64,000 nucleotides of DNA, taken from contig JBBHKE010002966.1 of NCBI GenBank assembly GCA_037447655.1, forward strand, positions 70,165 through 134,164, in the 5' to 3' direction. Below the pieces are notes generated by a model that was given only the letters and a program-made list of their open reading frames with translations, did no database searches and was not told the origin of the DNA. The position numbers and the translations under genes are program-made. Numbering within the stretch: the stretch's first letter is position 1; the number at the start of each line of letters is the position of its first letter. Source of the stretch: Zygnema cylindricum. Lineage: Eukaryota > Streptophyta > Zygnematophyceae > Zygnematales > Zygnemataceae. Below, one piece after another: positions 1-64,000 of the stretch.

Positions 1-636
1 GTGAAAAGTCAAAGAAAAAGACCCTTCACTTAACTAGTGTTTTCAATAGGATTCGAATTATGTACATTTCAACTACTATTTTAGTGTGATAAATTTTAAG
101 CTTAAAACACTCATAAACCTATTTTACTACAACAAGAATAACTATTAGTGTAAAGACAAAAATCAAGTTACTTTTCAGTTGAAGGGCCTAACGCCACCAA
201 AAATATGAACACTATTTTGTACATCTAATTATAAATTACATACACATTCCTATAGTGCGACAGTTATAGCCTTTGTTCACATAGTTGACGTTTAAACATG
301 TGAAATCAGTGTCACGCTATTTTCACCCATCTTATAACTATAAACCAAATCTAAGTCCACTTTCCAGCGTGATATCCTTACACATACATTAAATATTAAT
401 CTACATGTTTTATCACAAGTATAAAAACCACCGCAATCCGGGAAGTTGACTTTTCATTGAACTAAAAACAGAAATGTGATTATCAATAAGAACAACATCA
501 TTTTATCCAAATACTCACAAAATTCGAATTTTAAATAGTGTGATTTTATCATCAACTTTACATGTATTAAGCTTAGGATAACTTTTGTGATCAATTCACT
601 TCCCAAAAAAAGAAACTGAAAAGTGGGGTACTATTC
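1..636. other. AT-rich flank without recognisable gene
   Basis: No plausible coding frame and no similarity to the retroelements further right. A loose motif of the type TAGTGTGAT / AGCGTGAT / TAGTGTAAAG recurs about every 50-80 bp (near 36, 83, 149, 255, 309, 367, 536), and similar TTAGCGT / TTAGTGTAAAG words recur in the last 600 bp of the window. It may be an old non-coding repeat. Confidence 0.5.
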
Positions 637-1447
637 NNNNNNNNNNNNNNNNNNNNNNNNNNNNNNNNNNNNNNNNNNNNNNNNNNNNNNNNNNNNNNNN
701 NNNNNNNNNNNNNNNNNNNNNNNNNNNNNNNNNNNNNNNNNNNNNNNNNNNNNNNNNNNNNNNNNNNNNNNNNNNNNNNNNNNNNNNNNNNNNNNNNNNN
801 NNNNNNNNNNNNNNNNNNNNNNNNNNNNNNNNNNNNNNNNNNNNNNNNNNNNNNNNNNNNNNNNNNNNNNNNNNNNNNNNNNNNNNNNNNNNNNNNNNNN
901 NNNNNNNNNNNNNNNNNNNNNNNNNNNNNNNNNNNNNNNNNNNNNNNNNNNNNNNNNNNNNNNNNNNNNNNNNNNNNNNNNNNNNNNNNNNNNNNNNNNN
1001 NNNNNNNNNNNNNNNNNNNNNNNNNNNNNNNNNNNNNNNNNNNNNNNNNNNNNNNNNNNNNNNNNNNNNNNNNNNNNNNNNNNNNNNNNNNNNNNNNNNN
1101 NNNNNNNNNNNNNNNNNNNNNNNNNNNNNNNNNNNNNNNNNNNNNNNNNNNNNNNNNNNNNNNNNNNNNNNNNNNNNNNNNNNNNNNNNNNNNNNNNNNN
1201 NNNNNNNNNNNNNNNNNNNNNNNNNNNNNNNNNNNNNNNNNNNNNNNNNNNNNNNNNNNNNNNNNNNNNNNNNNNNNNNNNNNNNNNNNNNNNNNNNNNN
1301 NNNNNNNNNNNNNNNNNNNNNNNNNNNNNNNNNNNNNNNNNNNNNNNNNNNNNNNNNNNNNNNNNNNNNNNNNNNNNNNNNNNNNNNNNNNNNNNNNNNN
1401 NNNNNNNNNNNNNNNNNNNNNNNNNNNNNNNNNNNNNNNNNNNNNNN
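637..1447. other. Assembly gap (811 N)
   Basis: Continuous run of N. The bases on its right edge are a GA microsatellite, a common reason for assembly failure. Reading frames that cross the run have no meaning. Confidence 0.99.

Positions 1448-1526
<79 letters not shown>
1448..1526. repeat. (GA)n microsatellite
   Basis: About 79 bp of almost pure GA dinucleotide directly adjoining the N gap, so its true length is unknown. The next 120 bp up to the LTR at 1647 are unremarkable flank. Confidence 0.97.
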
Positions 1527-1529
<3 letters not shown>

Positions 1530-1646
1530 CCATAGTTGCCGCCATAGTCAAAAAAAAACAGGTAGACAGGTAGGCAATCAGACAGATTGATAGATTACCA
1601 AAATGGTGCCTTTAGCACGTTTTGAACCTCGGTCTACGGAGTACTA

Positions 1647-1919
1647 TGTTGAAATTAATAGATTTCTACAGTATTTTCTAGGTTTTAATATGTTAGTATA
1701 AAAGGAAAAGAAAAGGACAGACAACCTGCCTCCACTTCCTCTCTCTAGCCCCCATACTTGTTGGAGTCACTGAAGGATAGAGGGGGTGGTTGAACCATGG
1801 CTGCCTAAGTTCAACATATAGGTATATTTAGTAGGTTACTAAAAAGAGACCTGACAGACCCATGACTTGATCCCAATACGTGCCGTCCGTCAAGTTGGCC
1901 GGTAGCTTTCAGCCTTATT
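1647..1919 (+). repeat. 5' LTR of element B, left part
   Basis: Starts TGTTGAAATTAATAG and matches the B 3' LTR that starts at 15672, including a TATAAAAGG-like segment. It breaks off at TTATT, where element A begins; the rest of the LTR resumes at 9530. Confidence 0.85.
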
Positions 1920-2381
1920 AGTAGAAATTGATGGTTTGTTTAGTATTTTCTAGGTCTAAAATAAAATGGAGAAAAGAAGCCAAGGCAGTCTGTCTCTAAC
2001 TTCTCTCTTTAACTCCCACACTTGTTGCAGTCACTGAAAGTCGGAGATGAAGTTAGAACCATGGCTGCCTATGCTAACCTGGGATTTACAAGTAGGTGAT
2101 TAGTTGATTTTTAGTAGTAAGTTAACTGATTTACTAAAAGGAAAGCTGTCGGATCCATGATTTGATCTTGGTACCTACCGGCCGTCAAATCCGCCGGTAG
2201 CTGGTAGCTCTATCCATTTAGTCTATGACGAGTTAGAATACATTGTGTTTGATAATTCGATAAACATTACAAAGCTGACAAATTCATTTAACGGTAACTA
2301 TTTACAAATTACATTGATTCGGTTATGTAAAAGTAAGGATTAAGGTACAGACAAGAAACTTGTACCGCGCATTTGTTTCGA
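1920..2381 (+). repeat. 5' LTR of element A, proximal part
   Basis: Aligns with the start of the A 3' LTR at 7286. It stops inside the palindromic module that ends TTTGTTTCGA, where a minus-strand LTR piece takes over. Confidence 0.82.
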
Positions 2382-3288
2382 CTAGCTTGGACTCCTTTGA
2401 GTCCGTAGCAAAAAGAATCACTGAAAATGGTCAAGTAAATTGATAGTTATGACTGGCCAAAGTTTGCCATTTATACAAGGTGCTCTCTGGGAGAGGCAGC
2501 TACCTACCCAAAACTTTCTAAGTCCTATTCCCCCTCTAAAACTCTATCTACTGAAGTACGTCACCAATCAAATTACTGTGTCGTACAGAAAAGTACAGGT
2601 GCCGGTGTACTTTCTGTACGGCCATTGTACAACATGGCCAAATTGTCGACACGTGTTATAGCCGGATTTGTTCTCGCAATCTCCGGAGTCGCCGCAATCC
2701 AACATTGTCGCCCCATGTATCACATGAAGTGGTGATGGCTGAAAAACGCCAAAAGTACATGTTCCGTGATCGCGGCACCTATCGTGGCCGTCCGATCAAA
2801 CTGGATACAATTGTAGTCGTTGAAAATACGCGTGCGATATTTGTTTCGCATTCGAAACAAATGCGCGGTATCCGTTTCATAATATACATTTAATCGTACT
2901 TCGTACTATACAAAGCTGTATCTATGCATTACGTATCTGTTTTCCGTTATACGAACTAGTCTATGTTTCAAAATATAAATACTTGTCAAACCTATTACAC
3001 TCTAGCACTGGCTTTAGACATGTTGGTTTAAGCTAACGGCTAGTTTGACAGAAGGTAGGTACCAGGATAAAATCCTGGATCAGTCAAGTCTTTTAGATAA
3101 CTCTATCAAGATTTGCCTTCCTGTCCTCTTTGGACATCCTAGGCAGCCATGGATCCAACTCCTCCTCAAGTCTTCAGTGAGTGCGACAAGTGTGGGGACT
3201 TGAGTGAAGAGTTAGAGGCGGGCTGTCACTGTCCCTTTTTTGCCTTTTATATTTACAATCTCTAGACCTAGAAAATACTTAAATTTAC
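2382..3288 (-). repeat. Truncated LTR, minus orientation, related to the L family
   Basis: In reverse it begins TGTAAATTTAAGTATTTTC and runs close to the solo LTR at 7772-8945 and the LTRs of element L, but lacks the last 300 bp or so. It is sandwiched between A's 5' LTR and A's gag, so an insertion was followed by a deletion removing the end of A's LTR, the primer site and the gag N-terminus. Short open frames within it are LTR sequence, not genes. Confidence 0.78.
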
Positions 3289-3936
3289 ATTCAGCATTCA
3301 TGTCACCTATTCCGAGGAACGTGGAGAATGATACTGATACCTGGGACTTCAACAATATGTCGGCAAATCACTTAATCCTCCGCCATCTTACTCAAGGGTT
3401 TGCATGTCCTCATTTGCAGGTAGAAAAGGCATCCAATCTTTAGATGGCTCTCATAAAGATTTACCAAACTGGTACGATTCAGCAACAACAGTTGGCTGAT
3501 CAGAAAGTTAAGGAGTATGTATACAAAGGGGGGGAAATGTTGGATTTTTGCAATGAGCTTGCTACACTTTTCATGGAGTTAGAAAAGTGGTGGAAAAGAT
3601 TTTAGTGAAAAAGAAAAGGTTAATTGTTTACTGATGAAGTTACCCGATGAGTTCGAGAACATAGTCAACCGTGTGAAGGACTTGTCGGACTCAAGGTGGA
3701 TATGGAACTCAGTGGTAGGGATGATTCTCGTTCGGGAGAATACGATTGAGATCCGAAAGGGAGGAAAGAGGTGGGCAAGCCTTGGCAATTGCGACTGATT
3801 CGAGGAACGTGGATTTCATAAACTGGTCGGAAACTATGGGCGGGGGGGAGCAAAAAAATCTGACCGACGAGTTTGGACGAAGGGATCCCAAAGGTTTATG
3901 TCATTTTTGTAAGAAATCGAGGCACTATATGGCAGA
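3289..3936 (+). pseudogene. Element A gag, 5'-truncated and broken
   Basis: Copia gag remnant. It starts abruptly at a segment equivalent to SAFMSPIPRN in other copies, without the first 90 or so residues. A stop interrupts it after KASNL (3441-3443), and the continuation through YKGGEMLDFCNEL ends in a frameshifted stretch. The capsid-like UBN2-type region is recognisable. The zinc knuckle near 3905-3945 reads C-X2-C-KKSR-H-X4-C, so its metal ligands are intact although it is split between frames. Confidence 0.8.
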
Positions 3937-5286
3937 GTGCACAAAGCTACCGAGCTTCGGTTAAAGGAGGGGCAATCTGGTGGAACCGCGAGAGGAAAGA
4001 AAAAAGCCCTTGTGACACAAGTACATGAGGCAGAATCGAAGGACGAAGACGATGAGCTCCTATTGGATGAGGAGTTGGAAGCGAAAAACGAGGTCGAAAT
4101 TCCACGAAGGCAGAAATGTGCTTACGGTGGATTGCAAGGTGAAGCAGGCTGGATTATAGATTCAGGTGCCTCCATGCACATGTGTAAGGATAAGCACCTG
4201 TTCATTAAGATAAGAAAGATTCCCGCCGTAGAGATAGAGTACGGGGATGGGAGGATAGTCATTACTACTCTTGTAGGATTGGTAGATGTGAAAGTGTTAG
4301 TAGAAGGAAAGACATCCATAGTAACATTCTCCGATGTATTGTTTATTCCAAAGTTGAACAAAAACCTCATCTTTACAACTGTATTAGATGATAAGGCTTT
4401 TTTTTCTAGCACTAGGGAAGGAGTCTTTATTGCTTGTTTTGAGGAGGATGTCTATTTCATTGCTCAAAAAGGTAGCCAAGGGATGTTTAGGCTGATTTTA
4501 AGTAATGAAACAAAGAAACTTTATTATGCTGGTGTTCATGATATTATGATGTGGCATAAGAGGCTTGGGCATGTGAATCTAGATAAGTTAAGAGAGATGA
4601 AAAAGATGGGAGTGGTGGAAGGGATTAAGTTCAGTGAGAGTGATAATATAAGTGATTGTAGTGGATGTGCTCAAGGTAAAGCACACAGATTACCCTTTCC
4701 CAAAACAGCCACCTATAAGGGAGAAAAAATTCTAGATTTAGTACACACAGATATTTGGGGACCGACTAAAGTGCCCTCACCGGGGGGGAAGAGATTTATG
4801 ATGACTATCACTGATGATTGGTCTCGGTATTCCAGGGTGTATTTTTTGAAAAACAAGTCAGAAGCTCAGGATTGTTTTACACAATATAAAACATGGAGCG
4901 AAAAACTCCATGAAACTCCAATCAAGAGAGTAAAGAGTGACAATGGTGGAGAGTATACTTCTAACCAGTTTGAGGATTTTCTGAGGGAAGATGGGGTCCA
5001 ACACCAAAAGACAGTTTCAGAAAATCCGGAACAGAATGGGGTAGCTGAAAGGTTAAATAGGACACTAAGTGATAGTGCTAGAAGCATGTTATCAGATAAG
5101 AAGTCAGAAAAAAGGATTTGGGCAGAAGCATTGAATTGTGCTTGTTACCTCAAGAATAGAGTTCTTACTTCAGCTATAAAAGATCAAACACCTTATGAGG
5201 GATTGACAGGCCGGAAACCAGACATATCTCACTTAAAGGTTTTCGGCAATCAAGTATTCAATCTAGATACAGATCGGTCTAATTGA
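3937..5286 (+). pseudogene. Element A pol: protease and integrase
   Basis: Long open segment (449 codons) encoding the copia protease and most of the integrase. The retropepsin motif is GWIIDSGASMH near codon 70. The integrase follows with the GAG-pre-integrase zinc finger (H-KRLGH, then CSGCAQGK), the first catalytic Asp in VHTDIWG, the second in SDNGGEY and the Glu in PEQNGVAERLNRTL. The frame stops at TGA 5284-5286, where other copies continue with a Trp codon (NWKL), so this is a nonsense mutation in the integrase C-terminal part. No start of its own is expected because pol is read as part of a polyprotein. Confidence 0.88.
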
Positions 5287-6690
5287 AAGGTATATCCTAA
5301 AGGAAAACCAAGATACTTATTAGGATATGATGAGGATGTTAAAGGATATATAGTTTACGATTTAAAAAGGGAAGATATAATCTTAGTAAAGCATATAGTA
5401 GTTATGGATGAAGGAAAGTCTGTGGATCCCTTGAAGTATACAAAGTAAGTTAAAACCAGATTTGAGTCAGAAAATTCCGATGACTTTGAGCTTCCTAACT
5501 ATCCAGGTTTTAGAGAAGATGACATTCTAGCAGGAACAAATTAGACCGAAAAAGACTTGGCTGCGGAAACTCCAGTGGGATAGGGGAGAAGCCAAGATTG
5601 TTCGAAACAATCCACGAGAACCATCTATTCCGACCTCAAATTTTGAGGGGGGATATAGAAGTTGCAAAAGATTACAAGAAAAACAGGTTAATAACAAGGT
5701 AACAAAGCTATCTCATCAAGATGAACCTCAAACTTATGGAGAGGTGATGACTTGTCCAGAAAGGAACTGGTGGAAGACAACCATCAATGAGGAGACGGCT
5801 TCAATTATGGCAGCCCATACTTGAGAGCTGGTGGATTGTCCACCTAACCGAAAACCAATCGGTTGTAAATGGGTGTTCAAATTAAAACTAAACCCAGATA
5901 ACACAATTGAGCGTTACAATGCCCGATTAGTGGCAAAAGGATTTACACAAAAGGAGGGAATTGACTACGAGGAAGCCTTTCTCCGGTGGTCAGATTTCCC
6001 TCCGTCCGCATACTTCTCAGCCTGGCAGCAGCAGAAGACATGGAAGTGCACCAGATGGACATCAAGACAACCTTTTTGCATGGAGAATTGGAAGAGGAGA
6101 TCTTCATGCGACAACCCGAAGGGTTTTTGGAGGAAGGAGAGGAGAGTAAAATATGCCGGCTGATTAAATCTCTTTATGGTTTGAAACAGGCGCCTCGACA
6201 TGGGAATAAGAAGCTTGATGAGTTTCTTACCGGTTTGGGATATATCGGGATCAGTTCAGATCACTCAATCTATGTTTTCAAAGATGAGGAAGGTTTAATA
6301 TTTATTGCAATTTATGTTGATGATTTGCTTGTTTTAAGTAAATCAAAGGAAAAAATTTATAAACTGAAAACCGATCTTAAGGGGAGATTTGAAATAAAGG
6401 ATATGGGGGAAGCAAAATATAATTTGGGAATTCAAGTAGAGAGAGACCGAAAAAGAAAAATTAAAAGATTGACTCAAAAAGAAGCAATAGGGAACATGCT
6501 TGAAAAATTTCAAATAGATAAAGCTAATAGTTGTACAACTCCAATGGATTTGAAGAAGGGAAGTGAGGGGAGTGAGGAAGAAGGAGTAATAGTATTAAAC
6601 GAGGAATTACACGCAAATAGTGGAAAGTCTAATCTATTTAATGAATTGTACCCGGCCGGATTTAGCTGCAGCTGTAGGAGTGCTGAGTAG
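5287..6690 (+). pseudogene. Element A pol: integrase tail and reverse transcriptase
   Basis: Continuation of pol. Up to about 5830 the integrase C-terminus carries several stops. RT begins in the CKWVFKLK block (near 5866), shifts frame at the E-x-F-APVVRF block near 5985, and stays open from 5986 to 6690. RT hallmarks are QMDIKTTFL, SLYGLKQAPR and the catalytic IYVDDLL near 6316. A deletion and frameshift near 6630 removes the equivalent of the IPYRQVVGSLIYFM block, which ends the frame. It is inactive. Confidence 0.85.
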
Positions 6691-7255
6691 AAGTCTAAAT
6701 GCTCCCACTAAGAAGGATTGGGAGGCAGCTAAGTGAGTCCTTAGATACTTGGTAGGAACTAGAGATCTATGGTTGCATTTGGGTGGGGAGAATACTGACA
6801 TCACTACTTGGAGTGATGCCAGTTATGGTGATGCTCCGATGAGGAGATGTACTTCTGGATATGTATTATATGTGGGTGATGGGGCTTGCTGTAGGAGTAG
6901 CAAACAGCAAAAGGTTATTGCTCAGTCCACCATGGAGGCTGAGTATATGGCATCTTGCTCTGCTCTAAAAGAATTGATGTGGGGGAAGTCTTTGCTTGGT
7001 GAGCTTGGTCAAATAAAGAGTGGTGTGCAATTTTTTTTTTGTGATAATCAGGCTGCAATCGCTATTTCTGCCAATCCTAAAAATCATTTTAAAGTCAAAC
7101 ACATGGATATTAGACTCGGATTTGTTAGAGAGAAAGTAGAAAACAAAATAATCAGTTTAGAGTACCGACCAGATAGTGAGATGGTAGCAGATATGATGAT
7201 CAAACCTGTGCCTTCCCCTAAGCTAATTTTTCTGCAGGGAGAAATGTGTGTCTGA
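6691..7255 (+). pseudogene. Element A pol: RNase H
   Basis: The segment from 6749 to 7255 matches the copia RNase H domain: TTWSDASYGD (first Asp), STMEAEYMASC (Glu) and CDNQAAIAI (second Asp), then MDIRLGFVREK and the usual end near PVPSPKL. Compared with element G there are single-residue changes such as Trp to Arg in the ACC-x-SSKQQ block. A stop at 6734 separates it from RT. Confidence 0.85.
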
Positions 7256-7285
7256 AATTGAAGATTGACTAGAAAATAAGGGGAG

Positions 7286-9529
7286 AGTACAAATTGATGG
7301 TTTGTTTAGCATTTTCTAGGTTTAAAATAAAATGCAGAAAAAAAGCCAAGGCAGTCTGCCTATAACTTCTCTCTTCAACTCCCACACTTGTTGGATTCAT
7401 TGTAAGTCAGAGATGAAGCTAGAGCCATGGCTTCCTATGCTATCTTGAGATTTACGGGTAGTAGATTTGTTGATTTTTGGTAGTAAATTAATTGATTTAC
7501 TAAAAGGAAAACTGTCGGATCTAGGATTTGATCCTGGTACCTACCGGCCGTCAAATCTGCCGGTAGCCGGTAGCTCAATCCATTTAGTCTATGAAGAGTT
7601 AGAATACATTGTGTTCGATAATTAGATAAACATTACAAAACTGAAAAATTCATTTAACTGTAACTATTCACTGAATACATAGATTTGGTTATGCAGAGGT
7701 ACTGATTAAGGTATAGACCAGAAACATGTACCGCGCATTTGTTTCAATAGCGAAACGAATATCGCGCAGGATGAAACTTTGAGACCTCCATTGGCCCTCA
7801 CAGTATGCATATTTAAAAGAAGCTAATCTAGATAGTGCCGACTCCAAGTTGATATAAACCCAAATGACTGACCCCTTGACAGTTAGAAACCTAGTATAGA
7901 TTCACCCATATGATATAACACTTTCTGTGTGCTCAGTTCCACCACATAATGCAAAGTTAGAATATGAGATTTGGACACATTTACCCACTTTGACTTTCCC
8001 TTAGAAATACCGCCACACTGGCAGAAAATAACTCTGGCTGACTACACCCTTGTGTAGCTTGGACTCCCATGAGTGCGCAGCAAAAAGAATCACTGAAAAT
8101 GGTCAAGTAAATTGATAGTTATGGCAGCCCAAAGTTAGCCATTTATACAATGTGCTCCCTGGGAGAGGCAGCTATCTATCCAAAAGTTTCTAAGTCCTAT
8201 TCCCCCTCTAAAACTCTATCTACTGAAGTACGACACCAATCAAATTACTGTGTCGTACAGAAAAGTACAGGTGCCGATGTACTTTCTGTACGACCATTGT
8301 AGGACATGGCCAAAATGTCGACATGTGTCAAATCAGGATTAGTTTCTATAATCTATGGAATTCTTGTAATCCAATGTTATCACGCCACGTGTCATCTGAC
8401 GTGGCAAATACTGTAAAACGCCAAAAGTACCTTTTCCGTGATCGCGGCGCCTATCGCGGCCGTCCGATCAAAACCGGCTATAATCGTAGCTGCTGAAATT
8501 CGACGCGCGGTATTTGTTTCGCTATCGAAACAAGTGAGCGGTATCCGTTCTGTCCCCATACCGTACGTCGTACTAAATCAAACTGCATCTATGCACTAAG
8601 TATCTATTCCGCATTAAACGAATTAATCTACCTGTGACGATTTAAATATTTATCAAACCCTATATATCGTAATATGTGTCCTAGACTTAAATGTTAGAGC
8701 TAACGGCTAATACAACTTGACGGACGGCAGGTACCTGGATAAATTCCTGGGTCCATCAAGTAACTTTTTGCAAATCTATCTAATCCACCCCCTGTCTTCT
8801 CCAGTGAGCTTAGGCAGCCATGGCTCTAGCTCCCTATCAAGCCTTCAGTGACTACAACAAGTGTGGGGGCTTAGAGAAGGGAGTCACGGTCAGACTGCCT
8901 TTGCTCTTTTTCTATAAAGACCTAGAAAATACTCAAATATCAACACAAGTATTTATTACGGCTACGAATTAATCTGCATTTAATCGGACGGCCAGAATGA
9001 ATGCTGAGATCGCGGAGAGGATTTCAGCGGTTTTTGGTCATCGCCACATCGTATGACACGTGGCAGACTAACATTGGATCGCCGCATCTCTAAAGATTTA
9101 GGGAGCAAATCTGGATATACCACGTGTCGACATTTAGGATATGTCGTCTAGTATCCGTATAGAAAGTGCACCGACAGCTGTACTTTTGTGTACGGAAGAG
9201 TAATATGATTGGTTGTATACATCAGTAGATAGAGTTTGTGAGAGAGATAGGACTTAGATAAATTGGTAGATAGGACCCTCTCTCCCAAAGAGTTTTCTGT
9301 ACAAAAGGTCAACTTTGACCCTCCATAACTTAGTGCTCAGGGGAGCAAATTCAGAGATTCTTTTTTTGATCGACCCACGGGAGACTTGCCTTTACAAAGG
9401 TAAAGGTGGTTAGAGTTTTTGCCTTCCAAAGTGGCAGTTATTCTTGCTGTAACACGAAGGGGTTAGGGTTATCCTAGAGGCTTCTTGCAAGCTGTCTTTT
9501 TGAGGACCTATGGAGGTCTCAGAGTTTCA
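7286..9529 (+). repeat. 3' LTR of element A, split by a solo LTR
   Basis: A polypurine tract (AAAATAAGGGGAG, ending at 7285) precedes the LTR start AGTACAAATTG. The LTR runs to 7771, is interrupted by a minus-strand solo LTR (7772-8945), resumes at 8946 and ends at 9529 with GAGGTCTCAGAGTTTCA, the standard end of this family. Its uninterrupted length is about 1070 bp. Confidence 0.83.
7772..8945 (-). mobile_element. Solo LTR of the L family, nested in A's 3' LTR
   Basis: Complete LTR of 1174 bp in reverse orientation. Read on the minus strand it starts TGTTGATATTTGAG and ends CTCAAAGTTTCA, like the LTRs of element L. No interior is attached, so it arose by LTR-LTR recombination. The flanks CAGGA and CAAGT are a poor target duplication, consistent with age. 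Confidence 0.85.
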
Positions 9530-10290
9530 CTATCCTATTAGACAAGGATCAATGATAATTGCTATAGGGCATGATAGATATATATTTATTTAGGAGTGAA
9601 CGAATCCATTAAAATGAAAGTGTATACGGCATACATAGATATAGTTTTGTAAAGCACAATATTATTTCGAAATGGATACCACGCATTTTGTTTTGACAGC
9701 AAAACAAATATTGCGCAAGTATTTATGACGGTTGAGATTGCATTTCAGTTCATATCCAACAACGCACATCATCGCCGAAATCTTAGAGCGGTCACTTTGG
9801 GGTTTTTTGACGTGGCATGATCTGGCGCCACGTGGAGAGATAACATTCCGTCGCGGGAATTTTGAGGAACGTACGGACAAGTGAAAGTGGACACACGTCC
9901 GCTTAATAGGCTTGTCGTACATAGGCTGTACAAAAGGTACACCAGCAGTAGTACTTTTTGGTACGGCACAGTATTCTGATTGGTCCGTATTTCAGTAGAT
10001 AGGAGTTATTTGAGAGAATTAGGACTTAGAAAATTTTGGTAGGCTGTCACCTCTATCTTTAAGAGTTTATACAAATTGGCATTTTTATTGCCTCATAACT
10101 TATCGCCTCGTTGGGCGTTTTCAGAGATTCTTTTTCCTACGGACTTAGGGGAGTCAAAGCTGCACAGGGTTAGAGTCAAAATGTTTGCTTGTCTGATTGG
10201 GTAGCAGTGGTTGCCAGTGGAAGTGGGTTAGCTAATAACTATCTAGAGGCTTCCTGTATTCTGTAGTCCAATGGAGGACACAGAATTGCA
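9530..10290 (+). repeat. 5' LTR of element B, right part
   Basis: Resumes B's LTR after element A (CTATCCTATTAGACAAGG, also seen intact at 15940). It contains the TACGGCATACATAGATA segment, the paired GTAC-rich arms upstream of a GATTGG (reverse CCAAT) box, and ends GAGGACACAGAATTGCA directly before the primer site. Confidence 0.85.
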
Positions 10291-10988
10291 GGTTATAGGC
10301 CCACCCTCTAGGGTGCCCATCTTCAATGGATCACGATTTATCTTTTGGGAAGCCATGATGACAGGAGCTTTTCTGTGAAAAACGATACTAGGGTATAGTT
10401 AGTGGACAAGTGAAACGTCCACCTTAGGGAACACCTCCGAGATTTGGTGGAATAAGGTTTTCTGTAGCAACATCTCCTGCAGCAGAAGAGGCAGATGATG
10501 GGGACAGTAGTGTGTCCAAAAAGGGGAAAGAAAAGGAGACATTTCTTACTCCTATTGCTCCTATTCCCACGACAGCCGGAGCGGCGATTGTGAAGACCGT
10601 GGAGACCGATACTCAAATGTGAGAAGACACCAACATGGCTGCCAAGAACTTTATTTTGAGACACCTCACACAAGCTTTGGAACCTCCTCACCTTCACGTT
10701 TACAAGGCCGAGGAGTTGTGGGTGAGTTTTGTGGGGATTTATAGAGCTGGTAAGATCCAAGAGATCCAGTTGGCAGCGCAAAAGCTGGGAAATTATACTT
10801 ACAAAGGGGGAAAGATGTTACACTAGTGTAATGATCTTTCTTGTTTGTATATGGAGATCGAGAGTGCCGGATGGAAAGGTACAATGAAGATGAAGGTTAA
10901 CACTCTTATCATGAAGTTACACGACGAGTATGAGAATATAGTGTACGGAGTACAGGAAATGACTGATAGTTCATAGAAGTGGAATACA
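10271..10988 (+). pseudogene. Element B gag, N-terminal part (broken)
   Basis: The start ATG at 10271 lies within the last 20 bp of the LTR and the frame runs through the primer site, giving MEDTELQVIGPPSRVPIFNG. This is the copia gag N-terminus seen in elements G, K and L. A stop follows after about 35 codons, and the rest is in pieces. The 10635-10826 frame carries KNFILRHLTQALEPPH and YTYKGGKML, part of the UBN2-type gag domain. Several nonsense mutations make it non-functional. Confidence 0.8.
10291..10305 (+). promoter_or_regulatory. Primer binding site of element B
   Basis: GGTTATAGGCCCACC immediately after the LTR end. It differs by one base from the GGTTATGGGCCCACC of G, K and L, which complements the anticodon arm of initiator tRNA-Met. 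Confidence 0.78.
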
Positions 10989-11765
10989 ATGGTCCGCATG
11001 ATACTTGTGCAAGAGAACACGATTGAAATCAAGAGAGGAGAAAAGAGCGTTAAAGCTCTAGCCGTCGGAGGGGACAGGTGTAAAGTGGACCCGAAAGAAC
11101 CATACAAAGGAGAAAGAATTCAGCTTGGAGGACCAAGGCCCCCAAAGGGCCTATGTAATTTTTGCAAAAAGTCGGGACACTTTATTGCAGATTGTGTCAA
11201 GCTATCGGAGCAGAGGCTCGAAGAGAACCATGAAAGAGGTCCTTCCGGAGGAAAGAAAAAGGCACTTTTAATCACAAAGGTGACAGGAGAGACCGAGGAA
11301 GAGTCCTCTGAGGAGGATGGGGAGTTTCTTCTTGACGAGAGTCTGGAGGAGAAGGAGATCCCTCGGAGACAGAAGTGTGCCCTTTATGCAATTCGGGAAG
11401 CTCCACAAGAAGGATGGATCATCGACTCAGGTGCATCCATGCATATGTGTCGTGACAAGGACCTCTTCACTAAGCTAAGGAAAATCCCTAGGGTAGAAAT
11501 AGAGTATGGGGATGGGAGAGTGGTTTCTACAGATCTAGTGGGATCAGTAGATCTAAAAGTCTTAGTAGAGGGTAAGACTTGTATACTCATATTTTTAGAT
11601 GTACTCTACATTCCTCAGATGAGTAAAAATCTTGTCTCTACGTCTGTGTTAGATGACAAAGAGTTTGATACCTTCACTAGAAAGGGAGTCTTTACAGCTA
11701 AGCATGGGGATGAAGTATACTTCACGGTAGATAAGGGTATCCAAGGATGTTTAAGCTTAACCTGA
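10989..11765 (+). pseudogene. Element B gag zinc knuckle and protease
   Basis: Open frame of 258 codons starting inside gag at the MILVQENTIEI block. It contains one CCHC zinc knuckle (CNFCKKSGHFIADC, intact spacing), an acidic linker, and the protease active site GWIIDSGASMHMC near codon 142, followed by the protease flap region and the start of the GAG-pre-integrase segment. It ends in a frameshift after KGIQGCLSLT, where relatives continue MFRLILSN. Confidence 0.86.
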
Positions 11766-12165
11766 GCAACGAAAAGAAGAATGCTTACTATGTTGGTGTT
11801 CCTAAATTGATGATTCGGCATAAACGATTGGGGCATGTGCATTTTGGCAAGTTGAGGGAAATGAAAAAGCTTGGGGTAGTATAAGGAATTCAGGTTGGGG
11901 ATAATGAAATGATGAATGATTTTAGTGGTTGTGCTTAAGGTAAGGCTCACAAACTTCCCTTGCCCAAAGCCGTCACATTTAAAGGTGAGAAGGTACTAGA
12001 TCTAGTCCACACAGATATTTGGGGACATGCAAAAGTGCCTTCGGTTGGAGGAAAGAGGTTTATGTTGACAATAACCGATGACTGGTCTAGATACTTTAGA
12101 GTCTACTTCCTAAAAACAAAGTCTGAAACATAAACTTACTGCAAAGAATATAAAGCTAAGAGTGA
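11766..12165 (+). pseudogene. Element B integrase, N-terminal half
   Basis: Integrase fragment with RHKRLGHVHFGKL (His-His part), SGCA(stop)GKAHKLP (Cys-Cys part) and VHTDIWG (first catalytic Asp). It has internal stops, for example a TAA where other copies have Gln. It is cut at 12169 by a solo LTR and continues at 13201 after the duplicated AGAAG. Confidence 0.82.
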
Positions 12166-12169
12166 GAAG

Positions 12170-13195
12170 TGAAACTCTCAGACATCCATAAGTCCTCAGA
12201 GTGGACAGCTTCCAAGAAGCCTCTAGGATAATCCTGACCCCTTTGTGTTTCAGCAAAAATAACTGCCACCCTGGCAGACAAAAACTCTGACCACCTGCAC
12301 CCCTGTGAAGGCAAGACTCCCCTGAGTCGAAAGCAAAAAGAATCTCTGAATTTGCTCCCCTGAGCAGTAAGTTATGGAGGGTCAAAGTTGACCTTTTGTA
12401 CAGAAGCTCTCTGGGAGAGAGGGTCCTATCACAGACTCTATCTACTGATGTACGGAACCAATCAGAATACAGTTCCGTACGCAAAAGTACAGCTGCCGAT
12501 GTACTTTATGTACGGACATTGTACGACATGGCCTAAATGTCGACATATGTCATATCCGGATTCGGTGCCATAATCTCCGGAGATACCACGATCCAATGTA
12601 ATTTCGCCACGCGTCATCCGATGTGGCGATGGCCACACCCCGCCGAAATCTTCTTCCGCGATCACGGCGGTAAATCCGGCCGTCCGATTAGAATCGAATT
12701 TAATCGTAGCCGTAATAAATACATGCGCGGTATTCGTTTAACTTACGAAATAAATGCGCGGTATTGATTTCTTGCATGTACCGAATTCCGTACTTATACA
12801 TTACCGGATCTATGTATATCGTAAACAGTTACAGTTAAATGATTTAACCTACGTATTAATGTTTAAATAGTTATCAAACTATATACTACCTAATGTAATT
12901 CCTAGAGTTAACGGCTAAAGCTACCGGCTACTTCCTATCTGCCGGCCGGTAGGTACAAGGATCAATTCCTATCGCCGGCACATTCCTTTTAAATAAATAA
13001 ACCCTAACTAATATAAATTTCCCGTAAACCTCTGGATAGCCTAGGTAGCCATAGCTCTCGCTCCCTCTCCAATTTCTCAGTGACTGCGACAAGTTTGAGA
13101 GTTGGAGAGAGAAGTTAGAGGTAGACTGCCTCGGCTTCTTTCTATATTTCTATTTAGACCTAGAAAATACTAAAAATGTACCATTAATTTCTACA
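12170..13195 (-). mobile_element. Solo LTR C with perfect 5-bp target duplication
   Basis: LTR of 1026 bp in reverse orientation (plus strand TGAAACTCTC...TTTCTACA), flanked by AGAAG at 12165-12169 and 13196-13200. Removing the LTR and one AGAAG restores B's integrase at the KLHGTPIKRIKSDN block. It belongs to the same family as the LTRs of element G. Confidence 0.93.
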
Positions 13196-13200
13196 AGAAG

Positions 13201-13814
13201 TTGCATGGAACCCCCATTAAGAGGATAAAGAGTGATAATGGGGGGAATATACCTCTAACTAGTGTGAGGAATACTTGAGTGATGAGGGAGTTCAACACCA
13301 GAAAACCATACCATATAACCTTGAACAAAATGGGGTAGCTGAGAGGTTGAACCGAACACTAGGAGATAGTGCATGTAGTATGTTGGCCGACAAGAAAATA
13401 GGAAAGAGATTTTGGGCAGAGGCCATGACTTTTGCCAACTACATTAAGAAAAGAGTCCTTACCTCAACTGTAAAAGGAATGACACCTTTTGAGAGATGGA
13501 TGGGAAGGAAACCAGATATCTCTCACCTTAAAGTATTTGGTAGCCAAGTTTACAGTCTTGACACGGATAAGAAAAACTGGAAACTAGATGCTAAAGGAAA
13601 ACCTGGATATTTTGTGGGATATGATCAGGATGTCAAAGGATATAGAGTCTATGACTTAGCAAAGAGAGATATCATTCTGGTCAAACCCCTAGTTGTTATG
13701 GATGAAGGGAAATCAATTGACCCTTTTAAATATACCAAAAAGATAAGAATCAGATTTGAGTCTGAAAATGAGGAGGACTCCATCTTTTCCGAAAAGGACA
13801 TGAGTGAAACATAA
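13201..13814 (+). pseudogene. Element B integrase, C-terminal half
   Basis: Continues B's integrase. IKRIKSDNGG gives the second catalytic Asp; a frameshift at the G-run directly afterwards is followed by an open frame (13275-13814) with EQNGVAERLNRTL (catalytic Glu) and the copia GKPGYFVGYD / KGYRVYDL C-terminal signature. It ends before the proline-rich linker to RT. Confidence 0.84.
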
Positions 13815-15625
13815 ATTGCAAATTTAGGGGAGATCCAAGACACAGGCAATCCACCGAAAACGTCATATATTCCTATGGACTTCGAGAAGACAGAAGAGGA
13901 GGGACCAGAATCGCCTTCCATGGATAGGGGAACCGATGAGAGAGAAAGGAGAAATCTAAGACTTCCCTCCATCCCAACCTCGGAGTTTGAGGGGGGGAGA
14001 AGGAGCAGTAAAAGGATTCAAGAAAAATAGGCGGCTCACAAGGTAACTAAGCTATCTCACCCAGATGAGCCAAAGCCATACTCGGAGGCAGTAAACAGTC
14101 CGGAGAAAGACAGATGGATTAGAGCCATAAATGATGAGATGGCCTCTATCATGGAAGCAAATACTTGGGAACTAGCGAACTGTCCTCTTGACAGAATACT
14201 TATTTGTTGTAAATGGGTGTTTAAACTAAAACTGAACTTAGATAATACTATTGAGAGATATAAAGCTCTTTTGGGAGCAAAGAGGTTTACCCAAAAAAAA
14301 GGGATTGACTATGAGGAGACTTTTGCTCCAGTTGTTCGGTTCCCATCAGTAAGAATTCTCCTCAGTCTAGCAGCAGCGGAAGACAATAAAATTCATCAGA
14401 TGGATATTAAGACATCATTTCTCAATGGTGAGTTAGAGGAAAAAATCTTCATGCGGCAACCAAAGGGATTCGTGGAGAATGGGGAAGAGAGCAAAGTTTG
14501 CAGGCTCATAAAGTCCTTGTATGGACTTAAGCAGGCTCCCCAACAATGGAACAAGAAACTCGATGAGTTTCTCACTAGTCTGGGATATATCTGGATCAGC
14601 TCTGACCATTCTTTCTATATGTTTGAAGATGAGAATGGTGTCATTTTTATTGCAATTTATGTGGATGATCTGCTTGTGTTGAGTAAAAGTTTGGAAAAGA
14701 TTAATAGGCTTAAGAAAGATCTTACAAGCAGATTTGATATAATGGATTTAGGTGAGGCAAGATACATTTTGGGGATCCAAATGGAGAGAGATAGGGGGAA
14801 AATGATTATCAGACTTACTCAAAAAGAAGCAATAGGCAATATGTTTGAGAAATTCCAAATGGAAAAGGCTAACAGTTATATCACTCCCATGGACTCCAAA
14901 AAAGTGAGTGATGGGAGTGTAGAAGGAGGAGTGATGATCTTAGACAATCAGATGAGTCCAGACTGGAGAGATTTTATGAAGTCTATCCCTTATAGACAGG
15001 TCGTAGGAAGTTTGATCTGTTTTATGTACTGTACGAGGTCGGACATATCGGCAGCAGTTGGAGTACTCAGTAGGTGTCTTAATGATCATAGGAAGAGAGA
15101 CAGGGAGGCATCAAAGAGAGTCATGAGATATTTGGTGGGAACCAGAGAGTTATGGTTTCATTTGGCAGGGGAGGACACTGACATCACTACTTGGAGTGAT
15201 GCAAGTTATGGGGACGCACCTATGAGAAGATGCACTTTTGGGTATGTGTTGTTTGTGGGGGAAGGTGCTTGTTGTTGGAGTAGTAAGCAACAAAAGGTGG
15301 TGGCTCAGTCTACTATGGAGGTTGAGTACATGGCCTCTTGTTCTGCTGTGAAAGAATTGATGTGGGTCAAGTACTTCTTGCAAGAAGTAGGGTATATGAA
15401 AGAGGGAGTGCATGAAGTGTTTTGTGATAATCAAGCTGCCATTGGAATTGCAGCTAATCCAAAACATCATTTCAAAGCTAAGCATATGGACATCAGATTG
15501 AGTTTTTTGAGAGAAAAAGTTGAGAATTAGATTGTGAATCTTGTATATAAACGTGATGAGGAAATGGTGGCTAATATGATGACAAAACCAGTGCCCTCTC
15601 CTAAATTAAAATATTACAGATAAAA
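13815..15625 (+). pseudogene. Element B reverse transcriptase and RNase H
   Basis: After a linker with one stop, the frame is open for 463 codons (14139-15530). RT blocks are CKWVFKLK, FAPVVRFPSVRILL, QMDIKTSFL, SLYGLKQAPQQWNKKL and IYVDDLLVLSK. RNase H blocks are TTWSDASYGD, STMEVEYMASC and FCDNQAAIGIAANP. A stop at 15528-15530 replaces the residue after EKVEN, so the last 30 or so residues (MVANMMTKPVPSP) lie beyond it. This is the best preserved RT of the plus-strand elements; with broken gag and integrase it cannot move the element. Confidence 0.88.
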
Positions 15626-15671
15626 ATAGGGACTAAAACTGAAGTTAAATTAGACTAGAAAATAAGGGGAG

Positions 15672-16050
15672 TGTTGAATTTAATAGATTTCTAGAGTATT
15701 TTCAAGGTATAAATATGTTAGTATAAAAGGAAAAAAAAGGACAAACAGCCTGCCTCCACCTCGTCTCTCAAACCCCTATACTTGTTGTAGTCACTGAAGG
15801 ATAGAGAGGGTGGTTGAACCATGACTGCCAGAGTTCAACAGGCATGTATTTTTAGTAGGTTACTAAAAAGAGATCTGAGGGACCCAAGACTTGATCCTAG
15901 TACCTACCGTCCGTAAGGTTGGCCAGTAGCTGTCAGCCTTATCCTATTAGACAAGGATCAATGGTAAATGCTATAGGGTATGATAGATATATATTTATTT
16001 AGGAGTGAACGAATCTATTTAACTGAAACTGTATACGGCATGCATAGATA
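15672..16050 (+). repeat. 3' LTR of element B, proximal part
   Basis: Preceded by the polypurine tract GAAAATAAGGGGAG (to 15671). Starts TGTTGAATTTAATAG and runs to CATGCATAGATA, where a minus-strand LTR piece starts. It aligns with 1647-1919 and 9530 onward. Confidence 0.85.
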
Positions 16051-16220
16051 TGAAACTCTGAGACCTCCATAAGTCCTCAGAGTGGACAGCTTCCAAGAAG
16101 CCTCTTGGATAATCCTGACCCCTTTGTTTTTCAGCAAAAACAACTGCCACCCTGGGAGACAAAAACCTGACCACCTGCACCCTTGTAAGGGGAAGACTCC
16201 CTTGAGTCGATAGCAAAAAG
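16051..16220 (-). repeat. LTR fragment D (minus orientation)
   Basis: Begins TGAAACTCTGAGACCTCCATAAG, the reversed LTR end of the G family, and keeps about 170 bp up to the AGCAAAAAGAAT block before breaking into unrelated sequence. It is a truncated insertion in B's 3' LTR. Confidence 0.75.
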
Positions 16221-16775
16221 AATGTGCACACCTGTAAATCCGGTACAACATGTTACAGGCATGTATTTCATGTAGCCGTTAACATGAAAAAGCATGCCTT
16301 GACATTGGACTAACCAAGGCATGTAGTCATCTATCTCAGACACTCTCTCTATCCTGAATCTTTTTAATCTTCTATCCTGGGAGAGAGGGTCTTTCGAAGA
16401 CATGTTTTCCAGTTGAAACTGGGAGGTATTGAATGACGAGTCCCCTCGTTTAAGTTTCTAAGAAAAACGATAGCTGAGTTCCCTCAGAAGNNNNNNNNNN
16501 AGTTTTATCATAGCATGAAACATGAAAATGTTTTGACGTAGAAACATACGGCATATATTTAGGTCAATTTACTTAAGCAAATAAGGATTTATTTATATAT
16601 AGATAGTATGGGATATCGTAAATCGTAACCAGGAACAGATTATCCTATTTCGACTGTCAAAGGCCGATTAGAATGCCTGCTGTCCATGGTCCTAGTTCAG
16701 CACCCAGGAAGTCTATTGAGAAATCATTGGATGACTTTATTGACGGACAATTTGATTCCGTCGGTACCAAGTTGG
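16221..16775. other. Unassigned stretch with a 10-N scaffold gap
   Basis: No match to the other elements in the window and no convincing reading frame. N at 16491-16500 marks a join of unknown size. The next recognisable sequence (16776) starts about 50 bp into a B-type LTR, so the order here may be an assembly artefact. Confidence 0.55.
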
Positions 16776-17987
16776 TGGGAATATGTTTGTATAAAAGGAA
16801 AAGAAAAGTACGGACAGCCTGCCTCCCCCTCCTCTCTCTAGCCCCCATACTTGTTGTAGTCACTGAAGGATAGAGAGGGTGGTTGAACCATGGCTGCCTT
16901 AGTTTAACAGGCAGTTATTTCAGTAGGTTACTAAAGAGTTATCTGAAGGACCCACGACTTGATCCTGGTACCTGTCGTCCGTAAGATTAGCCGGAAACTG
17001 TCAGCTTTATCCTATTAGACAAGGACCAATGCTAAATGCTATAGGGTATGATAGATATATATTTATTTAGGAATAAACGAATTCATTTAACTGGATTTAT
17101 ATACGGCATACAAAGATGCAGTTTTGTAAAAGTACAAAGTACGATACTATTTTGAAACAGATACCACTCAAGTATTTATTACGGCTAAGATTGCGTTTTG
17201 GTTCATATCCGACGGCGCATATCATCGTCGGGATCCCGAAATGGTCACTTTGGCGTTTAGTGACGTAGCATGACCTGGCGCCACGTGGAGAGATACATTT
17301 GGTCGTGGGAATTCATAGAAGCGAACTGTATACGGCATGCATAGATACAGTTTTGTAAAAGTACAAAGTACTATACTATTTTGAAACGGATACCACGCAA
17401 GTATTTATCACGGCTAAGATTACGTTTTGGTTCCTATCTGACGGCGCACATCATCGCCGGGATCCCGGAATAGTCACTTTGGCGTTTAGTGACATGGCAT
17501 GACCTGGCGCCACGTGGAGAGATAACATTTGGTCGCGGGAATTCATAGGAACAAACTTGACGAGTGGAAAGTGGACACGCGTCCGCTTAATAGCCTTGTC
17601 GTAAATAGGCCGTACAAAAGGTACACCGGCAATAGTACTTTTTCGTACGGTACAGTATCCTGATTGGTCCGTACTTCAGTAGATAGGAGTTATTTAAGGG
17701 AATCAGGACTTAGAAAATTTTGGTAGGCAGTCACCTCTCTCTTTGAGAGTTTGTACAAATTTGCATTTTTACTGCCTCATAACTTATCGCCTGGTTGGCG
17801 GTTTTTAGTCATTCTTTTTGCTACGCACTCAGGGGAGTCCAAGCTCCACAAGGGTGCGGTCAAATTTTCAGTTTGTCTTCTTGGGCAGCAATGGTTGTGG
17901 CTTGAAGTTGGTTAGTTAAATACTATCTAGAGGCTTCCTGTATTTTGTAGTCCAATGGAGGACACAAAAGGAGGACACAGAATTGCA
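16776..17987 (+). repeat. B-type LTR lacking its first 50 bp
   Basis: Picks up at TTTGTATAAAAGGAAAAG and ends GAGGACACAGAATTGCA, like B's LTR. It lacks a primer site afterwards and abuts the truncated gypsy F at 17988. Near its end GGAGGACACA is duplicated (17958-17980). Contains a 229-bp tandem duplication. Confidence 0.82.
17100..17557 (+). repeat. 229-bp tandem duplication inside an LTR
   Basis: Two adjacent copies (about 17100-17328 and 17329-17557), each starting at TATACGGCAT and ending near GGGAATTCATAG. The copies differ by scattered substitutions, so the duplication is not recent. It covers the U3 region with the CGCCACGTGG motif. Confidence 0.85.
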
Positions 17988-19643
17988 AATCCATTTCTTG
18001 TGGATCATGATCTTGTCCTTCCTTCTCGTCATTCTCGGAGCCAGAATCCGGATCGGCGGAGTTTGGAGAGTGTCATTTTCCTAGCGTTTTGCCATATATC
18101 TTTCAAACTTGTCATGATTGTCTTTTTTTTCTCTTTCCAGCGATTCCTTCTCCCGCTGTTGTTTTTTGTTCTAGTAGTTTTTGAAACCGGGAGGCAATTT
18201 GGTGTTGGGAGGAAGAGATGGCGGGTTATTGGGTTTGATTTCCGAGGCCGATGTCTTTGTTCAACATCATTGCCCTAGGAGTAAATGACAAAGAACATGA
18301 AACTTTCCGGTTGTGGTCCTGCTTACCCATTTTTCTGCCTCTCGTGTCTTTCCATCGAGGTTGAATTGCGGAGTTGGCGACGACTCTCTCCCACCCCAAC
18401 ATTCCAAGCCCTGGAAATGGAGGTTCGGGCATGGTGGGCATTTGGGGGTTCCAAATCCTAGCCCAATATGTCATCATCATTGGCACCCGCTGTGCTTTGA
18501 AGCTCAAGCTCCGCGAGCTTTTGTAACAACTCCTGTTTCTATTTTTAGAGTCGTTGTGCTACTGTGAGCGGAGCAGGCCTTGAAGAAGATCCCAAGCGGA
18601 GGGCAGCCAACTCTGCAGCCATTGCGGTTAATTGTTGACTTTGCTGCTGGATGATGAATTCCGGCGTAAGCCTCGTTGGAGCCACTGATGTTGGCTCTGG
18701 TTCATCTTGGGTAATCGAAACTCGGCGTCCCCAAGGATAGAGGAGTTGAAGTGGGAGAGGGTTAACGGTAGTTTCTCCTTCTCCAATGAATAGGGCGAAC
18801 TGCATCATTGTTTTAGGAACTCCATTCTTTCGGAAACATTGCCTTTCCTAATGCCCGAGGAAGCCGCAAGCCTCGCATTTCGTTCCTTCACAGGTGTATT
18901 TACTGTGTATTTCATTTGAGATCTGGGCGTCATCAAACTTTGGAAGTTTGATTTGTCGCAGCTGGGATTGTGACATTTTGGCGATTTCTCCTCGGGGAGT
19001 TGGACAGTAAGTTTCCTTCGTTAATGGCGTCTTTTCTCCCCCCCTTTCCCTTTTGAGCCTTTCTTGCTGCTTCCGAGTCCTTTTTGCAAGTTTTTTCTCC
19101 CATTCCTTTAGCTTCAAGGCCAGCTCCGGTTTAAGTTTCCGTGTGCAGTGCTTCCACCCATGGCCTGTTTGTTGACAATTTAAGCAATTGTAAAGAAAAA
19201 CTCTTTTGTCTACTCCCATTCCCGGTTCTGACTTGGAGTCAGCAACTTGCTTCCCCTTTAGCTTCTGCAAAGCGTGATGTTCAGCCTTTTCCTCCTCACT
19301 CAAGGAGGTCTCTCCGGCGAATCCTGCAAAATTTGCGCTGGACTTGCCGATCACGGCTTTCTCCTTCGCTTCACTATAGACGAAGTGGTCGTACAACTTC
19401 ATCGCCACCAGCGAAATTTCCTTGGCTGAACGATTAATGTCCTAAATTGCCTGTGTGGCAATCAAATTATCAAAGGCAGTCTGCTTTGTTGGCCCAAAGG
19501 AATTAAGGACTGCGATGAAATATTTGGTTACCATCGCCGAAAGATCAATCTTGGATAGTTCCGTCTTCTAACAAAGGCTAGAGAGTCAGTTAAAGAGGGT
19601 CTGCGGAGTCTCGTTCTTCAAGCATCAAAATTCCATGAATTCC
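17988..19643 (-). pseudogene. Element F gag, C-terminal part with zinc knuckles
   Basis: Read leftward, it starts at the insertion point of G and covers the end of the capsid-like region. The 19408-18848 frame (186 codons) has KLYDHFVYSEAKEKAVIGKS, an intact CCHC knuckle CLNCQQTGHGWKHC, a Lys/Arg-rich helix and a second knuckle start KCEACGFLGH. The 18808-18545 frame continues into a linker rich in Gln and Ala. It aligns along its length with E (47554-48960), where the first knuckle is damaged. The part near 18250-17988 corresponds to E's region upstream of the protease and is then cut off. Confidence 0.8.
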
Positions 19644-20693
19644 TTGAAACTCTGAGACCTCCATAAGTCCTCAGAGTGGATAGCTTCCAAGAAGCCTCTA
19701 GGATAATCCTGACCCCTTTGTGTTTAAGCAAAAATAACTGCCACCCTGGCAGACAAAAACTTTGACCAACTTCACCCCTGTGAAGGCAAGACTCCCCTGA
19801 GCCGATAGCAAAAAGAATCTCTGAATTTGCTCCCCTGAGCAGTAAGTTATGGAGGGTCAAAGTTGACCTTTTGTACAGAAGCTCTCTAGGAGAGGGGGTC
19901 CTATCTTCTAATTTTTCTAAGTCCTATCTCTCTCACAGACTCTATCTACTGATGTACGGAACCAATCAGAATTGAGTTCCGTACGTAAAAGTACAGCTGC
20001 CGGTGTACTTTATGTACGGACATTGTACGACATGGCCAAAATGTCGACACATGTCAAATCCGGATTCGGTGCCATAATCTCCGGAGATTCCACAATCCAA
20101 CGGAATTTCGCCACGCGTCATCCGATGTGGCGATGGCCACAAACCGCCGAAATCTTCCTCCGCGATCTCGGCGCTAATTCCGGCCGTCCGATTAAATTCG
20201 GCTTTAATCGTAGCCGTAATAAATACATGCGCGGTATTTGTTTCATTTACGAAACAAATGCGCGGTACTGATTTCTGTCCGTACCGTAAGTCGTACATTA
20301 TATATTACCGGATCTATGTATCCCGTAATTCACTTCAGTTAAATGGTTTATCGCACGTATACATATTTAAATAAATATCAAACTATATGCTGCGTAATAC
20401 TACCGCTAGACTTAACGGCTAAGGCTACCGGCTACATCCTATCTGCCGTCCGGAAGGTAAAGGGATCAAATCCTACCGCCGGCACATACCTTTTAATTAA
20501 ATAAATAAACCCTAATATAAAATTCCCGTAAACCTCAGGATAGCCAAGGTAGCCATGGCTCTAGCTTCCTCTCCAATTTCTCAGTGACTACGACAAGTTT
20601 GAGAGTTGGAGAGAGAAGTTAGAGATAGACTGCCTCGACTTCTATGTTTCTTTTCAGACCTAGAAAATACTAATAAAACCATTAGTTTCTACA
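19644..20693 (-). repeat. 3' LTR of element G
   Basis: 1050 bp; minus strand starts TGTAGAAACTAATGG and ends CTCAGAGTTTCA. The polypurine tract AGAAAATAAGGGGAG lies next to it (20694-20708 reversed). Confidence 0.92.
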
Positions 20694-20706
20694 CTCCCCT
20701 TATTTT

Positions 20707-21997
20707 CTAGTCAATCTTTAATTTCAGACCACACTTCTCCCTGCAAAAAATTAACTTACGGGAAGGCACAGGTTTGGTCATCATATCTGCTACCATCTCA
20801 CTATCTGGTCTGTACTCTAAACTGATTATTTTGTTTTCTACTTTCTCTCTAACAAAGCTGAGTCTGATGTCCATTTGTTTGGCTTTAAAATGGTGTTTAG
20901 GATTGGCAGAAATAGCGATTGTTGCCTGATTATCACAAAATATTTTCTGCACACCACTCTTAAGGTGACCAAGCTCACCAAGCAAAGACTTGACCCACAT
21001 CAATTCTTTTACAGCAGAGCAAGAGGCCATATACTCAGCCTCCATGGTGGACTGAGCAATAACCTTTTGCTGTTTGCTACTCCAACAGCAAGCCCCATCA
21101 CCCACATATAATATATATCCAGAAGTACATCTCCTCATCGGAGCATCACCATAACTGGCATCACTCCAAGTAGTGATGTCAGTATTCTCCCCACCCAAAT
21201 GCAACCATAGATCTCTAGTTCCTACCAAGTATCTAAGGACTCTCTTAGCTGCCTCCCAATCCTTCTTAGTGGGAGCATTTAGACTTCTACTCAGCACTCC
21301 TACAGCTGTAGCTAAATCCGGCCGGGTACAATTCATAAAATAGATTAGACTTCCCACTACTTGCCTGTAAGGAATAGTCTGCATGAACTTCTGTTCATCA
21401 GGAGATAATTCCTCGTCTAAGACTATGACTCCTTCTTCCTCACTCCCCTCACTTCCCTTCTTCAACTCCATTGGAGTTGTACAACTATTAGCTTTATCCA
21501 TTTGAAATTTTTCAAGCATGTTCCCTATTGCTTCCTTTTGAGTCAATCTTATAATTTTCCTTTTTCGGTCTCTCTCTACTTGAATTCCCAAAATATATTT
21601 TGCTTCCCCCATATCCTTCATTTCAAATCTCCCGTTAAGATCGGTTTTCAGTTTATTAATTTTTTCCATTGATTTACTTAAAACAAGCAAATCATCAACA
21701 TAAATTGCAATAAATATAAAACCTTCCTCATCTTCGAAAACATAGATTGAGTGATCTGAGCTGATCCGAATATATCCTAGACCGGTAAAAAACTCATCAA
21801 GCTTCTTATTCCACTGTCGAGGCGCCTGTTTCAAACCATAAAGAGATTTAATCAGCCGGCATACCTTACTCTCCTCTCCTTCTTCCACAAACCCTTCGGG
21901 TTGTCGCATGAAGATCTCCTCTTCCAATTCTCCATGTAAAAAGGTTGTTTTGATGTCCATCTGGTGCACTTCCATGTCTTCCGCCGCTGCTAAACTG
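20707..21997 (-). pseudogene. Element G reverse transcriptase (main part) and RNase H
   Basis: Open frame of 422 codons (21975-20707) that continues from SLAAAEDMEVHQMDIK. RT blocks: SLYGLKQAPRQWNKKL, IAIYVDDLLVLSK, IPYRQVVGSLIYFMNCTRPD. RNase H blocks: TTWSDASYGDAPMRR, STMEAEYMASCSAVKEL, KIFCDNQATIAISANP, MVADMMTKPVPS. All catalytic acidic residues are present, making this the most intact RT/RNase H in the window, but its N-terminal part is severed by the solo LTR at 22003-22740. Confidence 0.9.
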
Positions 21998-22002
21998 AGA
22001 AG

Positions 22003-22740
22003 TGTTGTTTTTAGAAAGCTTTAGTCCTCTGTATGCCTCAGCTGTGAGAGAGAGCTGTTCAGGACTTAAGCTATTTTTGGTTGAGTTCGGTTCAGTACTT
22101 ACCGAAATTAGTGTGACAGTGAAGTTGGGAGTTCACGGTTCATTCACACTTGGGACACGTGTCGTCACTTGGGAGAATGCGTGAGTATGTCCTCCGTGGA
22201 CGTACGGAAATTCGGCAGGACCACTGGACTTCGTGAAGTAAATTCTACGGTGCCAAATCCTCTAATCGGACCGCTGACAGCCGCCGCCAACAAATAGTGA
22301 CGAGGCGTGACTAGATCATTATCACTTTACGTTGTCTGAACTTCGGTGTAAATATTTGTGATAGAATGTTAGATGTACGGCTGGAATGCCTCCGTACAGC
22401 TTAGTGTAGTTTCGGTGTATAAAAGTAGGACTTAGTGAATTTGATTTTTAGGAACAAATGATATGAAAACTGTACACTCAGTTTTATGTAATTTCATTTC
22501 TACATATCTCACAGATTTGTGAGCGGAATTGATTGAAATTTTGTGTGTGTGTTCCTTTGTATGTTATCTACATTGTGGCACAGTTTCAAGAAGTTTGGAG
22601 CGTTTTTCTGAAAGTTATAGTCTGTCAAAGTTGCTGTTCAGCCATCGGTATTTGTGGAAGCTTCCTCTCTTGATTTGTTCTACGATGACTACTGCTGCAT
22701 CTTCTTCATCTTCAGTACCAACACTTGTCTCAGAACAACA
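22003..22740 (+). mobile_element. Solo LTR of copia family H, in G's RT
   Basis: 738 bp, TGTTGTTTTTAG...CAGAACAACA, with a perfect AGAAG duplication at 21998-22002 and 22741-22745. It contains a TATAAAA box (22418-22424). An ATG at 22685 opens a frame running to the LTR end (MTTAASSSSSVPTLVSEQ), which suggests gag of this family starts inside the LTR. It differs from the other LTR families here apart from the GTAC-rich style. Confidence 0.93.
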
Positions 22741-22745
22741 AGAAG

Positions 22746-23230
22746 TATGCGGACGAAGGGAAATCTGACCACCGGGGCAAAGGTTTCCTCGTAGTCAATT
22801 CCCTCTTTTTGTGTAAATCCCTTGCCACTAATCTGGCCTTGTAGTGCTCGATTGTGTTATCTGGGTTCAGTTTTAATTTGAAAACCCACTTACAACCGAT
22901 TGGTTTTCGGTTAGATGGACAATCCACCAGCTCCCAAGTATCGGCTGCCATAATTGAGGCCATCTCCTCATTGATGGCTGTCTTCCACCGGTTTCTTTCA
23001 GGACAAGTCATCCCCTCTCCATAAGTTTGAGGTTCATCTTGATGAGATAGTTTAGTTACCTTGTTATTAACCTGTTTTTTCTTCTAGTCTTTTGCTACTT
23101 CTCTTTCCCTTCTCAAAATCTGAGTCTGGAATAGATGGTTCTCGTGGATTCTTTCGAACAATCTCGGCTTCTCCCCTATCCCATGATTCTGAATCAATTT
23201 CCACCACGTCTTCCGCTTCGGGTAGAGTTG
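22746..23230 (-). pseudogene. Element G RT, N-terminal part and linker
   Basis: The 23011-22741 stretch encodes MTCPERNRWKTAINEEMASI, ELVDCPSNRKPIGCKWVFKLKLNPDN and, after a frameshift at LVARDLHKK, the FAPVVRFP-equivalent in another frame. It ends at the AGAAG duplication of the solo LTR. The preceding linker (23012-23230) is proline- and acid-rich with stops. Confidence 0.8.
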
Positions 23231-23763
23231 TCACTGGAGTTTCCATAGCCGAGTCCTTTTCGGTCTGATTTGTATATGCAAGAATGTCATCGTCTCTAAA
23301 ACCTGGATAGTAAGGGAGCTCAAAGTCATCGGAATTTCTGACTCAAATCTGATTTTTACTGACTTTGTATATTTGAAGGGATCCACAGACTTTCCTTCAT
23401 CCATAACTACTAGATGCTTTACTAAGATTATATCTTCTTTTTTTAGATCATAATATTTATATACTTTAACATCCTCATCATATCCTAATAAGTATCCCGG
23501 TTTTCCTTTAGGATCTAGCTTCCAATTAGACTGATCTGTATCTAGACTGAATACTTGACTGCCGAAAACCTTTAAGTGAGATAAGTCTGGTTTCCGGCCT
23601 GTCCATCTCTCATAAGGTGTTTGATCTTTTATAGCTGAAGTAAGTACTCTATTTTTGAGGTAATTAGCACAGTTCATTGCTTCTGCCCAAAACTTTTTTC
23701 CTATCTTCTTATCTCACAACATACTTCTAGCACTATCACTTAGTGTTCTATTTAACCTTTCAG
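23231..23763 (-). pseudogene. Element G integrase C-terminal region
   Basis: Open frame 23677-23231 with NYLKNRVLTSAIKDQTPYERWTGRKPD, LKVFGSQVFSLDTDQSNWKL and the GKPGYLLGYDEDVKVY signature. Upstream, the EERLNRTLSDSARSML block is in another frame with a stop, so it is separated from the integrase core. Confidence 0.82.
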
Positions 23764-24882
23764 CTACCCCATTATGTTCCGGGTTTTTTCTGGAACTGTC
23801 TTTTGGTGTTGGACCCCATCTTCCCTCAGAAAATCCTCAAACTGGTAAGAAGTATACTCTCCACCATTGTCACTCCTTATTCTCTTGATTGGAGTTTCAT
23901 GGAGTTTTTCGCTCCATGCTTTATATTGTCTAAAACAATCCTGAGCTTCGGACTTGTTTTTCAAAAAATACACTCGGGAATACCGAGACCAATCATCAGT
24001 GATAGTCATCATAAATCTCTTCCCCCCCGGTGAGGGCACTTTAGCCGGTCCCCAAATATCTGTGTGTACTAGATCCAGAATATTTTCTCCCTTATAGGTG
24101 GCTGTTATAGGAAAGGGTAATCTGTGTGTTTTACCTTGAGCACATCCACTACAATCACTTATATTATCATTCTCACTAAACTTAATCCCTTCCACCACTC
24201 CCATCTTTTTCATCTCTCTTAACTTGTCTAGATTCACATGCCCAAGCCTCTTATGCCACATCATAATATCATGAACACCAGCATAATAAAGTTTCTTCTT
24301 TTCATTACTTAAAACCAGCCTAAACATCCCATGGCTACCTTTCTCAACAATGAAATAGACATCCTCCTCAAAACTAGCAGTAAAGACTCCTTCCCTAGTG
24401 CTAGTAAAAAAACCCTTATCATCTAACACGGATGTAGAGATGAGGTTTTTGTTCAGCTCCGGAATAAACAATACATCGAAGAATGTTAATATGGATGTCT
24501 TTCCTTCTACTAACACTTTCAGATCTATCGATCCTACAAGAGTAGTGGTGACTATCCTCCCATCCCCGTACTCTATCTCTACGGTAGGAATCTTTCTTAT
24601 CTTAGTGAACAGGTGCCTATCCTTACACATGTGCATGGAGGCACCTGAATCTATAATCCAGCCTGCTTCACCTTTCAATCCAGTGTAAGCACATTTCTGC
24701 CTTCGTGGAATTTCAACCTCATTTTTTTCCTCCAACTCCTCATCCAAAAAGAGTTGATCGTCTTCTTCCTCTGATTCTGCCTTAAGTACCTGTGTGACAA
24801 GGGCCTTTTTCTTTCCTCTCGGGGTACCACCGGTCTGCCCCTCTTTTAACCAAAGCTCGGTTAGCTTACTGCACTCAGCCAT
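23764..24882 (-). pseudogene. Element G protease and integrase core
   Basis: 372-codon open frame starting in the last zinc-knuckle residues (MAECSKL). Protease motif GWIIDSGASMHMCKD near codon 78. Integrase: MWHKRLGHVNLDKL with CSGCAQGKTHRLP (HHCC), VHTDIWGPAKVPS, SDNGGEYTS. The frame shifts at PEKTRN, where the catalytic-Glu block should follow. Confidence 0.88.
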
Positions 24883-25809
24883 ATAGTGCCCGGTTTCTTA
24901 CAAAAATGACATAAACCTTTGGGAGCCCTTGGTTCGAACTCATCAGCCTGTTTTTTTCTGCTCCCTACCCCCATAGTTTTCGACTGGTTTCCGGGAATCT
25001 TTGTTCCTCTAATAGGTCGTTGTTGCCAAGGCTTGGCCACTCTTTCCTCCCCTTCGGATCTCAATCGTATTCTCTCGAACGAGAATCATCCCTACCACTG
25101 AGTTCCATATCCACCTTGAGTCCGACAAGTCCTATACACGGTTGACTATGTTCTCGAACACATTAGGTAACTTCATAAGTAAACAATTAACCTTTTCATA
25201 ATCACTAAAAACTTTTCCCTAACTCTCTAACTCCATGAAGAGTGTAGCAAGTTCATTGCAAAAATCCAACATATTTCCCCCTTTGTATACATACTCTTTA
25301 ACTTTCTGATCAGCCAAATGTTGTTGCTGAATCGTACCACTTCGGTACATCTCTATGAGAGCCATCCAAAGATCGGATGCCCTTTCTACCTGCAAATGGG
25401 GACATGCAAGGCCTTGAGTGAGATGGCGTAGGATGAAGTGCTTTGCCGCCATATTGTTGAAGTCCCAGGTTTCAGTATCATTGTACTCGTTCCTCGGAAT
25501 AGGTGACATGAATGCTGAACCAGTTGCTATTGGTGTGGTCGCTTCCTTCTCCTTTCCTTTGTCCACCACCTCTCCTTCATTTGTTTCCTCCGTTGAAGGT
25601 GAATCCTCTTTCCTGGTGAATCTGCTTTCTTTAAACCCTGGAGGAATTCCAAGACTTGATGGACGCCCGAATCGTCCACTCACTATCCCCCAAAACCTTT
25701 TTTCGCATAGAGCTCCTATCATCATACTTTCCCAGTATATGAAGCCAGTTCCATTAAAGATTGGTACCCTAGAGGGTGGGCCCATAACCTGAAACTGTGA
25801 GACCTCCAT
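24883..25809 (-). pseudogene. Element G gag (broken)
   Basis: Starts with MEVSQFQVMGPPSRVPIFNG at 25809, the ATG lying within the LTR end, and is open for 196 codons to 25219 through the UBN2-type region (KHFILRHLTQGLACPH, YKGGNMLDFCNEL). A TAG stop follows MELES. The remainder (VVGMILVRENTIEIRRG, CHFCKKPG) is in other frames with stops. The zinc knuckle is split by a frameshift. Confidence 0.85.
25775..25789 (-). promoter_or_regulatory. Primer binding site of element G
   Basis: Reverse of GGTTATGGGCCCACC, directly next to the LTR end at 25790. Fifteen bases complement the anticodon arm of plant initiator tRNA-Met. Confidence 0.87.
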
Positions 25810-26838
25810 AAGTCCTCAGAGTGGACAGCTTCCAAGAAGCCTCTAGGATAATCCTGACCCCTTTGTGTTTAAGCAAAAATAACTGCCACCCTGGCAGACA
25901 AAAAGTCTGACCAACTTCACCCTTGTGAAGGCAAGACTCCCTTGAGTCGATAGCAAAAAGAATCTCTGAATTTGCTCCCCTGAGCAGTAAGTTATGGAGG
26001 GTCAAAGTTGACCTTTTGTACAGAAGCTCTCTGGGAGAGGGGGTCCTATCTTCTAATTTTTCTAAGTCCTATCTCTATCACAGACTCTATCTACTGATGT
26101 ACGGAACCAATCAGAATTGAGTTCCGTACGCAAAAGTACAGCTGCCGGTGTACTTTATGTACGGACATTGTACGACATGGCCAAAATGTCGACACATGTC
26201 AAATCCGGATTCGGTGCCATAATCTCCGGAGATTCCACAATCCAACGGAATTTCGCCACGCGTCATCCGATGTGGCGATGGCCACAAACCGCCGAAATCT
26301 TCCTCCGCGATCTCGGCGCTAATTCCGACCGTCCGATTAAATTCGGCTTTAATCGTAGCCGTAATAAATACATGCGCGGTATTTGTTTCATTTACGAAAC
26401 AAATGCGCGGTACTGATTTTTGTCCGTACCGTAAGTCGTACATTATATATTACTGGATCTATGTATCCCGTAATTCACTTCAGTTAAATGGTTTATCGCA
26501 CGTATACATATTTAAATAAATATCAAACTATATGCTACGTAATACTACCGCTAGACTTAACGGCTAAGGCTACCGGCTACATCCTATCTGCCGTCCGGAA
26601 GGTAAAAGGATCAAATCCTACCGCCGGCACATACCTTTTAATTAAATAAATAAACCCTAATATAAAATTCCCGTAAACCTCAGGATCGCCAAGGTAGCCA
26701 TGGCTCTAGCTTCCTCTCCAATTTCTCAGTGACTGCGACAAGTTTGAGAGTTGGAGAGAGAAGTTAGAGATAGACTGCCTCGACTTCTATATTTCTTTTC
26801 AGACCTAGAAAATACTAATAAAACCATTAGTTTCTACA
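25790..26838 (-). repeat. 5' LTR of element G
   Basis: 1049 bp, pair of 19644-20693. On the minus strand it carries the palindromic TTTGTTTCG/CGAAACAAA-type module, GTAC-rich arms, GATTGG and the gag ATG in its last 20 bp. Confidence 0.92.
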
Positions 26839-29451
26839 TTCCTTGATCGCAAACTCGTTCCTCTCGGTGTAAACAAGTCTCTAGATGTTAAGCAAGGTGG
26901 TACAAGGATTAGGATTGGCAACCATGCGAGTTGCTGGCTGGGATGCCTGGATTGCTCGCACCTGGTTAACATAGGCACTTCCTTGTGCCTGGAGTTTTAT
27001 GTCTTGTTTAAAGGTAGCAGTCACAAGTGTGGCAGCCGCCGCAGCCAAGTTAACCTCCACTTGTATAACTGCAGCATCAAGGGCTAGATCCGAGATCTTG
27101 ATGCTAGGAGCAATCAAAAGAGGTTAACGCTCCTTGTAATCCGTGAACGCCCCTCCAGAAAGGTAGTTGACCATCATGGGGAAGAGTGTTGTTTCAAAGT
27201 CATGCGGAATGGCTCCTCACAAGTACTTATTGATTTCGGCTTGTGTGAAAGATTTCCACAACAACTCGAAATCCGAAAATGCGATCCCGGAGCTATCTCC
27301 TGTAAAGATCCGGATATTCCCCATTTCTTTTTCTTCCTCTGCAGGGTTGGTAAAATGGGAAGAGGAAGGCCCGGTAGGGCTAACAAAAAGAGCCGGCGAG
27401 ATGACTCGCGTATCCTCTTCCTCGCGGCAGAACTATGTCCTCCTCCAGTAGAAGGTGCTGCCCTGAGAGGTGTGGATCCACCTCCCACAGAGTAAGTACT
27501 AGCCCCCGAAAAATATGGTTGGAGGAAGGATGTTCCCCACTACTCCTCTATATCTAGGAGAGTATTGTTCCTCCCTTAGAACTTGCTGCATCGATGGGAT
27601 GTGGAGGCGAGGTCGGTTCAAAGGAGGTCCTTGGGGAATGGGTGGCGACGAAGACGGAGACGAAGACTGCAGGGGCCCAGTTGGATAAGGTGTCTGTTTT
27701 TTGGGTTCGCCTTCTGAAGGTTTCGGGAGATGGAGTTCCGGAACTGGTGGAAGGGGAACGCCTGTGAGGAGGTGAGTAAGCGGGGACATTGTGTTTGTAG
27801 GGTAAGACAGGCGGATCCGGTGACCCACGGACTGCTGCAGCGGGAGAAAAGGATGAAGAGGCAGAGGAGGCGGGATCGTCCCAAGGCTCTAGTGTAGGAC
27901 CTGGGGAGTGAGAAGATGGAGGTGGAGGAGAAGATGGGAGATCGAGGGATACTCCGTGAGATGGTGAAGCGGGTGTTGACGGCCTCAAGTGAATGTGAAT
28001 CCTCTCGTCCGGTCGTAACTCCACCAAAGCCTCCACGACGGAAGCAACCTCCACCGAGATAAAGGTAGGCTATTTTCGGGGAAGAGGAGGAGACTCAGGA
28101 GGTAAATCTGCACCCAAAACCTTCATGTTAGGTTCAATGTTCTCACTCCCTTCCCGATGAAGAGGAAGCTCTCGGCTGATTTTGGAGGAAGGAACTTCGA
28201 GCTGAGTGCTTGCAAGAGGAGAAGTCCCCTGAGCTGACGCTTCGGGATGCGGCTCTGTATTTGGCCTAGGAGGAATCTGCCCGCTGTAAATCCCACTAGA
28301 TCTACGCCTAGTTTCCCGAATAAGTTTTAATTCCTTTTCCCATAACTTCCGCCTTTCTTCCTCTAAGGCTTCCCAATCTACTGTGGTGGGTCTGAACCTT
28401 GCTGTAGCTTTGCCCTGGGATTTTAGAACTTCCACTAGTTCCTTGGTATTTTAAACTACTTTGGTAAGATCCGCTATCCCCATCCCCGGAATTTCGGGAT
28501 CATTAGGTCTGATCCGCCACCATCCCTCGGACAAATCTTTTGGTTCCGTACCCGGAACCTTTAGATCGGTAAGTTTGGATCGCCACAGCCCTTCGGCAGG
28601 GCGGACACAAGTTGTTATAGGAGCATTTTTCTCGGTTGAGGTTGACACAGGAGTGGGGGACCTCTCCTCTTTGGGAAGAGTTACCAATCTTCCCTTGTTG
28701 TCACGGTGGTCAAACCTCTTTCCCCTCAATGGGTCTCGTGCTTCCCTCTTGATACCCCCTTCTCCTCTACGAGGCCGCGAAGAGGTACGTCCCCGGGAGG
28801 GTCGGCTGGTTGCGGTGTCTTGAGAGAAAGATGGGGGAGGGTGAGAATAGGGAGATCTTTGTGACCAGTCCTACACCGAGTGTGAAGAGTTGCTCTCCGA
28901 AGAACTACCCAAAATCTCCACCACCCCTCCCACGGGTCTAACCATTTGACTTGATCTGTCCGAGCCACTCTCTGTACAAACTCCTTCTTCACCTTCAGCT
29001 CATGGAGGTCGTGAAGGGCAAGGAGTTTTTTACGACCTGAGCGAGGTGGATCCGTCAAAACCGCGGGGTCAATTTGGATCTCGGCCTAGGGAATTTTGGA
29101 TCTGGTGTGAAGCCTGACCTCTGGAAGAGGACCCAAATGAGGCTCCCTCTGTGCCTGACGCTTTGGCCGGGCCCTGGGAGACACTTGGTTACTTTCTTCG
29201 GCCTAAGCCCGGGCTTCTTTCCTTTCCTCAACATAGACCCTAGCTGCCTCCGCCAAGGAAGGGTAATGTTCGCCAGTCAGACGGGGAGGAGGAGGAGGAG
29301 AAGAAGCACCAACCGGTTCCTTGGCTGGAAAATTAAAGACAATCTCCATGGGTTCAGACTCCTCGGACCTTTAAGGCTGTCCCTCCTTTACAAGCCTCTC
29401 CTGCGGACCCTGCTCTCTAGATCCGTTATCCGGAGTCCCTCCTCCTGCCAT
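26839..29451 (-). pseudogene. Element F gag, N-terminal and capsid part
   Basis: Gag of gypsy F from an ATG at 29451 (MAGGGTPDNGSREQ). Recognisable pieces shared with E: RSGRKKLLALHDLHELKVKK (near 29000), FRPTTVDWEALEEERRKLWEKE (near 28380), a Pro/Ser-rich stretch with GSPDPPVLPYKHNVPAYSPP (near 27800), and SIKISDLALDAAVIQVEVNLAAAA (near 27080). Frameshifts and stops separate them, including a frame change in the capsid region at 27450-27170. The final piece ends at G's insertion site. No zinc knuckle lies in this half. Confidence 0.75.
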
Positions 29452-30751
29452 GATGAAAGAGGTAACGAGAGAAAGAGAAATGAATGTCATTAGAGCTTAC
29501 TTCCAAAAAGAGAGCTTCCAAAGTTGAAGCTCCTATCCCCTCTAATGCGAGCAGACATGTTGCTTTTTAGTACTATGCTTTCTCTACGAGAAGTCGATCG
29601 CACTTGTTCCCTCAAAACTTATTGTCCTGATCTAAGGGGTTCCTGTTAACTCCGGGATGGTCACTCTAAAGGAAAAACAACTCCAGATGAAGACACAAAT
29701 CCACTACCACGTAGAAATATATAGGTAATAGGATTGGCTTTCACATTTTAACAATATCACCTTGCCCCTGAAAAGAGAATAAAAGAAAGAGAATGTGAAA
29801 TATAGCGAAGGAAGCTTAACATACCCCAGCAATAAACGATGACAACGAGAGAAAGCAGATCCCTCTCCCGAGAGTATCGGAAATAGGTATGGTGCTCCTT
29901 CAACCTCTAGTGTCCGTAGCTCGGAAATCGACAAGACTCTTCTCGGTTTCAAACAAGAAAAAGTCCAAAAATCACCCAAAAAGTAGATAGTGCCAACGAC
30001 CCGCCCGGACTCTGATTCCCACAAAAGACTGATCCAATACAAAGATGGCAATAGAGTCAAAAACAAAACAAAGATTCTCCAAAAGAAGGTTTGTTGGAAT
30101 TTTTGAGGGTTTTCACAGGAGACGGTACTGAAAAGCAACTTGTCTCCTTCGACCCCAAGTGCCATATACATCAAAGTTTGTTAAATTGCAGGTGAAAAAG
30201 TCAAAGCTACGCTATTAACCAATGAGCGGCAAGCAAGTGTACTTGAACTGACATAAGACAAAATAATCCGTACTACACTCGGGGTAAAAGTTTTGCTGCG
30301 GACTGTGGCTAGATCTGCGGCCGGAAGTAATTATTTGGTCCACTATTACAAGACAAAGTCCTAAAAATGACACTAACTTGCCAAACTTTGACCTAACGTA
30401 ATTAATGGACTAACAGTTAGGTAAGCCTGAGCTTAATTCCTACTAATGGCTAACAGCATAATCTAGATGCAAATCCGGAAATTTACATGGCAATCCACAA
30501 TGTACCCCCCACGGAGGCTGTCGAAATCTCGTCCCAGGTAACGAAATTGCAATCTTTGAAACGGTAGAACTTAGTCATTTGGTCTCCGTTAGACGCGAAA
30601 TAAGGTGTGTGCCGCTCAATTTATGAAATACAAGGATCTCGCCCAGCTTGATGCACTCACTCCTCCGTACTCTGAAAACTGTACAGGGTAAAAAAGGCCC
30701 GGGAATCCTTGGTGATATACAGGTGTGCTTGAGAATCACACGAGCTTGACA
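29452..30751 (-). repeat. LTR and leader of gypsy F
   Basis: About 1.3 kb aligning with the left end of E (43170-44487), starting TGTCAAGCTCGTGTG at 30751. A 57-bp stretch with GTATGTTAAG at its start and a pyrimidine-rich TTTTCAG end (29824-29768) resembles a small intron, also present at 57 bp in E. The 157-codon open frame within it (30174-29704) is not credible as a gene. The LTR/leader boundary is not defined because no second LTR is present. Confidence 0.7.
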
Positions 30752-31207
30752 ACCCACAATCCAACCTCTTTCACCTTTCAAACCTCCAAAAGCATAGTTC
30801 TGCTTTCGAGGAATTTTGACCTCGGTCTTTGCCTCCAACTCCTCATCCAATAAGAGCTCACCGTCATTGTCCTCAAATTCCTCCTCATGTACATCACTCA
30901 CAAGAGCATTTTTCTTTCCTTTTGGAGGTCCACCTATCTACCCCTCCTTTAATTGAAGTTCAGTTAGCTTAGTGCACTTCGACATATAGTGCCTAGGTTT
31001 CTTACAAAAATGGCACAAGCCCTTGGGAGCCCTTGGTCCAAACTCCTCGGTGTGATTTTTCTACCCCCCCCCTTTCCATAATTGATCGTTTTCCTAGAAT
31101 CGTTGTTCCTCTTGTCGGTCCCTACTGTCCAGGCTTGCCCACTCTTTCCTCCCCTTCGGATCTCAATCGTGTTCTCTCGAACTAGAATCATCCCTACCAC
31201 TAAATTG
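30752..31207 (-). pseudogene. Element K gag C-terminus and protease start
   Basis: Read leftward: VVGMILVRENTIEIRRG, a zinc knuckle in shifted frames (CAIFVRN.../CHFCKK-type), an acidic ELLLDEELEAKTEVKIPRKQ linker and GGLKGERGWIV, the residues before the protease DSGA. The frame then enters gypsy sequence. It was separated from the N-terminal gag half by a solo LTR. Confidence 0.8.
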
Positions 31208-33316
31208 TGTAACTCTGAGACCTCCATAGGTCCTCAGAGTAGGCAACTCACACGAAGCCTCTAGGATAACCCTGACCCATTTGTGTTTCAGCAAAAATAA
31301 CCGCCACCCTAGCAGACAAAAAATCTGACCACTTTCACCTCTATAAAGGCAAGACTCCCTTGAGTTGATAGCAAATAGAATCTCTGAATTTGCTCCCCTG
31401 AGCAGTAAGTTATGGAGGGTCAAATTTGACCTTTTGTACAGAAGCTCTTTGGGAGAGAGGGTCCTATCTACCAATTTTTTCTACGTCCTATCTCTCTCTA
31501 AAACTCTATCTACTGATATATGGCACCAATCATATTACATTGTTGTACACAAAAGTAGAGCTGCCGGTGTTATTTTTATACAAATATTGTACGACATGGC
31601 CTAAATGTCGACACATGTCATATCCGGATTCGGTCCAGTAATCCCCGGAGATGCCGCATCAAATATAATTGTGCCACGTGTCATCCGATGTGGCGATGAC
31701 CACAAATCGCCGAGATTCTCTTTCGTGATCTCGACATTCTTCCAAGCCGTCCGATTGAATTCAAATTTCAATCGTAGCCGTCATAAATACTTGCGCGATA
31801 TTTGTTTCTTTAAAAGAAACTGCAATTCTGTGTCCTCCATTGGACTACAGAATACAAGAAGCCTCTAGATAGTATTTAACTAACCCACTTTAAGCCACGA
31901 CCACTTCTGTCCAAGAAGGCAAACTGACAATTTGACTGCCCCCCTGTGCAGCCTGGACTCCCTTGAGTTCGTAGCAAAAAGAATCACTGAAAACGGCCAA
32001 CAAGCCGATAAGTTATGAGGCAGTAAAAATGCCAATTTGTACAAACTCTCAAAGGGAGAGGTGACTATCTACCAAATATTTCTAAGTCCTGATTCTCTCA
32101 AATAACTCCTATCTACTGAAGTACGGACCAATTAGATTACTGTATCGTACACAAAAAATACTACTGCCGATGTACCTTTTGTACGGCCTATGTACGACAA
32201 GGCTATTAAGTGGACGCATGTCGCTTTTCACTCGTCCGTACGTTCCTCGGAATTCCTATGACCGGATGTCATCTCTCCACGTGGCTCCAGGTCGTGCCAC
32301 GTCACAAAACGCCAAAGTGACCACTTTGGGATTTCGGCGATGATGTGCGCCGTTGGACTTTATGCGAAACGCAATCTTAGCCGTAAAAATACTTGCGCGA
32401 TATTTGTTCCGATGTCGAAATAAAATGCGTGGTATCTGCTTTGAATTAGCGTCGTACGTCGTACTTTATAAAACTGAATCTATGTACGCCGTATACAGTT
32501 CAAGTTAAATGAATTTTATCCAATCGAACTAAATATATATCTATCACATACCATAGCACTTAGCATTGGTCCTAGTCTATTAGGATAAAGCTGACCACTA
32601 CCGGTCAACTTGACTAACCGCAAGTACCGGGATCAAATCTCTGGTCCGTCAAGTATATTTTTAGTAACCCACTAAAAATAGTTGTTTGTTGAACTAAGGC
32701 AGCCATGGATCAACCTCTCTCTCTTACCTTCAGTGACTACAACAAGTATGGGAGCTAGAGAGCGGAGGTGGAGGCAGGCTGTCCGTCCTTTTTCTTTTCC
32801 TTTTATAAAAACATATTTAAACCTAGAAAATACTCTAGAAATCTATAAATTTCAACAGAAACAAATGCGCGGTACTTGTTTTTTATCGGTACTGTAATCC
32901 GTACTTTTACATTACTAGATTTATGTATCCCGAAAACAGTTACCGTTAAATTAAAATTCCTAAGTGGTAACATTTAAATACCTAACAAATCGTACATCAC
33001 GTAACTTTAGTCCTATACTTAATAGATAAGTCTACCGGCTACCGGCGGTTGTATCAGACGGTAGGTACCAGGATCAAATCCTGGAGTTGACATATTCCGT
33101 TTTAGTAAATAAACTTACCTATCCGTAAGTCAACTAATCTATTTCCCGTAAATCTTCAAATAGCATAGGCAGCCATGGCTCTAGCTTCCTCTCCAACTCT
33201 CAGTGACTGCAAAAAGTGTGGGAGTTGAAGAAAGGGGTTAGAGGCAGATTGCCTCGGCTTCTTTTCTAGATTATATTTTAGACCTAGAAAATATTAAAAG
33301 AACCATCAATTTCTAA
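31208..33316 (-). mobile_element. Solo LTR in K's gag, holding a second solo LTR
   Basis: LTR of the G family (plus strand TGTAACTCTGAG... to ...TTTCTAAA), about 1070 bp once the nested LTR (31821-32857) is removed. K's gag reads DLPDSRWIWDF on one side and VVGMILV on the other, which are contiguous in other copies. The flanks AATTG and AATCC are a decayed target duplication. Confidence 0.85.
31821..32857 (-). mobile_element. Solo LTR J (B family) with perfect GAAAC duplication
   Basis: 1037 bp; plus strand TGCAATTCTGTG...AATTTCAACA, reversed ends TGTTGAAATTT...CAGAATTGCA. GAAAC at 31816-31820 and 32858-32862. The target is the palindromic TTTGTTTC...GAAACAAAT module of the host LTR. Confidence 0.93.
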
Positions 33317-34007
33317 AAATCCCATATCCACCTTGAGTCTGGCAAGTCCTGCACACAGTTGACTATGTTCTTAAACTCATCTGGTAACTTAATGAGAAAG
33401 CAGTTAACCTTCATATTTTCAGTTTCAACCTGTCCAACACTCTCTAGCTCCATGAAAAGTGTTTCCAGCTCATTACAAAAATCCAACATCTTCCCCCCCC
33501 TTGTATACATATGCGTTAATTTTTCTGATCAGCCAACTGTTGTTGCTGAATCGTACCACTTTGGTACATCTCTATGAGAGCCACCCAAAGATTGGATGCC
33601 CTCTCTACCTGCAAATCAGGAGATGCAAGCCCTTGAGTATGATGGCTGAGGATGAAGTGCTTTGCCGCCATATTGTTATAGTCCCAGGTATCGGTATCAT
33701 TCTCCTCGTTCCTCGGAATAGGTGACATGAATGCCGAACCGGTTGCTATTAGTTTGACCATCTCCTTCTCTTTTCCTTTGTCGACCACCTACCCCTCTTT
33801 CGTCTCCTCTGTTGGAGATGGATCTGCATCTTTGGTGAATCTGCTTCGTGTAAACCCTGGCGGGATCCCAAGATTGGATGGACGCCTCACCGTCCACTCA
33901 CAATTCCCCAAAACCGTTTCTCACATAGAGCTCCTATCATCATATATTCCCAGTATATCAAGCTAGTTCAATTGAAGATGGGCAACCAAGAGGGTGGGCC
34001 CATAACC
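33317..34007 (-). pseudogene. Element K gag N-terminal half
   Basis: Starts after the primer site (GGTTATGGGCCCACC reversed, 33993-34007). The VMGPPSW-LPIFN N-terminus carries a stop. The 33788-33516 frame has TGSAFMSPIPRNEENDTDTWDYNN and KHFILSHHTQGLA, and the 33510-33313 frame YTRGGKMLDFCNELETLFMEL and KLPDEFKNIVNCVQDLPDS. A frameshift lies in the poly-G stretch near 33495. It ends at the solo LTR. Confidence 0.82.
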
Positions 34008-35060
34008 TACAACTGTAAGACCTCTATTGGCCCTCAGAGTAAGCTGCTCACACGAAGCCTCTAGGATAACCCTGACCCCTTTGTGTTTCAGCAAAAATAA
34101 CTGCCACCTTAGCAGACAAAAACTGACCATCTCCACCCATGTGAAAGGAAGACTCCCTTGAGTCCATAACAAAAAGAATCTCTGAATTTTCTCCATGGAG
34201 CAGTAAGTTATGGAGGGTCAAAGTTGACCTTTTGTACAAAGGCTCTCTGGGAGAGAGGGTCCTATCTTCCAAATTTTCCTAAGTCTTATCTCTCTCTAAA
34301 ACACTATCAACTGAAGTACGGCACCAATCAAAATACTGTATCGTATAGAAAGGTACCGGTGTCGGTGTACTTTTTGTAAGACCATTGTACGACATAGCCA
34401 ACCAGTCGACACATGTCATATTTGGATTCATTCCTGTAATCCCCGTAGATGCCGTAATCTAATGTTGTTGTGCCACGTGTCGATCGATGTGGCGGTGACC
34501 GAAAACCGCCAAAATTCTATTTCGAAATCTCGGCGTCCTTTGCGGTCGTCCGATCAAAACCGGATTTTTATCGCAGCCGTCATAAATCATTGCGCAATAT
34601 TTGTTTCGTGGTCGAAACAAAATGCGAGATATCTGTTGCGCATTCGTAGTGTACTCCGTACTTTACAAAATTGTATCCATGCGCGACGTCTATAGTTACA
34701 GTTAAATAAATTTGCTCACCCGTCACAGTTTAAATATCTCTCAAACCCCATATGTCTCAGCATCGATCGTAGAATATAGGATAAAGCTACCGACTATTTC
34801 AGATTTGATGGACGGGAGGTTCCAAGATCAAATCTTGGGTCCGTCAAGTATATTTTGGTAAATCTACCAAAATCTACCACTTGTCTCTTTATCTCTTTAA
34901 GCAACATAGGCAGCCATGGCTCTAGCTTCCTCTTCAACTTCTAGTGAATGTGACAAGTGTGGGAGATGAAGAGAGGAGTTAGAAGCAGACTTCCTCGGCT
35001 TCTTTTTTGCCTTTCATTTTAGACCTAGAAAATAATAACAAATAACCATTAATTGCTACA
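34008..35060 (-). repeat. 5' LTR of element K
   Basis: 1053 bp, ending on the plus strand AATTGCTACA (minus strand start TGTAGCAATTAATGG). It is adjacent to the primer site at its other end, where TGAAAC has become TACAAC. Same family as G. Confidence 0.87.
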
Positions 35061-35770
35061 ATATTCATTTTTTGGACACGTGTCGACTCTCTGGGGCATA
35101 CGCTACGGAATATCCTCTGTGGGAGTACGGATATACTTGAGGACCACATGTACATGAGGACCACAAAGACGTGTGGAGGCACATCCATGGTGCCAAATTA
35201 AGTGTGTGGACCGCGGACTCAGGCCGCCAACAAATGTTGACAAAGCAAGAACTAGATTCATGACAATCCTATGTCCCATTCTAAATCTTATGTCGGTGTA
35301 CATATTTGTAAAACAGATGTTTGTCACTCAGCTAATTAGTTAATTAGTGTTGAATATGTTGAAAATAGCATACTTTGTGTTTTTAGGTATACGCACAGTA
35401 TTAGGTGTGTCAGGCTGTTAGAAGTACGACAGGTATGCCTCCGTACGTTTAGTATATAATGTATATGAGTAGGACTTAGCCATTTTTGGAGTTAGTAACA
35501 ATTTGTATCAAAAACTGTGTATGTTGTTTTTTGTAATTTTTATCTGTGAATATCTCACACATCTGTGGGCATAATTGTTATTTTCTCCTGCTTTTATCTA
35601 CATTGTAGTAGATTTGCAGAGCTATTGTGTCTCTGATTTGTGATTACAAACTGTTGAAATTGTTGTTTTCTAGACTGGTTTTTGTGAAAGCTTCTTGCTT
35701 GTTTTCATTCTCAGATGACTACACGTGCATCCTCATCGTCTTCGGTTGCGACAGTTATCTCAAAACAACA
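35061..35770 (+). repeat. Family H LTR, 5'-truncated by element K
   Basis: Aligns with the solo LTR at 22003-22740 from the GGACACGTGTCG block onward and ends CTCAAAACAACA. It also has the in-LTR ATG (35715) followed by an open MTTRASSSSSVATVISKQ, matching the other copy almost residue for residue. No interior follows. Confidence 0.83.
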
Positions 35771-36649
35771 ATCTCTATAATCAAAAGACCCTTGATAGTT
35801 AGTGCATCCCTTTATCAAAACAAGAATTTGGTGTTTGATGTCTTTTGCTTTCCATTGTTATATATTTTGACTAATCCCATACAAGTATATCCTTCAAATA
35901 TCTCCCATTTTTTATTTTCTTTTTCGATAAGACTTTGTGGGTGTTTTGGCTTGGCCGCGCTCATTCACCCTTGTTGTTCAGTCTGGTTGTTCAACCATAT
36001 CTTTTGCCCTCTTCACATCCATTTTCTTTGTTTAAGGGATAAATGATCATATTATATAACTTTCTTAGAGACATTAACGTGGCTATCACTTCTTAGATGG
36101 AGATTCGTGTTTGATCCGAGGTGTCAGATGTTATCTATTCACGACTCATTTGATAGCCTTCGTTCACATCTTTTATTTGAAGACATTGTTCGGCTAATTG
36201 TGCCTTTACACATTAGTAGATCATGCACCACAACATGTCAATGTGGCCAGATGAGATTGTGGGCCGCCAATGATGATCCATGAGATGCTAACGATGACAT
36301 ACTACTGGTGGAGATTAAATTCGCTACTCTCATGAGATAAAGTTTTTAGTTTCATTCGAGCAATTCGTTTTTTTTGTCCTCATGTACTCAAATGGCTTAC
36401 CATCGCACTTTCTTAATAAAGCTCCATTTCACAGTCAAGATAGAAAGTGTATGTCTATATTTTTTCAATTTACTTCTAAGATGATCGATTGCTGTTGTGT
36501 TCTCGACATACAGCTCCATAAATCGACGGGGAATTATTGGTTTAGGTACCTTTTAGGAAGCTTTACTATATTGGGGGTTGAATCCTAGCTTTATCAATAA
36601 TAATGACAAGAAAGATTATAAGTGCAATTGCAAACCATCAAGATTTATG
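35771..36649. other. Unassigned AT-rich stretch
   Basis: No clear similarity to the families described and no convincing gene. The frame in 35627-36046 begins inside the LTR and is not supported. It may be genomic flank or an older decayed repeat. Confidence 0.5.
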
Positions 36650-37509
36650 GAAATAAATGAAGATATTTGGGGCGGGATAAATCAAAAAGCACGATGGTAA
36701 ACCATCTGAGTCCGGGGGTACAAAAAGTGTGGCGTGGCCAAAACTGAAAAACTACAAAAAAAAAAAAATAGAGCGATGGGAACACAAAAAAATGGAACAA
36801 ACAACGAAAATAAAAGCACCCAAACTCAAAACAAAAAGCACGGCCACTCACAAAACCAAAACTACAACCCCAACCCTAAATCAATTAAATATCTACGAAA
36901 AGCAACTCCGCAAGTCCCTCGAGCCTAGGGAAGCATGTTGAGGGAGTTTTGAAACACATGCACGATCCATAACCCCAACAACGGATCGGATGATAATATA
37001 AGCCTACACTCCCTATAAAGCCACCGATAAGCGTTGACAATCAAAATAAGTAAGGACCGAAGGAGGAGGGCTCCCAGGTCCTCGGAGCTCGAAAATGTTG
37101 ATATTTGAGTATTTTATAGGTCTGTATTAGGATAGAAAAAGAGCTGAGGCGGTCTGCCTCTAACTCCCCTTTCCAAGCCCCCATACTTGTCGTAGTCACT
37201 GAAGGCTGGATAGGGAGCTAGAGCCATGGCTGCCTAGGCTCTCTAGAGAAGACAGGGGGTAAATTATGTAGTCTTACCAAAAGTTGGTTGACGGACCCAG
37301 GAATTGATCCTGGTACTTACCGTCCATCAATCCGCGATAGCCGTTAGCTCTAGCCGTTATGTCTAAAACAGATATTACGATATATAGGGTTTGACAAATA
37401 TATAAATCGTTATATGTAGATTAATCCGTTTAACGGCTAATAGATACTTAGTACATAGATACAGTTTAGTTTAGTACGAAGTACGGAATGGGGGCAGAAC
37501 GGATACCAC

Positions 37510-37602
37510 GCATTTGTTTCGATAGCGAAACAAATACCGCGCATTTGTTTCGACAGCGAAACAAATACCGCGCATTTGTTTCGATAGCGAAACAAATACC
37601 GC
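37510..37602 (+). repeat. Triplicated 31-bp palindromic module
   Basis: Three tandem units, each with arms TTTGTTTCG and CGAAACAAA around a 4-base centre (ATAG or ACAG). The same array is at 40640-40732 in the 3' LTR. Other LTRs in the window have a single unit. Confidence 0.95.
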
Positions 37603-37817
37603 GCGTCGAATTTCAGCGGCTACGATTATAGCCGGTCTTGATCGGACGGCCACGATAGGCGCCGCGATCACGGAAAAGGCATTTTTGGCGTTTTACGGTC
37701 TTTGTCACGTCAAGTGACACGTGGCGTGATAACATTGGACTACGGGAATTCCGGAGATTACAGGAACTAATCCTGATTTGACACGTGTCGACATTTTGGC
37801 CATGTCGTACAATGGCC

Positions 37818-37968
37818 GTACAGAAAGTACACCGGCACCTGTACTTTTCTGTACGACACAGTAATTTGATTGGTGCCGTACTTCAGTAGATAGAGTTTTA
37901 GAGAGGGAATAGAACTTAGAAAATTTTGGGTAGGCAGCTGCCTCTCCCAGAGAGCACCCTGTATAAAT
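37818..37968 (+). promoter_or_regulatory. Putative LTR promoter of element L
   Basis: In order: an inverted repeat (GTACAGAAAGTACA, 8-base loop, TGTACTTTTCTGTAC; 37818-37854), a reverse CCAAT box (GATTGG, 37868-37873) and TATAAAT at 37962-37968. Transcription would start near 37995 and give a leader of about 320 bases before the gag ATG. The order is shared by the other copia LTRs here. Confidence 0.55.
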
Positions 37969-38317
37969 GGCAAACTTTGGCCAGCCATAACTATCAATTT
38001 ACTTGACCATTTTCAGTGATTCTTTTTGCTGCGGACTCAGGGGAGTCTAGGCTACACAGGGGTGTAGTCGGTCAGAGTTTTTGTCTGCCAGGGTGGCTGT
38101 ATTTCTAAGGGAAAGTCAAAGTGGGTGAATGTGTCCAAATCTCATATTCTAACTTTGCATTCTGTGGTGGAACTGAGCACACAGGAAGTGTTATTTCACA
38201 GGGGTGAATCTATATTGGGGTTTTGACTGTCAAGGGGTCAGTCATTTGGGTTTATATCAACTTGGAGTCGGCACTATCTAGATTAGCTTCTTTTGGATCT
38301 GCATACTCTGAGGGCCA

Positions 38318-38518
38318 ATGGAGGTCTCAGAGTTTCAGGTTATGGGCCCACCATCTAGGGTGCCTATGTTTGATGGAACAGGCTTCACGTATTGGGCGTT
38401 TACAATGGAGGGATTGCTTTTCGAGAAGCACTTATGGGGAATTGTTGCGGGACAAGTGAGATGTCCGCCACCTAGCTTTGGAGGAGCTTACTACGGAGAA
38501 TCATCTGAGACTGTCTAG
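38318..38518 (+). CDS. Element L gag N-terminus (66 codons, ends at TAG)
   Basis: Begins at an ATG inside the last 20 bp of the 5' LTR and reads through the primer site: MEVSEFQVMGPPSRVPMFDG, then FTYWAFTMEGLLFEKHLWGIV. This N-terminus is conserved in gag of B and G. It is closed by TAG at 38516-38518, in the same frame as the 545-codon frame starting at 38570. Translation of the whole gag would need readthrough of one TAG, or else starts at the downstream ATG. Confidence 0.8.
   Translation: MEVSEFQVMGPPSRVPMFDGTGFTYWAFTMEGLLFEKHLWGIVAGQVRCPPPSFGGAYYGESSETV
38338..38352 (+). promoter_or_regulatory. Primer binding site of element L
   Basis: GGTTATGGGCCCACC immediately after the LTR. It complements the anticodon arm of initiator tRNA-Met, not the tRNA 3' end. 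It also encodes gag residues VMGPP. Confidence 0.9.
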
Positions 38519-38569
38519 AATATCACCCGGAGTTCAGATGCAACGGAAGGTGAAGGGAAAAACCTTTCC

Positions 38570-40207
38570 GTGGATGGGGAAATAGGGGAGAAGGAAAAAG
38601 GGACACCTATGGTGAGGGGAGCTAGGCTCTCAGCTATGGTACCACATGTAGGGATTAAAACTGAAGAAAATGACAGGAAAATATGGGAATACAAAAACAC
38701 TATAGCAAAACATCTCATACTTAGATATGTGTCTAAGTCGATAGCTATCACTCTTTTAAGTCTAACCAAGTCTTCGGAGATATGGGAAGCACTAACTCAG
38801 ATTTATAAGAGTGAGACTATTCAGAGGCAGCAATTAGTAAAACAAGAAATAGATGCCTACGTTTATAAAGGCGGTAGCATGATAGAGTTTTGTAATGATA
38901 TTGCTGCGTTATATGTTGAGCTTACTAGTGCGGGATATGTAGAATCTGAGGAGAGTAAGATTAATACACTAATTATGAAACTCCCAGATGAGTACGAAAA
39001 CATAATTTGTCGTATGCAGGCAATGGATGGCTCCTCATGGACTTGGAGCTTTACCATGGGGATAATTCTTGTGAGGGAAAGCACTTTGGAGCTTCGTAGG
39101 GGAAAGGACAGGGTCAATGCATTTTCAGCTGGTGGTGATTGGCGGAATCGTGATGAGAGGAACGGCGGTGACGAGCGGAAGCGTGATGAGAAGAACGGTG
39201 GTGACGAGCGGAAGCGTGATGAGAGAAAGAAAGACAAAGGTAAACCTTATCGGAACTTTGGTGGAAAGAGAGGGAGAGGAAAAGGCACGGGAGCTTTGAA
39301 AAAAGAGGTTTGCTTCTTTTGTAGGGAACCGGGTCATTATATGGAGGAATGCCCTTGTTTGGAAAAACTTAGAAGTTGGAATGTGGATGAGGAGGACGAA
39401 GAGGAAGAGGAGAAAGAGGATGAAGAAAAATTGGAGCTTCTTCACATCGGTAGAATGGGGAAGAGAGAAAAGTACACAGAAATAGGACGAAGGCAACAGT
39501 GTGCTTTTGGAGGTATAAGGGAAGTAAAGAGAGAGGAGATACTTGAAGAAGTTCAAAATATTGAGGATAGTTTCATAAATATTTTGGAAACAGAAAACTG
39601 GTCGGAAAGGGAGACTTCAACGGATTCCGAGGAAAGGGGAGAATTAATTCTAGAGGGGGTTTTAAAAGATAGGGGAGAAGAGAAATATTTATTGGGAATT
39701 AAAATAGAAAGTGATAGTGGAAAGAATTCCATGGGAGACAGTGAGGGAAGTTCAGAAAATGGGGTAATTATCATGGATAAAAATATGATTACGGAAGATG
39801 TAGATCTTATGAGGAACTTAGTGGGGACTAGTGGTTTTTGGGAATATTTAGAGGTGGATGGATTTGACATCACTACTTGGTGTGATGTCTCTTGTGAAGA
39901 TGTGCCTGTAAAAGGGTTATCATCCGGGTATGTGTTGAAGGTTGGGGATGGGGCTGGTTGTTTGAATTTCAAGAGGGAAAGTGGATTTAGTGTGGATGGA
40001 AAAGGGAAGAGGTGGATAAAATCTTTGCTCGGGTTTAAGAAAAATGGGATGTTAAATAAAATATGTGATACAATTATCATTTCAGTTCATTTTATCCACT
40101 GTGTTAAATACTTAAGTTTTATGAAAGGAAAAGGAAAAAGAAAAAAAGAAAAGAAAAAGGGGAGGGGGTGTTTGTTTACTTGTTTGTGGAAGTTAAAAGA
40201 AAAATAG
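38570..40207 (+). CDS. Element L Gag fused to deleted Pol remnants (545 aa)
   Basis: Residues 30-180 form the copia UBN2-type gag region (KHLILRYVSKS, YVYKGGSMIEFCNDIAALY, MKLPDEYENII, MGIILVRESTLELRRGK). Residues 192-222 hold a charged NGGDERKRDE repeat not seen in relatives. A CCHC zinc knuckle is intact (C248, C251, H256, C261), then an acidic stretch. At 309-315 RQQCAFGG corresponds to the segment just before the protease, after which the DSGA site, integrase and RT core are absent. Residues 372-410 match the late RT segment (EKYLLGIKIE, SENGVIIMD), 417-470 match early RNase H (LVGTSGFW, DITTWCDV, SSGYVLKVGDGAG) and 482-498 match WVKSLLGE. The Glu and second Asp of RNase H are deleted, so enzymatic activity is not expected. 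The C-terminus is very basic. The frame survives several deletions. Confidence 0.9.
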   Translation: MDGEIGEKEKGTPMVRGARLSAMVPHVGIKTEENDRKIWEYKNTIAKHLILRYVSKSIAITLLSLTKSSEIWEALTQIYKSETIQRQQLVKQEIDAYVYKGGSMIEFCNDIAALYVELTSAGYVESEESKINTLIMKLPDEYENIICRMQAMDGSSWTWSFTMGIILVRESTLELRRGKDRVNAFSAGGDWRNRDERNGGDERKRDEKNGGDERKRDERKKDKGKPYRNFGGKRGRGKGTGALKKEVCFFCREPGHYMEECPCLEKLRSWNVDEEDEEEEEKEDEEKLELLHIGRMGKREKYTEIGRRQQCAFGGIREVKREEILEEVQNIEDSFINILETENWSERETSTDSEERGELILEGVLKDRGEEKYLLGIKIESDSGKNSMGDSEGSSENGVIIMDKNMITEDVDLMRNLVGTSGFWEYLEVDGFDITTWCDVSCEDVPVKGLSSGYVLKVGDGAGCLNFKRESGFSVDGKGKRWIKSLLGFKKNGMLNKICDTIIISVHFIHCVKYLSFMKGKGKRKKEKKKGRGCLFTCLWKLKEK

Positions 40208-40210
40208 ACT

Positions 40211-40225
40211 AGAAAATAAGGGGAG
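40211..40225 (+). promoter_or_regulatory. Polypurine tract of element L
   Basis: AGAAAATAAGGGGAG directly before the 3' LTR, identical to the tract in elements B and G. Confidence 0.9.
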
Positions 40226-41467
40226 TGTTGATATTTGAGTATTTTATAGGTCTGTATTAGGATAGAAAAAGAGCTGAGGCGGTCTGCCTCTAACTCCCCT
40301 TTCCAAGCCGCCATACTTGTCGTAGTCACTGAAGGCTGGATAGGGAGCTAGAGCCATGGCTGCCTAGGCTCTCTAGAGAAGACAGGGGGTAAATTATGTA
40401 GTCTTACCAAAAGTTGGTTGACGGACCCAGGAATTGATCCTGGTACTTACCGTCCATCAATCCGCGATGGCCGTTAGCTCTAGCCGTTATGTCTAAAACA
40501 GATATTACGATATATAGGGTTTGACAAATATATAAATCGTTATATGTAGATTAATCCGTTTAACGGCTAATAGATACTTAGTACATAGATACAGTTTAGT
40601 TTAGTACGAAGTACGGAATGGGGGCAGAACGGATACCACGCATTTGTTTCGATAGCGAAACAAATACCGCGCATTTGTTTCGACAGCGAAACAAATACCG
40701 CGCATTTGTTTCGATAGCGAAACAAATACCGCGCGTCGAATTTCAGCGGCTACGATTATAGCCGGTCTTGATCGGACGGCCACGATAGGCGCCGCGATCA
40801 CGGAAAAGGCATTTTTGGCGTTTTACGGTCTTTGTCACGTCAAGTGACACGTGGCGTGATAACATTGGACTACGGGAATTCCGGAGATTACAGGAACTAA
40901 TCCTGATTTGACACGTGTCGACATTTTGGCCATGTCGTACAATGGCCGTACAGAAAGTACACCGGCACCTGTACTTTTCTGTACGACACAGTAATTTGAT
41001 TGGTGCCGTACTTCAGTAGATAGAGTTTTAGAGAGGGAATAGGACTTAGAAAATTTTGGGTAGGCAGCTGCCTCTCCCAGAGAGCACCCTGTATAAATGG
41101 CAAACTTTGGCCAGCCATAACTATCAATTTACTTGACCATTTTCAGTGATTCTTTTTGCTGCGGACTCAGGGGAGTCTAGGCTACACAGGGGTGTAGTCG
41201 GTCAGAGTTTTTGTCTGCCAGGGTGGCTGTATTTCTAAGGGAAAGTCAAAGTGGGTGAATGTGTCCAAATCTCATATTCTAACTTTGCATTCTGTGGTGG
41301 AACTGAGCACACAGGAAGTGTTATTTCACAGGGGTGAATCTATATTGGGGTTTTGACTGTCAAGGGGTCAGTCATTTGGGTTTATATCAACTTGGAGTCG
41401 GCACTATCTAGATTAGCTTCTTTTGGATCTGCATACTCTGAGGGCCAATGGAGGTCTCAGAGTTTCA
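40226..41467 (+). repeat. 3' LTR of element L
   Basis: 1242 bp, nearly identical to 37096-38337, followed by GAAAA. Confidence 0.97.
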
Positions 41468-41541
41468 GAAAAAACGTCGAGCACAAGTACAGAGAAACTC
41501 GTCTAGTGCAACAGAAAAACAACCAAAGATCCCGGTCGCCA

Positions 41542-43169
41542 TCAGAAAAAAGTCATCCATAGGGTCGCGGTGGGCATAATCACGCTCCTTTGCCTTAGCG
41601 CCTCACGAGCTGTCACCCCATCATGACGCGTCGCCAAAAAAACAACTGTAGCTGAAGTAGGTTTCGCCAAAACAATATCACCGAAGATGGGATGGGCATT
41701 ATCAAGCAAAACAACATCGATCCGATGCGAGGGAATAATATGAGAAAACTCTCGACGCATAGAAAATCCCCTTTGCGAAGCGATAGTCGCGACGGTGTTG
41801 CGAATAGTGTCGTGCGCCTAGATCGAATCTCCCCCATGGGAGCAGCGAAGTAAATAGACACCATAGGGCCCCAAGACTCGACCACATGCACAAACAAGAG
41901 AGCCAAGTAAAGGAGGATGGGGGAGGCTCAGGCGAAATCGGAGGGCGGTGGAGAATTGAGTTGGTGAAAATCGGAGAGTGGACAAAATAGGTATGGGAAG
42001 AAGCCAAGACCCAGAACCAAGTCCACCACATGAGAGAAGATGGGCACGAGAATAATCGGAGGGAAGCACCTTCAAAATATTGGATTTAATGGCGGCGACA
42101 ACCCTATCGAAAATTGATTACTGGACACGCTCAACAAATTTTGTAACAAGAGTGGAGAAAATCGGCACATCCACTAGGGAATGGGGAGGAAGAGAACGTG
42201 ATGCGTCCAATAGAGATCGCTGGAAGGTGAACATACCGTTTGAAACTCGGGGGATAACCGTAGCTAGAATAGGGGTGTCCGTAGCCAAGAAAGGGGAAAC
42301 AAGAGAAGATGAAATAAGACACCAACTTCCCAAATAGGCAGCAGGAGCAACACGAGCAGTCGATAATAGACCTAACCCCCTGGTACAAGCAGGGAGGGAT
42401 GCCTGAATGCGGGCCGATGGCCCAGACTCGCAATCAAATGCCCCACGACACAACAGTTGTAGAGGACATCCATGAGCCGATCAACAAAAGCCGAGAGAGA
42501 GGAGACAAATGTTGAGGTGGGAGGGGACGTACGAGTAAGGTAACAAGGGCGGTGGGGAAATGAAGGAATTCGGTCACGAAAGTATCTGAATTAATAGGGA
42601 AACCAAGCACAGGAATGCCATTGGAGGGAGAAGGGGTTTGAAAACCAAGAGAGGGGGTAAAAGAATGTGGAATATCATGAGGAGACCAAATAACACACTT
42701 TGACGGTCGGACTGAAACGTTGAGTTCGGCTTAACGTTCCTTGAAAAAATCATATGCCAACACGACTTGTTCTCTGGGCCTAATGATGTGCGTATCATGT
42801 GCGACCGAAAGGAAAAGGCAAAAAGGGAACGCGGCTGCGGAGGCACCAAGGGCCTTGTAATGGGCGAGGGCAAACTAAGGTCCACCGAGAGGGTCGCCTT
42901 GACGAGTGCCACTCGCAAAGGAGAGAGGAATGGATCACCATCGGGCGAGAAGGAAAAGCTGCTTGTCAAAGAATAGAAAAGCCCTCACAAAAGGGAATAA
43001 TTGGATAATCGAGATGGAGCCGCCATAAGCTCTGAAAAAAATCACATTCCTATCCACCGTATTAAAATCATTGGAAACATCGATATGAAGGACCAACCAA
43101 TCCGGATGTACATCCAACAAAGCCCGAATCCCGTGGACCACGGCCTCACAATCCCCTCTCGTGGCCACT
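41542..43169 (-). pseudogene. LINE M: RT core and C-terminal domain
   Basis: Read leftward from E's boundary: ATRGDCEAVVHGIRAL, motif A VLHIDVSNDFNTVDR, LFPFVRAF, motif B TRQGDPLGGP followed by a stop and FALAHYKAL (about 42910-42850), and motif C as VAHDTHI (near 42800), where the first Asp of the ADD pair is His. Further on, CGRVLGPYGVYLLRCSHGG, a conserved RIDVVLLDNAHPIFGDIVLAKPT-like block and TARE at the end form a C-terminal domain that could be a restriction-like nuclease fold, though I cannot verify that. Multiple stops and frameshifts are present. Confidence 0.75.
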
Positions 43170-44487
43170 TGTCAAGCTCGTGTGCGTTTCGGGCACACCT
43201 TTATATTACAAAGGATTTCCGAGCCCTTTTTAACCTAAAAGGTCATCTGAGTACGGTGGACTGAGTGCACCCAACCAGACGAGATCCTTGTATTTACCAA
43301 ACAGAGCGGGACACACTTTATTTTGCTCCTAACGGAGGCTGGAAGGCGAAGTTCTCCCGTCTCTAAGATTGCAATTCTGTTACATGGGACTAGCTTCCAC
43401 CAGCCCTCGTGGGGGGTACATTGTGGATTGCCACGTAACTTTTTGGATTGTCATCTAGATTATGCTGTTAGCTGTCACTAGGAATTAAGTTCAGGATCAG
43501 CTGAATTTTGGTCCATTAATTACCTTAGGTCAAAGTTTGGTGTCCCAACGCCAGTTTACGATTTTAGGTAGATTAGTGGTTCCAATTTGGACTCCCATTT
43601 CCGGATTTAGCCGTTATCTTAAGTATAACTTTTTACCCTGAATATGGTACGACTTTATTTGTCCTATGTCAGTTCGATAGTAATTGCTCTCCGCTCATTG
43701 GCTCCTTGCATTGCATTGACCTTTTGGATCTGAAACCAGAAAAACTCTGTTCTATAAGGCGCTTGAGGCCGAAGGAGACAGGTTGTTGGTTCAGTACTGT
43801 CTCTTGAGAAAACTTTTGGAAATTCCAGCAAACTTATTTTGGAGAACCTTTGTTGTTATGTGATTGTGATACTATTGCCATTTTGGTTTACCTTTGTCCT
43901 TTGTGGAAATCGTAGTCCAGGTGGGTAGTTGGCACTATATTACCCTTTTGGGCGATTTGGGACATGTGGCTGTTTGATACCGAGAGGGGTCTTGCCAGTT
44001 CCTGGTTGCGAAAAAATCGAGGAGTTAAGGAGCACATTACCTGTTTCGGTGTCTTCGGAGAGATTTTGTCTCATCTTGTTGTCAGCGTTGCTTTTAGGGG
44101 TATGTTAAGCTCGCTTACTACAATTCTAAATCATATCTTTATCTCTATTTTTCTAGGGCAAGGTGATATTGTTAATTCTAAAACAATTTATTATTCTTAT
44201 ATTGTTTCGTTATATGTGTGGAAGTGCATTCGTTCTCTCTTTGGTAGTGCTTTTTTGGCTTCGGAAGCGTTTCAGCCAGGGTTAACTACTAGAATCTTTT
44301 GGACCAAAATAGTGGGTTTTGAGGGAATCTTTGTTAGACTTCCAGCGTCTCACCACTGTACTAAAACAACAATTGTCTTCTTCGGATAAGAGGGGATAGG
44401 AGCTTCAGATTTTGGGACACTCAATTATTGAGAGGAGTTAGGGTTCTCTTTACCGATAGTTTTGACAGTTCTGTCCGTTAGCTATCA
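43170..44487 (+). repeat. LTR and leader of gypsy E
   Basis: Matches the right end of F over 1.3 kb. Contains a 57-bp intron-like segment (44100-44156: GTATGTTAAG...TTTTTCTAG). The 141-codon frame inside it is not conserved in F. Confidence 0.72.
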
Positions 44488-47400
44488 ATGGATGGGAGGG
44501 GGAGACGCTCAGGAAAAAGGAGGTCCAGAAATCGGATCTAGGGAGCAAGGTAGTACGAACACTTTTGTACGGGAAGAAGAGTCCTAGATGAGAGAGGAGT
44601 TAGTCTCTATGGCCTCTGTGTTTGATTCGCTTGCAAAGAAACCCTCCGAGGGATAAGTTACTCCACCTCCTCCTAGCCATACGCCCGAACAATGTCATTT
44701 TTTTTCCGAGGATGCTAGAATCCAGGCGGAGGAGAGGAAGAAGTCATCCCCTACAGCTCGCCAAAAGGGGTTAGCTCACAAAGAGGCGTTCACGGGTCAC
44801 TTTTTAGAGGTGGGGTTCCATACACGGTCAAAGGTTCCCAGACCTGATATCCCGATAGATCTTGAGATTTTGGCAGATCCTCGTAGGCCGAGTCGAAAAG
44901 AGCTGCTGGCCATTCACAATTTACACAAGTTGAAGGTGAAGAAGGGGCTTGTTTAGAGGGTGGCCCGCTCAGATCGACCTAGGGTGGCCAGGCCGGTAGG
45001 AGGAGTAGTGGAGATTCTAAGTAGCTCTTTAGAAAGCAGTTCTTCTAAGTCTGCACCAGGCCGACACAGGGGGGAACAAGCTTCAAGTCCCCAGGCCGCT
45101 CAATCCGAGGACACGGCTACCAGCAGGCCGTCTCGGGGTCAAACTACTTTTCGTAAGCAGGAAGGAACTAGCAAACAGAGCTCCTTCGAGCCAGAGGGGG
45201 AAAAGATTTGATCACCGCGACACCAAAGGGAAGTTCACCCTGGTAGTTAAGAAAGTGACGTTCCCTCCTCCTGCAACAGCCATGAAAGAAAAGTCTCCTC
45301 TCGATGCATTAACCGTTCGACCTTCGGGCCGATTGTGGCAGAGAACACCTATAGATCTCGAGGTTCCGGGCATGCGGATTGCAAAATCTAACTAAGGTGG
45401 TTAGCAAAACGTTAAAGGTTCCCAAACCTGATATCCCGATAGATCTTGAGATTTTGGCAGATCCTCGTAGGCCGAGTCGGAAAGAGCTGCTGGCCCTTCA
45501 CAATTTACACGAGTTGAACTTGAAGAAGGGGCTTGTTTAGAGGGTGGCCCGCTCAGATCGACCTAAGGTGGTCATGCCGGTAGGAGGAGTAGTAAAGATT
45601 CTAAGTAGCTCTTCAGAAAGCAGTTCTTCTAAGTCCGCACCTGGCCAACATAGGGAGGAGCAAGCTTCACGTCCCCAGGCGCTGAATCCCAGGACACGGC
45701 TACTAGCACGCACTCTCAGGGTCGAACTACTTCTCGTAAGCATGAAGGAACTAGCAAACAAAGCTCCTTCGAGCCTCGGAGGGGGAAAAGATTTGATCAC
45801 CGCGACACCAAAGGCAAGTTCACCCTGGTGGTTAAGAAAGTGACGTTCCCTCCTTCCGCAACAGCCATGAAAGAAAAGTCTCCTTTCGATGCATTAACCG
45901 TTCGACCTCCGGTCGGATTGTGGCAGAGAAGACCTATAGATCCCGAGGTTTCGGGCATGCGGATTGCAAAATCTAACTAAGGTGGTTGGCAAAACGCACG
46001 AGTTGGTGGAGATAGTGAAAGCACAAGGTCAGGCGACGGCGGGGGTTGGACCAGTTACGATAGATTAGGAGGCTCTAGAGAAGGAAAGACGTGTTTTATG
46101 GGAACAGGTATTGAACCTTATTCCCGCAGCTTGATGTAGGTTCATTGGACTTCTCAATGGGCAGAGGTCAATTTTATTAGGAACAGGGTCGTATCCAAAT
46201 GAACGAATTCAGGAAACCAACCTTATCACAAGCAACCAAACCAGGCATGCCTCTCTCGGAAAATAGCGGGGGTACCCCTCTTCCTCGGGAAGGGGGGGGG
46301 GATTACGGAACCTAATGAAAAGGGTTTGAGTGCACATATACATCTTGACATTGCTGCTTCTCCTCAAGGAGTGCCAACTACTGTTTCGGTGGAGGACGCC
46401 TCCGCAGTGGAAGTCTTGGTGGGATTACGACAGGACGAAAAGGTTCACATTCCCCTAAGGGCATCTACTCATCCTGCTTCCCCAGCCAGACAATCCCCTG
46501 CTCTTCCCTCTTCTCCTTCGCCACCTCATTCCCCAGGTGCCGTAGTTTGTGGATCTCCCAATCCTCCTGTCTTAAGCGACCAATCCATCCCTGCCTATTC
46601 TCCTCCTCATCGGCGTTCTCCCTCTTTCAGCTCAAGAACTCCACCTCTCGAGGCATCTAGGAGGCGAAGCACGAGAGAGACGCCTTATTCTACAAGACTT
46701 CTTATCGTAGAGGGCCCCTACAGTCTCGGTCTCTGTCTCCGTCACCATCCATTTCAGGAAGACCTTTGAACAGACCAAGTCTCCACATCTCATCAGTGGA
46801 TACAGTTCAAAGGGAAAAACAATAATCTCTTCGATATAGAGGATCAAGGGCTTCAACACCTATTTTAGAAGTACGACCATTCTTAGTGGGGGGAGGGTCG
46901 CAGCTGTTACACCCGCTCATTGTATCGGAGGAGGAAGAGGTTCGGATCCATAAGGTGTAGATCCCGGAGCAACTTTGCATGCTCAGTTTGTCTCCTCTAC
47001 CAGATCGGCCTCGCCACAATTCACCAATCTCGTAGAGGAAGAGAAAGAGATGGGAGACGTCCGGATCTTCACAGAGGATAGTTTGGGAATAGCGTTTTTT
47101 GATTTTGCACTGTTGTGGAAATTTTTCACCCAGTCTGAGATCAACAAGTATAGAGGAGGAGCAATCCTTGATGACTTCAAATCCACAGTCTTCCCGATGA
47201 TGGTAAATTTCCTCTCTGAGGGAGCAATGGCGGACTACAAAGAAAGTCAACCCCTTTTAATGGCACCAACCTTCAAGATTTCCGACCAGGTTCTCGACGC
47301 TTTAGTCTTGCAGACAGAAGCAAATCTGGCCGCGGTTGCGAACGCTCTGGTAACACCAGTATTCACAGAAGACATGAAATTGCAAGCATATGGGATAGCT

Positions 47401-47553
47401 TATGTTAATCAACTGTAGGATCTCCGAGACGCCCGGGCAGCCACTAGAATGGCCGCAAACCCTTCTCCCTACACCAGTCTTTTGAACACGTGGAGGGTCC
47501 TATACACCGAAAGAAATGAGTCTTCCATCAAATAATTCACGGAATTATGGTAT
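44488..47553 (+). pseudogene. Element E gag, N-terminal and capsid part
   Basis: ATG at 44488, with early stops. Segments shared with F: PSRKELLAIHNLHKLKVKKGLV (44900), a 584-bp direct duplication (44833-46000), an ELVEIVKAQGQATA region (46005), a Pro/Ser-rich GSPNPPVL...PAYSPPHRRSP region in the 46326-46769 frame, and a well-kept capsid-like frame (46975-47418) with VRIFTEDSLGIAFFDFALLW and FKISDQVLDALVLQTEANLAA. Stops at 47416 and 47533 interrupt the continuation. Confidence 0.75.
44833..46000 (+). repeat. 584-bp tandem duplication in gypsy E gag
   Basis: 44833-45416 is repeated at 45417-46000, starting GGTTCCCAGACCTGATATCC, with scattered substitutions and small indels. F has a single copy of this region. 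Confidence 0.88.
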
Positions 47554-48243
47554 TTGAAGAATGAAAACCCAGAGACTCTTTTCAATCAACTCTCTAGCCT
47601 CTGTCACAAAACCAAAATATCCACTATAGACCTCCAAGCTATGGCCACTAAAAATAATATATCAGTGTGTAACTCGTTCGGGCCGACAGGACCAATTGAT
47701 CTAGATAATTTGATTACCGGACAGGCAATTCATGACATTAATTCCTTTGCCAAAGACATTTCTTTAGTGGCTATGAAGTTTTACGACCACTTCGTCCACA
47801 GTGAGGCAAGGGAGAGAGCCGTAATTGGCAAAGCCCGGGTGAACTTTGTTGGATTCGCTGGGGAGACCTCCTTGAATGAGGAGGAACATGCTGAACTTCA
47901 AACATTCCAAAAGCTTAAAGGGAAAAAAGTGGCTGACAGCGGGTCAGAACCTGCAATGGGGGCAGATGACCGAGTTTTCCTTTATAATTGCCTTAATTAT
48001 CAACAAACCGGTCAAGGGTGGAAGCACTACCCCAAAAAAATAAAATCGGAACTTGCTCTAAAACAAAAAGAATGGGAAAAGAAACGGGATGAGAGGACTC
48101 GAAACCCGCAGGAACGAATCAAAGGGGAAGGGGGGGAGAGAAAAACCCCAATGACCAAGGATAACTATCGACCAACTCCGCAGGGCGAAACATCTAAAAT
48201 GTCTCAATATCAGCTGCGGCAAATTAAAACTACCCAAGTTTGA
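47554..48243 (+). pseudogene. Element E gag: capsid C-terminus and degenerate zinc knuckle
   Basis: 229-codon open frame typical of Ty3/gypsy retrotrans_gag: NPETLFNQLSSLCHKTKIS, DISLVAMKFYDHFVHSEAR, VIGKARVNFVGFAGETSL. The knuckle corresponding to F's CLNCQQTGHGWKHC reads CLNYQQTGQGWKHY, with three ligands lost. A Lys/Arg/Glu-rich helix follows. It ends in a frameshift at KTTQV, where F continues KLPKFDDAQIS. Confidence 0.85.
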
Positions 48244-49380
48244 TGATGCAAAAATATCTAATGAGATCAAAAGTAAGTATACCACCGAAGGCTCAAAATG
48301 TGAAGCTTGTGGTTTAATGAGGCATAAACAAGGGCAATATTTCTGCAAAAATGGGGTCCCTAAAGAGAAGATGTAGTATGCTTTGTTCACCAGTGAAGGG
48401 AAACCACAGTGAATCCTCTCTCCCTCCAGCTCCTCTACCCATAGGGGCGTCGCACCATGGAGGAACTAGAAGGAGCCCCATTACCTCCGGCCAAGCTGAC
48501 CCCGGAAATAATTATCCAGCAACAAAGCCAACAATTGGCTACGATGGCGGCGGAATTGGCCGCCCTGCATTTAGGATCCTCTTTTCGGCAGCTCAAAAAC
48601 TTCAAAATAAGAAACATGAGCTATTGCAAAAGCTAGTGGAGCTTTAACAGGAAGCCACGGCGGTTGGAGATGATGATGATGTTATAGGTTAGGATAAAGA
48701 ACCTCCAAAGGCTCACCACGTGTGGACCTTCACGTCCGGAGCTTGGATTGTGAGAGTGGGGGACAGTCATTGGCAGCTCCGCGATTCTACCACGGAGCAA
48801 CGGAAAGATTGGCAGAAAATGGATCAGAAGGACCACAACACGAAAGCGACTAGACCGTTTTCCTTTACTCCCCAGGCAGTTATTTTGAACAGTGATATCG
48901 GCCTTGGCATCAAGCCAGCTCAACCTCCTCCTCCACCCCCTAAAAAAAAGTTGCCTTTGGGTTTCGAACATTTTTAGGCCGATAAACAAAAACAATTGGA
49001 AAAGAAAGACCTTGATAAGCAAAGTGATCAAGAATGGTTCGAAAAATACGTGGTCGAATATCCGGATGATAACCCTCTTGGCACCCCTTCAACTGCAGAT
49101 TTTGATGCCGAAGATGATGAAAAAGACAAAGAAACGCCCAAGTCCCAACCCTCTTCCTCAAAACTGGTTGTCATCCTGGTACGGCACCTAATACCTAACG
49201 CCCTCACCCACGTCAAGACTTTGGCCTCTTCTAATAATCTGCCCGAACAAGTTCTCATTTAGGCACTTGGGGAGGAAATCCATTTGGGGAGGGAAAAGGT
49301 AGATTTGGGGAGGGAAAAAGTAGCTTTGGGAAATCAGCCCAAAGCAGGCTTTTTTTCCTAGGAACCCAAAAACCCCTATA
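48244..49380 (+). pseudogene. Element E gag-pol linker
   Basis: Continuation in shifting frames: SKCEACGLMRHKQG (second knuckle), IIQQQSQQLATMAAELAAL-type Gln/Ala stretch (near 48510), AWIVRVGDSHWQL, PPPPPPKKKLPLGFEHF, DKQSDQEWFEKYVVEYPDDNPLGTPS, and a repeated HLGREKVDLGREKVALG stretch near 49280. It corresponds to F 18560-17988. Function unassigned beyond being part of the polyprotein. Confidence 0.65.
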
Positions 49381-50102
49381 ATGAATAAGGATAACAAGGC
49401 GTTATCGATGGCTCTCATCCTGAAGCGGACTGGCAATTTTAAGCTTAACGGCTACGATGCAGTGGTCAATACCGAGGCGCTGCCAAATCTGATCACCACC
49501 TCTGCTTTACAACAGATGCCACAGGAGCTCGGGCCAGAAATTTGTCCAAGCGACTTTTGTCTGAGTACTGTCAGCAGCGGAAGCTAGCCAGTCCTTGGAA
49601 TTATCTAGGCCATGGAGATTGAATTTTCGGATGACGCGGAACAACGAATCCAGATTCAACTTCTTTTCTTGGTGGAAAAAGGTAAGCAGTCCTTGGAATT
49701 ATCTAGGCCATGGAGATTGAATTTTCGGATGACGCGGGACAACGAATCCAGATTCAACTTCTTTTCTTGGTGGAAAAAGGTAAGCAGTTTAAAATTCTGC
49801 TGGGAATGGCAACGTGGACCCGGCTGAATATAGGATTGAGTGTGAGGAAGGAGCAGTTCACTGTCAGGGACCCCGAAGATCGCGAAGGGACCAAGGTGGT
49901 GGTTCCTTTAGATTTATAGAATCGCGGAAAGACAAATGCTCCTGTGTCTGGCTGTTACCCCGTATATGCAACATCCACTCCCACATACCTCTTTGATAGG
50001 GTAACCGATATAGCCCAACAGATCTAGCAATTCTCCATTTCTAAGCAGTGGGAAGAGGAATACAATGACATTTTATTACAGATTGCGAAACTCCAACGGG
50101 AA
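49381..50102 (+). pseudogene. Element E retropepsin-like protease (degenerate)
   Basis: Retropepsin remnant: NGYDAVVNTEALPNLITTSAL corresponds to the VVDTGALPNLI active-site region, with the catalytic Asp now Asn and Gly now Glu. After the 98-bp duplication come QFKILLGMATWTRLNIGLS and VRKEQFTVRDPEDREG, the flap and C-terminal part. Two stops precede the next domain. It lies immediately upstream of the methyltransferase with no other gene between. Confidence 0.7.
49589..49784 (+). repeat. 98-bp tandem duplication in the protease region
   Basis: Two near-identical adjacent copies beginning CAGTCCTTGGAATTATC (49589-49686, 49687-49784), so MEIEFSDD and LLFLVEKGK are repeated. Confidence 0.92.
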
Positions 50103-50975
50103 GTGGATCAGAATTTCTTAGATTTATCATTAAAGGAAACAAATCCTAACCTCCGGTCTGACGTTACCAAGACAATATTCGACAACGAGAAATTCAACCG
50201 ACAAGTGGTGTCATTGACCATTCCCAAATCAAGACTCCGAATTTTATCCATATTTTCTATAATCAGTTCTGATTTAGAAGTTGTTTTGAAAGCAGGATAC
50301 AAAGTGGAATCCTATGTAGCTGTCGCGATTTCTCCCAAAGCACGGGTTGTCAGCCAACACCTCCTGCAAGAACTTCACCACCTATATCATTAAGAGCTTC
50401 CAGAGTCTGCAATTTCCAACACTCACCGGAGCCTCCCCAAAAATGTGGATAACATCATGACGCCTCATCTTGCCAGCTTGGGAAGAGTAGTTCTAGTAGT
50501 GGCGAGGTGGCCATGTCAAGGATATTCTCTAACCGAACAAGGAAAAAGGCATCAGTACTTGAGGAGTAGAACATTTTTTTACAATGGTGCAGTTAATCTC
50601 ATGGGTATAACAGCACTAGAACACACCAGTGGGGTACGTTTTGGAAAATGTTCACCCAGGAGATAATCGAAAAAAACAGGTGATTGACAGCTGGAATCAG
50701 GTTACCCAAATTTTAGGAGCTCCATTGGTCTTTGATGCTGCACAAATGGGATCCCCCGCACACAGAGTTAGAGCTTATTAGACTAATTTGATCCCTCTTC
50801 CCGTCTTAAAGAAAATCTTGGAGAAGCAAATCGACCCTCAGATTCAAGCAAAAAACCTCCGGGAACGTGGAATGGCAACGCCAGTGAAAAGCCGACTATC
50901 TCGCTCTTCAAGTACCGCCGAGTTCCACGCCGAGCCCTTCCTACGTGGGTTTCTTTTCCTCACAACCATGTATAT
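50103..50975 (+). pseudogene. Cytosine-C5 DNA methyltransferase domain in gypsy E
   Basis: C5 methyltransferase, which transfers a methyl group from S-adenosylmethionine to cytosine. Motif I region: SRLRILSIFSIISSDLEVVLKAGY (50232 on), with the FxGxG glycines eroded. SYVAVAISPKAR follows (motif II/III region). After one stop, TPHLASLGRVVLVVARWPCQGY contains the catalytic PCQ of motif IV (Cys codon 50514-50516) and LRSRTFF. After a frameshift, YVLENVHPGD has the ENV of motif VI (50644-50652), and VFDAAQMGSPAHRVRAY has the motif VIII HRxRxY block (50761-50778), followed by a stop where a Trp is expected. Motifs IX-X are missing because an LTR piece follows. The gene is dead, but four motifs in the right order and spacing make the family call firm. 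Confidence 0.85.
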
Positions 50976-51107
50976 TGTTGGTTTTGGAAACCTTTAGTCC
51001 TCTCTATATCTCGTGTGTGAGAAAGAGAGTCTAGACTTAGCCAGTTTTGTGTACAACTGAGTTGACGTAGACAAGATGTGTTGTGGTATGTGAACTCCAA
51101 AGGAACA
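50976..51107 (+). repeat. Start of a family H LTR
   Basis: TGTTGGTTTTGGAAACCTTTAG and the next 100 bp align with the start of the solo LTR at 22003. The remaining 600 bp are absent; the sequence passes into a reversed copia fragment. Confidence 0.65.
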
Positions 51108-52557
51108 CTCCCCAAAACCTTTAGACTCTCTCAGCCACTAAGTCTGCATGCCTCTCTACTAAACTTCAACTAAGGTGCAGGTAAAGGCTTAGTCATCCTA
51201 CCATCGTCTCATCTGGCAAATAATTGAGTTTTCATAAGGTGTCTTCCCTTTTACTGCCTAAGTTTCTATTATATTCCTAATTAAAGATACACAAGAGAAA
51301 GCCTCACCCCAAAATTTAAAATATATTCTTTTATCTAACATCATAGATTTTGCACTTTCCGTTAAAGTCCGGTTAAGTCATTCGGATACTCTGTCTTGCT
51401 CCGGAGTAAAGGGAACTCTAAATTGACGACAGATGCCCTGTTCCCTTAAATAATCCGAGAATGCATTCGAAATATATTCTCCCCCGTTGTCGGACCGAAG
51501 AGAGAGAATTGGCTTCCCGTGAAGCTTTTCCGCCCACGTCCGCAAATGCTTGAAGTGAGTGAACACTTCACTCTTCTCCTTCATGAAGTAAAGTCTGCTC
51601 TACCGCGAGAAGTCATCCGTAAAAGTAACTAAAAACCGGTTGCCACGTAAAGAAGGGACTTTTGACGGTCCCCACACGTATGAATCAATAATTTGCAGCA
51701 AATGCGTGGCCCGGTTATTTGCGGTCTGAGGTAGGGGTAGCTTATGAAGCTTCCCCAAAGCACAACCATCTCAAACATGAGACTCTTTTTGTCCTAACTT
51801 TACACCATGTATTATATTTTGTATCACCATTTTATCAAGTTTCTCTTGATGAACATGACCGAGCCTCTTTTGCCACAAAACATTTTCCAGAAGGACACTT
51901 GAGTATGCAAAGTCAATTTCATTAGCCAAGTCCATCCGGTACAACAAGTTTGGGCCTCTAGTTCCTACCAAGGCTACTCTCCCATCTTTGCTTACTACAT
52001 TGTTCCCATTCTTTTGCAAAATTTCAAATCCTTTCATTTCAGCCACAAAAGTGGAAAACAATGTTTTCTTAAACTTTGGAATATAGAGAACATCATGTAA
52101 GGTTATCTTTACAATCTGACCATCGATGTCACATGCTAACTCCACGTTTCCCTTTGCCGTAGCCTCCAACCCGCTATCATCCGCGTAATAGATTCGACAA
52201 GTCGGAATCGGGGTAAGGGTTTTGAAGTAAGCCCGGTTGCCGCACATGTGGGAAGAGCACCCGGAGTACATAATCCATCCATTGTCTTGAGGCCCCTCCA
52301 TGAGATCTTTTGCAAGTCAAAGAACTCATCATCTTCCGATTGCGGATATCTGACCACATCATCTTTTTCCCCCAACGGTTCGTCTTGTGGCGTCTCATCA
52401 AATGTAAAGAACGCTGCATTTTTCACCGGCATTTTTGATGCCAGCCCATTTGAAGGTGGTTGTTGGAGCTCAATTGTCCCGTGTTTAGACCCAAATGGCG
52501 GCGTATGACTGGGATTGAGGCCTTCTCCTCTAGAAATGGGCTGACGGAACGAGGAAA
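51108..52557 (-). pseudogene. Copia fragment N: protease, integrase, RNase H end
   Basis: Minus-strand remnant of a different copia family inserted in E. Read leftward: KTMDGLC region, protease-like GWIMYSGCSSHMCG (52301-51771 frame, catalytic Asp replaced by Tyr), VLWQKRLGHVHQEKL (integrase His-His), a further frame 51584-51378 with LRSDNGGEYISNAF and TPEQDRVSE (catalytic Asp, Glu), then a deletion to DGRMTKPLPAP, the RNase H end, and a TTTTGGGGAG polypurine tract followed by TGTTCC. RT is missing. Confidence 0.78.
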
Positions 52558-53418
52558 GTGGTTCCTCCCCCATCAGATCGAGAAACTCTGATCACTTGCC
52601 TTCATCAACAATGCGGACATTTCGGACAAAAAATAACCACTTCCTTGGTTGCTCGATCTTATTGGTGGCACGGGTTGCGGACCCAGGTCAACCGAATCTT
52701 AAAGACATGCCCTTCTTGTGACCGAGTCAAAGCAGCTTTTGACAAAAAAGGCGTGATGGAGCTTCATTCGCTGCCAATCTGGGGAATGTTTTATAGATGG
52801 TCTCTAGACCTTTTGGAACCTCTTCTTACCAGCAGGCAGGGGAACCGCTTCGTGCTAGTCATGATTGAACATTTTTCCAAATGGATTGATTTGGTGGCGT
52901 TGCCGCGGAAGGAGTCCAAGGCAATTGTAAACGCCTTTTTGCAGAGGGTGTTATAACAACTTGGGGCGCTAGCGGAGGTTGTAACCGACCAAGGCTCCGA
53001 ATTTGCCGGAGAATTCTCCAACCTCGTGGAAAAATGCCTCATTGACCATCGGTTGACGAGCCGTGACTACCCACAAGCCGACGGTTTGGCCAAAAGGTGC
53101 ATACAGACAGTGAAGTGGTCACTACGGAAATATGCGGTTGAAGAAGATTTGGGGGAGTGGGACTGAAAGGTGCCTTCGATTGTCATGGGATACAGATTCA
53201 GTAGGCACGCTTCTCTCCACTCTTATAGCCGTTACTTCATCTTATTTGGACGACCTCCCATCCTGTCAGACGTAGCATCGGTCCAGGCGGTGGTCCTCCT
53301 GGAGATGGATAACCAAGGGACTGTGGAAAAACTGATCGCTGAGAGAGCAAAAGTATTCCACCGAGAGATGCCTCTCGCCATGGGAAATTTACAGGCAGCT
53401 CAACACCAGGATCAGTAG
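52558..53418 (+). pseudogene. Element E integrase (gypsy type)
   Basis: The 52558-52956 frame has the HHCC zinc finger (LHQQCGHFGQKIT, then TCPSCDRVKA), the first catalytic Asp in RWSLDLLEPL and VMIEHFSKWIDLVALP. After a stop (52954), VVTDQGSEFAGEFSN (second Asp) and DYPQADGLAKRCIQTVK follow, where the catalytic Glu position (normally after DG) appears as Lys. WDXKVPSIVMGYRFSRHASLHSYSRYFILFGRPPI is the C-terminal gypsy signature, continuing to about 53400. Broken. Confidence 0.85.
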
Positions 53419-53775
53419 TGGTACTTTGAACGCCGGAGAAAAAATTATATGCTAGGGCAACAACGATTTCTAACCGGGGACTTTGTATATAATTGGGAGA
53501 TCAGCCCAAGCCCACTCTATTCTCACGGCCCGGTGGGGGAAAGGAAGGGAAGAGAGGAAATATCTTCCCACCTCCCCACGTTCTCATTCCTATTTCCTAT
53601 CTCGTTGTCTCCTCTGTATTGCATGCATGTGTGAGGGAGGGATGTGGGCAGCAATAGGCATGATCATCATTATGGGAAGCATTCGCATTTGGGGGGGGGG
53701 TTATTTTGCAGGACTCCAATGCCCACTATTTATGGCGGTGGGCCCTTCTCTTGTGTTTCCGAGGCACGCTCGACA
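53419..53775 (+). other. 3' tail of gypsy E
   Basis: From the end of integrase to GCTCGACA. It should hold the 3' LTR but shows no alignable copy of the 43170 end, so most of the LTR has been deleted or diverged. The G-run at 53691-53700 is a single mononucleotide tract. Confidence 0.55.
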
Positions 53776-53779
53776 CACT

Positions 53780-54909
53780 CTAAACTGATGAGGAGAGAAA
53801 TAATCATGGAAAGCTGGTTGGAGCTGGAGACTTATCGCACGAGCCACCAATCTATGTTAAACCTCTCCCACGACGATAGGGCGGATCCCACTATTAGGTT
53901 TGGCGACCGCCACAAGGCGGGAGGCCGTGCGAAGATCACAAATCCGAGGTGGAACATCCCCATAAGCAATAAGATAACATACGCGAAAAAAAAACATCGA
54001 ACCCCCGGGCACATGATTTGGGAGGCAAAACATTGTGAAAAAGCTCATACACTGTGCCCGAGGGGGCTCCCGTTAAAAGGTGAGGAGAAGAGCTAAGAGC
54101 CTTAATGAAAACCTCCGGATTTAAAGTAAAACTCTCAAAAGGCTCAAAGGCGAGGATGGAAGGGGGTAAAGGGGAAGGTGTAGGGGGTGGAGAGCTCGAA
54201 GGACCTCAATAGTGGAAGAAGATCCGGGGGCAGGGGTGAATGGCTATAGGGCCCGAACCGCTCGGGAAATCTCACCAACACGGCCTAAGTGAATTGCTCA
54301 ACGATAAGAGGCCGGGACATCCGATGGCCTAGGTGGCCGACGTTGAATGAAAAAGGTGTTCGATACCCTATCCTTATGCTCGTCGTGGAGGGTTTTCCAG
54401 TCACCACGAAGGAATCGGCGACAACGCGCCATAGTTTCTCTAGCCCCACTACCCCCTCCACGACCTAGAAGGACTAGCACCTAGAGAGAGAACATAAATA
54501 AAAGGTGCCAAGGAGCAATGTCCGTCGGGTTTGAAGAAATGTGGGACAAGGGGAGGTGGAGGGCATCTTGTACTATTGTCATGACGGCCATAGGAATACA
54601 GGTGTACAATCGCGGGCGGGGGGCTCCCAAATCGTAGGCCCCCAAAACATCTAACTCGTGGACGAAATTTCAATTCTCGTCAGTGGGGTCAGAGGGGAGT
54701 GTGATCGACGAAGATTGAGGAGAGGTGATAGGCAAGGGACCACCCACGGTTATACAATGTCGACAACTCCGTGTATGAAGGGAAATGCTGGTCCTTGAGG
54801 CAGAAAGGTTTTGGCACCCAGGACATTCCAAACGCCTAGAAGGTTTACGAGGTTTGGGTGGAGGTGGGGGAGGGAGAAGGGAATAAGAAGGGCTTTCGGT
54901 CATGGTCAA
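53780..54909 (-). pseudogene. LINE M: N-terminal zinc finger and first RT part
   Basis: Read leftward from 54909: a Pro-rich start, then LECPGCQNLSASRTSISLHTRSCR, a Cys2/His-Cys zinc-finger-like block, an MARCRRFLRGDWKTL region, GAPSGTVYELFHN, and RLVAVAKPNSGIRPIVVGEV with PHQFRV (about 53930-53780), the conserved RT-upstream blocks. Stops and frameshifts occur throughout. The last codons join 43169 after E is excised. Confidence 0.73.
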
Positions 54910-55740
54910 TAAGTCAAAGAAGCCATGGGAAATGGGAGGGTGAGAGGAAGAGAAAACGTGGGAGAGGAAAAGGAACCATGTGGGATGGATGGGGAAATTG
55001 GTAGTGGGCCAGAATAGAACATAAAGTTTGATGCCGGAAAAGAAGGGGGGGGGGAAGGGAGAGGGGAGAGGGGGGAGGGGGGAGGGGAGGGGAGGGGGGG
55101 GGGGAGAGGGGGAAGGAGAGGGTTCTAAGTATCGTTTTTGGGTGTGTAAGGGGTATAGGGGAGAGGAGGGGGGGGGGGGGGGGGGGGAGGGGAGGGTAAA
55201 GTAATGTTTGTTTGATGTTTTTTTTTTTTTTTTTTTTTCTAAGTTATTGTGTTTGTGTGTGTGTGTGTGTGTGCGCGCGTTAGGTGCGTATGATTTTCGG
55301 AACTCGCTATATGGGGGGATGGGGAGTCAATCGTTTTAAGGGGAAAAGGGGGGGGGAGTTAGTAATGACCTAGGGGGTTCACACCTGTGGTTTCGCTAAT
55401 GTGCGTGCGGTTGGCAGCAGCCGCAGCAGGCCAGATCCAAAGGTAGACGATTACGGGGAGTAGATCCTGTCGCGTAGTGAAGGAGGAAAGTACAACATAG
55501 CGTAGATCCAGAGGTTCATGATTACGAGGAGTAGATTCGCTGTTTGGGCGGTACTTGAACTAAAATCACCCCCTCGAGGTGATTTTGGATGAAGTTTTTT
55601 TTTGGGCTGGATTCTCTTGCCCGGGGGTTGAAAAGGGGAAAACGCCAAAATGCGTTCACATAACGACAAACACCCAGTACATCCAAAGTATGAATTGACG
55701 TTCACTTTACTCTGTTAAAAATGATTTTCTCGTTTGGCTA
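54910..55740. other. Possible LINE 5' region with low-complexity tracts
   Basis: Includes a 150-bp G-rich tract, a T-run (55218-55238), a GT/GC run (about 55249-55280) and a pair of 71-bp-spaced repeats (GATTACGGGGAGTAGAT at 55449, GATTACGAGGAGTAGAT at 55520). No gene seen. It may be the untranslated 5' end of LINE M, but its boundary is unclear. Confidence 0.5.
55045..55197 (+). repeat. G-rich tract
   Basis: About 150 bp, almost only G with A spacers, many runs of four or more G on the plus strand. Strong G-quadruplex potential. Confidence 0.93.
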
Positions 55741-57536
55741 AAGTTTTTTTCAAAGTTCCCTGAATTTTAGGGCAAAAAGACAGAGAAAAGTATGTACTTT
55801 AATACATGGGGACATACCCTAACAGTCTGTCATTTAACTAAACAACCACTTCATTTGACTTTTTCACCTTCATTTGACCTTTATTCCATTTCTGTACTCA
55901 AATGGTGCCATGACTCCCTTATTAAGGTTACCTTTCAATGTCGAGTCCACTATTAACCATTAAAACAAATGAGTGAACCATTTGAAGCATTGTATGATTG
56001 CTGTATTCACCAAGGGGTTTTATGGGTTTTTTAGAGTTTCCTATGGGGGTCGTCAAAACTCCAAAATCGTGTATTTAATTTCAACCAAAGTAAAACTTGT
56101 ATACGAAATATTTAAGTCAAACTCATGGAAAGTGCATAGCAAAGTAAATCTAATATGGATAAAAAACCTAATATATACACGGTACACATCTCAGGATTTC
56201 ATTTGCTAACTAACCCCGACCCCCTTGCACCAAAACAAATTAAATAAAGAAGAAAAAGTTGACATCAAGATGCTATTTCAGTCGGATCAATAGACTGGTA
56301 CTTCATAATCAACATTAAATACCCAATCATAAAAAAAACAAAAAAAACGGAAAACAAAAACGTTTGTCAACGACCATACCCGTAAAAGAGTGCCAGACTG
56401 AAAAAGGACTATTTTGACATTCCCATCATTCAAAAACTAAAAGAACCCGTAAAAAAATACTTCCATTTAAAAAACCCTTATTTGAATGCTTATCGAAACT
56501 CAACTTTCCCGAAGAGCCCCTCCATAGAGGAGAAATTGTTACTTTTTTGAGAGCAAAATCAGATAGAAAACATAAGAAAAAAAATTCAAAACTCGAATTC
56601 AAATCTCAGCATATCCGATAACCTCTCTTACCCTTCTTAATAAGCTTCCGGAAGTTTTAGGCGAATGATTTGAAAGTAACTAACCCTAAAAACTCAAACC
56701 CTTCGACACTGATCCTCCCACTGCTTACAACCTTTCCTATTTTGGTAACCCGATGGTTAGGCATTAACCTAGACTTGAAACGGAGAGGAGGGAGGAAGGA
56801 GGACGAGGGAGGAGGGAGGAGGGAGGAGGGAGGAGGAGGGAGGAGGTGGGAGGAGGAAGTGGGAGGAGGGAGGAGGAGGGGTTGAGGGGGCTGTGACAAT
56901 TGAGTTCTCCCACTTACCAGGCAAAAATCCCTCATGGTAAAAGGATAGAAACAGAAAAGAGAGGGAGAGGCATGAGAAGAGGGAGGGGAGATATAGGAGT
57001 AAATTAGGTTGACAGGGTGAGATGTGGAGAGAAAAAAAAGAAGTATGAGACAACGACAGAGGGGAAAGGAGGGGAAGAAGAGGACGTTTGACATACAGAT
57101 ATGTATAGAGCGAGGGAGAGACGGAGGGAGACAGGAATAAAGACGGAGAGATAGATGGAGCTAGACAGGGAGGGGGAGAGGGAAAGAAGGAAAGAGGGAA
57201 AGAGAAATTGATCTTGCAGACAAGTGCCCAATCATCTAGTGATTCGGTGATTTAAAAGATCACACACCATAACAGCACCAAAACCCTAAATTGTTTTACT
57301 CTCCTATTGGACGCTAGTTAAAGCCGATGTGATTTCAGGAGCACTTCAAATCCTACGTCTCTTAACTACAAAGAGGAACATAAAAGTACATTTTGTTTCA
57401 ATAGGTAATATGGTAGCGCCTTTAGATACACTCAACTAAGCTGTGGAGTAAAAAGAAGAGTGCCAAAAATGGTAGAGACGCAGAAACTGGAAAAATTGAC
57501 CATCCCGGTTTTCAGGGAGGAGTCGAACAAAAACAG
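55741..57536. other. Intergenic DNA downstream of the phosphatase
   Basis: AT-rich, no recognisable gene or repeat family except a purine-rich microsatellite (56786-56883) and an A/G-rich stretch to about 57210. Short frames here are low-complexity shadows. The 3' UTR of the minus-strand phosphatase should lie just left of 57537. Confidence 0.6.
56786..56883 (+). repeat. (GAGGGAG)n purine microsatellite
   Basis: About 100 bp of imperfect GGAGGGA repeats; predicted Glu/Gly or Pro/Ser reading frames across it are artefacts. Confidence 0.93.
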
Positions 57537-60227
57537 TTATGGTATTAGTGTGGATGCGGAAGAGGTATGGAAAGTGTGTCCAAAAGTGATGATCAAAATG
57601 GTGACATCATCGTGGTATTTTCGTCGTCGTCCAAGTGGAACTGCTTTCAGCTCCTCAAGAGTTAATCCTACAATTTGCAAACAATATTCACCAATTAAAA
57701 TCCATTTTCAAACAATAACAACAGGATCTCTAAAAATGGAATTAGGTCTTGAAGTGGATGGACGAGAGTCTAAAAGTGGAGTCTAAAAGTCCTGACCTTT
57801 TATAACTCAACAACAACCAAGTCAATCAACAACACAACAGCAAGACAACAACAGTTCTCCAAAATATGTTTCTAAAATATGTTTCATGAGTTTCTAAAAT
57901 ATGTAACCCTAAGGACAGCAACAAAAACAATGATTCATTCCTCAAACTGAAACTGCAAATCCATATACCAGGATAGTATAATACGTTCCACAGGTTTTAA
58001 GTGTGTAAAATGAGGAGATACTATATGCTTTCTAGTTCAAACTTCACTGAAGTTCCTATTGAAAACACATAACATATCCCATCCGCAATTTTAAAACTAG
58101 GGTATGTGTCTATTCTCTTACCTCCATGATGTGCCGCCCTAATAAGCAACTGTTCCAATATGTACTTGGCTGGGTCATCTCCAGGATGCTCAGAAATGAA
58201 TCTCCAAACATGGGAGACTACCTCTTCATTGGAAAAGAAGTCAAAAAGTCCATCACTTCCAATTACCACAAATCGATCTTCTTTGCAAACTCGTCGAGCG
58301 GATACATATGGGGTAGAGCTCACATAAGGAGGACTTTCCAAGTCTCTCACACGCATGATTCCCAAAAGAGCGTTGTTGAATTTTGTCTAGAGAAAAAGGA
58401 CGGGAAAAAACGAACAAAAAAGGTTTAGACAAAAGACAGCTTCTACCGTTCACAGGGACAGGACATAATACAGGAAACAACAGATCAGGAACTAGCAACC
58501 ATAAGAGAAGAAAAATCAAGCGGCAAAAGGAATGAAGATGCAAGGAGGACGAGAAGAATCCTCGAGACATAAATAGAAGGGCTATAACTCACATCCTTCA
58601 AATAACCAGCTCCAAATGCCCGGGTGACTCGTAATTTGCCTTTCACTCTCAATCCCACCACAGGACTCGCATCGTCCGGATGTTCTAACAAAAGCCTCAA
58701 TTTTTCCGGCTGTGAATCGACCGTATGGCATTCAGTCAACTGTAACGCATAGAGTTTCTCGTTCTCCGTTTCAACAGCAACAGCATCAGAAGAAAACGGA
58801 GGCGTTTTATTTGTGGCCAAAACCGTTCTACTGTCTCCTAAGTTAATAGTATATAGATCCTGTCCTTGAAGAAGAGTGGCCAAAACACACGATCCCACCA
58901 TAGCCAGATCTGGTCTCTCTTCCATTTCTTGCTCAACCATATCGAGAAACTCAGTTTCCGTCTGCAAGAGGGACTTTTTGAGCCCGGCTAAAACCGCTTG
59001 CCTAAAAGCCTCACCTTCCACCAGGTCCTCTGTCTCCTTTCTCTCCTCACTCTCTTCTGCCCATTCTTTCCCTCCAGATGGACTTGCTTTCCTGTCCTCC
59101 CCATCGTCCAGCCTTTCTGAAACTTTCTCCGCCATAGCAAAAGCGGCAAAACTGTCGCGTCCCGCATATTCGTTCCATTCTTCCCTCGCCTTCCCTCTCG
59201 CCCCTAGACTTAACTTCTCCTGTCCTTTGCTAAACCAACTCCTCTTCTTACCTGCCTCATCCAGGGACCACTCTCTCTCCATTTCCTCCCTTCTCTCTTC
59301 CTCCCCCACTAGCAATCTCAAGTTTCTCATCACACATCCGTACAAATTTGCTGCAAGATAATCTGCCGCATCTCTCCCATTAAACCCGTCGTAAACGGCG
59401 CAGTACAACCATCCGTCTTCTTCTGAACAGACAGCTTGAACCCTATCCTCTCCCGCCGGTCCCCCGGCCATTTTTAGGTTACAAGTCTCCATAAGAACAG
59501 TTTCCATGGGAGTCGGAGCACTAAGAGAAATCTTCCACTCGAGAGGTACGTTCGTGGGAGGACTGGCAGAAGACGAGGCTGAGGACGGGTCGTGTAACAT
59601 GTAAACACCACTGCTTCCGGAACTGCTAACGGAACTCGGTAAAAAGCTGTTGATTCTCCGGAAATTCCGAGGGGAATCGAGTCCCGGGAGGACAATACCT
59701 CCAATTGTATTATTGTTAAGAGTCGTATTTGCAAGAGTCGCGTTCGCACACATAGCGGCCACAGAAAGGCCGGAAAAGGAGGAGCTTCTGGACTGTCTCC
59801 TCCAAGAATTCCCTTTTCTAAATTCATTAACAGGCAACATTATTGTGGGACATTCCCCCATACCTTCTTCTTTCTCCCAAATATTTGCCCCACTGGTTTC
59901 TTTCAAATGATCACCATTTTGATCGAATTGATATTCAAAGCTAATACTTAGCTCCTCTTCCTCACTATCATCAGCCCCCCATCGTGTCTCTCCCCCTGTC
60001 ACGTCTTCCCTTTTGGACTCGTTCTTCATATCGATGTTCCTCTCCCCTCTCAGCTTCAGCCCATTCTTCTTCCTGCCTGAAGGAGAAGTGGTTTCCTTTC
60101 CTTCTCCACCATTTTGGCCCCTTAACATAGAATCAGTACTTCTCTTCCCTTTACTCCAGACTGAGGGTCCATCATATCCACTCATCCGTGGGGATAACCC
60201 CGTTCCTCCCGAGAAAGATCCTCCCAT
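57537..60227 (-). CDS. POLTERGEIST-like protein phosphatase 2C (3 exons, 676 aa)
   Basis: Mg/Mn-dependent Ser/Thr phosphatase of plant PP2C clade C. Known members act at the plasma membrane in receptor-kinase and stem-cell signalling. Exons by junction reading: 60227-58593, 58386-58122, 57667-57537; introns of 206 and 454 bp with GT...AG ends (donors GTGAGT, GTAAGAG; acceptors CTCTAG, TTGTAG). Frames join in phase to 677 codons including the stop. The N-terminal 250 residues are a low-complexity regulatory region with MGGSFSGG at the start, where Gly2 could be myristoylated. Catalytic part: GPAGEDRVQ (257-265), YDGFNG (279-284, metal Asp), GSCVLATLLQ (445-), GDSR (464-467), VTRAFGAGYLKD (534-545), VIGSDGLFDFF (586-596, metal Asp) and KYHDDVTILII (650-660, metal Asp). 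An insertion at about 310-410 matches the long insert usual in this clade. No defect is visible. Confidence 0.93.
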
Positions 60228-60301
60228 TCTATTAAAACCCTAGCAGTTATATTAAACCCTCTCCTCTCACAGAGGCCTGTGTATGTATCCTGCTTTGAAA
60301 C

Positions 60302-60308
60302 ATTTATA
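60302..60308 (-). promoter_or_regulatory. TATA-like element upstream of the phosphatase
   Basis: TATAAAT on the minus strand, 75 bp before the ATG. It would give a short leader. Position is the only support. Confidence 0.3.
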
Positions 60309-61959
60309 TTATTGCTTACCCTTTACAAATGGGAAACCCAGATCGTACCCTATTTAGTATTGTCACACTATTTATTGCAGCCAGAGATTCCCTCTCGCAT
60401 GATTCACAAATAAGCTCTGACAATCCGAAACAAAAGTACTCAAAAAAGTACAAAAAGTATGTTTATTCGGCGTCTTCGACTGCATTTATAACCCCAGGAA
60501 GTTGAAAGTACATTTAATATCAGAACCTTGTTTCAGTTTGAGGTGGTTTTAAACAGTTCGAAAGAACCAGAGACGAGAAGCGATATACAAAAATATCACA
60601 CAATCGTTCTTTTTTTCTGCAAAAGATGTAAAGACAAATAAAAAGAGCCATTAAGATTTCCGTAAAGTCTTTGGGTAAAAATTTAGTACAGTTTTCTGTA
60701 ATTTTTCTGTGAAGTTTTTCCGCAAAATTTTTCTGTAAAGTTCTCGGAGTCCGGATACATTTGCTCCTTAAAAAAGAACTACTTTTGCTTACAGGGATTA
60801 TGTTTTTAGCATTTTTGAAAGGAACATCATTTTAAATGTATAGTTATCAGTTATCACTCATAAAATCAGATAATGCGACAGAAATTAATTTATAAACTCA
60901 TATTGGTTGACTGCTGTGATAATTGAACTCGACCAGAAGTTTTGCAAATAACAGAGGTCAACATTTTTTTCTGTTGTCAGTTTTAAGTCACAAACATTTC
61001 TCAGAATTTCTCAAATTGGAAACTGGTAACATCCATGAAAAAAAAAAAAAAACGAGTGAAGAAGTGTGAAAAAGGGAAAAAGTGAAAAAGTGAAAAAGTT
61101 GACATGCGATATTCGACAGATTGAAGAGATTGTTGTGTACCTAAAATCAGTGAAAATTTGAGATGAAATTACAGAAAAATTATTAATGAAAAAAAAACCA
61201 AATGCATCAGTTCATTTCATTTTCGATGAAGTGTGATTCATTTATTTTCAAATATTCGTCAAATTTGCAAAAAATACCGACTCTGTAAAAAACTAGTATT
61301 GCAGTCAGTAAACAAAACAATGAATTTGAAGTTCAAACTTTTACAGATTAGTACAAACATAATAAAAACACAATAAAAACGTGACAAAAAACGAGATGTG
61401 TTCCTTTCTTCGTCTAAAAATCAGTTGAAAAATTTTATAACTCCTTCTGTGACAGTTTCTATAACTCATTCCGGAAAAAATCTCTCTCTCAAAAAAAAAA
61501 AAAAGCGGGAGTAAAAAACGACACCACCTATGACAAATGTCCTTTAAAAATAACTTAGAAAAACAATCCAAACTCAAATTTCGTTTTTTAGCATTCAAAA
61601 GTTGCTTGCAGAAACAAAAACAGCAGTAAAAAACAAATAAGAAGGAAAATATAGGTACAACTCCTCCATATTATCTAGTTTTACTTGGTTTCAAATCTTA
61701 CCGAAAAAAGTGCAGACCAAAAAAAAGTCAACAACTTCAAATCCTCTGATTGCAGAAATAGTAAATAATGAAACGAAGGAAGAAAAGCTTTACAAAAACT
61801 TAAAAAAAAACGTAAAAACAATGAGAGAAGAAAGTACAGTACTGCAGTCTCTTTTTTTTTTCCTGCTAATGAGATCAATATTCAATAGCATCTACAGTAG
61901 CTTTAGGTCAAACTTCGAAACATGCAGAAGAATAAGAAGAGACATGCGACAGTACGATC

Positions 61960-62170
61960 ACTGCGGTGAGCTACAGTACAGTACGGTTTACCGTACTATT
62001 TTACAATATTAACCTACAATAGTACAGTACCGTACAATCATGTGATTTATGTCCTTTTAGGATTAAAACTTTTTCGTCCAGTAGGATATCTCCGAGTATG
62101 CTGATACGGAAACTGCAGTGCATTACAGTACAGTACAGTAAATACTGTACATTACAGTACAGTACTGTAA
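61960..62170. repeat. ACAGT/ACTGT pentamer clusters
   Basis: Repeated CAGTA/TACTG words, for example TACAGTACAGTACAGTA, TACTGTACATTACAG and a GTACGG/CCGTAC pair near 61980-62035. They form several overlapping inverted repeats. The same words recur at about 63340-63410 and 63600-63615. Confidence 0.8.
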
Positions 62171-62894
62171 TGAAATAAAGTGAATCATCAAATATCGTAC
62201 GATATTGGGGCAAGCGTGCCATGTCAAAGAATCCTTCTGTCAGGATTGACACAATTTCCGTACATTGAAAATTGGCTACAAAGTACAATCTTTCCGGACT
62301 GGTCATTAATGCGCCCCAGCCTCCCAGTGAACAAAAACGAAGGGCACATGTTCATTGTAACGGAGAGTCCCTCGTTACGTTTGTCGTAGGTAATAATGGT
62401 TCAAATTACACAATCCTATTGGTTGAATTTTATGTTTGAGAGCGAAAAGTGCTCCCAGGTCCGTTAACTAATTAGGCTAACGAAGGGCTCTCCGCCTCTC
62501 CGTTACAAATTGGACATTTGCCCTAAAATACTCATAGAGCGAAAATGGACACGAGCCAGTGAAAGATTAATAGAAAAACGACAAATCGAAAACAAAATAG
62601 TTGCCGATTTGATATGCTTGTAATTTTGACTTTTTGGGAGTATGATGCAATATTCTGGACGCGTTCAGTGAGATCACACTGAGATGACACACTGACACCT
62701 GGCAGTGGTTCAATGGACGCTGCCTCTGCAAGCTCACTTTCTGATTTTTGTGGCGGAGCACTACGAGCCTACAATCACGTACTTCACTCTTTCCTTTTTT
62801 CGCTGACCGGTTAACCGAGTCCACGTATTACAATCTCAATGGCGGTACTTTACCCCTTCATCCCAGTGAATAGGTCACTGAATCAACCAATCAG

Positions 62895-63310
62895 AGCCAG
62901 TTTCGAAACCCGTGTCTGGTTTCACAATCTCTGCTATTGGCTGCTTCAAATTCCTTTCACTTGAGTTAAAGTTTAAAGTTTCCCCACTCGACACATGTAC
63001 GGCAATTCCATCGTAGGTGATTATTTGAAAAATTTGGCTGCTAACAAAATTTGTCGTATCTGGCCGCAACCGTATTTACCAACCTTTCCTTTCAAAATTC
63101 AAACAAAGTACGCGATCGTAGATTTTCAGCGCCCAATGGCGGTGTATGCTGGCGCAGCTAAGCCTAGATTCTAGGCATTTGAAATGGGAGGTCGTACGGC
63201 CACACCTTAGATCTGATATAGACACAGCGAATGTTTGTTTCTTGACTTTTGTACAGGCTGACCCGCCATCAACCAAGAAATATGTACGGGTACCAGCTGG
63301 CAGGCAATCT
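62895..63310. promoter_or_regulatory. CCAAT-rich, promoter-like segment
   Basis: AACCAATCAG near 62886, GCTATTGGC (reverse CCAAT) near 62934, GCGCCCAATGG near 63130, and GC content above the surroundings. The motifs face both ways. No adjoining gene could be identified, so this is only a suggestion. Confidence 0.25.
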
Positions 63311-63828
63311 TAGCTGCCCGGATGTTTTGCCATTGAAACCTAGAGTACTGTACTGAATCTGTATTAAATAACTGCTCAAACTACAGTACAGTACTGTACT
63401 GTACACCTTGAATCGTTATTAGCGTATAGAAATTATTAGTGTAAAGAAAAAATTAGCGTCATTCATTATAATTTAGTTCCAGGAGACGTGGCAGATTATG
63501 GTACACGTCCTTAAATAGTGTAGTTTATTATATTTAAGGTATCAATGTAAAAATTTTAGGGTGCCGATATAGCGTACATAAGGTTAATAACGATTCACGG
63601 TGTACTGTACTGTAGTGGGATTGACACTAATAATGACGTATCTATATTAGCGTAGAGTAGAAAATAAAATTATTAATTCTATTCCGGGTTCGAGGGTCAA
63701 AATAAAAAGGCGCTGAATTAGCGTTATCGACATTATAGCGATTCACGATCTAATTTTGTTTTTTTCCTACATGACTACAAATGACGTATGTGCAAAACAA
63801 CAAATAACATCATTTTAGACCACAGCGC

Positions 63829-63995
63829 CACGTGTTTTTTTTAGCCAGTTGCGAAATTTGCCGGGACAAAATATTTGCGATTCAAATTCTTGTCACCTGT
63901 CAGAAAAACAAATCTGAAAAAAATATCCGGTAGCCACGCGCAGCCGAACGGAGAGGCACTATATACAGCTTTCGGTTCAAGTCGCCACGTGTTTT
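63829..63995 (+). promoter_or_regulatory. Two G-box motifs around a TATA-like word
   Basis: GCCACGTGTTTTT at about 63828 and 63984 with CTATATACA near 63959. CACGTG is a common plant transcription-factor site. This may belong to a gene beyond the right edge. Confidence 0.3.
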
Positions 63996-64000
63996 TCGCA

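Follow-up and report, generated by a model that had tools for sequence, protein, structure and literature searches.

A decayed Ty3/gypsy retrotransposon of Zygnema cylindricum belongs to an abundant family predicted to carry its own DNMT3-like cytosine methyltransferase

Retrotransposons that encode a cytosine DNA methyltransferase (MTase) have been described in a charophyte alga and in dinoflagellates, as an earlier annotation of the present DNA made without database searches (the sequence-only reading) had correctly stated (de Mendoza et al., 2018; PMC5890265). In Klebsormidium nitens a DNMT3 is located in Pol of an LTR Gypsy element, KnitGypsy-Dnmt3, with fewer copies than in Symbiodinium; its domain produced no methylation in yeast, a result the paper calls inconclusive. 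The SymbioDIRS-Dnmt3 enzymes of Symbiodinium methylate CG in yeast, and methylation of cDNA is discussed for such elements (PMC5890265). Some streptophyte DNMT3 are also stated to sit in retrotransposons in a second source, where the LTR ones are called Copia (PMC12344493) as against Gypsy in PMC5890265.

We analysed a 64-kb stretch of Zygnema DNA (the window) containing element E, which we read from its sequence as a truncated and dead member of a Ty3/gypsy family of LTR retrotransposons that bears its own C5 MTase. Like KnitGypsy-Dnmt3, the family has a DNMT3-type MTase without the DRM rearrangement in Pol of a streptophyte Gypsy element, and both are under purifying selection (Ka/Ks < 0.2 in K. 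nitens), whereas a DIRS-like repeat arrangement is described for K. nitens and a 931-bp LTR pair was found in the Zygnema copy L013 (PMC5890265). The Zygnema element bears a PHD finger, a domain named 0 times in the main text on KnitGypsy-Dnmt3, which sets the two apart by description, and one of its two types (type A) has a Glu-Cys motif IV that goes unmentioned for KnitGypsy-Dnmt3 in the same source (PMC5890265). With SymbioDIRS-Dnmt3 and SymbioLINE-Dnmt of Symbiodinium it shares a DNMT under selection within a retrotransposon coding region and a copy number in the hundreds; those elements are, however, DIRS (with a tyrosine recombinase) or LINE rather than Ty3/gypsy, and according to their description acquired the DNMT independently (PMC5890265). 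A DNMT3 in gypsy Pol is already known from KnitGypsy-Dnmt3; the integrase-terminal PHD finger and the type A Glu-Cys motif IV were not found in the open-access literature searched, where none of the best matches listed dealt, in title or abstract, with a DNMT-carrying gypsy element that also bears a PHD finger.

Element E lies on the plus strand. Its 5' LTR (43169..44355) has a clear start, TTGTCAAGC, which aligns with the start of type B LTRs (L033:2212; the 3' LTR of L025 at 9218), and an approximate end taken from the length of type B LTRs, about 1.19 kb by comparison of two separate elements. Two tandem 585-bp repeats (44827..45996; self-blastn, 92% identity) lie between the LTR and the gag-like open frames (46954..48240), which have a degenerate zinc knuckle recognised by eye and no match in a Pfam search; the gag region matches the L017 element at the DNA level, and 47536-48240 has 68% protein identity to a second copy, F. 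The protease region (49324..49900), decayed and read by eye from the frames, contains an internal duplication of about 130 bp (49581-49713 and 49679-49809) and had no match in a Pfam search. It is followed by the frame-broken, putatively DNMT3-type MTase (50202..50975), in which motifs I, IV, VI, VIII and IX are recognisable. Farther downstream lies the gypsy integrase that had been claimed from the sequence (52534..53490; PF17921, E 2e-15), with an H2C2 zinc finger and part of rve and 84% identity to the L017 integrase. RT and RNase H are missing from E, and the place expected for them between the MTase and the integrase is taken by a minus-strand Ty1/copia remnant (51232..52316, possibly reaching to about 52530 by eye; PF22936 Pol_BBD, 2e-22) with a DNA match to the window's other Copia elements, which agrees with the earlier claim that E had lost its RT. 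E stops at 53490, the last clear match to a relative; the PHD finger and 3' LTR are absent from it, and no PHD match was obtained anywhere in the 64-kb window.

Copy F, of the same family, lies on the minus strand, where it extends from 30753 down to 18020 and is interrupted by Copia. Its 5' part, from LTR to gag (26820..30753), aligns with 43169-47554 by self-blastn and matches L033, and its gag part (18020..19647) aligns with 47528-49126 at 69%, stopping at Copia LTRs short of the protease and MTase. F was rightly called a second, truncated copy and, ending ahead of the MTase region, is uninformative on the MTase. Copia-like Ty1 elements and LTRs are densely nested at 1638-43168 of the window, where two 1243-bp copies (37096-38338 and 40226-41468) are 99.8% identical. 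The only host-like gene noticed, beside this transposon nest, is a protein phosphatase 2C on the minus strand (58024-60239), POLTERGEIST-like by eye.

The sequence-only reading had placed the MTase at 50103-50975; these coordinates are right, with homology beginning at about 50202. Rereading the frames of E recovered the proposed signature set in order: motif I (LRILSIF, in a block from about 50235), the PCQG of motif IV (WPCQGYS at about 50508), the ENV of motif VI (YVLENV at about 50635) and the HRVRAY of motif VIII (SPAHRVRAY, 50752-50778). A motif IX-like stretch, RRALPTWVSFPHNHVY, ends at 50975, and motif X was looked for in E and not found. The motifs fall in two reading frames, the frame changing at least twice, and in-frame stops occur at 50391-50393 and 50779-50781. 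Pfam returned no match to the MTase pieces or to their read-through (E up to 10), NCBIfam returned dcm only (E 0.071), PHROGs gave no usable match on the window's own sequence, and a phmmer comparison of the read-through with PDB chains gave DNMT3 at E 0.17-2.2, mixed with unrelated proteins. The absence of a Pfam match is what speaks for a chance likeness of motifs with no MTase at 50103-50975. An unfiltered six-frame scan of the window with a DNMT profile (DNMT3A, DNMT3B, two DRMs, M.HhaI and M.HaeIII) nevertheless ranked the MTase site of E first (E 2.2e-4) and second (6e-3), in different frames; three DNMT profiles built from fewer of these sequences likewise put it on top, at weaker E values (0.008, 0.011 and 0.23). 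The read-through scored 30.5 bits against the DNMT profile, a score matched by 0 of 5000 residue shuffles (best 8.8). Decisive was the match of the E MTase to the open MTase frame of L017 in the same genome (68% over 126 aa, 59% over 106 aa and 76% over 17 aa; E 3e-77), a frame that itself passes PF00145 (48.9 bits, cut-off 22). On this match an MTase in E is confirmed at the level of sequence, and chance likeness is rejected as having a negligible probability. The PF00145 check that had been proposed for the interval thus failed on E itself and succeeded on its open relative. Searches with the E MTase against phages by tblastn gave 70 records with a best E of 0.06, which is suggestive only; among the 25 rows listed, 16 were annotated as (DNA/cytosine) methyltransferase or methylase, 5 were hypothetical or unnamed and 4 lay in unannotated records. 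A plasmid search gave five records at E 3-6, two under unrelated genes, and in the viral contigs searched neither the MTase nor the integrase nor DNMT3A had a relative.

The family is abundant in the genome. A PF00145 search of the assembly (352.8 Mb, 2689 contigs) yielded 123 scored matches on 113 contigs from 782 candidates; 85 were stop-free in the matched part, 26 lay in frames of at least 500 aa and 12 in frames of at least 900 aa. We examined 47 of the 123 (8 loci, 20 in long frames with one shared place, and 20 spread over the ranking), and 46 were element MTases of type A or type B, two types that are 42% identical to each other. The MTase of E falls in type B, with 59-76% identity to that of L017. 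The exception, L007, reads by eye as a host DNMT1/CMT-type exon (GGPPCQGASGHNRF). With the RT of L017 as query, 150 matches were scored at first look from 3046 candidates, all of them at least 84% identical, and at least 29 of the first 90 RT rows had a PF00145 match 0.9-1.5 kb upstream, a floor because Pfam is weak here and only 123 PF00145 matches were scored. Relatives lacking an MTase at this place, the finding named beforehand as fatal to the claim, were sought in the 1.8 kb upstream of five RT matches without a PF00145 entry; the MTase was present in all five, in three over the full 333 residues, a small RT-picked sample (5 of 150 scored) that leaves room for relatives without it. Starting from the MTase, RT was located within roughly 2 kb downstream in 14 of 20 sampled matches. 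One further RT match (G000:C961:71851-72390) falls within a 5743-aa open frame, a length well beyond that of the polyproteins described here.

Intact copies with RT between the MTase and the integrase had been proposed as something to look for and were found, the fullest order being gag-protease-MTase-RT-RNase H-integrase-PHD finger in one polyprotein. In L013 the whole Pfam order is contained in a single 2395-aa open frame: a zinc knuckle at 449-464 (E 0.009) and a protease at 708-760 (E 0.01), neither of which reaches the Pfam cut-off, PF00145 (942-1078; 2e-11), RT (1e-29), RNase H (3e-34), integrase H2C2 (4e-15) and rve (2e-11), and the PHD finger (2338-2382; 1.5e-9). L021 has the complete order split over two overlapping frames, the type B copies L016 and L017 run from MTase through RT, RNase H and integrase to PHD in 1525 and 1520 aa, L014 runs from knuckle to RNase H in 1757 aa, and L023, L026 and L029 have a partial order only. 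In type B relatives a protease frame lies upstream of the MTase (Asp_protease_2, E 0.00017-0.002, below the Pfam cut-off). The Ty3/gypsy order protease-RT-RNase H-integrase (H2C2 plus rve) was present in L013, L016, L017 and L021, with protease matches below cut-off, and these open relatives bear out the claim of a C5 MTase between protease and RT in a Ty3/gypsy element. The 931-bp LTRs of L013 (pieces of 86, 434 and 411 bp) are identical, which indicates that the element is young; no clear target-site duplication was found for it. Partial LTR pairs of 153-366 bp (88-100%) were present in the type A loci L015, L018, L019, L026 and L029, while the remaining 14 of the 20 loci showed no LTR pair in the 10 kb covered, and none was found for L017 in the stretches searched.

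By sequence comparison the MTase is DNMT3-like in class. A profile of eight element copies scored 71 bits against DNMT3A and 60 against DNMT3B among solved structures, followed by M.HhaI (35), M.HaeIII (31), DNMT2 (30) and DRM2 (28.5), and no chain named DNMT1 or CMT occurred among the 55 matches listed. Four phage MTases scored 71, 70, 69 and 47 bits with this profile, beside 70 for DNMT3A, so the score does not decide between a eukaryotic and a viral origin. In a tree of 18 rows, including 10 reference rows without plant DNMT3 or CMT, the element MTases of both types formed one group (100/99) that joined DNMT3A/B at 91/88, below the program's strong-support mark and with a long-branch warning. 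An alignment of eight relatives has motifs I, IV, VI, VIII, IX and X in linear order, with the catalytic Cys and ENV present, and this order argues against DRM. The Cys of motif IV and the Glu-Asn of motif VI were conserved in all 27 rows tallied. Motif IV reads PCQ in every one of the 13 type B rows tallied, which stand for 12 places since L006 and L017 share one, and Glu-Cys-Gln (ECQ) in all 14 type A loci tallied out of 17 (L004, L005, L013-L015, L018-L022 and L026-L029); the PCN of DNMT3 was not encountered in either type. Glu-Cys in place of Pro-Cys is unusual for C5 methyltransferases and might mean impaired or changed catalysis in type A. Some loci have damaged motifs, with a stop beside motif IV in L004 and changes in motif I or VIII in L028 and L029. 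The element MTase resembles animal DNMT3A/B and plant DNMT3 in class and linear motif order, and differs from these in having PCQ or ECQ instead of PCN and a reader module more than 1200 residues away, after the integrase. Unlike plant DNMT3, which combine MTD with DUF3444 (PMC6453930), the element open frames scanned had no DUF3444 match. The single DUF3444 match in the genome (G000:C982:104155-104631) is a candidate end of a host DNMT3.

A PHD match was obtained in 18 of 20 ten-kb loci (none in L024 and L031), that of L028 on the strand opposite to its own MTase. Type B copies carry a divergent PHD (Pfam E 0.0002 in L016 and 0.004 in L017). The nearest solved relatives of the element PHD are those of PHF12, BAZ2B, Lid/KDM5, WSTF and PHF21A, several of which we take to be readers of unmodified H3K4. 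By eye, the PHD of type A shows the pattern LLCD-x-C...GFH and lacks the H3K4me3-cage tryptophan. The missing cage tryptophan and the nearest solved PHDs together lead us to propose reading of H3K4me0, as by the ADD of DNMT3, itself a PHD-like H3 reader. The module occupies the integrase C-terminal end, like the chromatin reader of chromoviruses, and is a PHD finger rather than a chromodomain; Pfam detected no Chromo family at E <= 0.1 in L013, L016, L017 or L021. A gypsy-like integrase with a C-terminal PHD also occurs in the Ginger1-9_HM transposase, which by contrast is that of a DNA transposon with terminal inverted repeats and Ulp1, described in that source without mention of an MTase (PMC2836005). 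PHD fingers are very numerous in the genome: our PF00628 search scored 150 of 984 candidates, and at least 9 of the scored matches lay inside type A loci. For Zygnema cf. cylindricum SAG 698-1a (359.8 Mb, 3587 scaffolds; repeats 73.3%, Copia 29.8%, Gypsy 5.9%), the PHD family has been reported to exceed that of the other Zygnema strains at least 9-fold (PMC9915684), an expansion that may, if this is the same genome, be at least partly transposon-borne.

Codon-model omega for the MTase was 0.069 in type A (8 sequences) and 0.129 in type B (11), compared with 0.011 and 0.081 for RT, 0.018 and 0.044 for RNase H and, in type A, 0.058 for the integrase (type B sequences were too few), all estimated from stop-free frames covering >90% only, a choice that favours low values. 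Pairwise NG86 dN/dS, with pairs kept only at dS 0.03-1.5, had medians for the MTase of 0.34 in type A (12 of 66 pairs) and 0.24 in type B (14 of 28 pairs), for RT of 0.15 and 0.12, and for the type A integrase of 0.36, as high as the MTase. Taken together, the MTase codons are under purifying selection at the protein level, and low omega with NG86 values above those of RT describes a domain that is constrained yet faster-evolving than RT. From one subfamily to another, divergence is much faster in the MTase and PHD than in RT and RNase H (L017 vs L023: MTase 52%, RT 82% identity; L013 vs L015: MTase 79%, RT 93%), a pattern that would suit a passenger domain, acquired once, weakly constrained and now being lost. 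We regard this as improbable, given an omega well under 1 in both types, the retention of the catalytic Cys and Glu-Asn across the A/B divergence, and the lack of any MTase-free copy among the five picked by RT. A single acquisition before the A/B split would be the simplest reading of an MTase place and a PHD common to both types. CpG o/e was 0.66 in E, 0.71 in the PP2C gene, 0.52-0.53 in Copia without an MTase, and 0.89 and 1.03 in the type A copies L013 and L014; CpG depletion as a mark of self-methylation is unsupported by these values.

We consider it probable that this is an MTase-bearing gypsy family in which the MTase is under selection for some role of the element. What that role might be is less certain, and de novo methylation of newly made cDNA or a fresh insertion of the element itself is the proposal we favour, at somewhat under even odds. 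Action in trans on the host, with silencing or defence genes methylated or signals diluted so that all copies are shielded, would draw on the large enzyme pool implied by the high copy number (3046 RT candidates, 150 scored) and would equally be visible as protein-level selection; we hold it unlikely, since the MTase is located inside the polyprotein beside RT in open frames and upstream of RT in all five RT-picked copies, an arrangement favouring action in the particle or on cDNA. The missing Pro-Cys of motif IV in all 14 type A loci tallied could instead point to methylation of RNA, either the element RNA or its tRNA primer, in the manner of DNMT2. The DNMT3 type (71 bits vs 30 for DNMT2, plus the tree) and the PCQ kept in type B tell against such a substrate, which we think quite improbable.

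Under the favoured proposal of methylation of the element's own DNA, the MTase, encoded between protease and RT, would be made in cis with RT and integrase and be either freed or kept with RT in the particle, where cDNA could be its substrate. The PHD finger, at the chromodomain place of chromoviruses, might bind unmodified histone H3 tails and tether integration, and perhaps the MTase too, to quiet chromatin, in effect a DNMT3-plus-ADD-like pair of writer and reader split across the polyprotein. Methylated early, a new copy could then escape defences aimed at unmethylated foreign DNA, or do less harm to the host. A bolder version, which we offer as tentative and rather doubtful, is that the element carries both writer (DNMT3) and H3 reader (PHD), picks its chromatin and methylates its own copy there, with the type A loop rebuilt as Glu-Cys, and that its spread explains the PHD expansion of SAG 698-1a.

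Because transposon copies inflate counts of both MTase and PHD domains, they should be masked before expansion of either gene family is claimed. The family poses the puzzle of a transposon that bears an enzyme of the kind that usually silences transposons, a question on which the published work found deals with one charophyte and with dinoflagellates (PMC5890265). It becomes testable in a streptophyte genome in which the family is very numerous and offers open frames, LTRs without differences and MTases of two types, and the PHD finger adds a targeting hypothesis to it.
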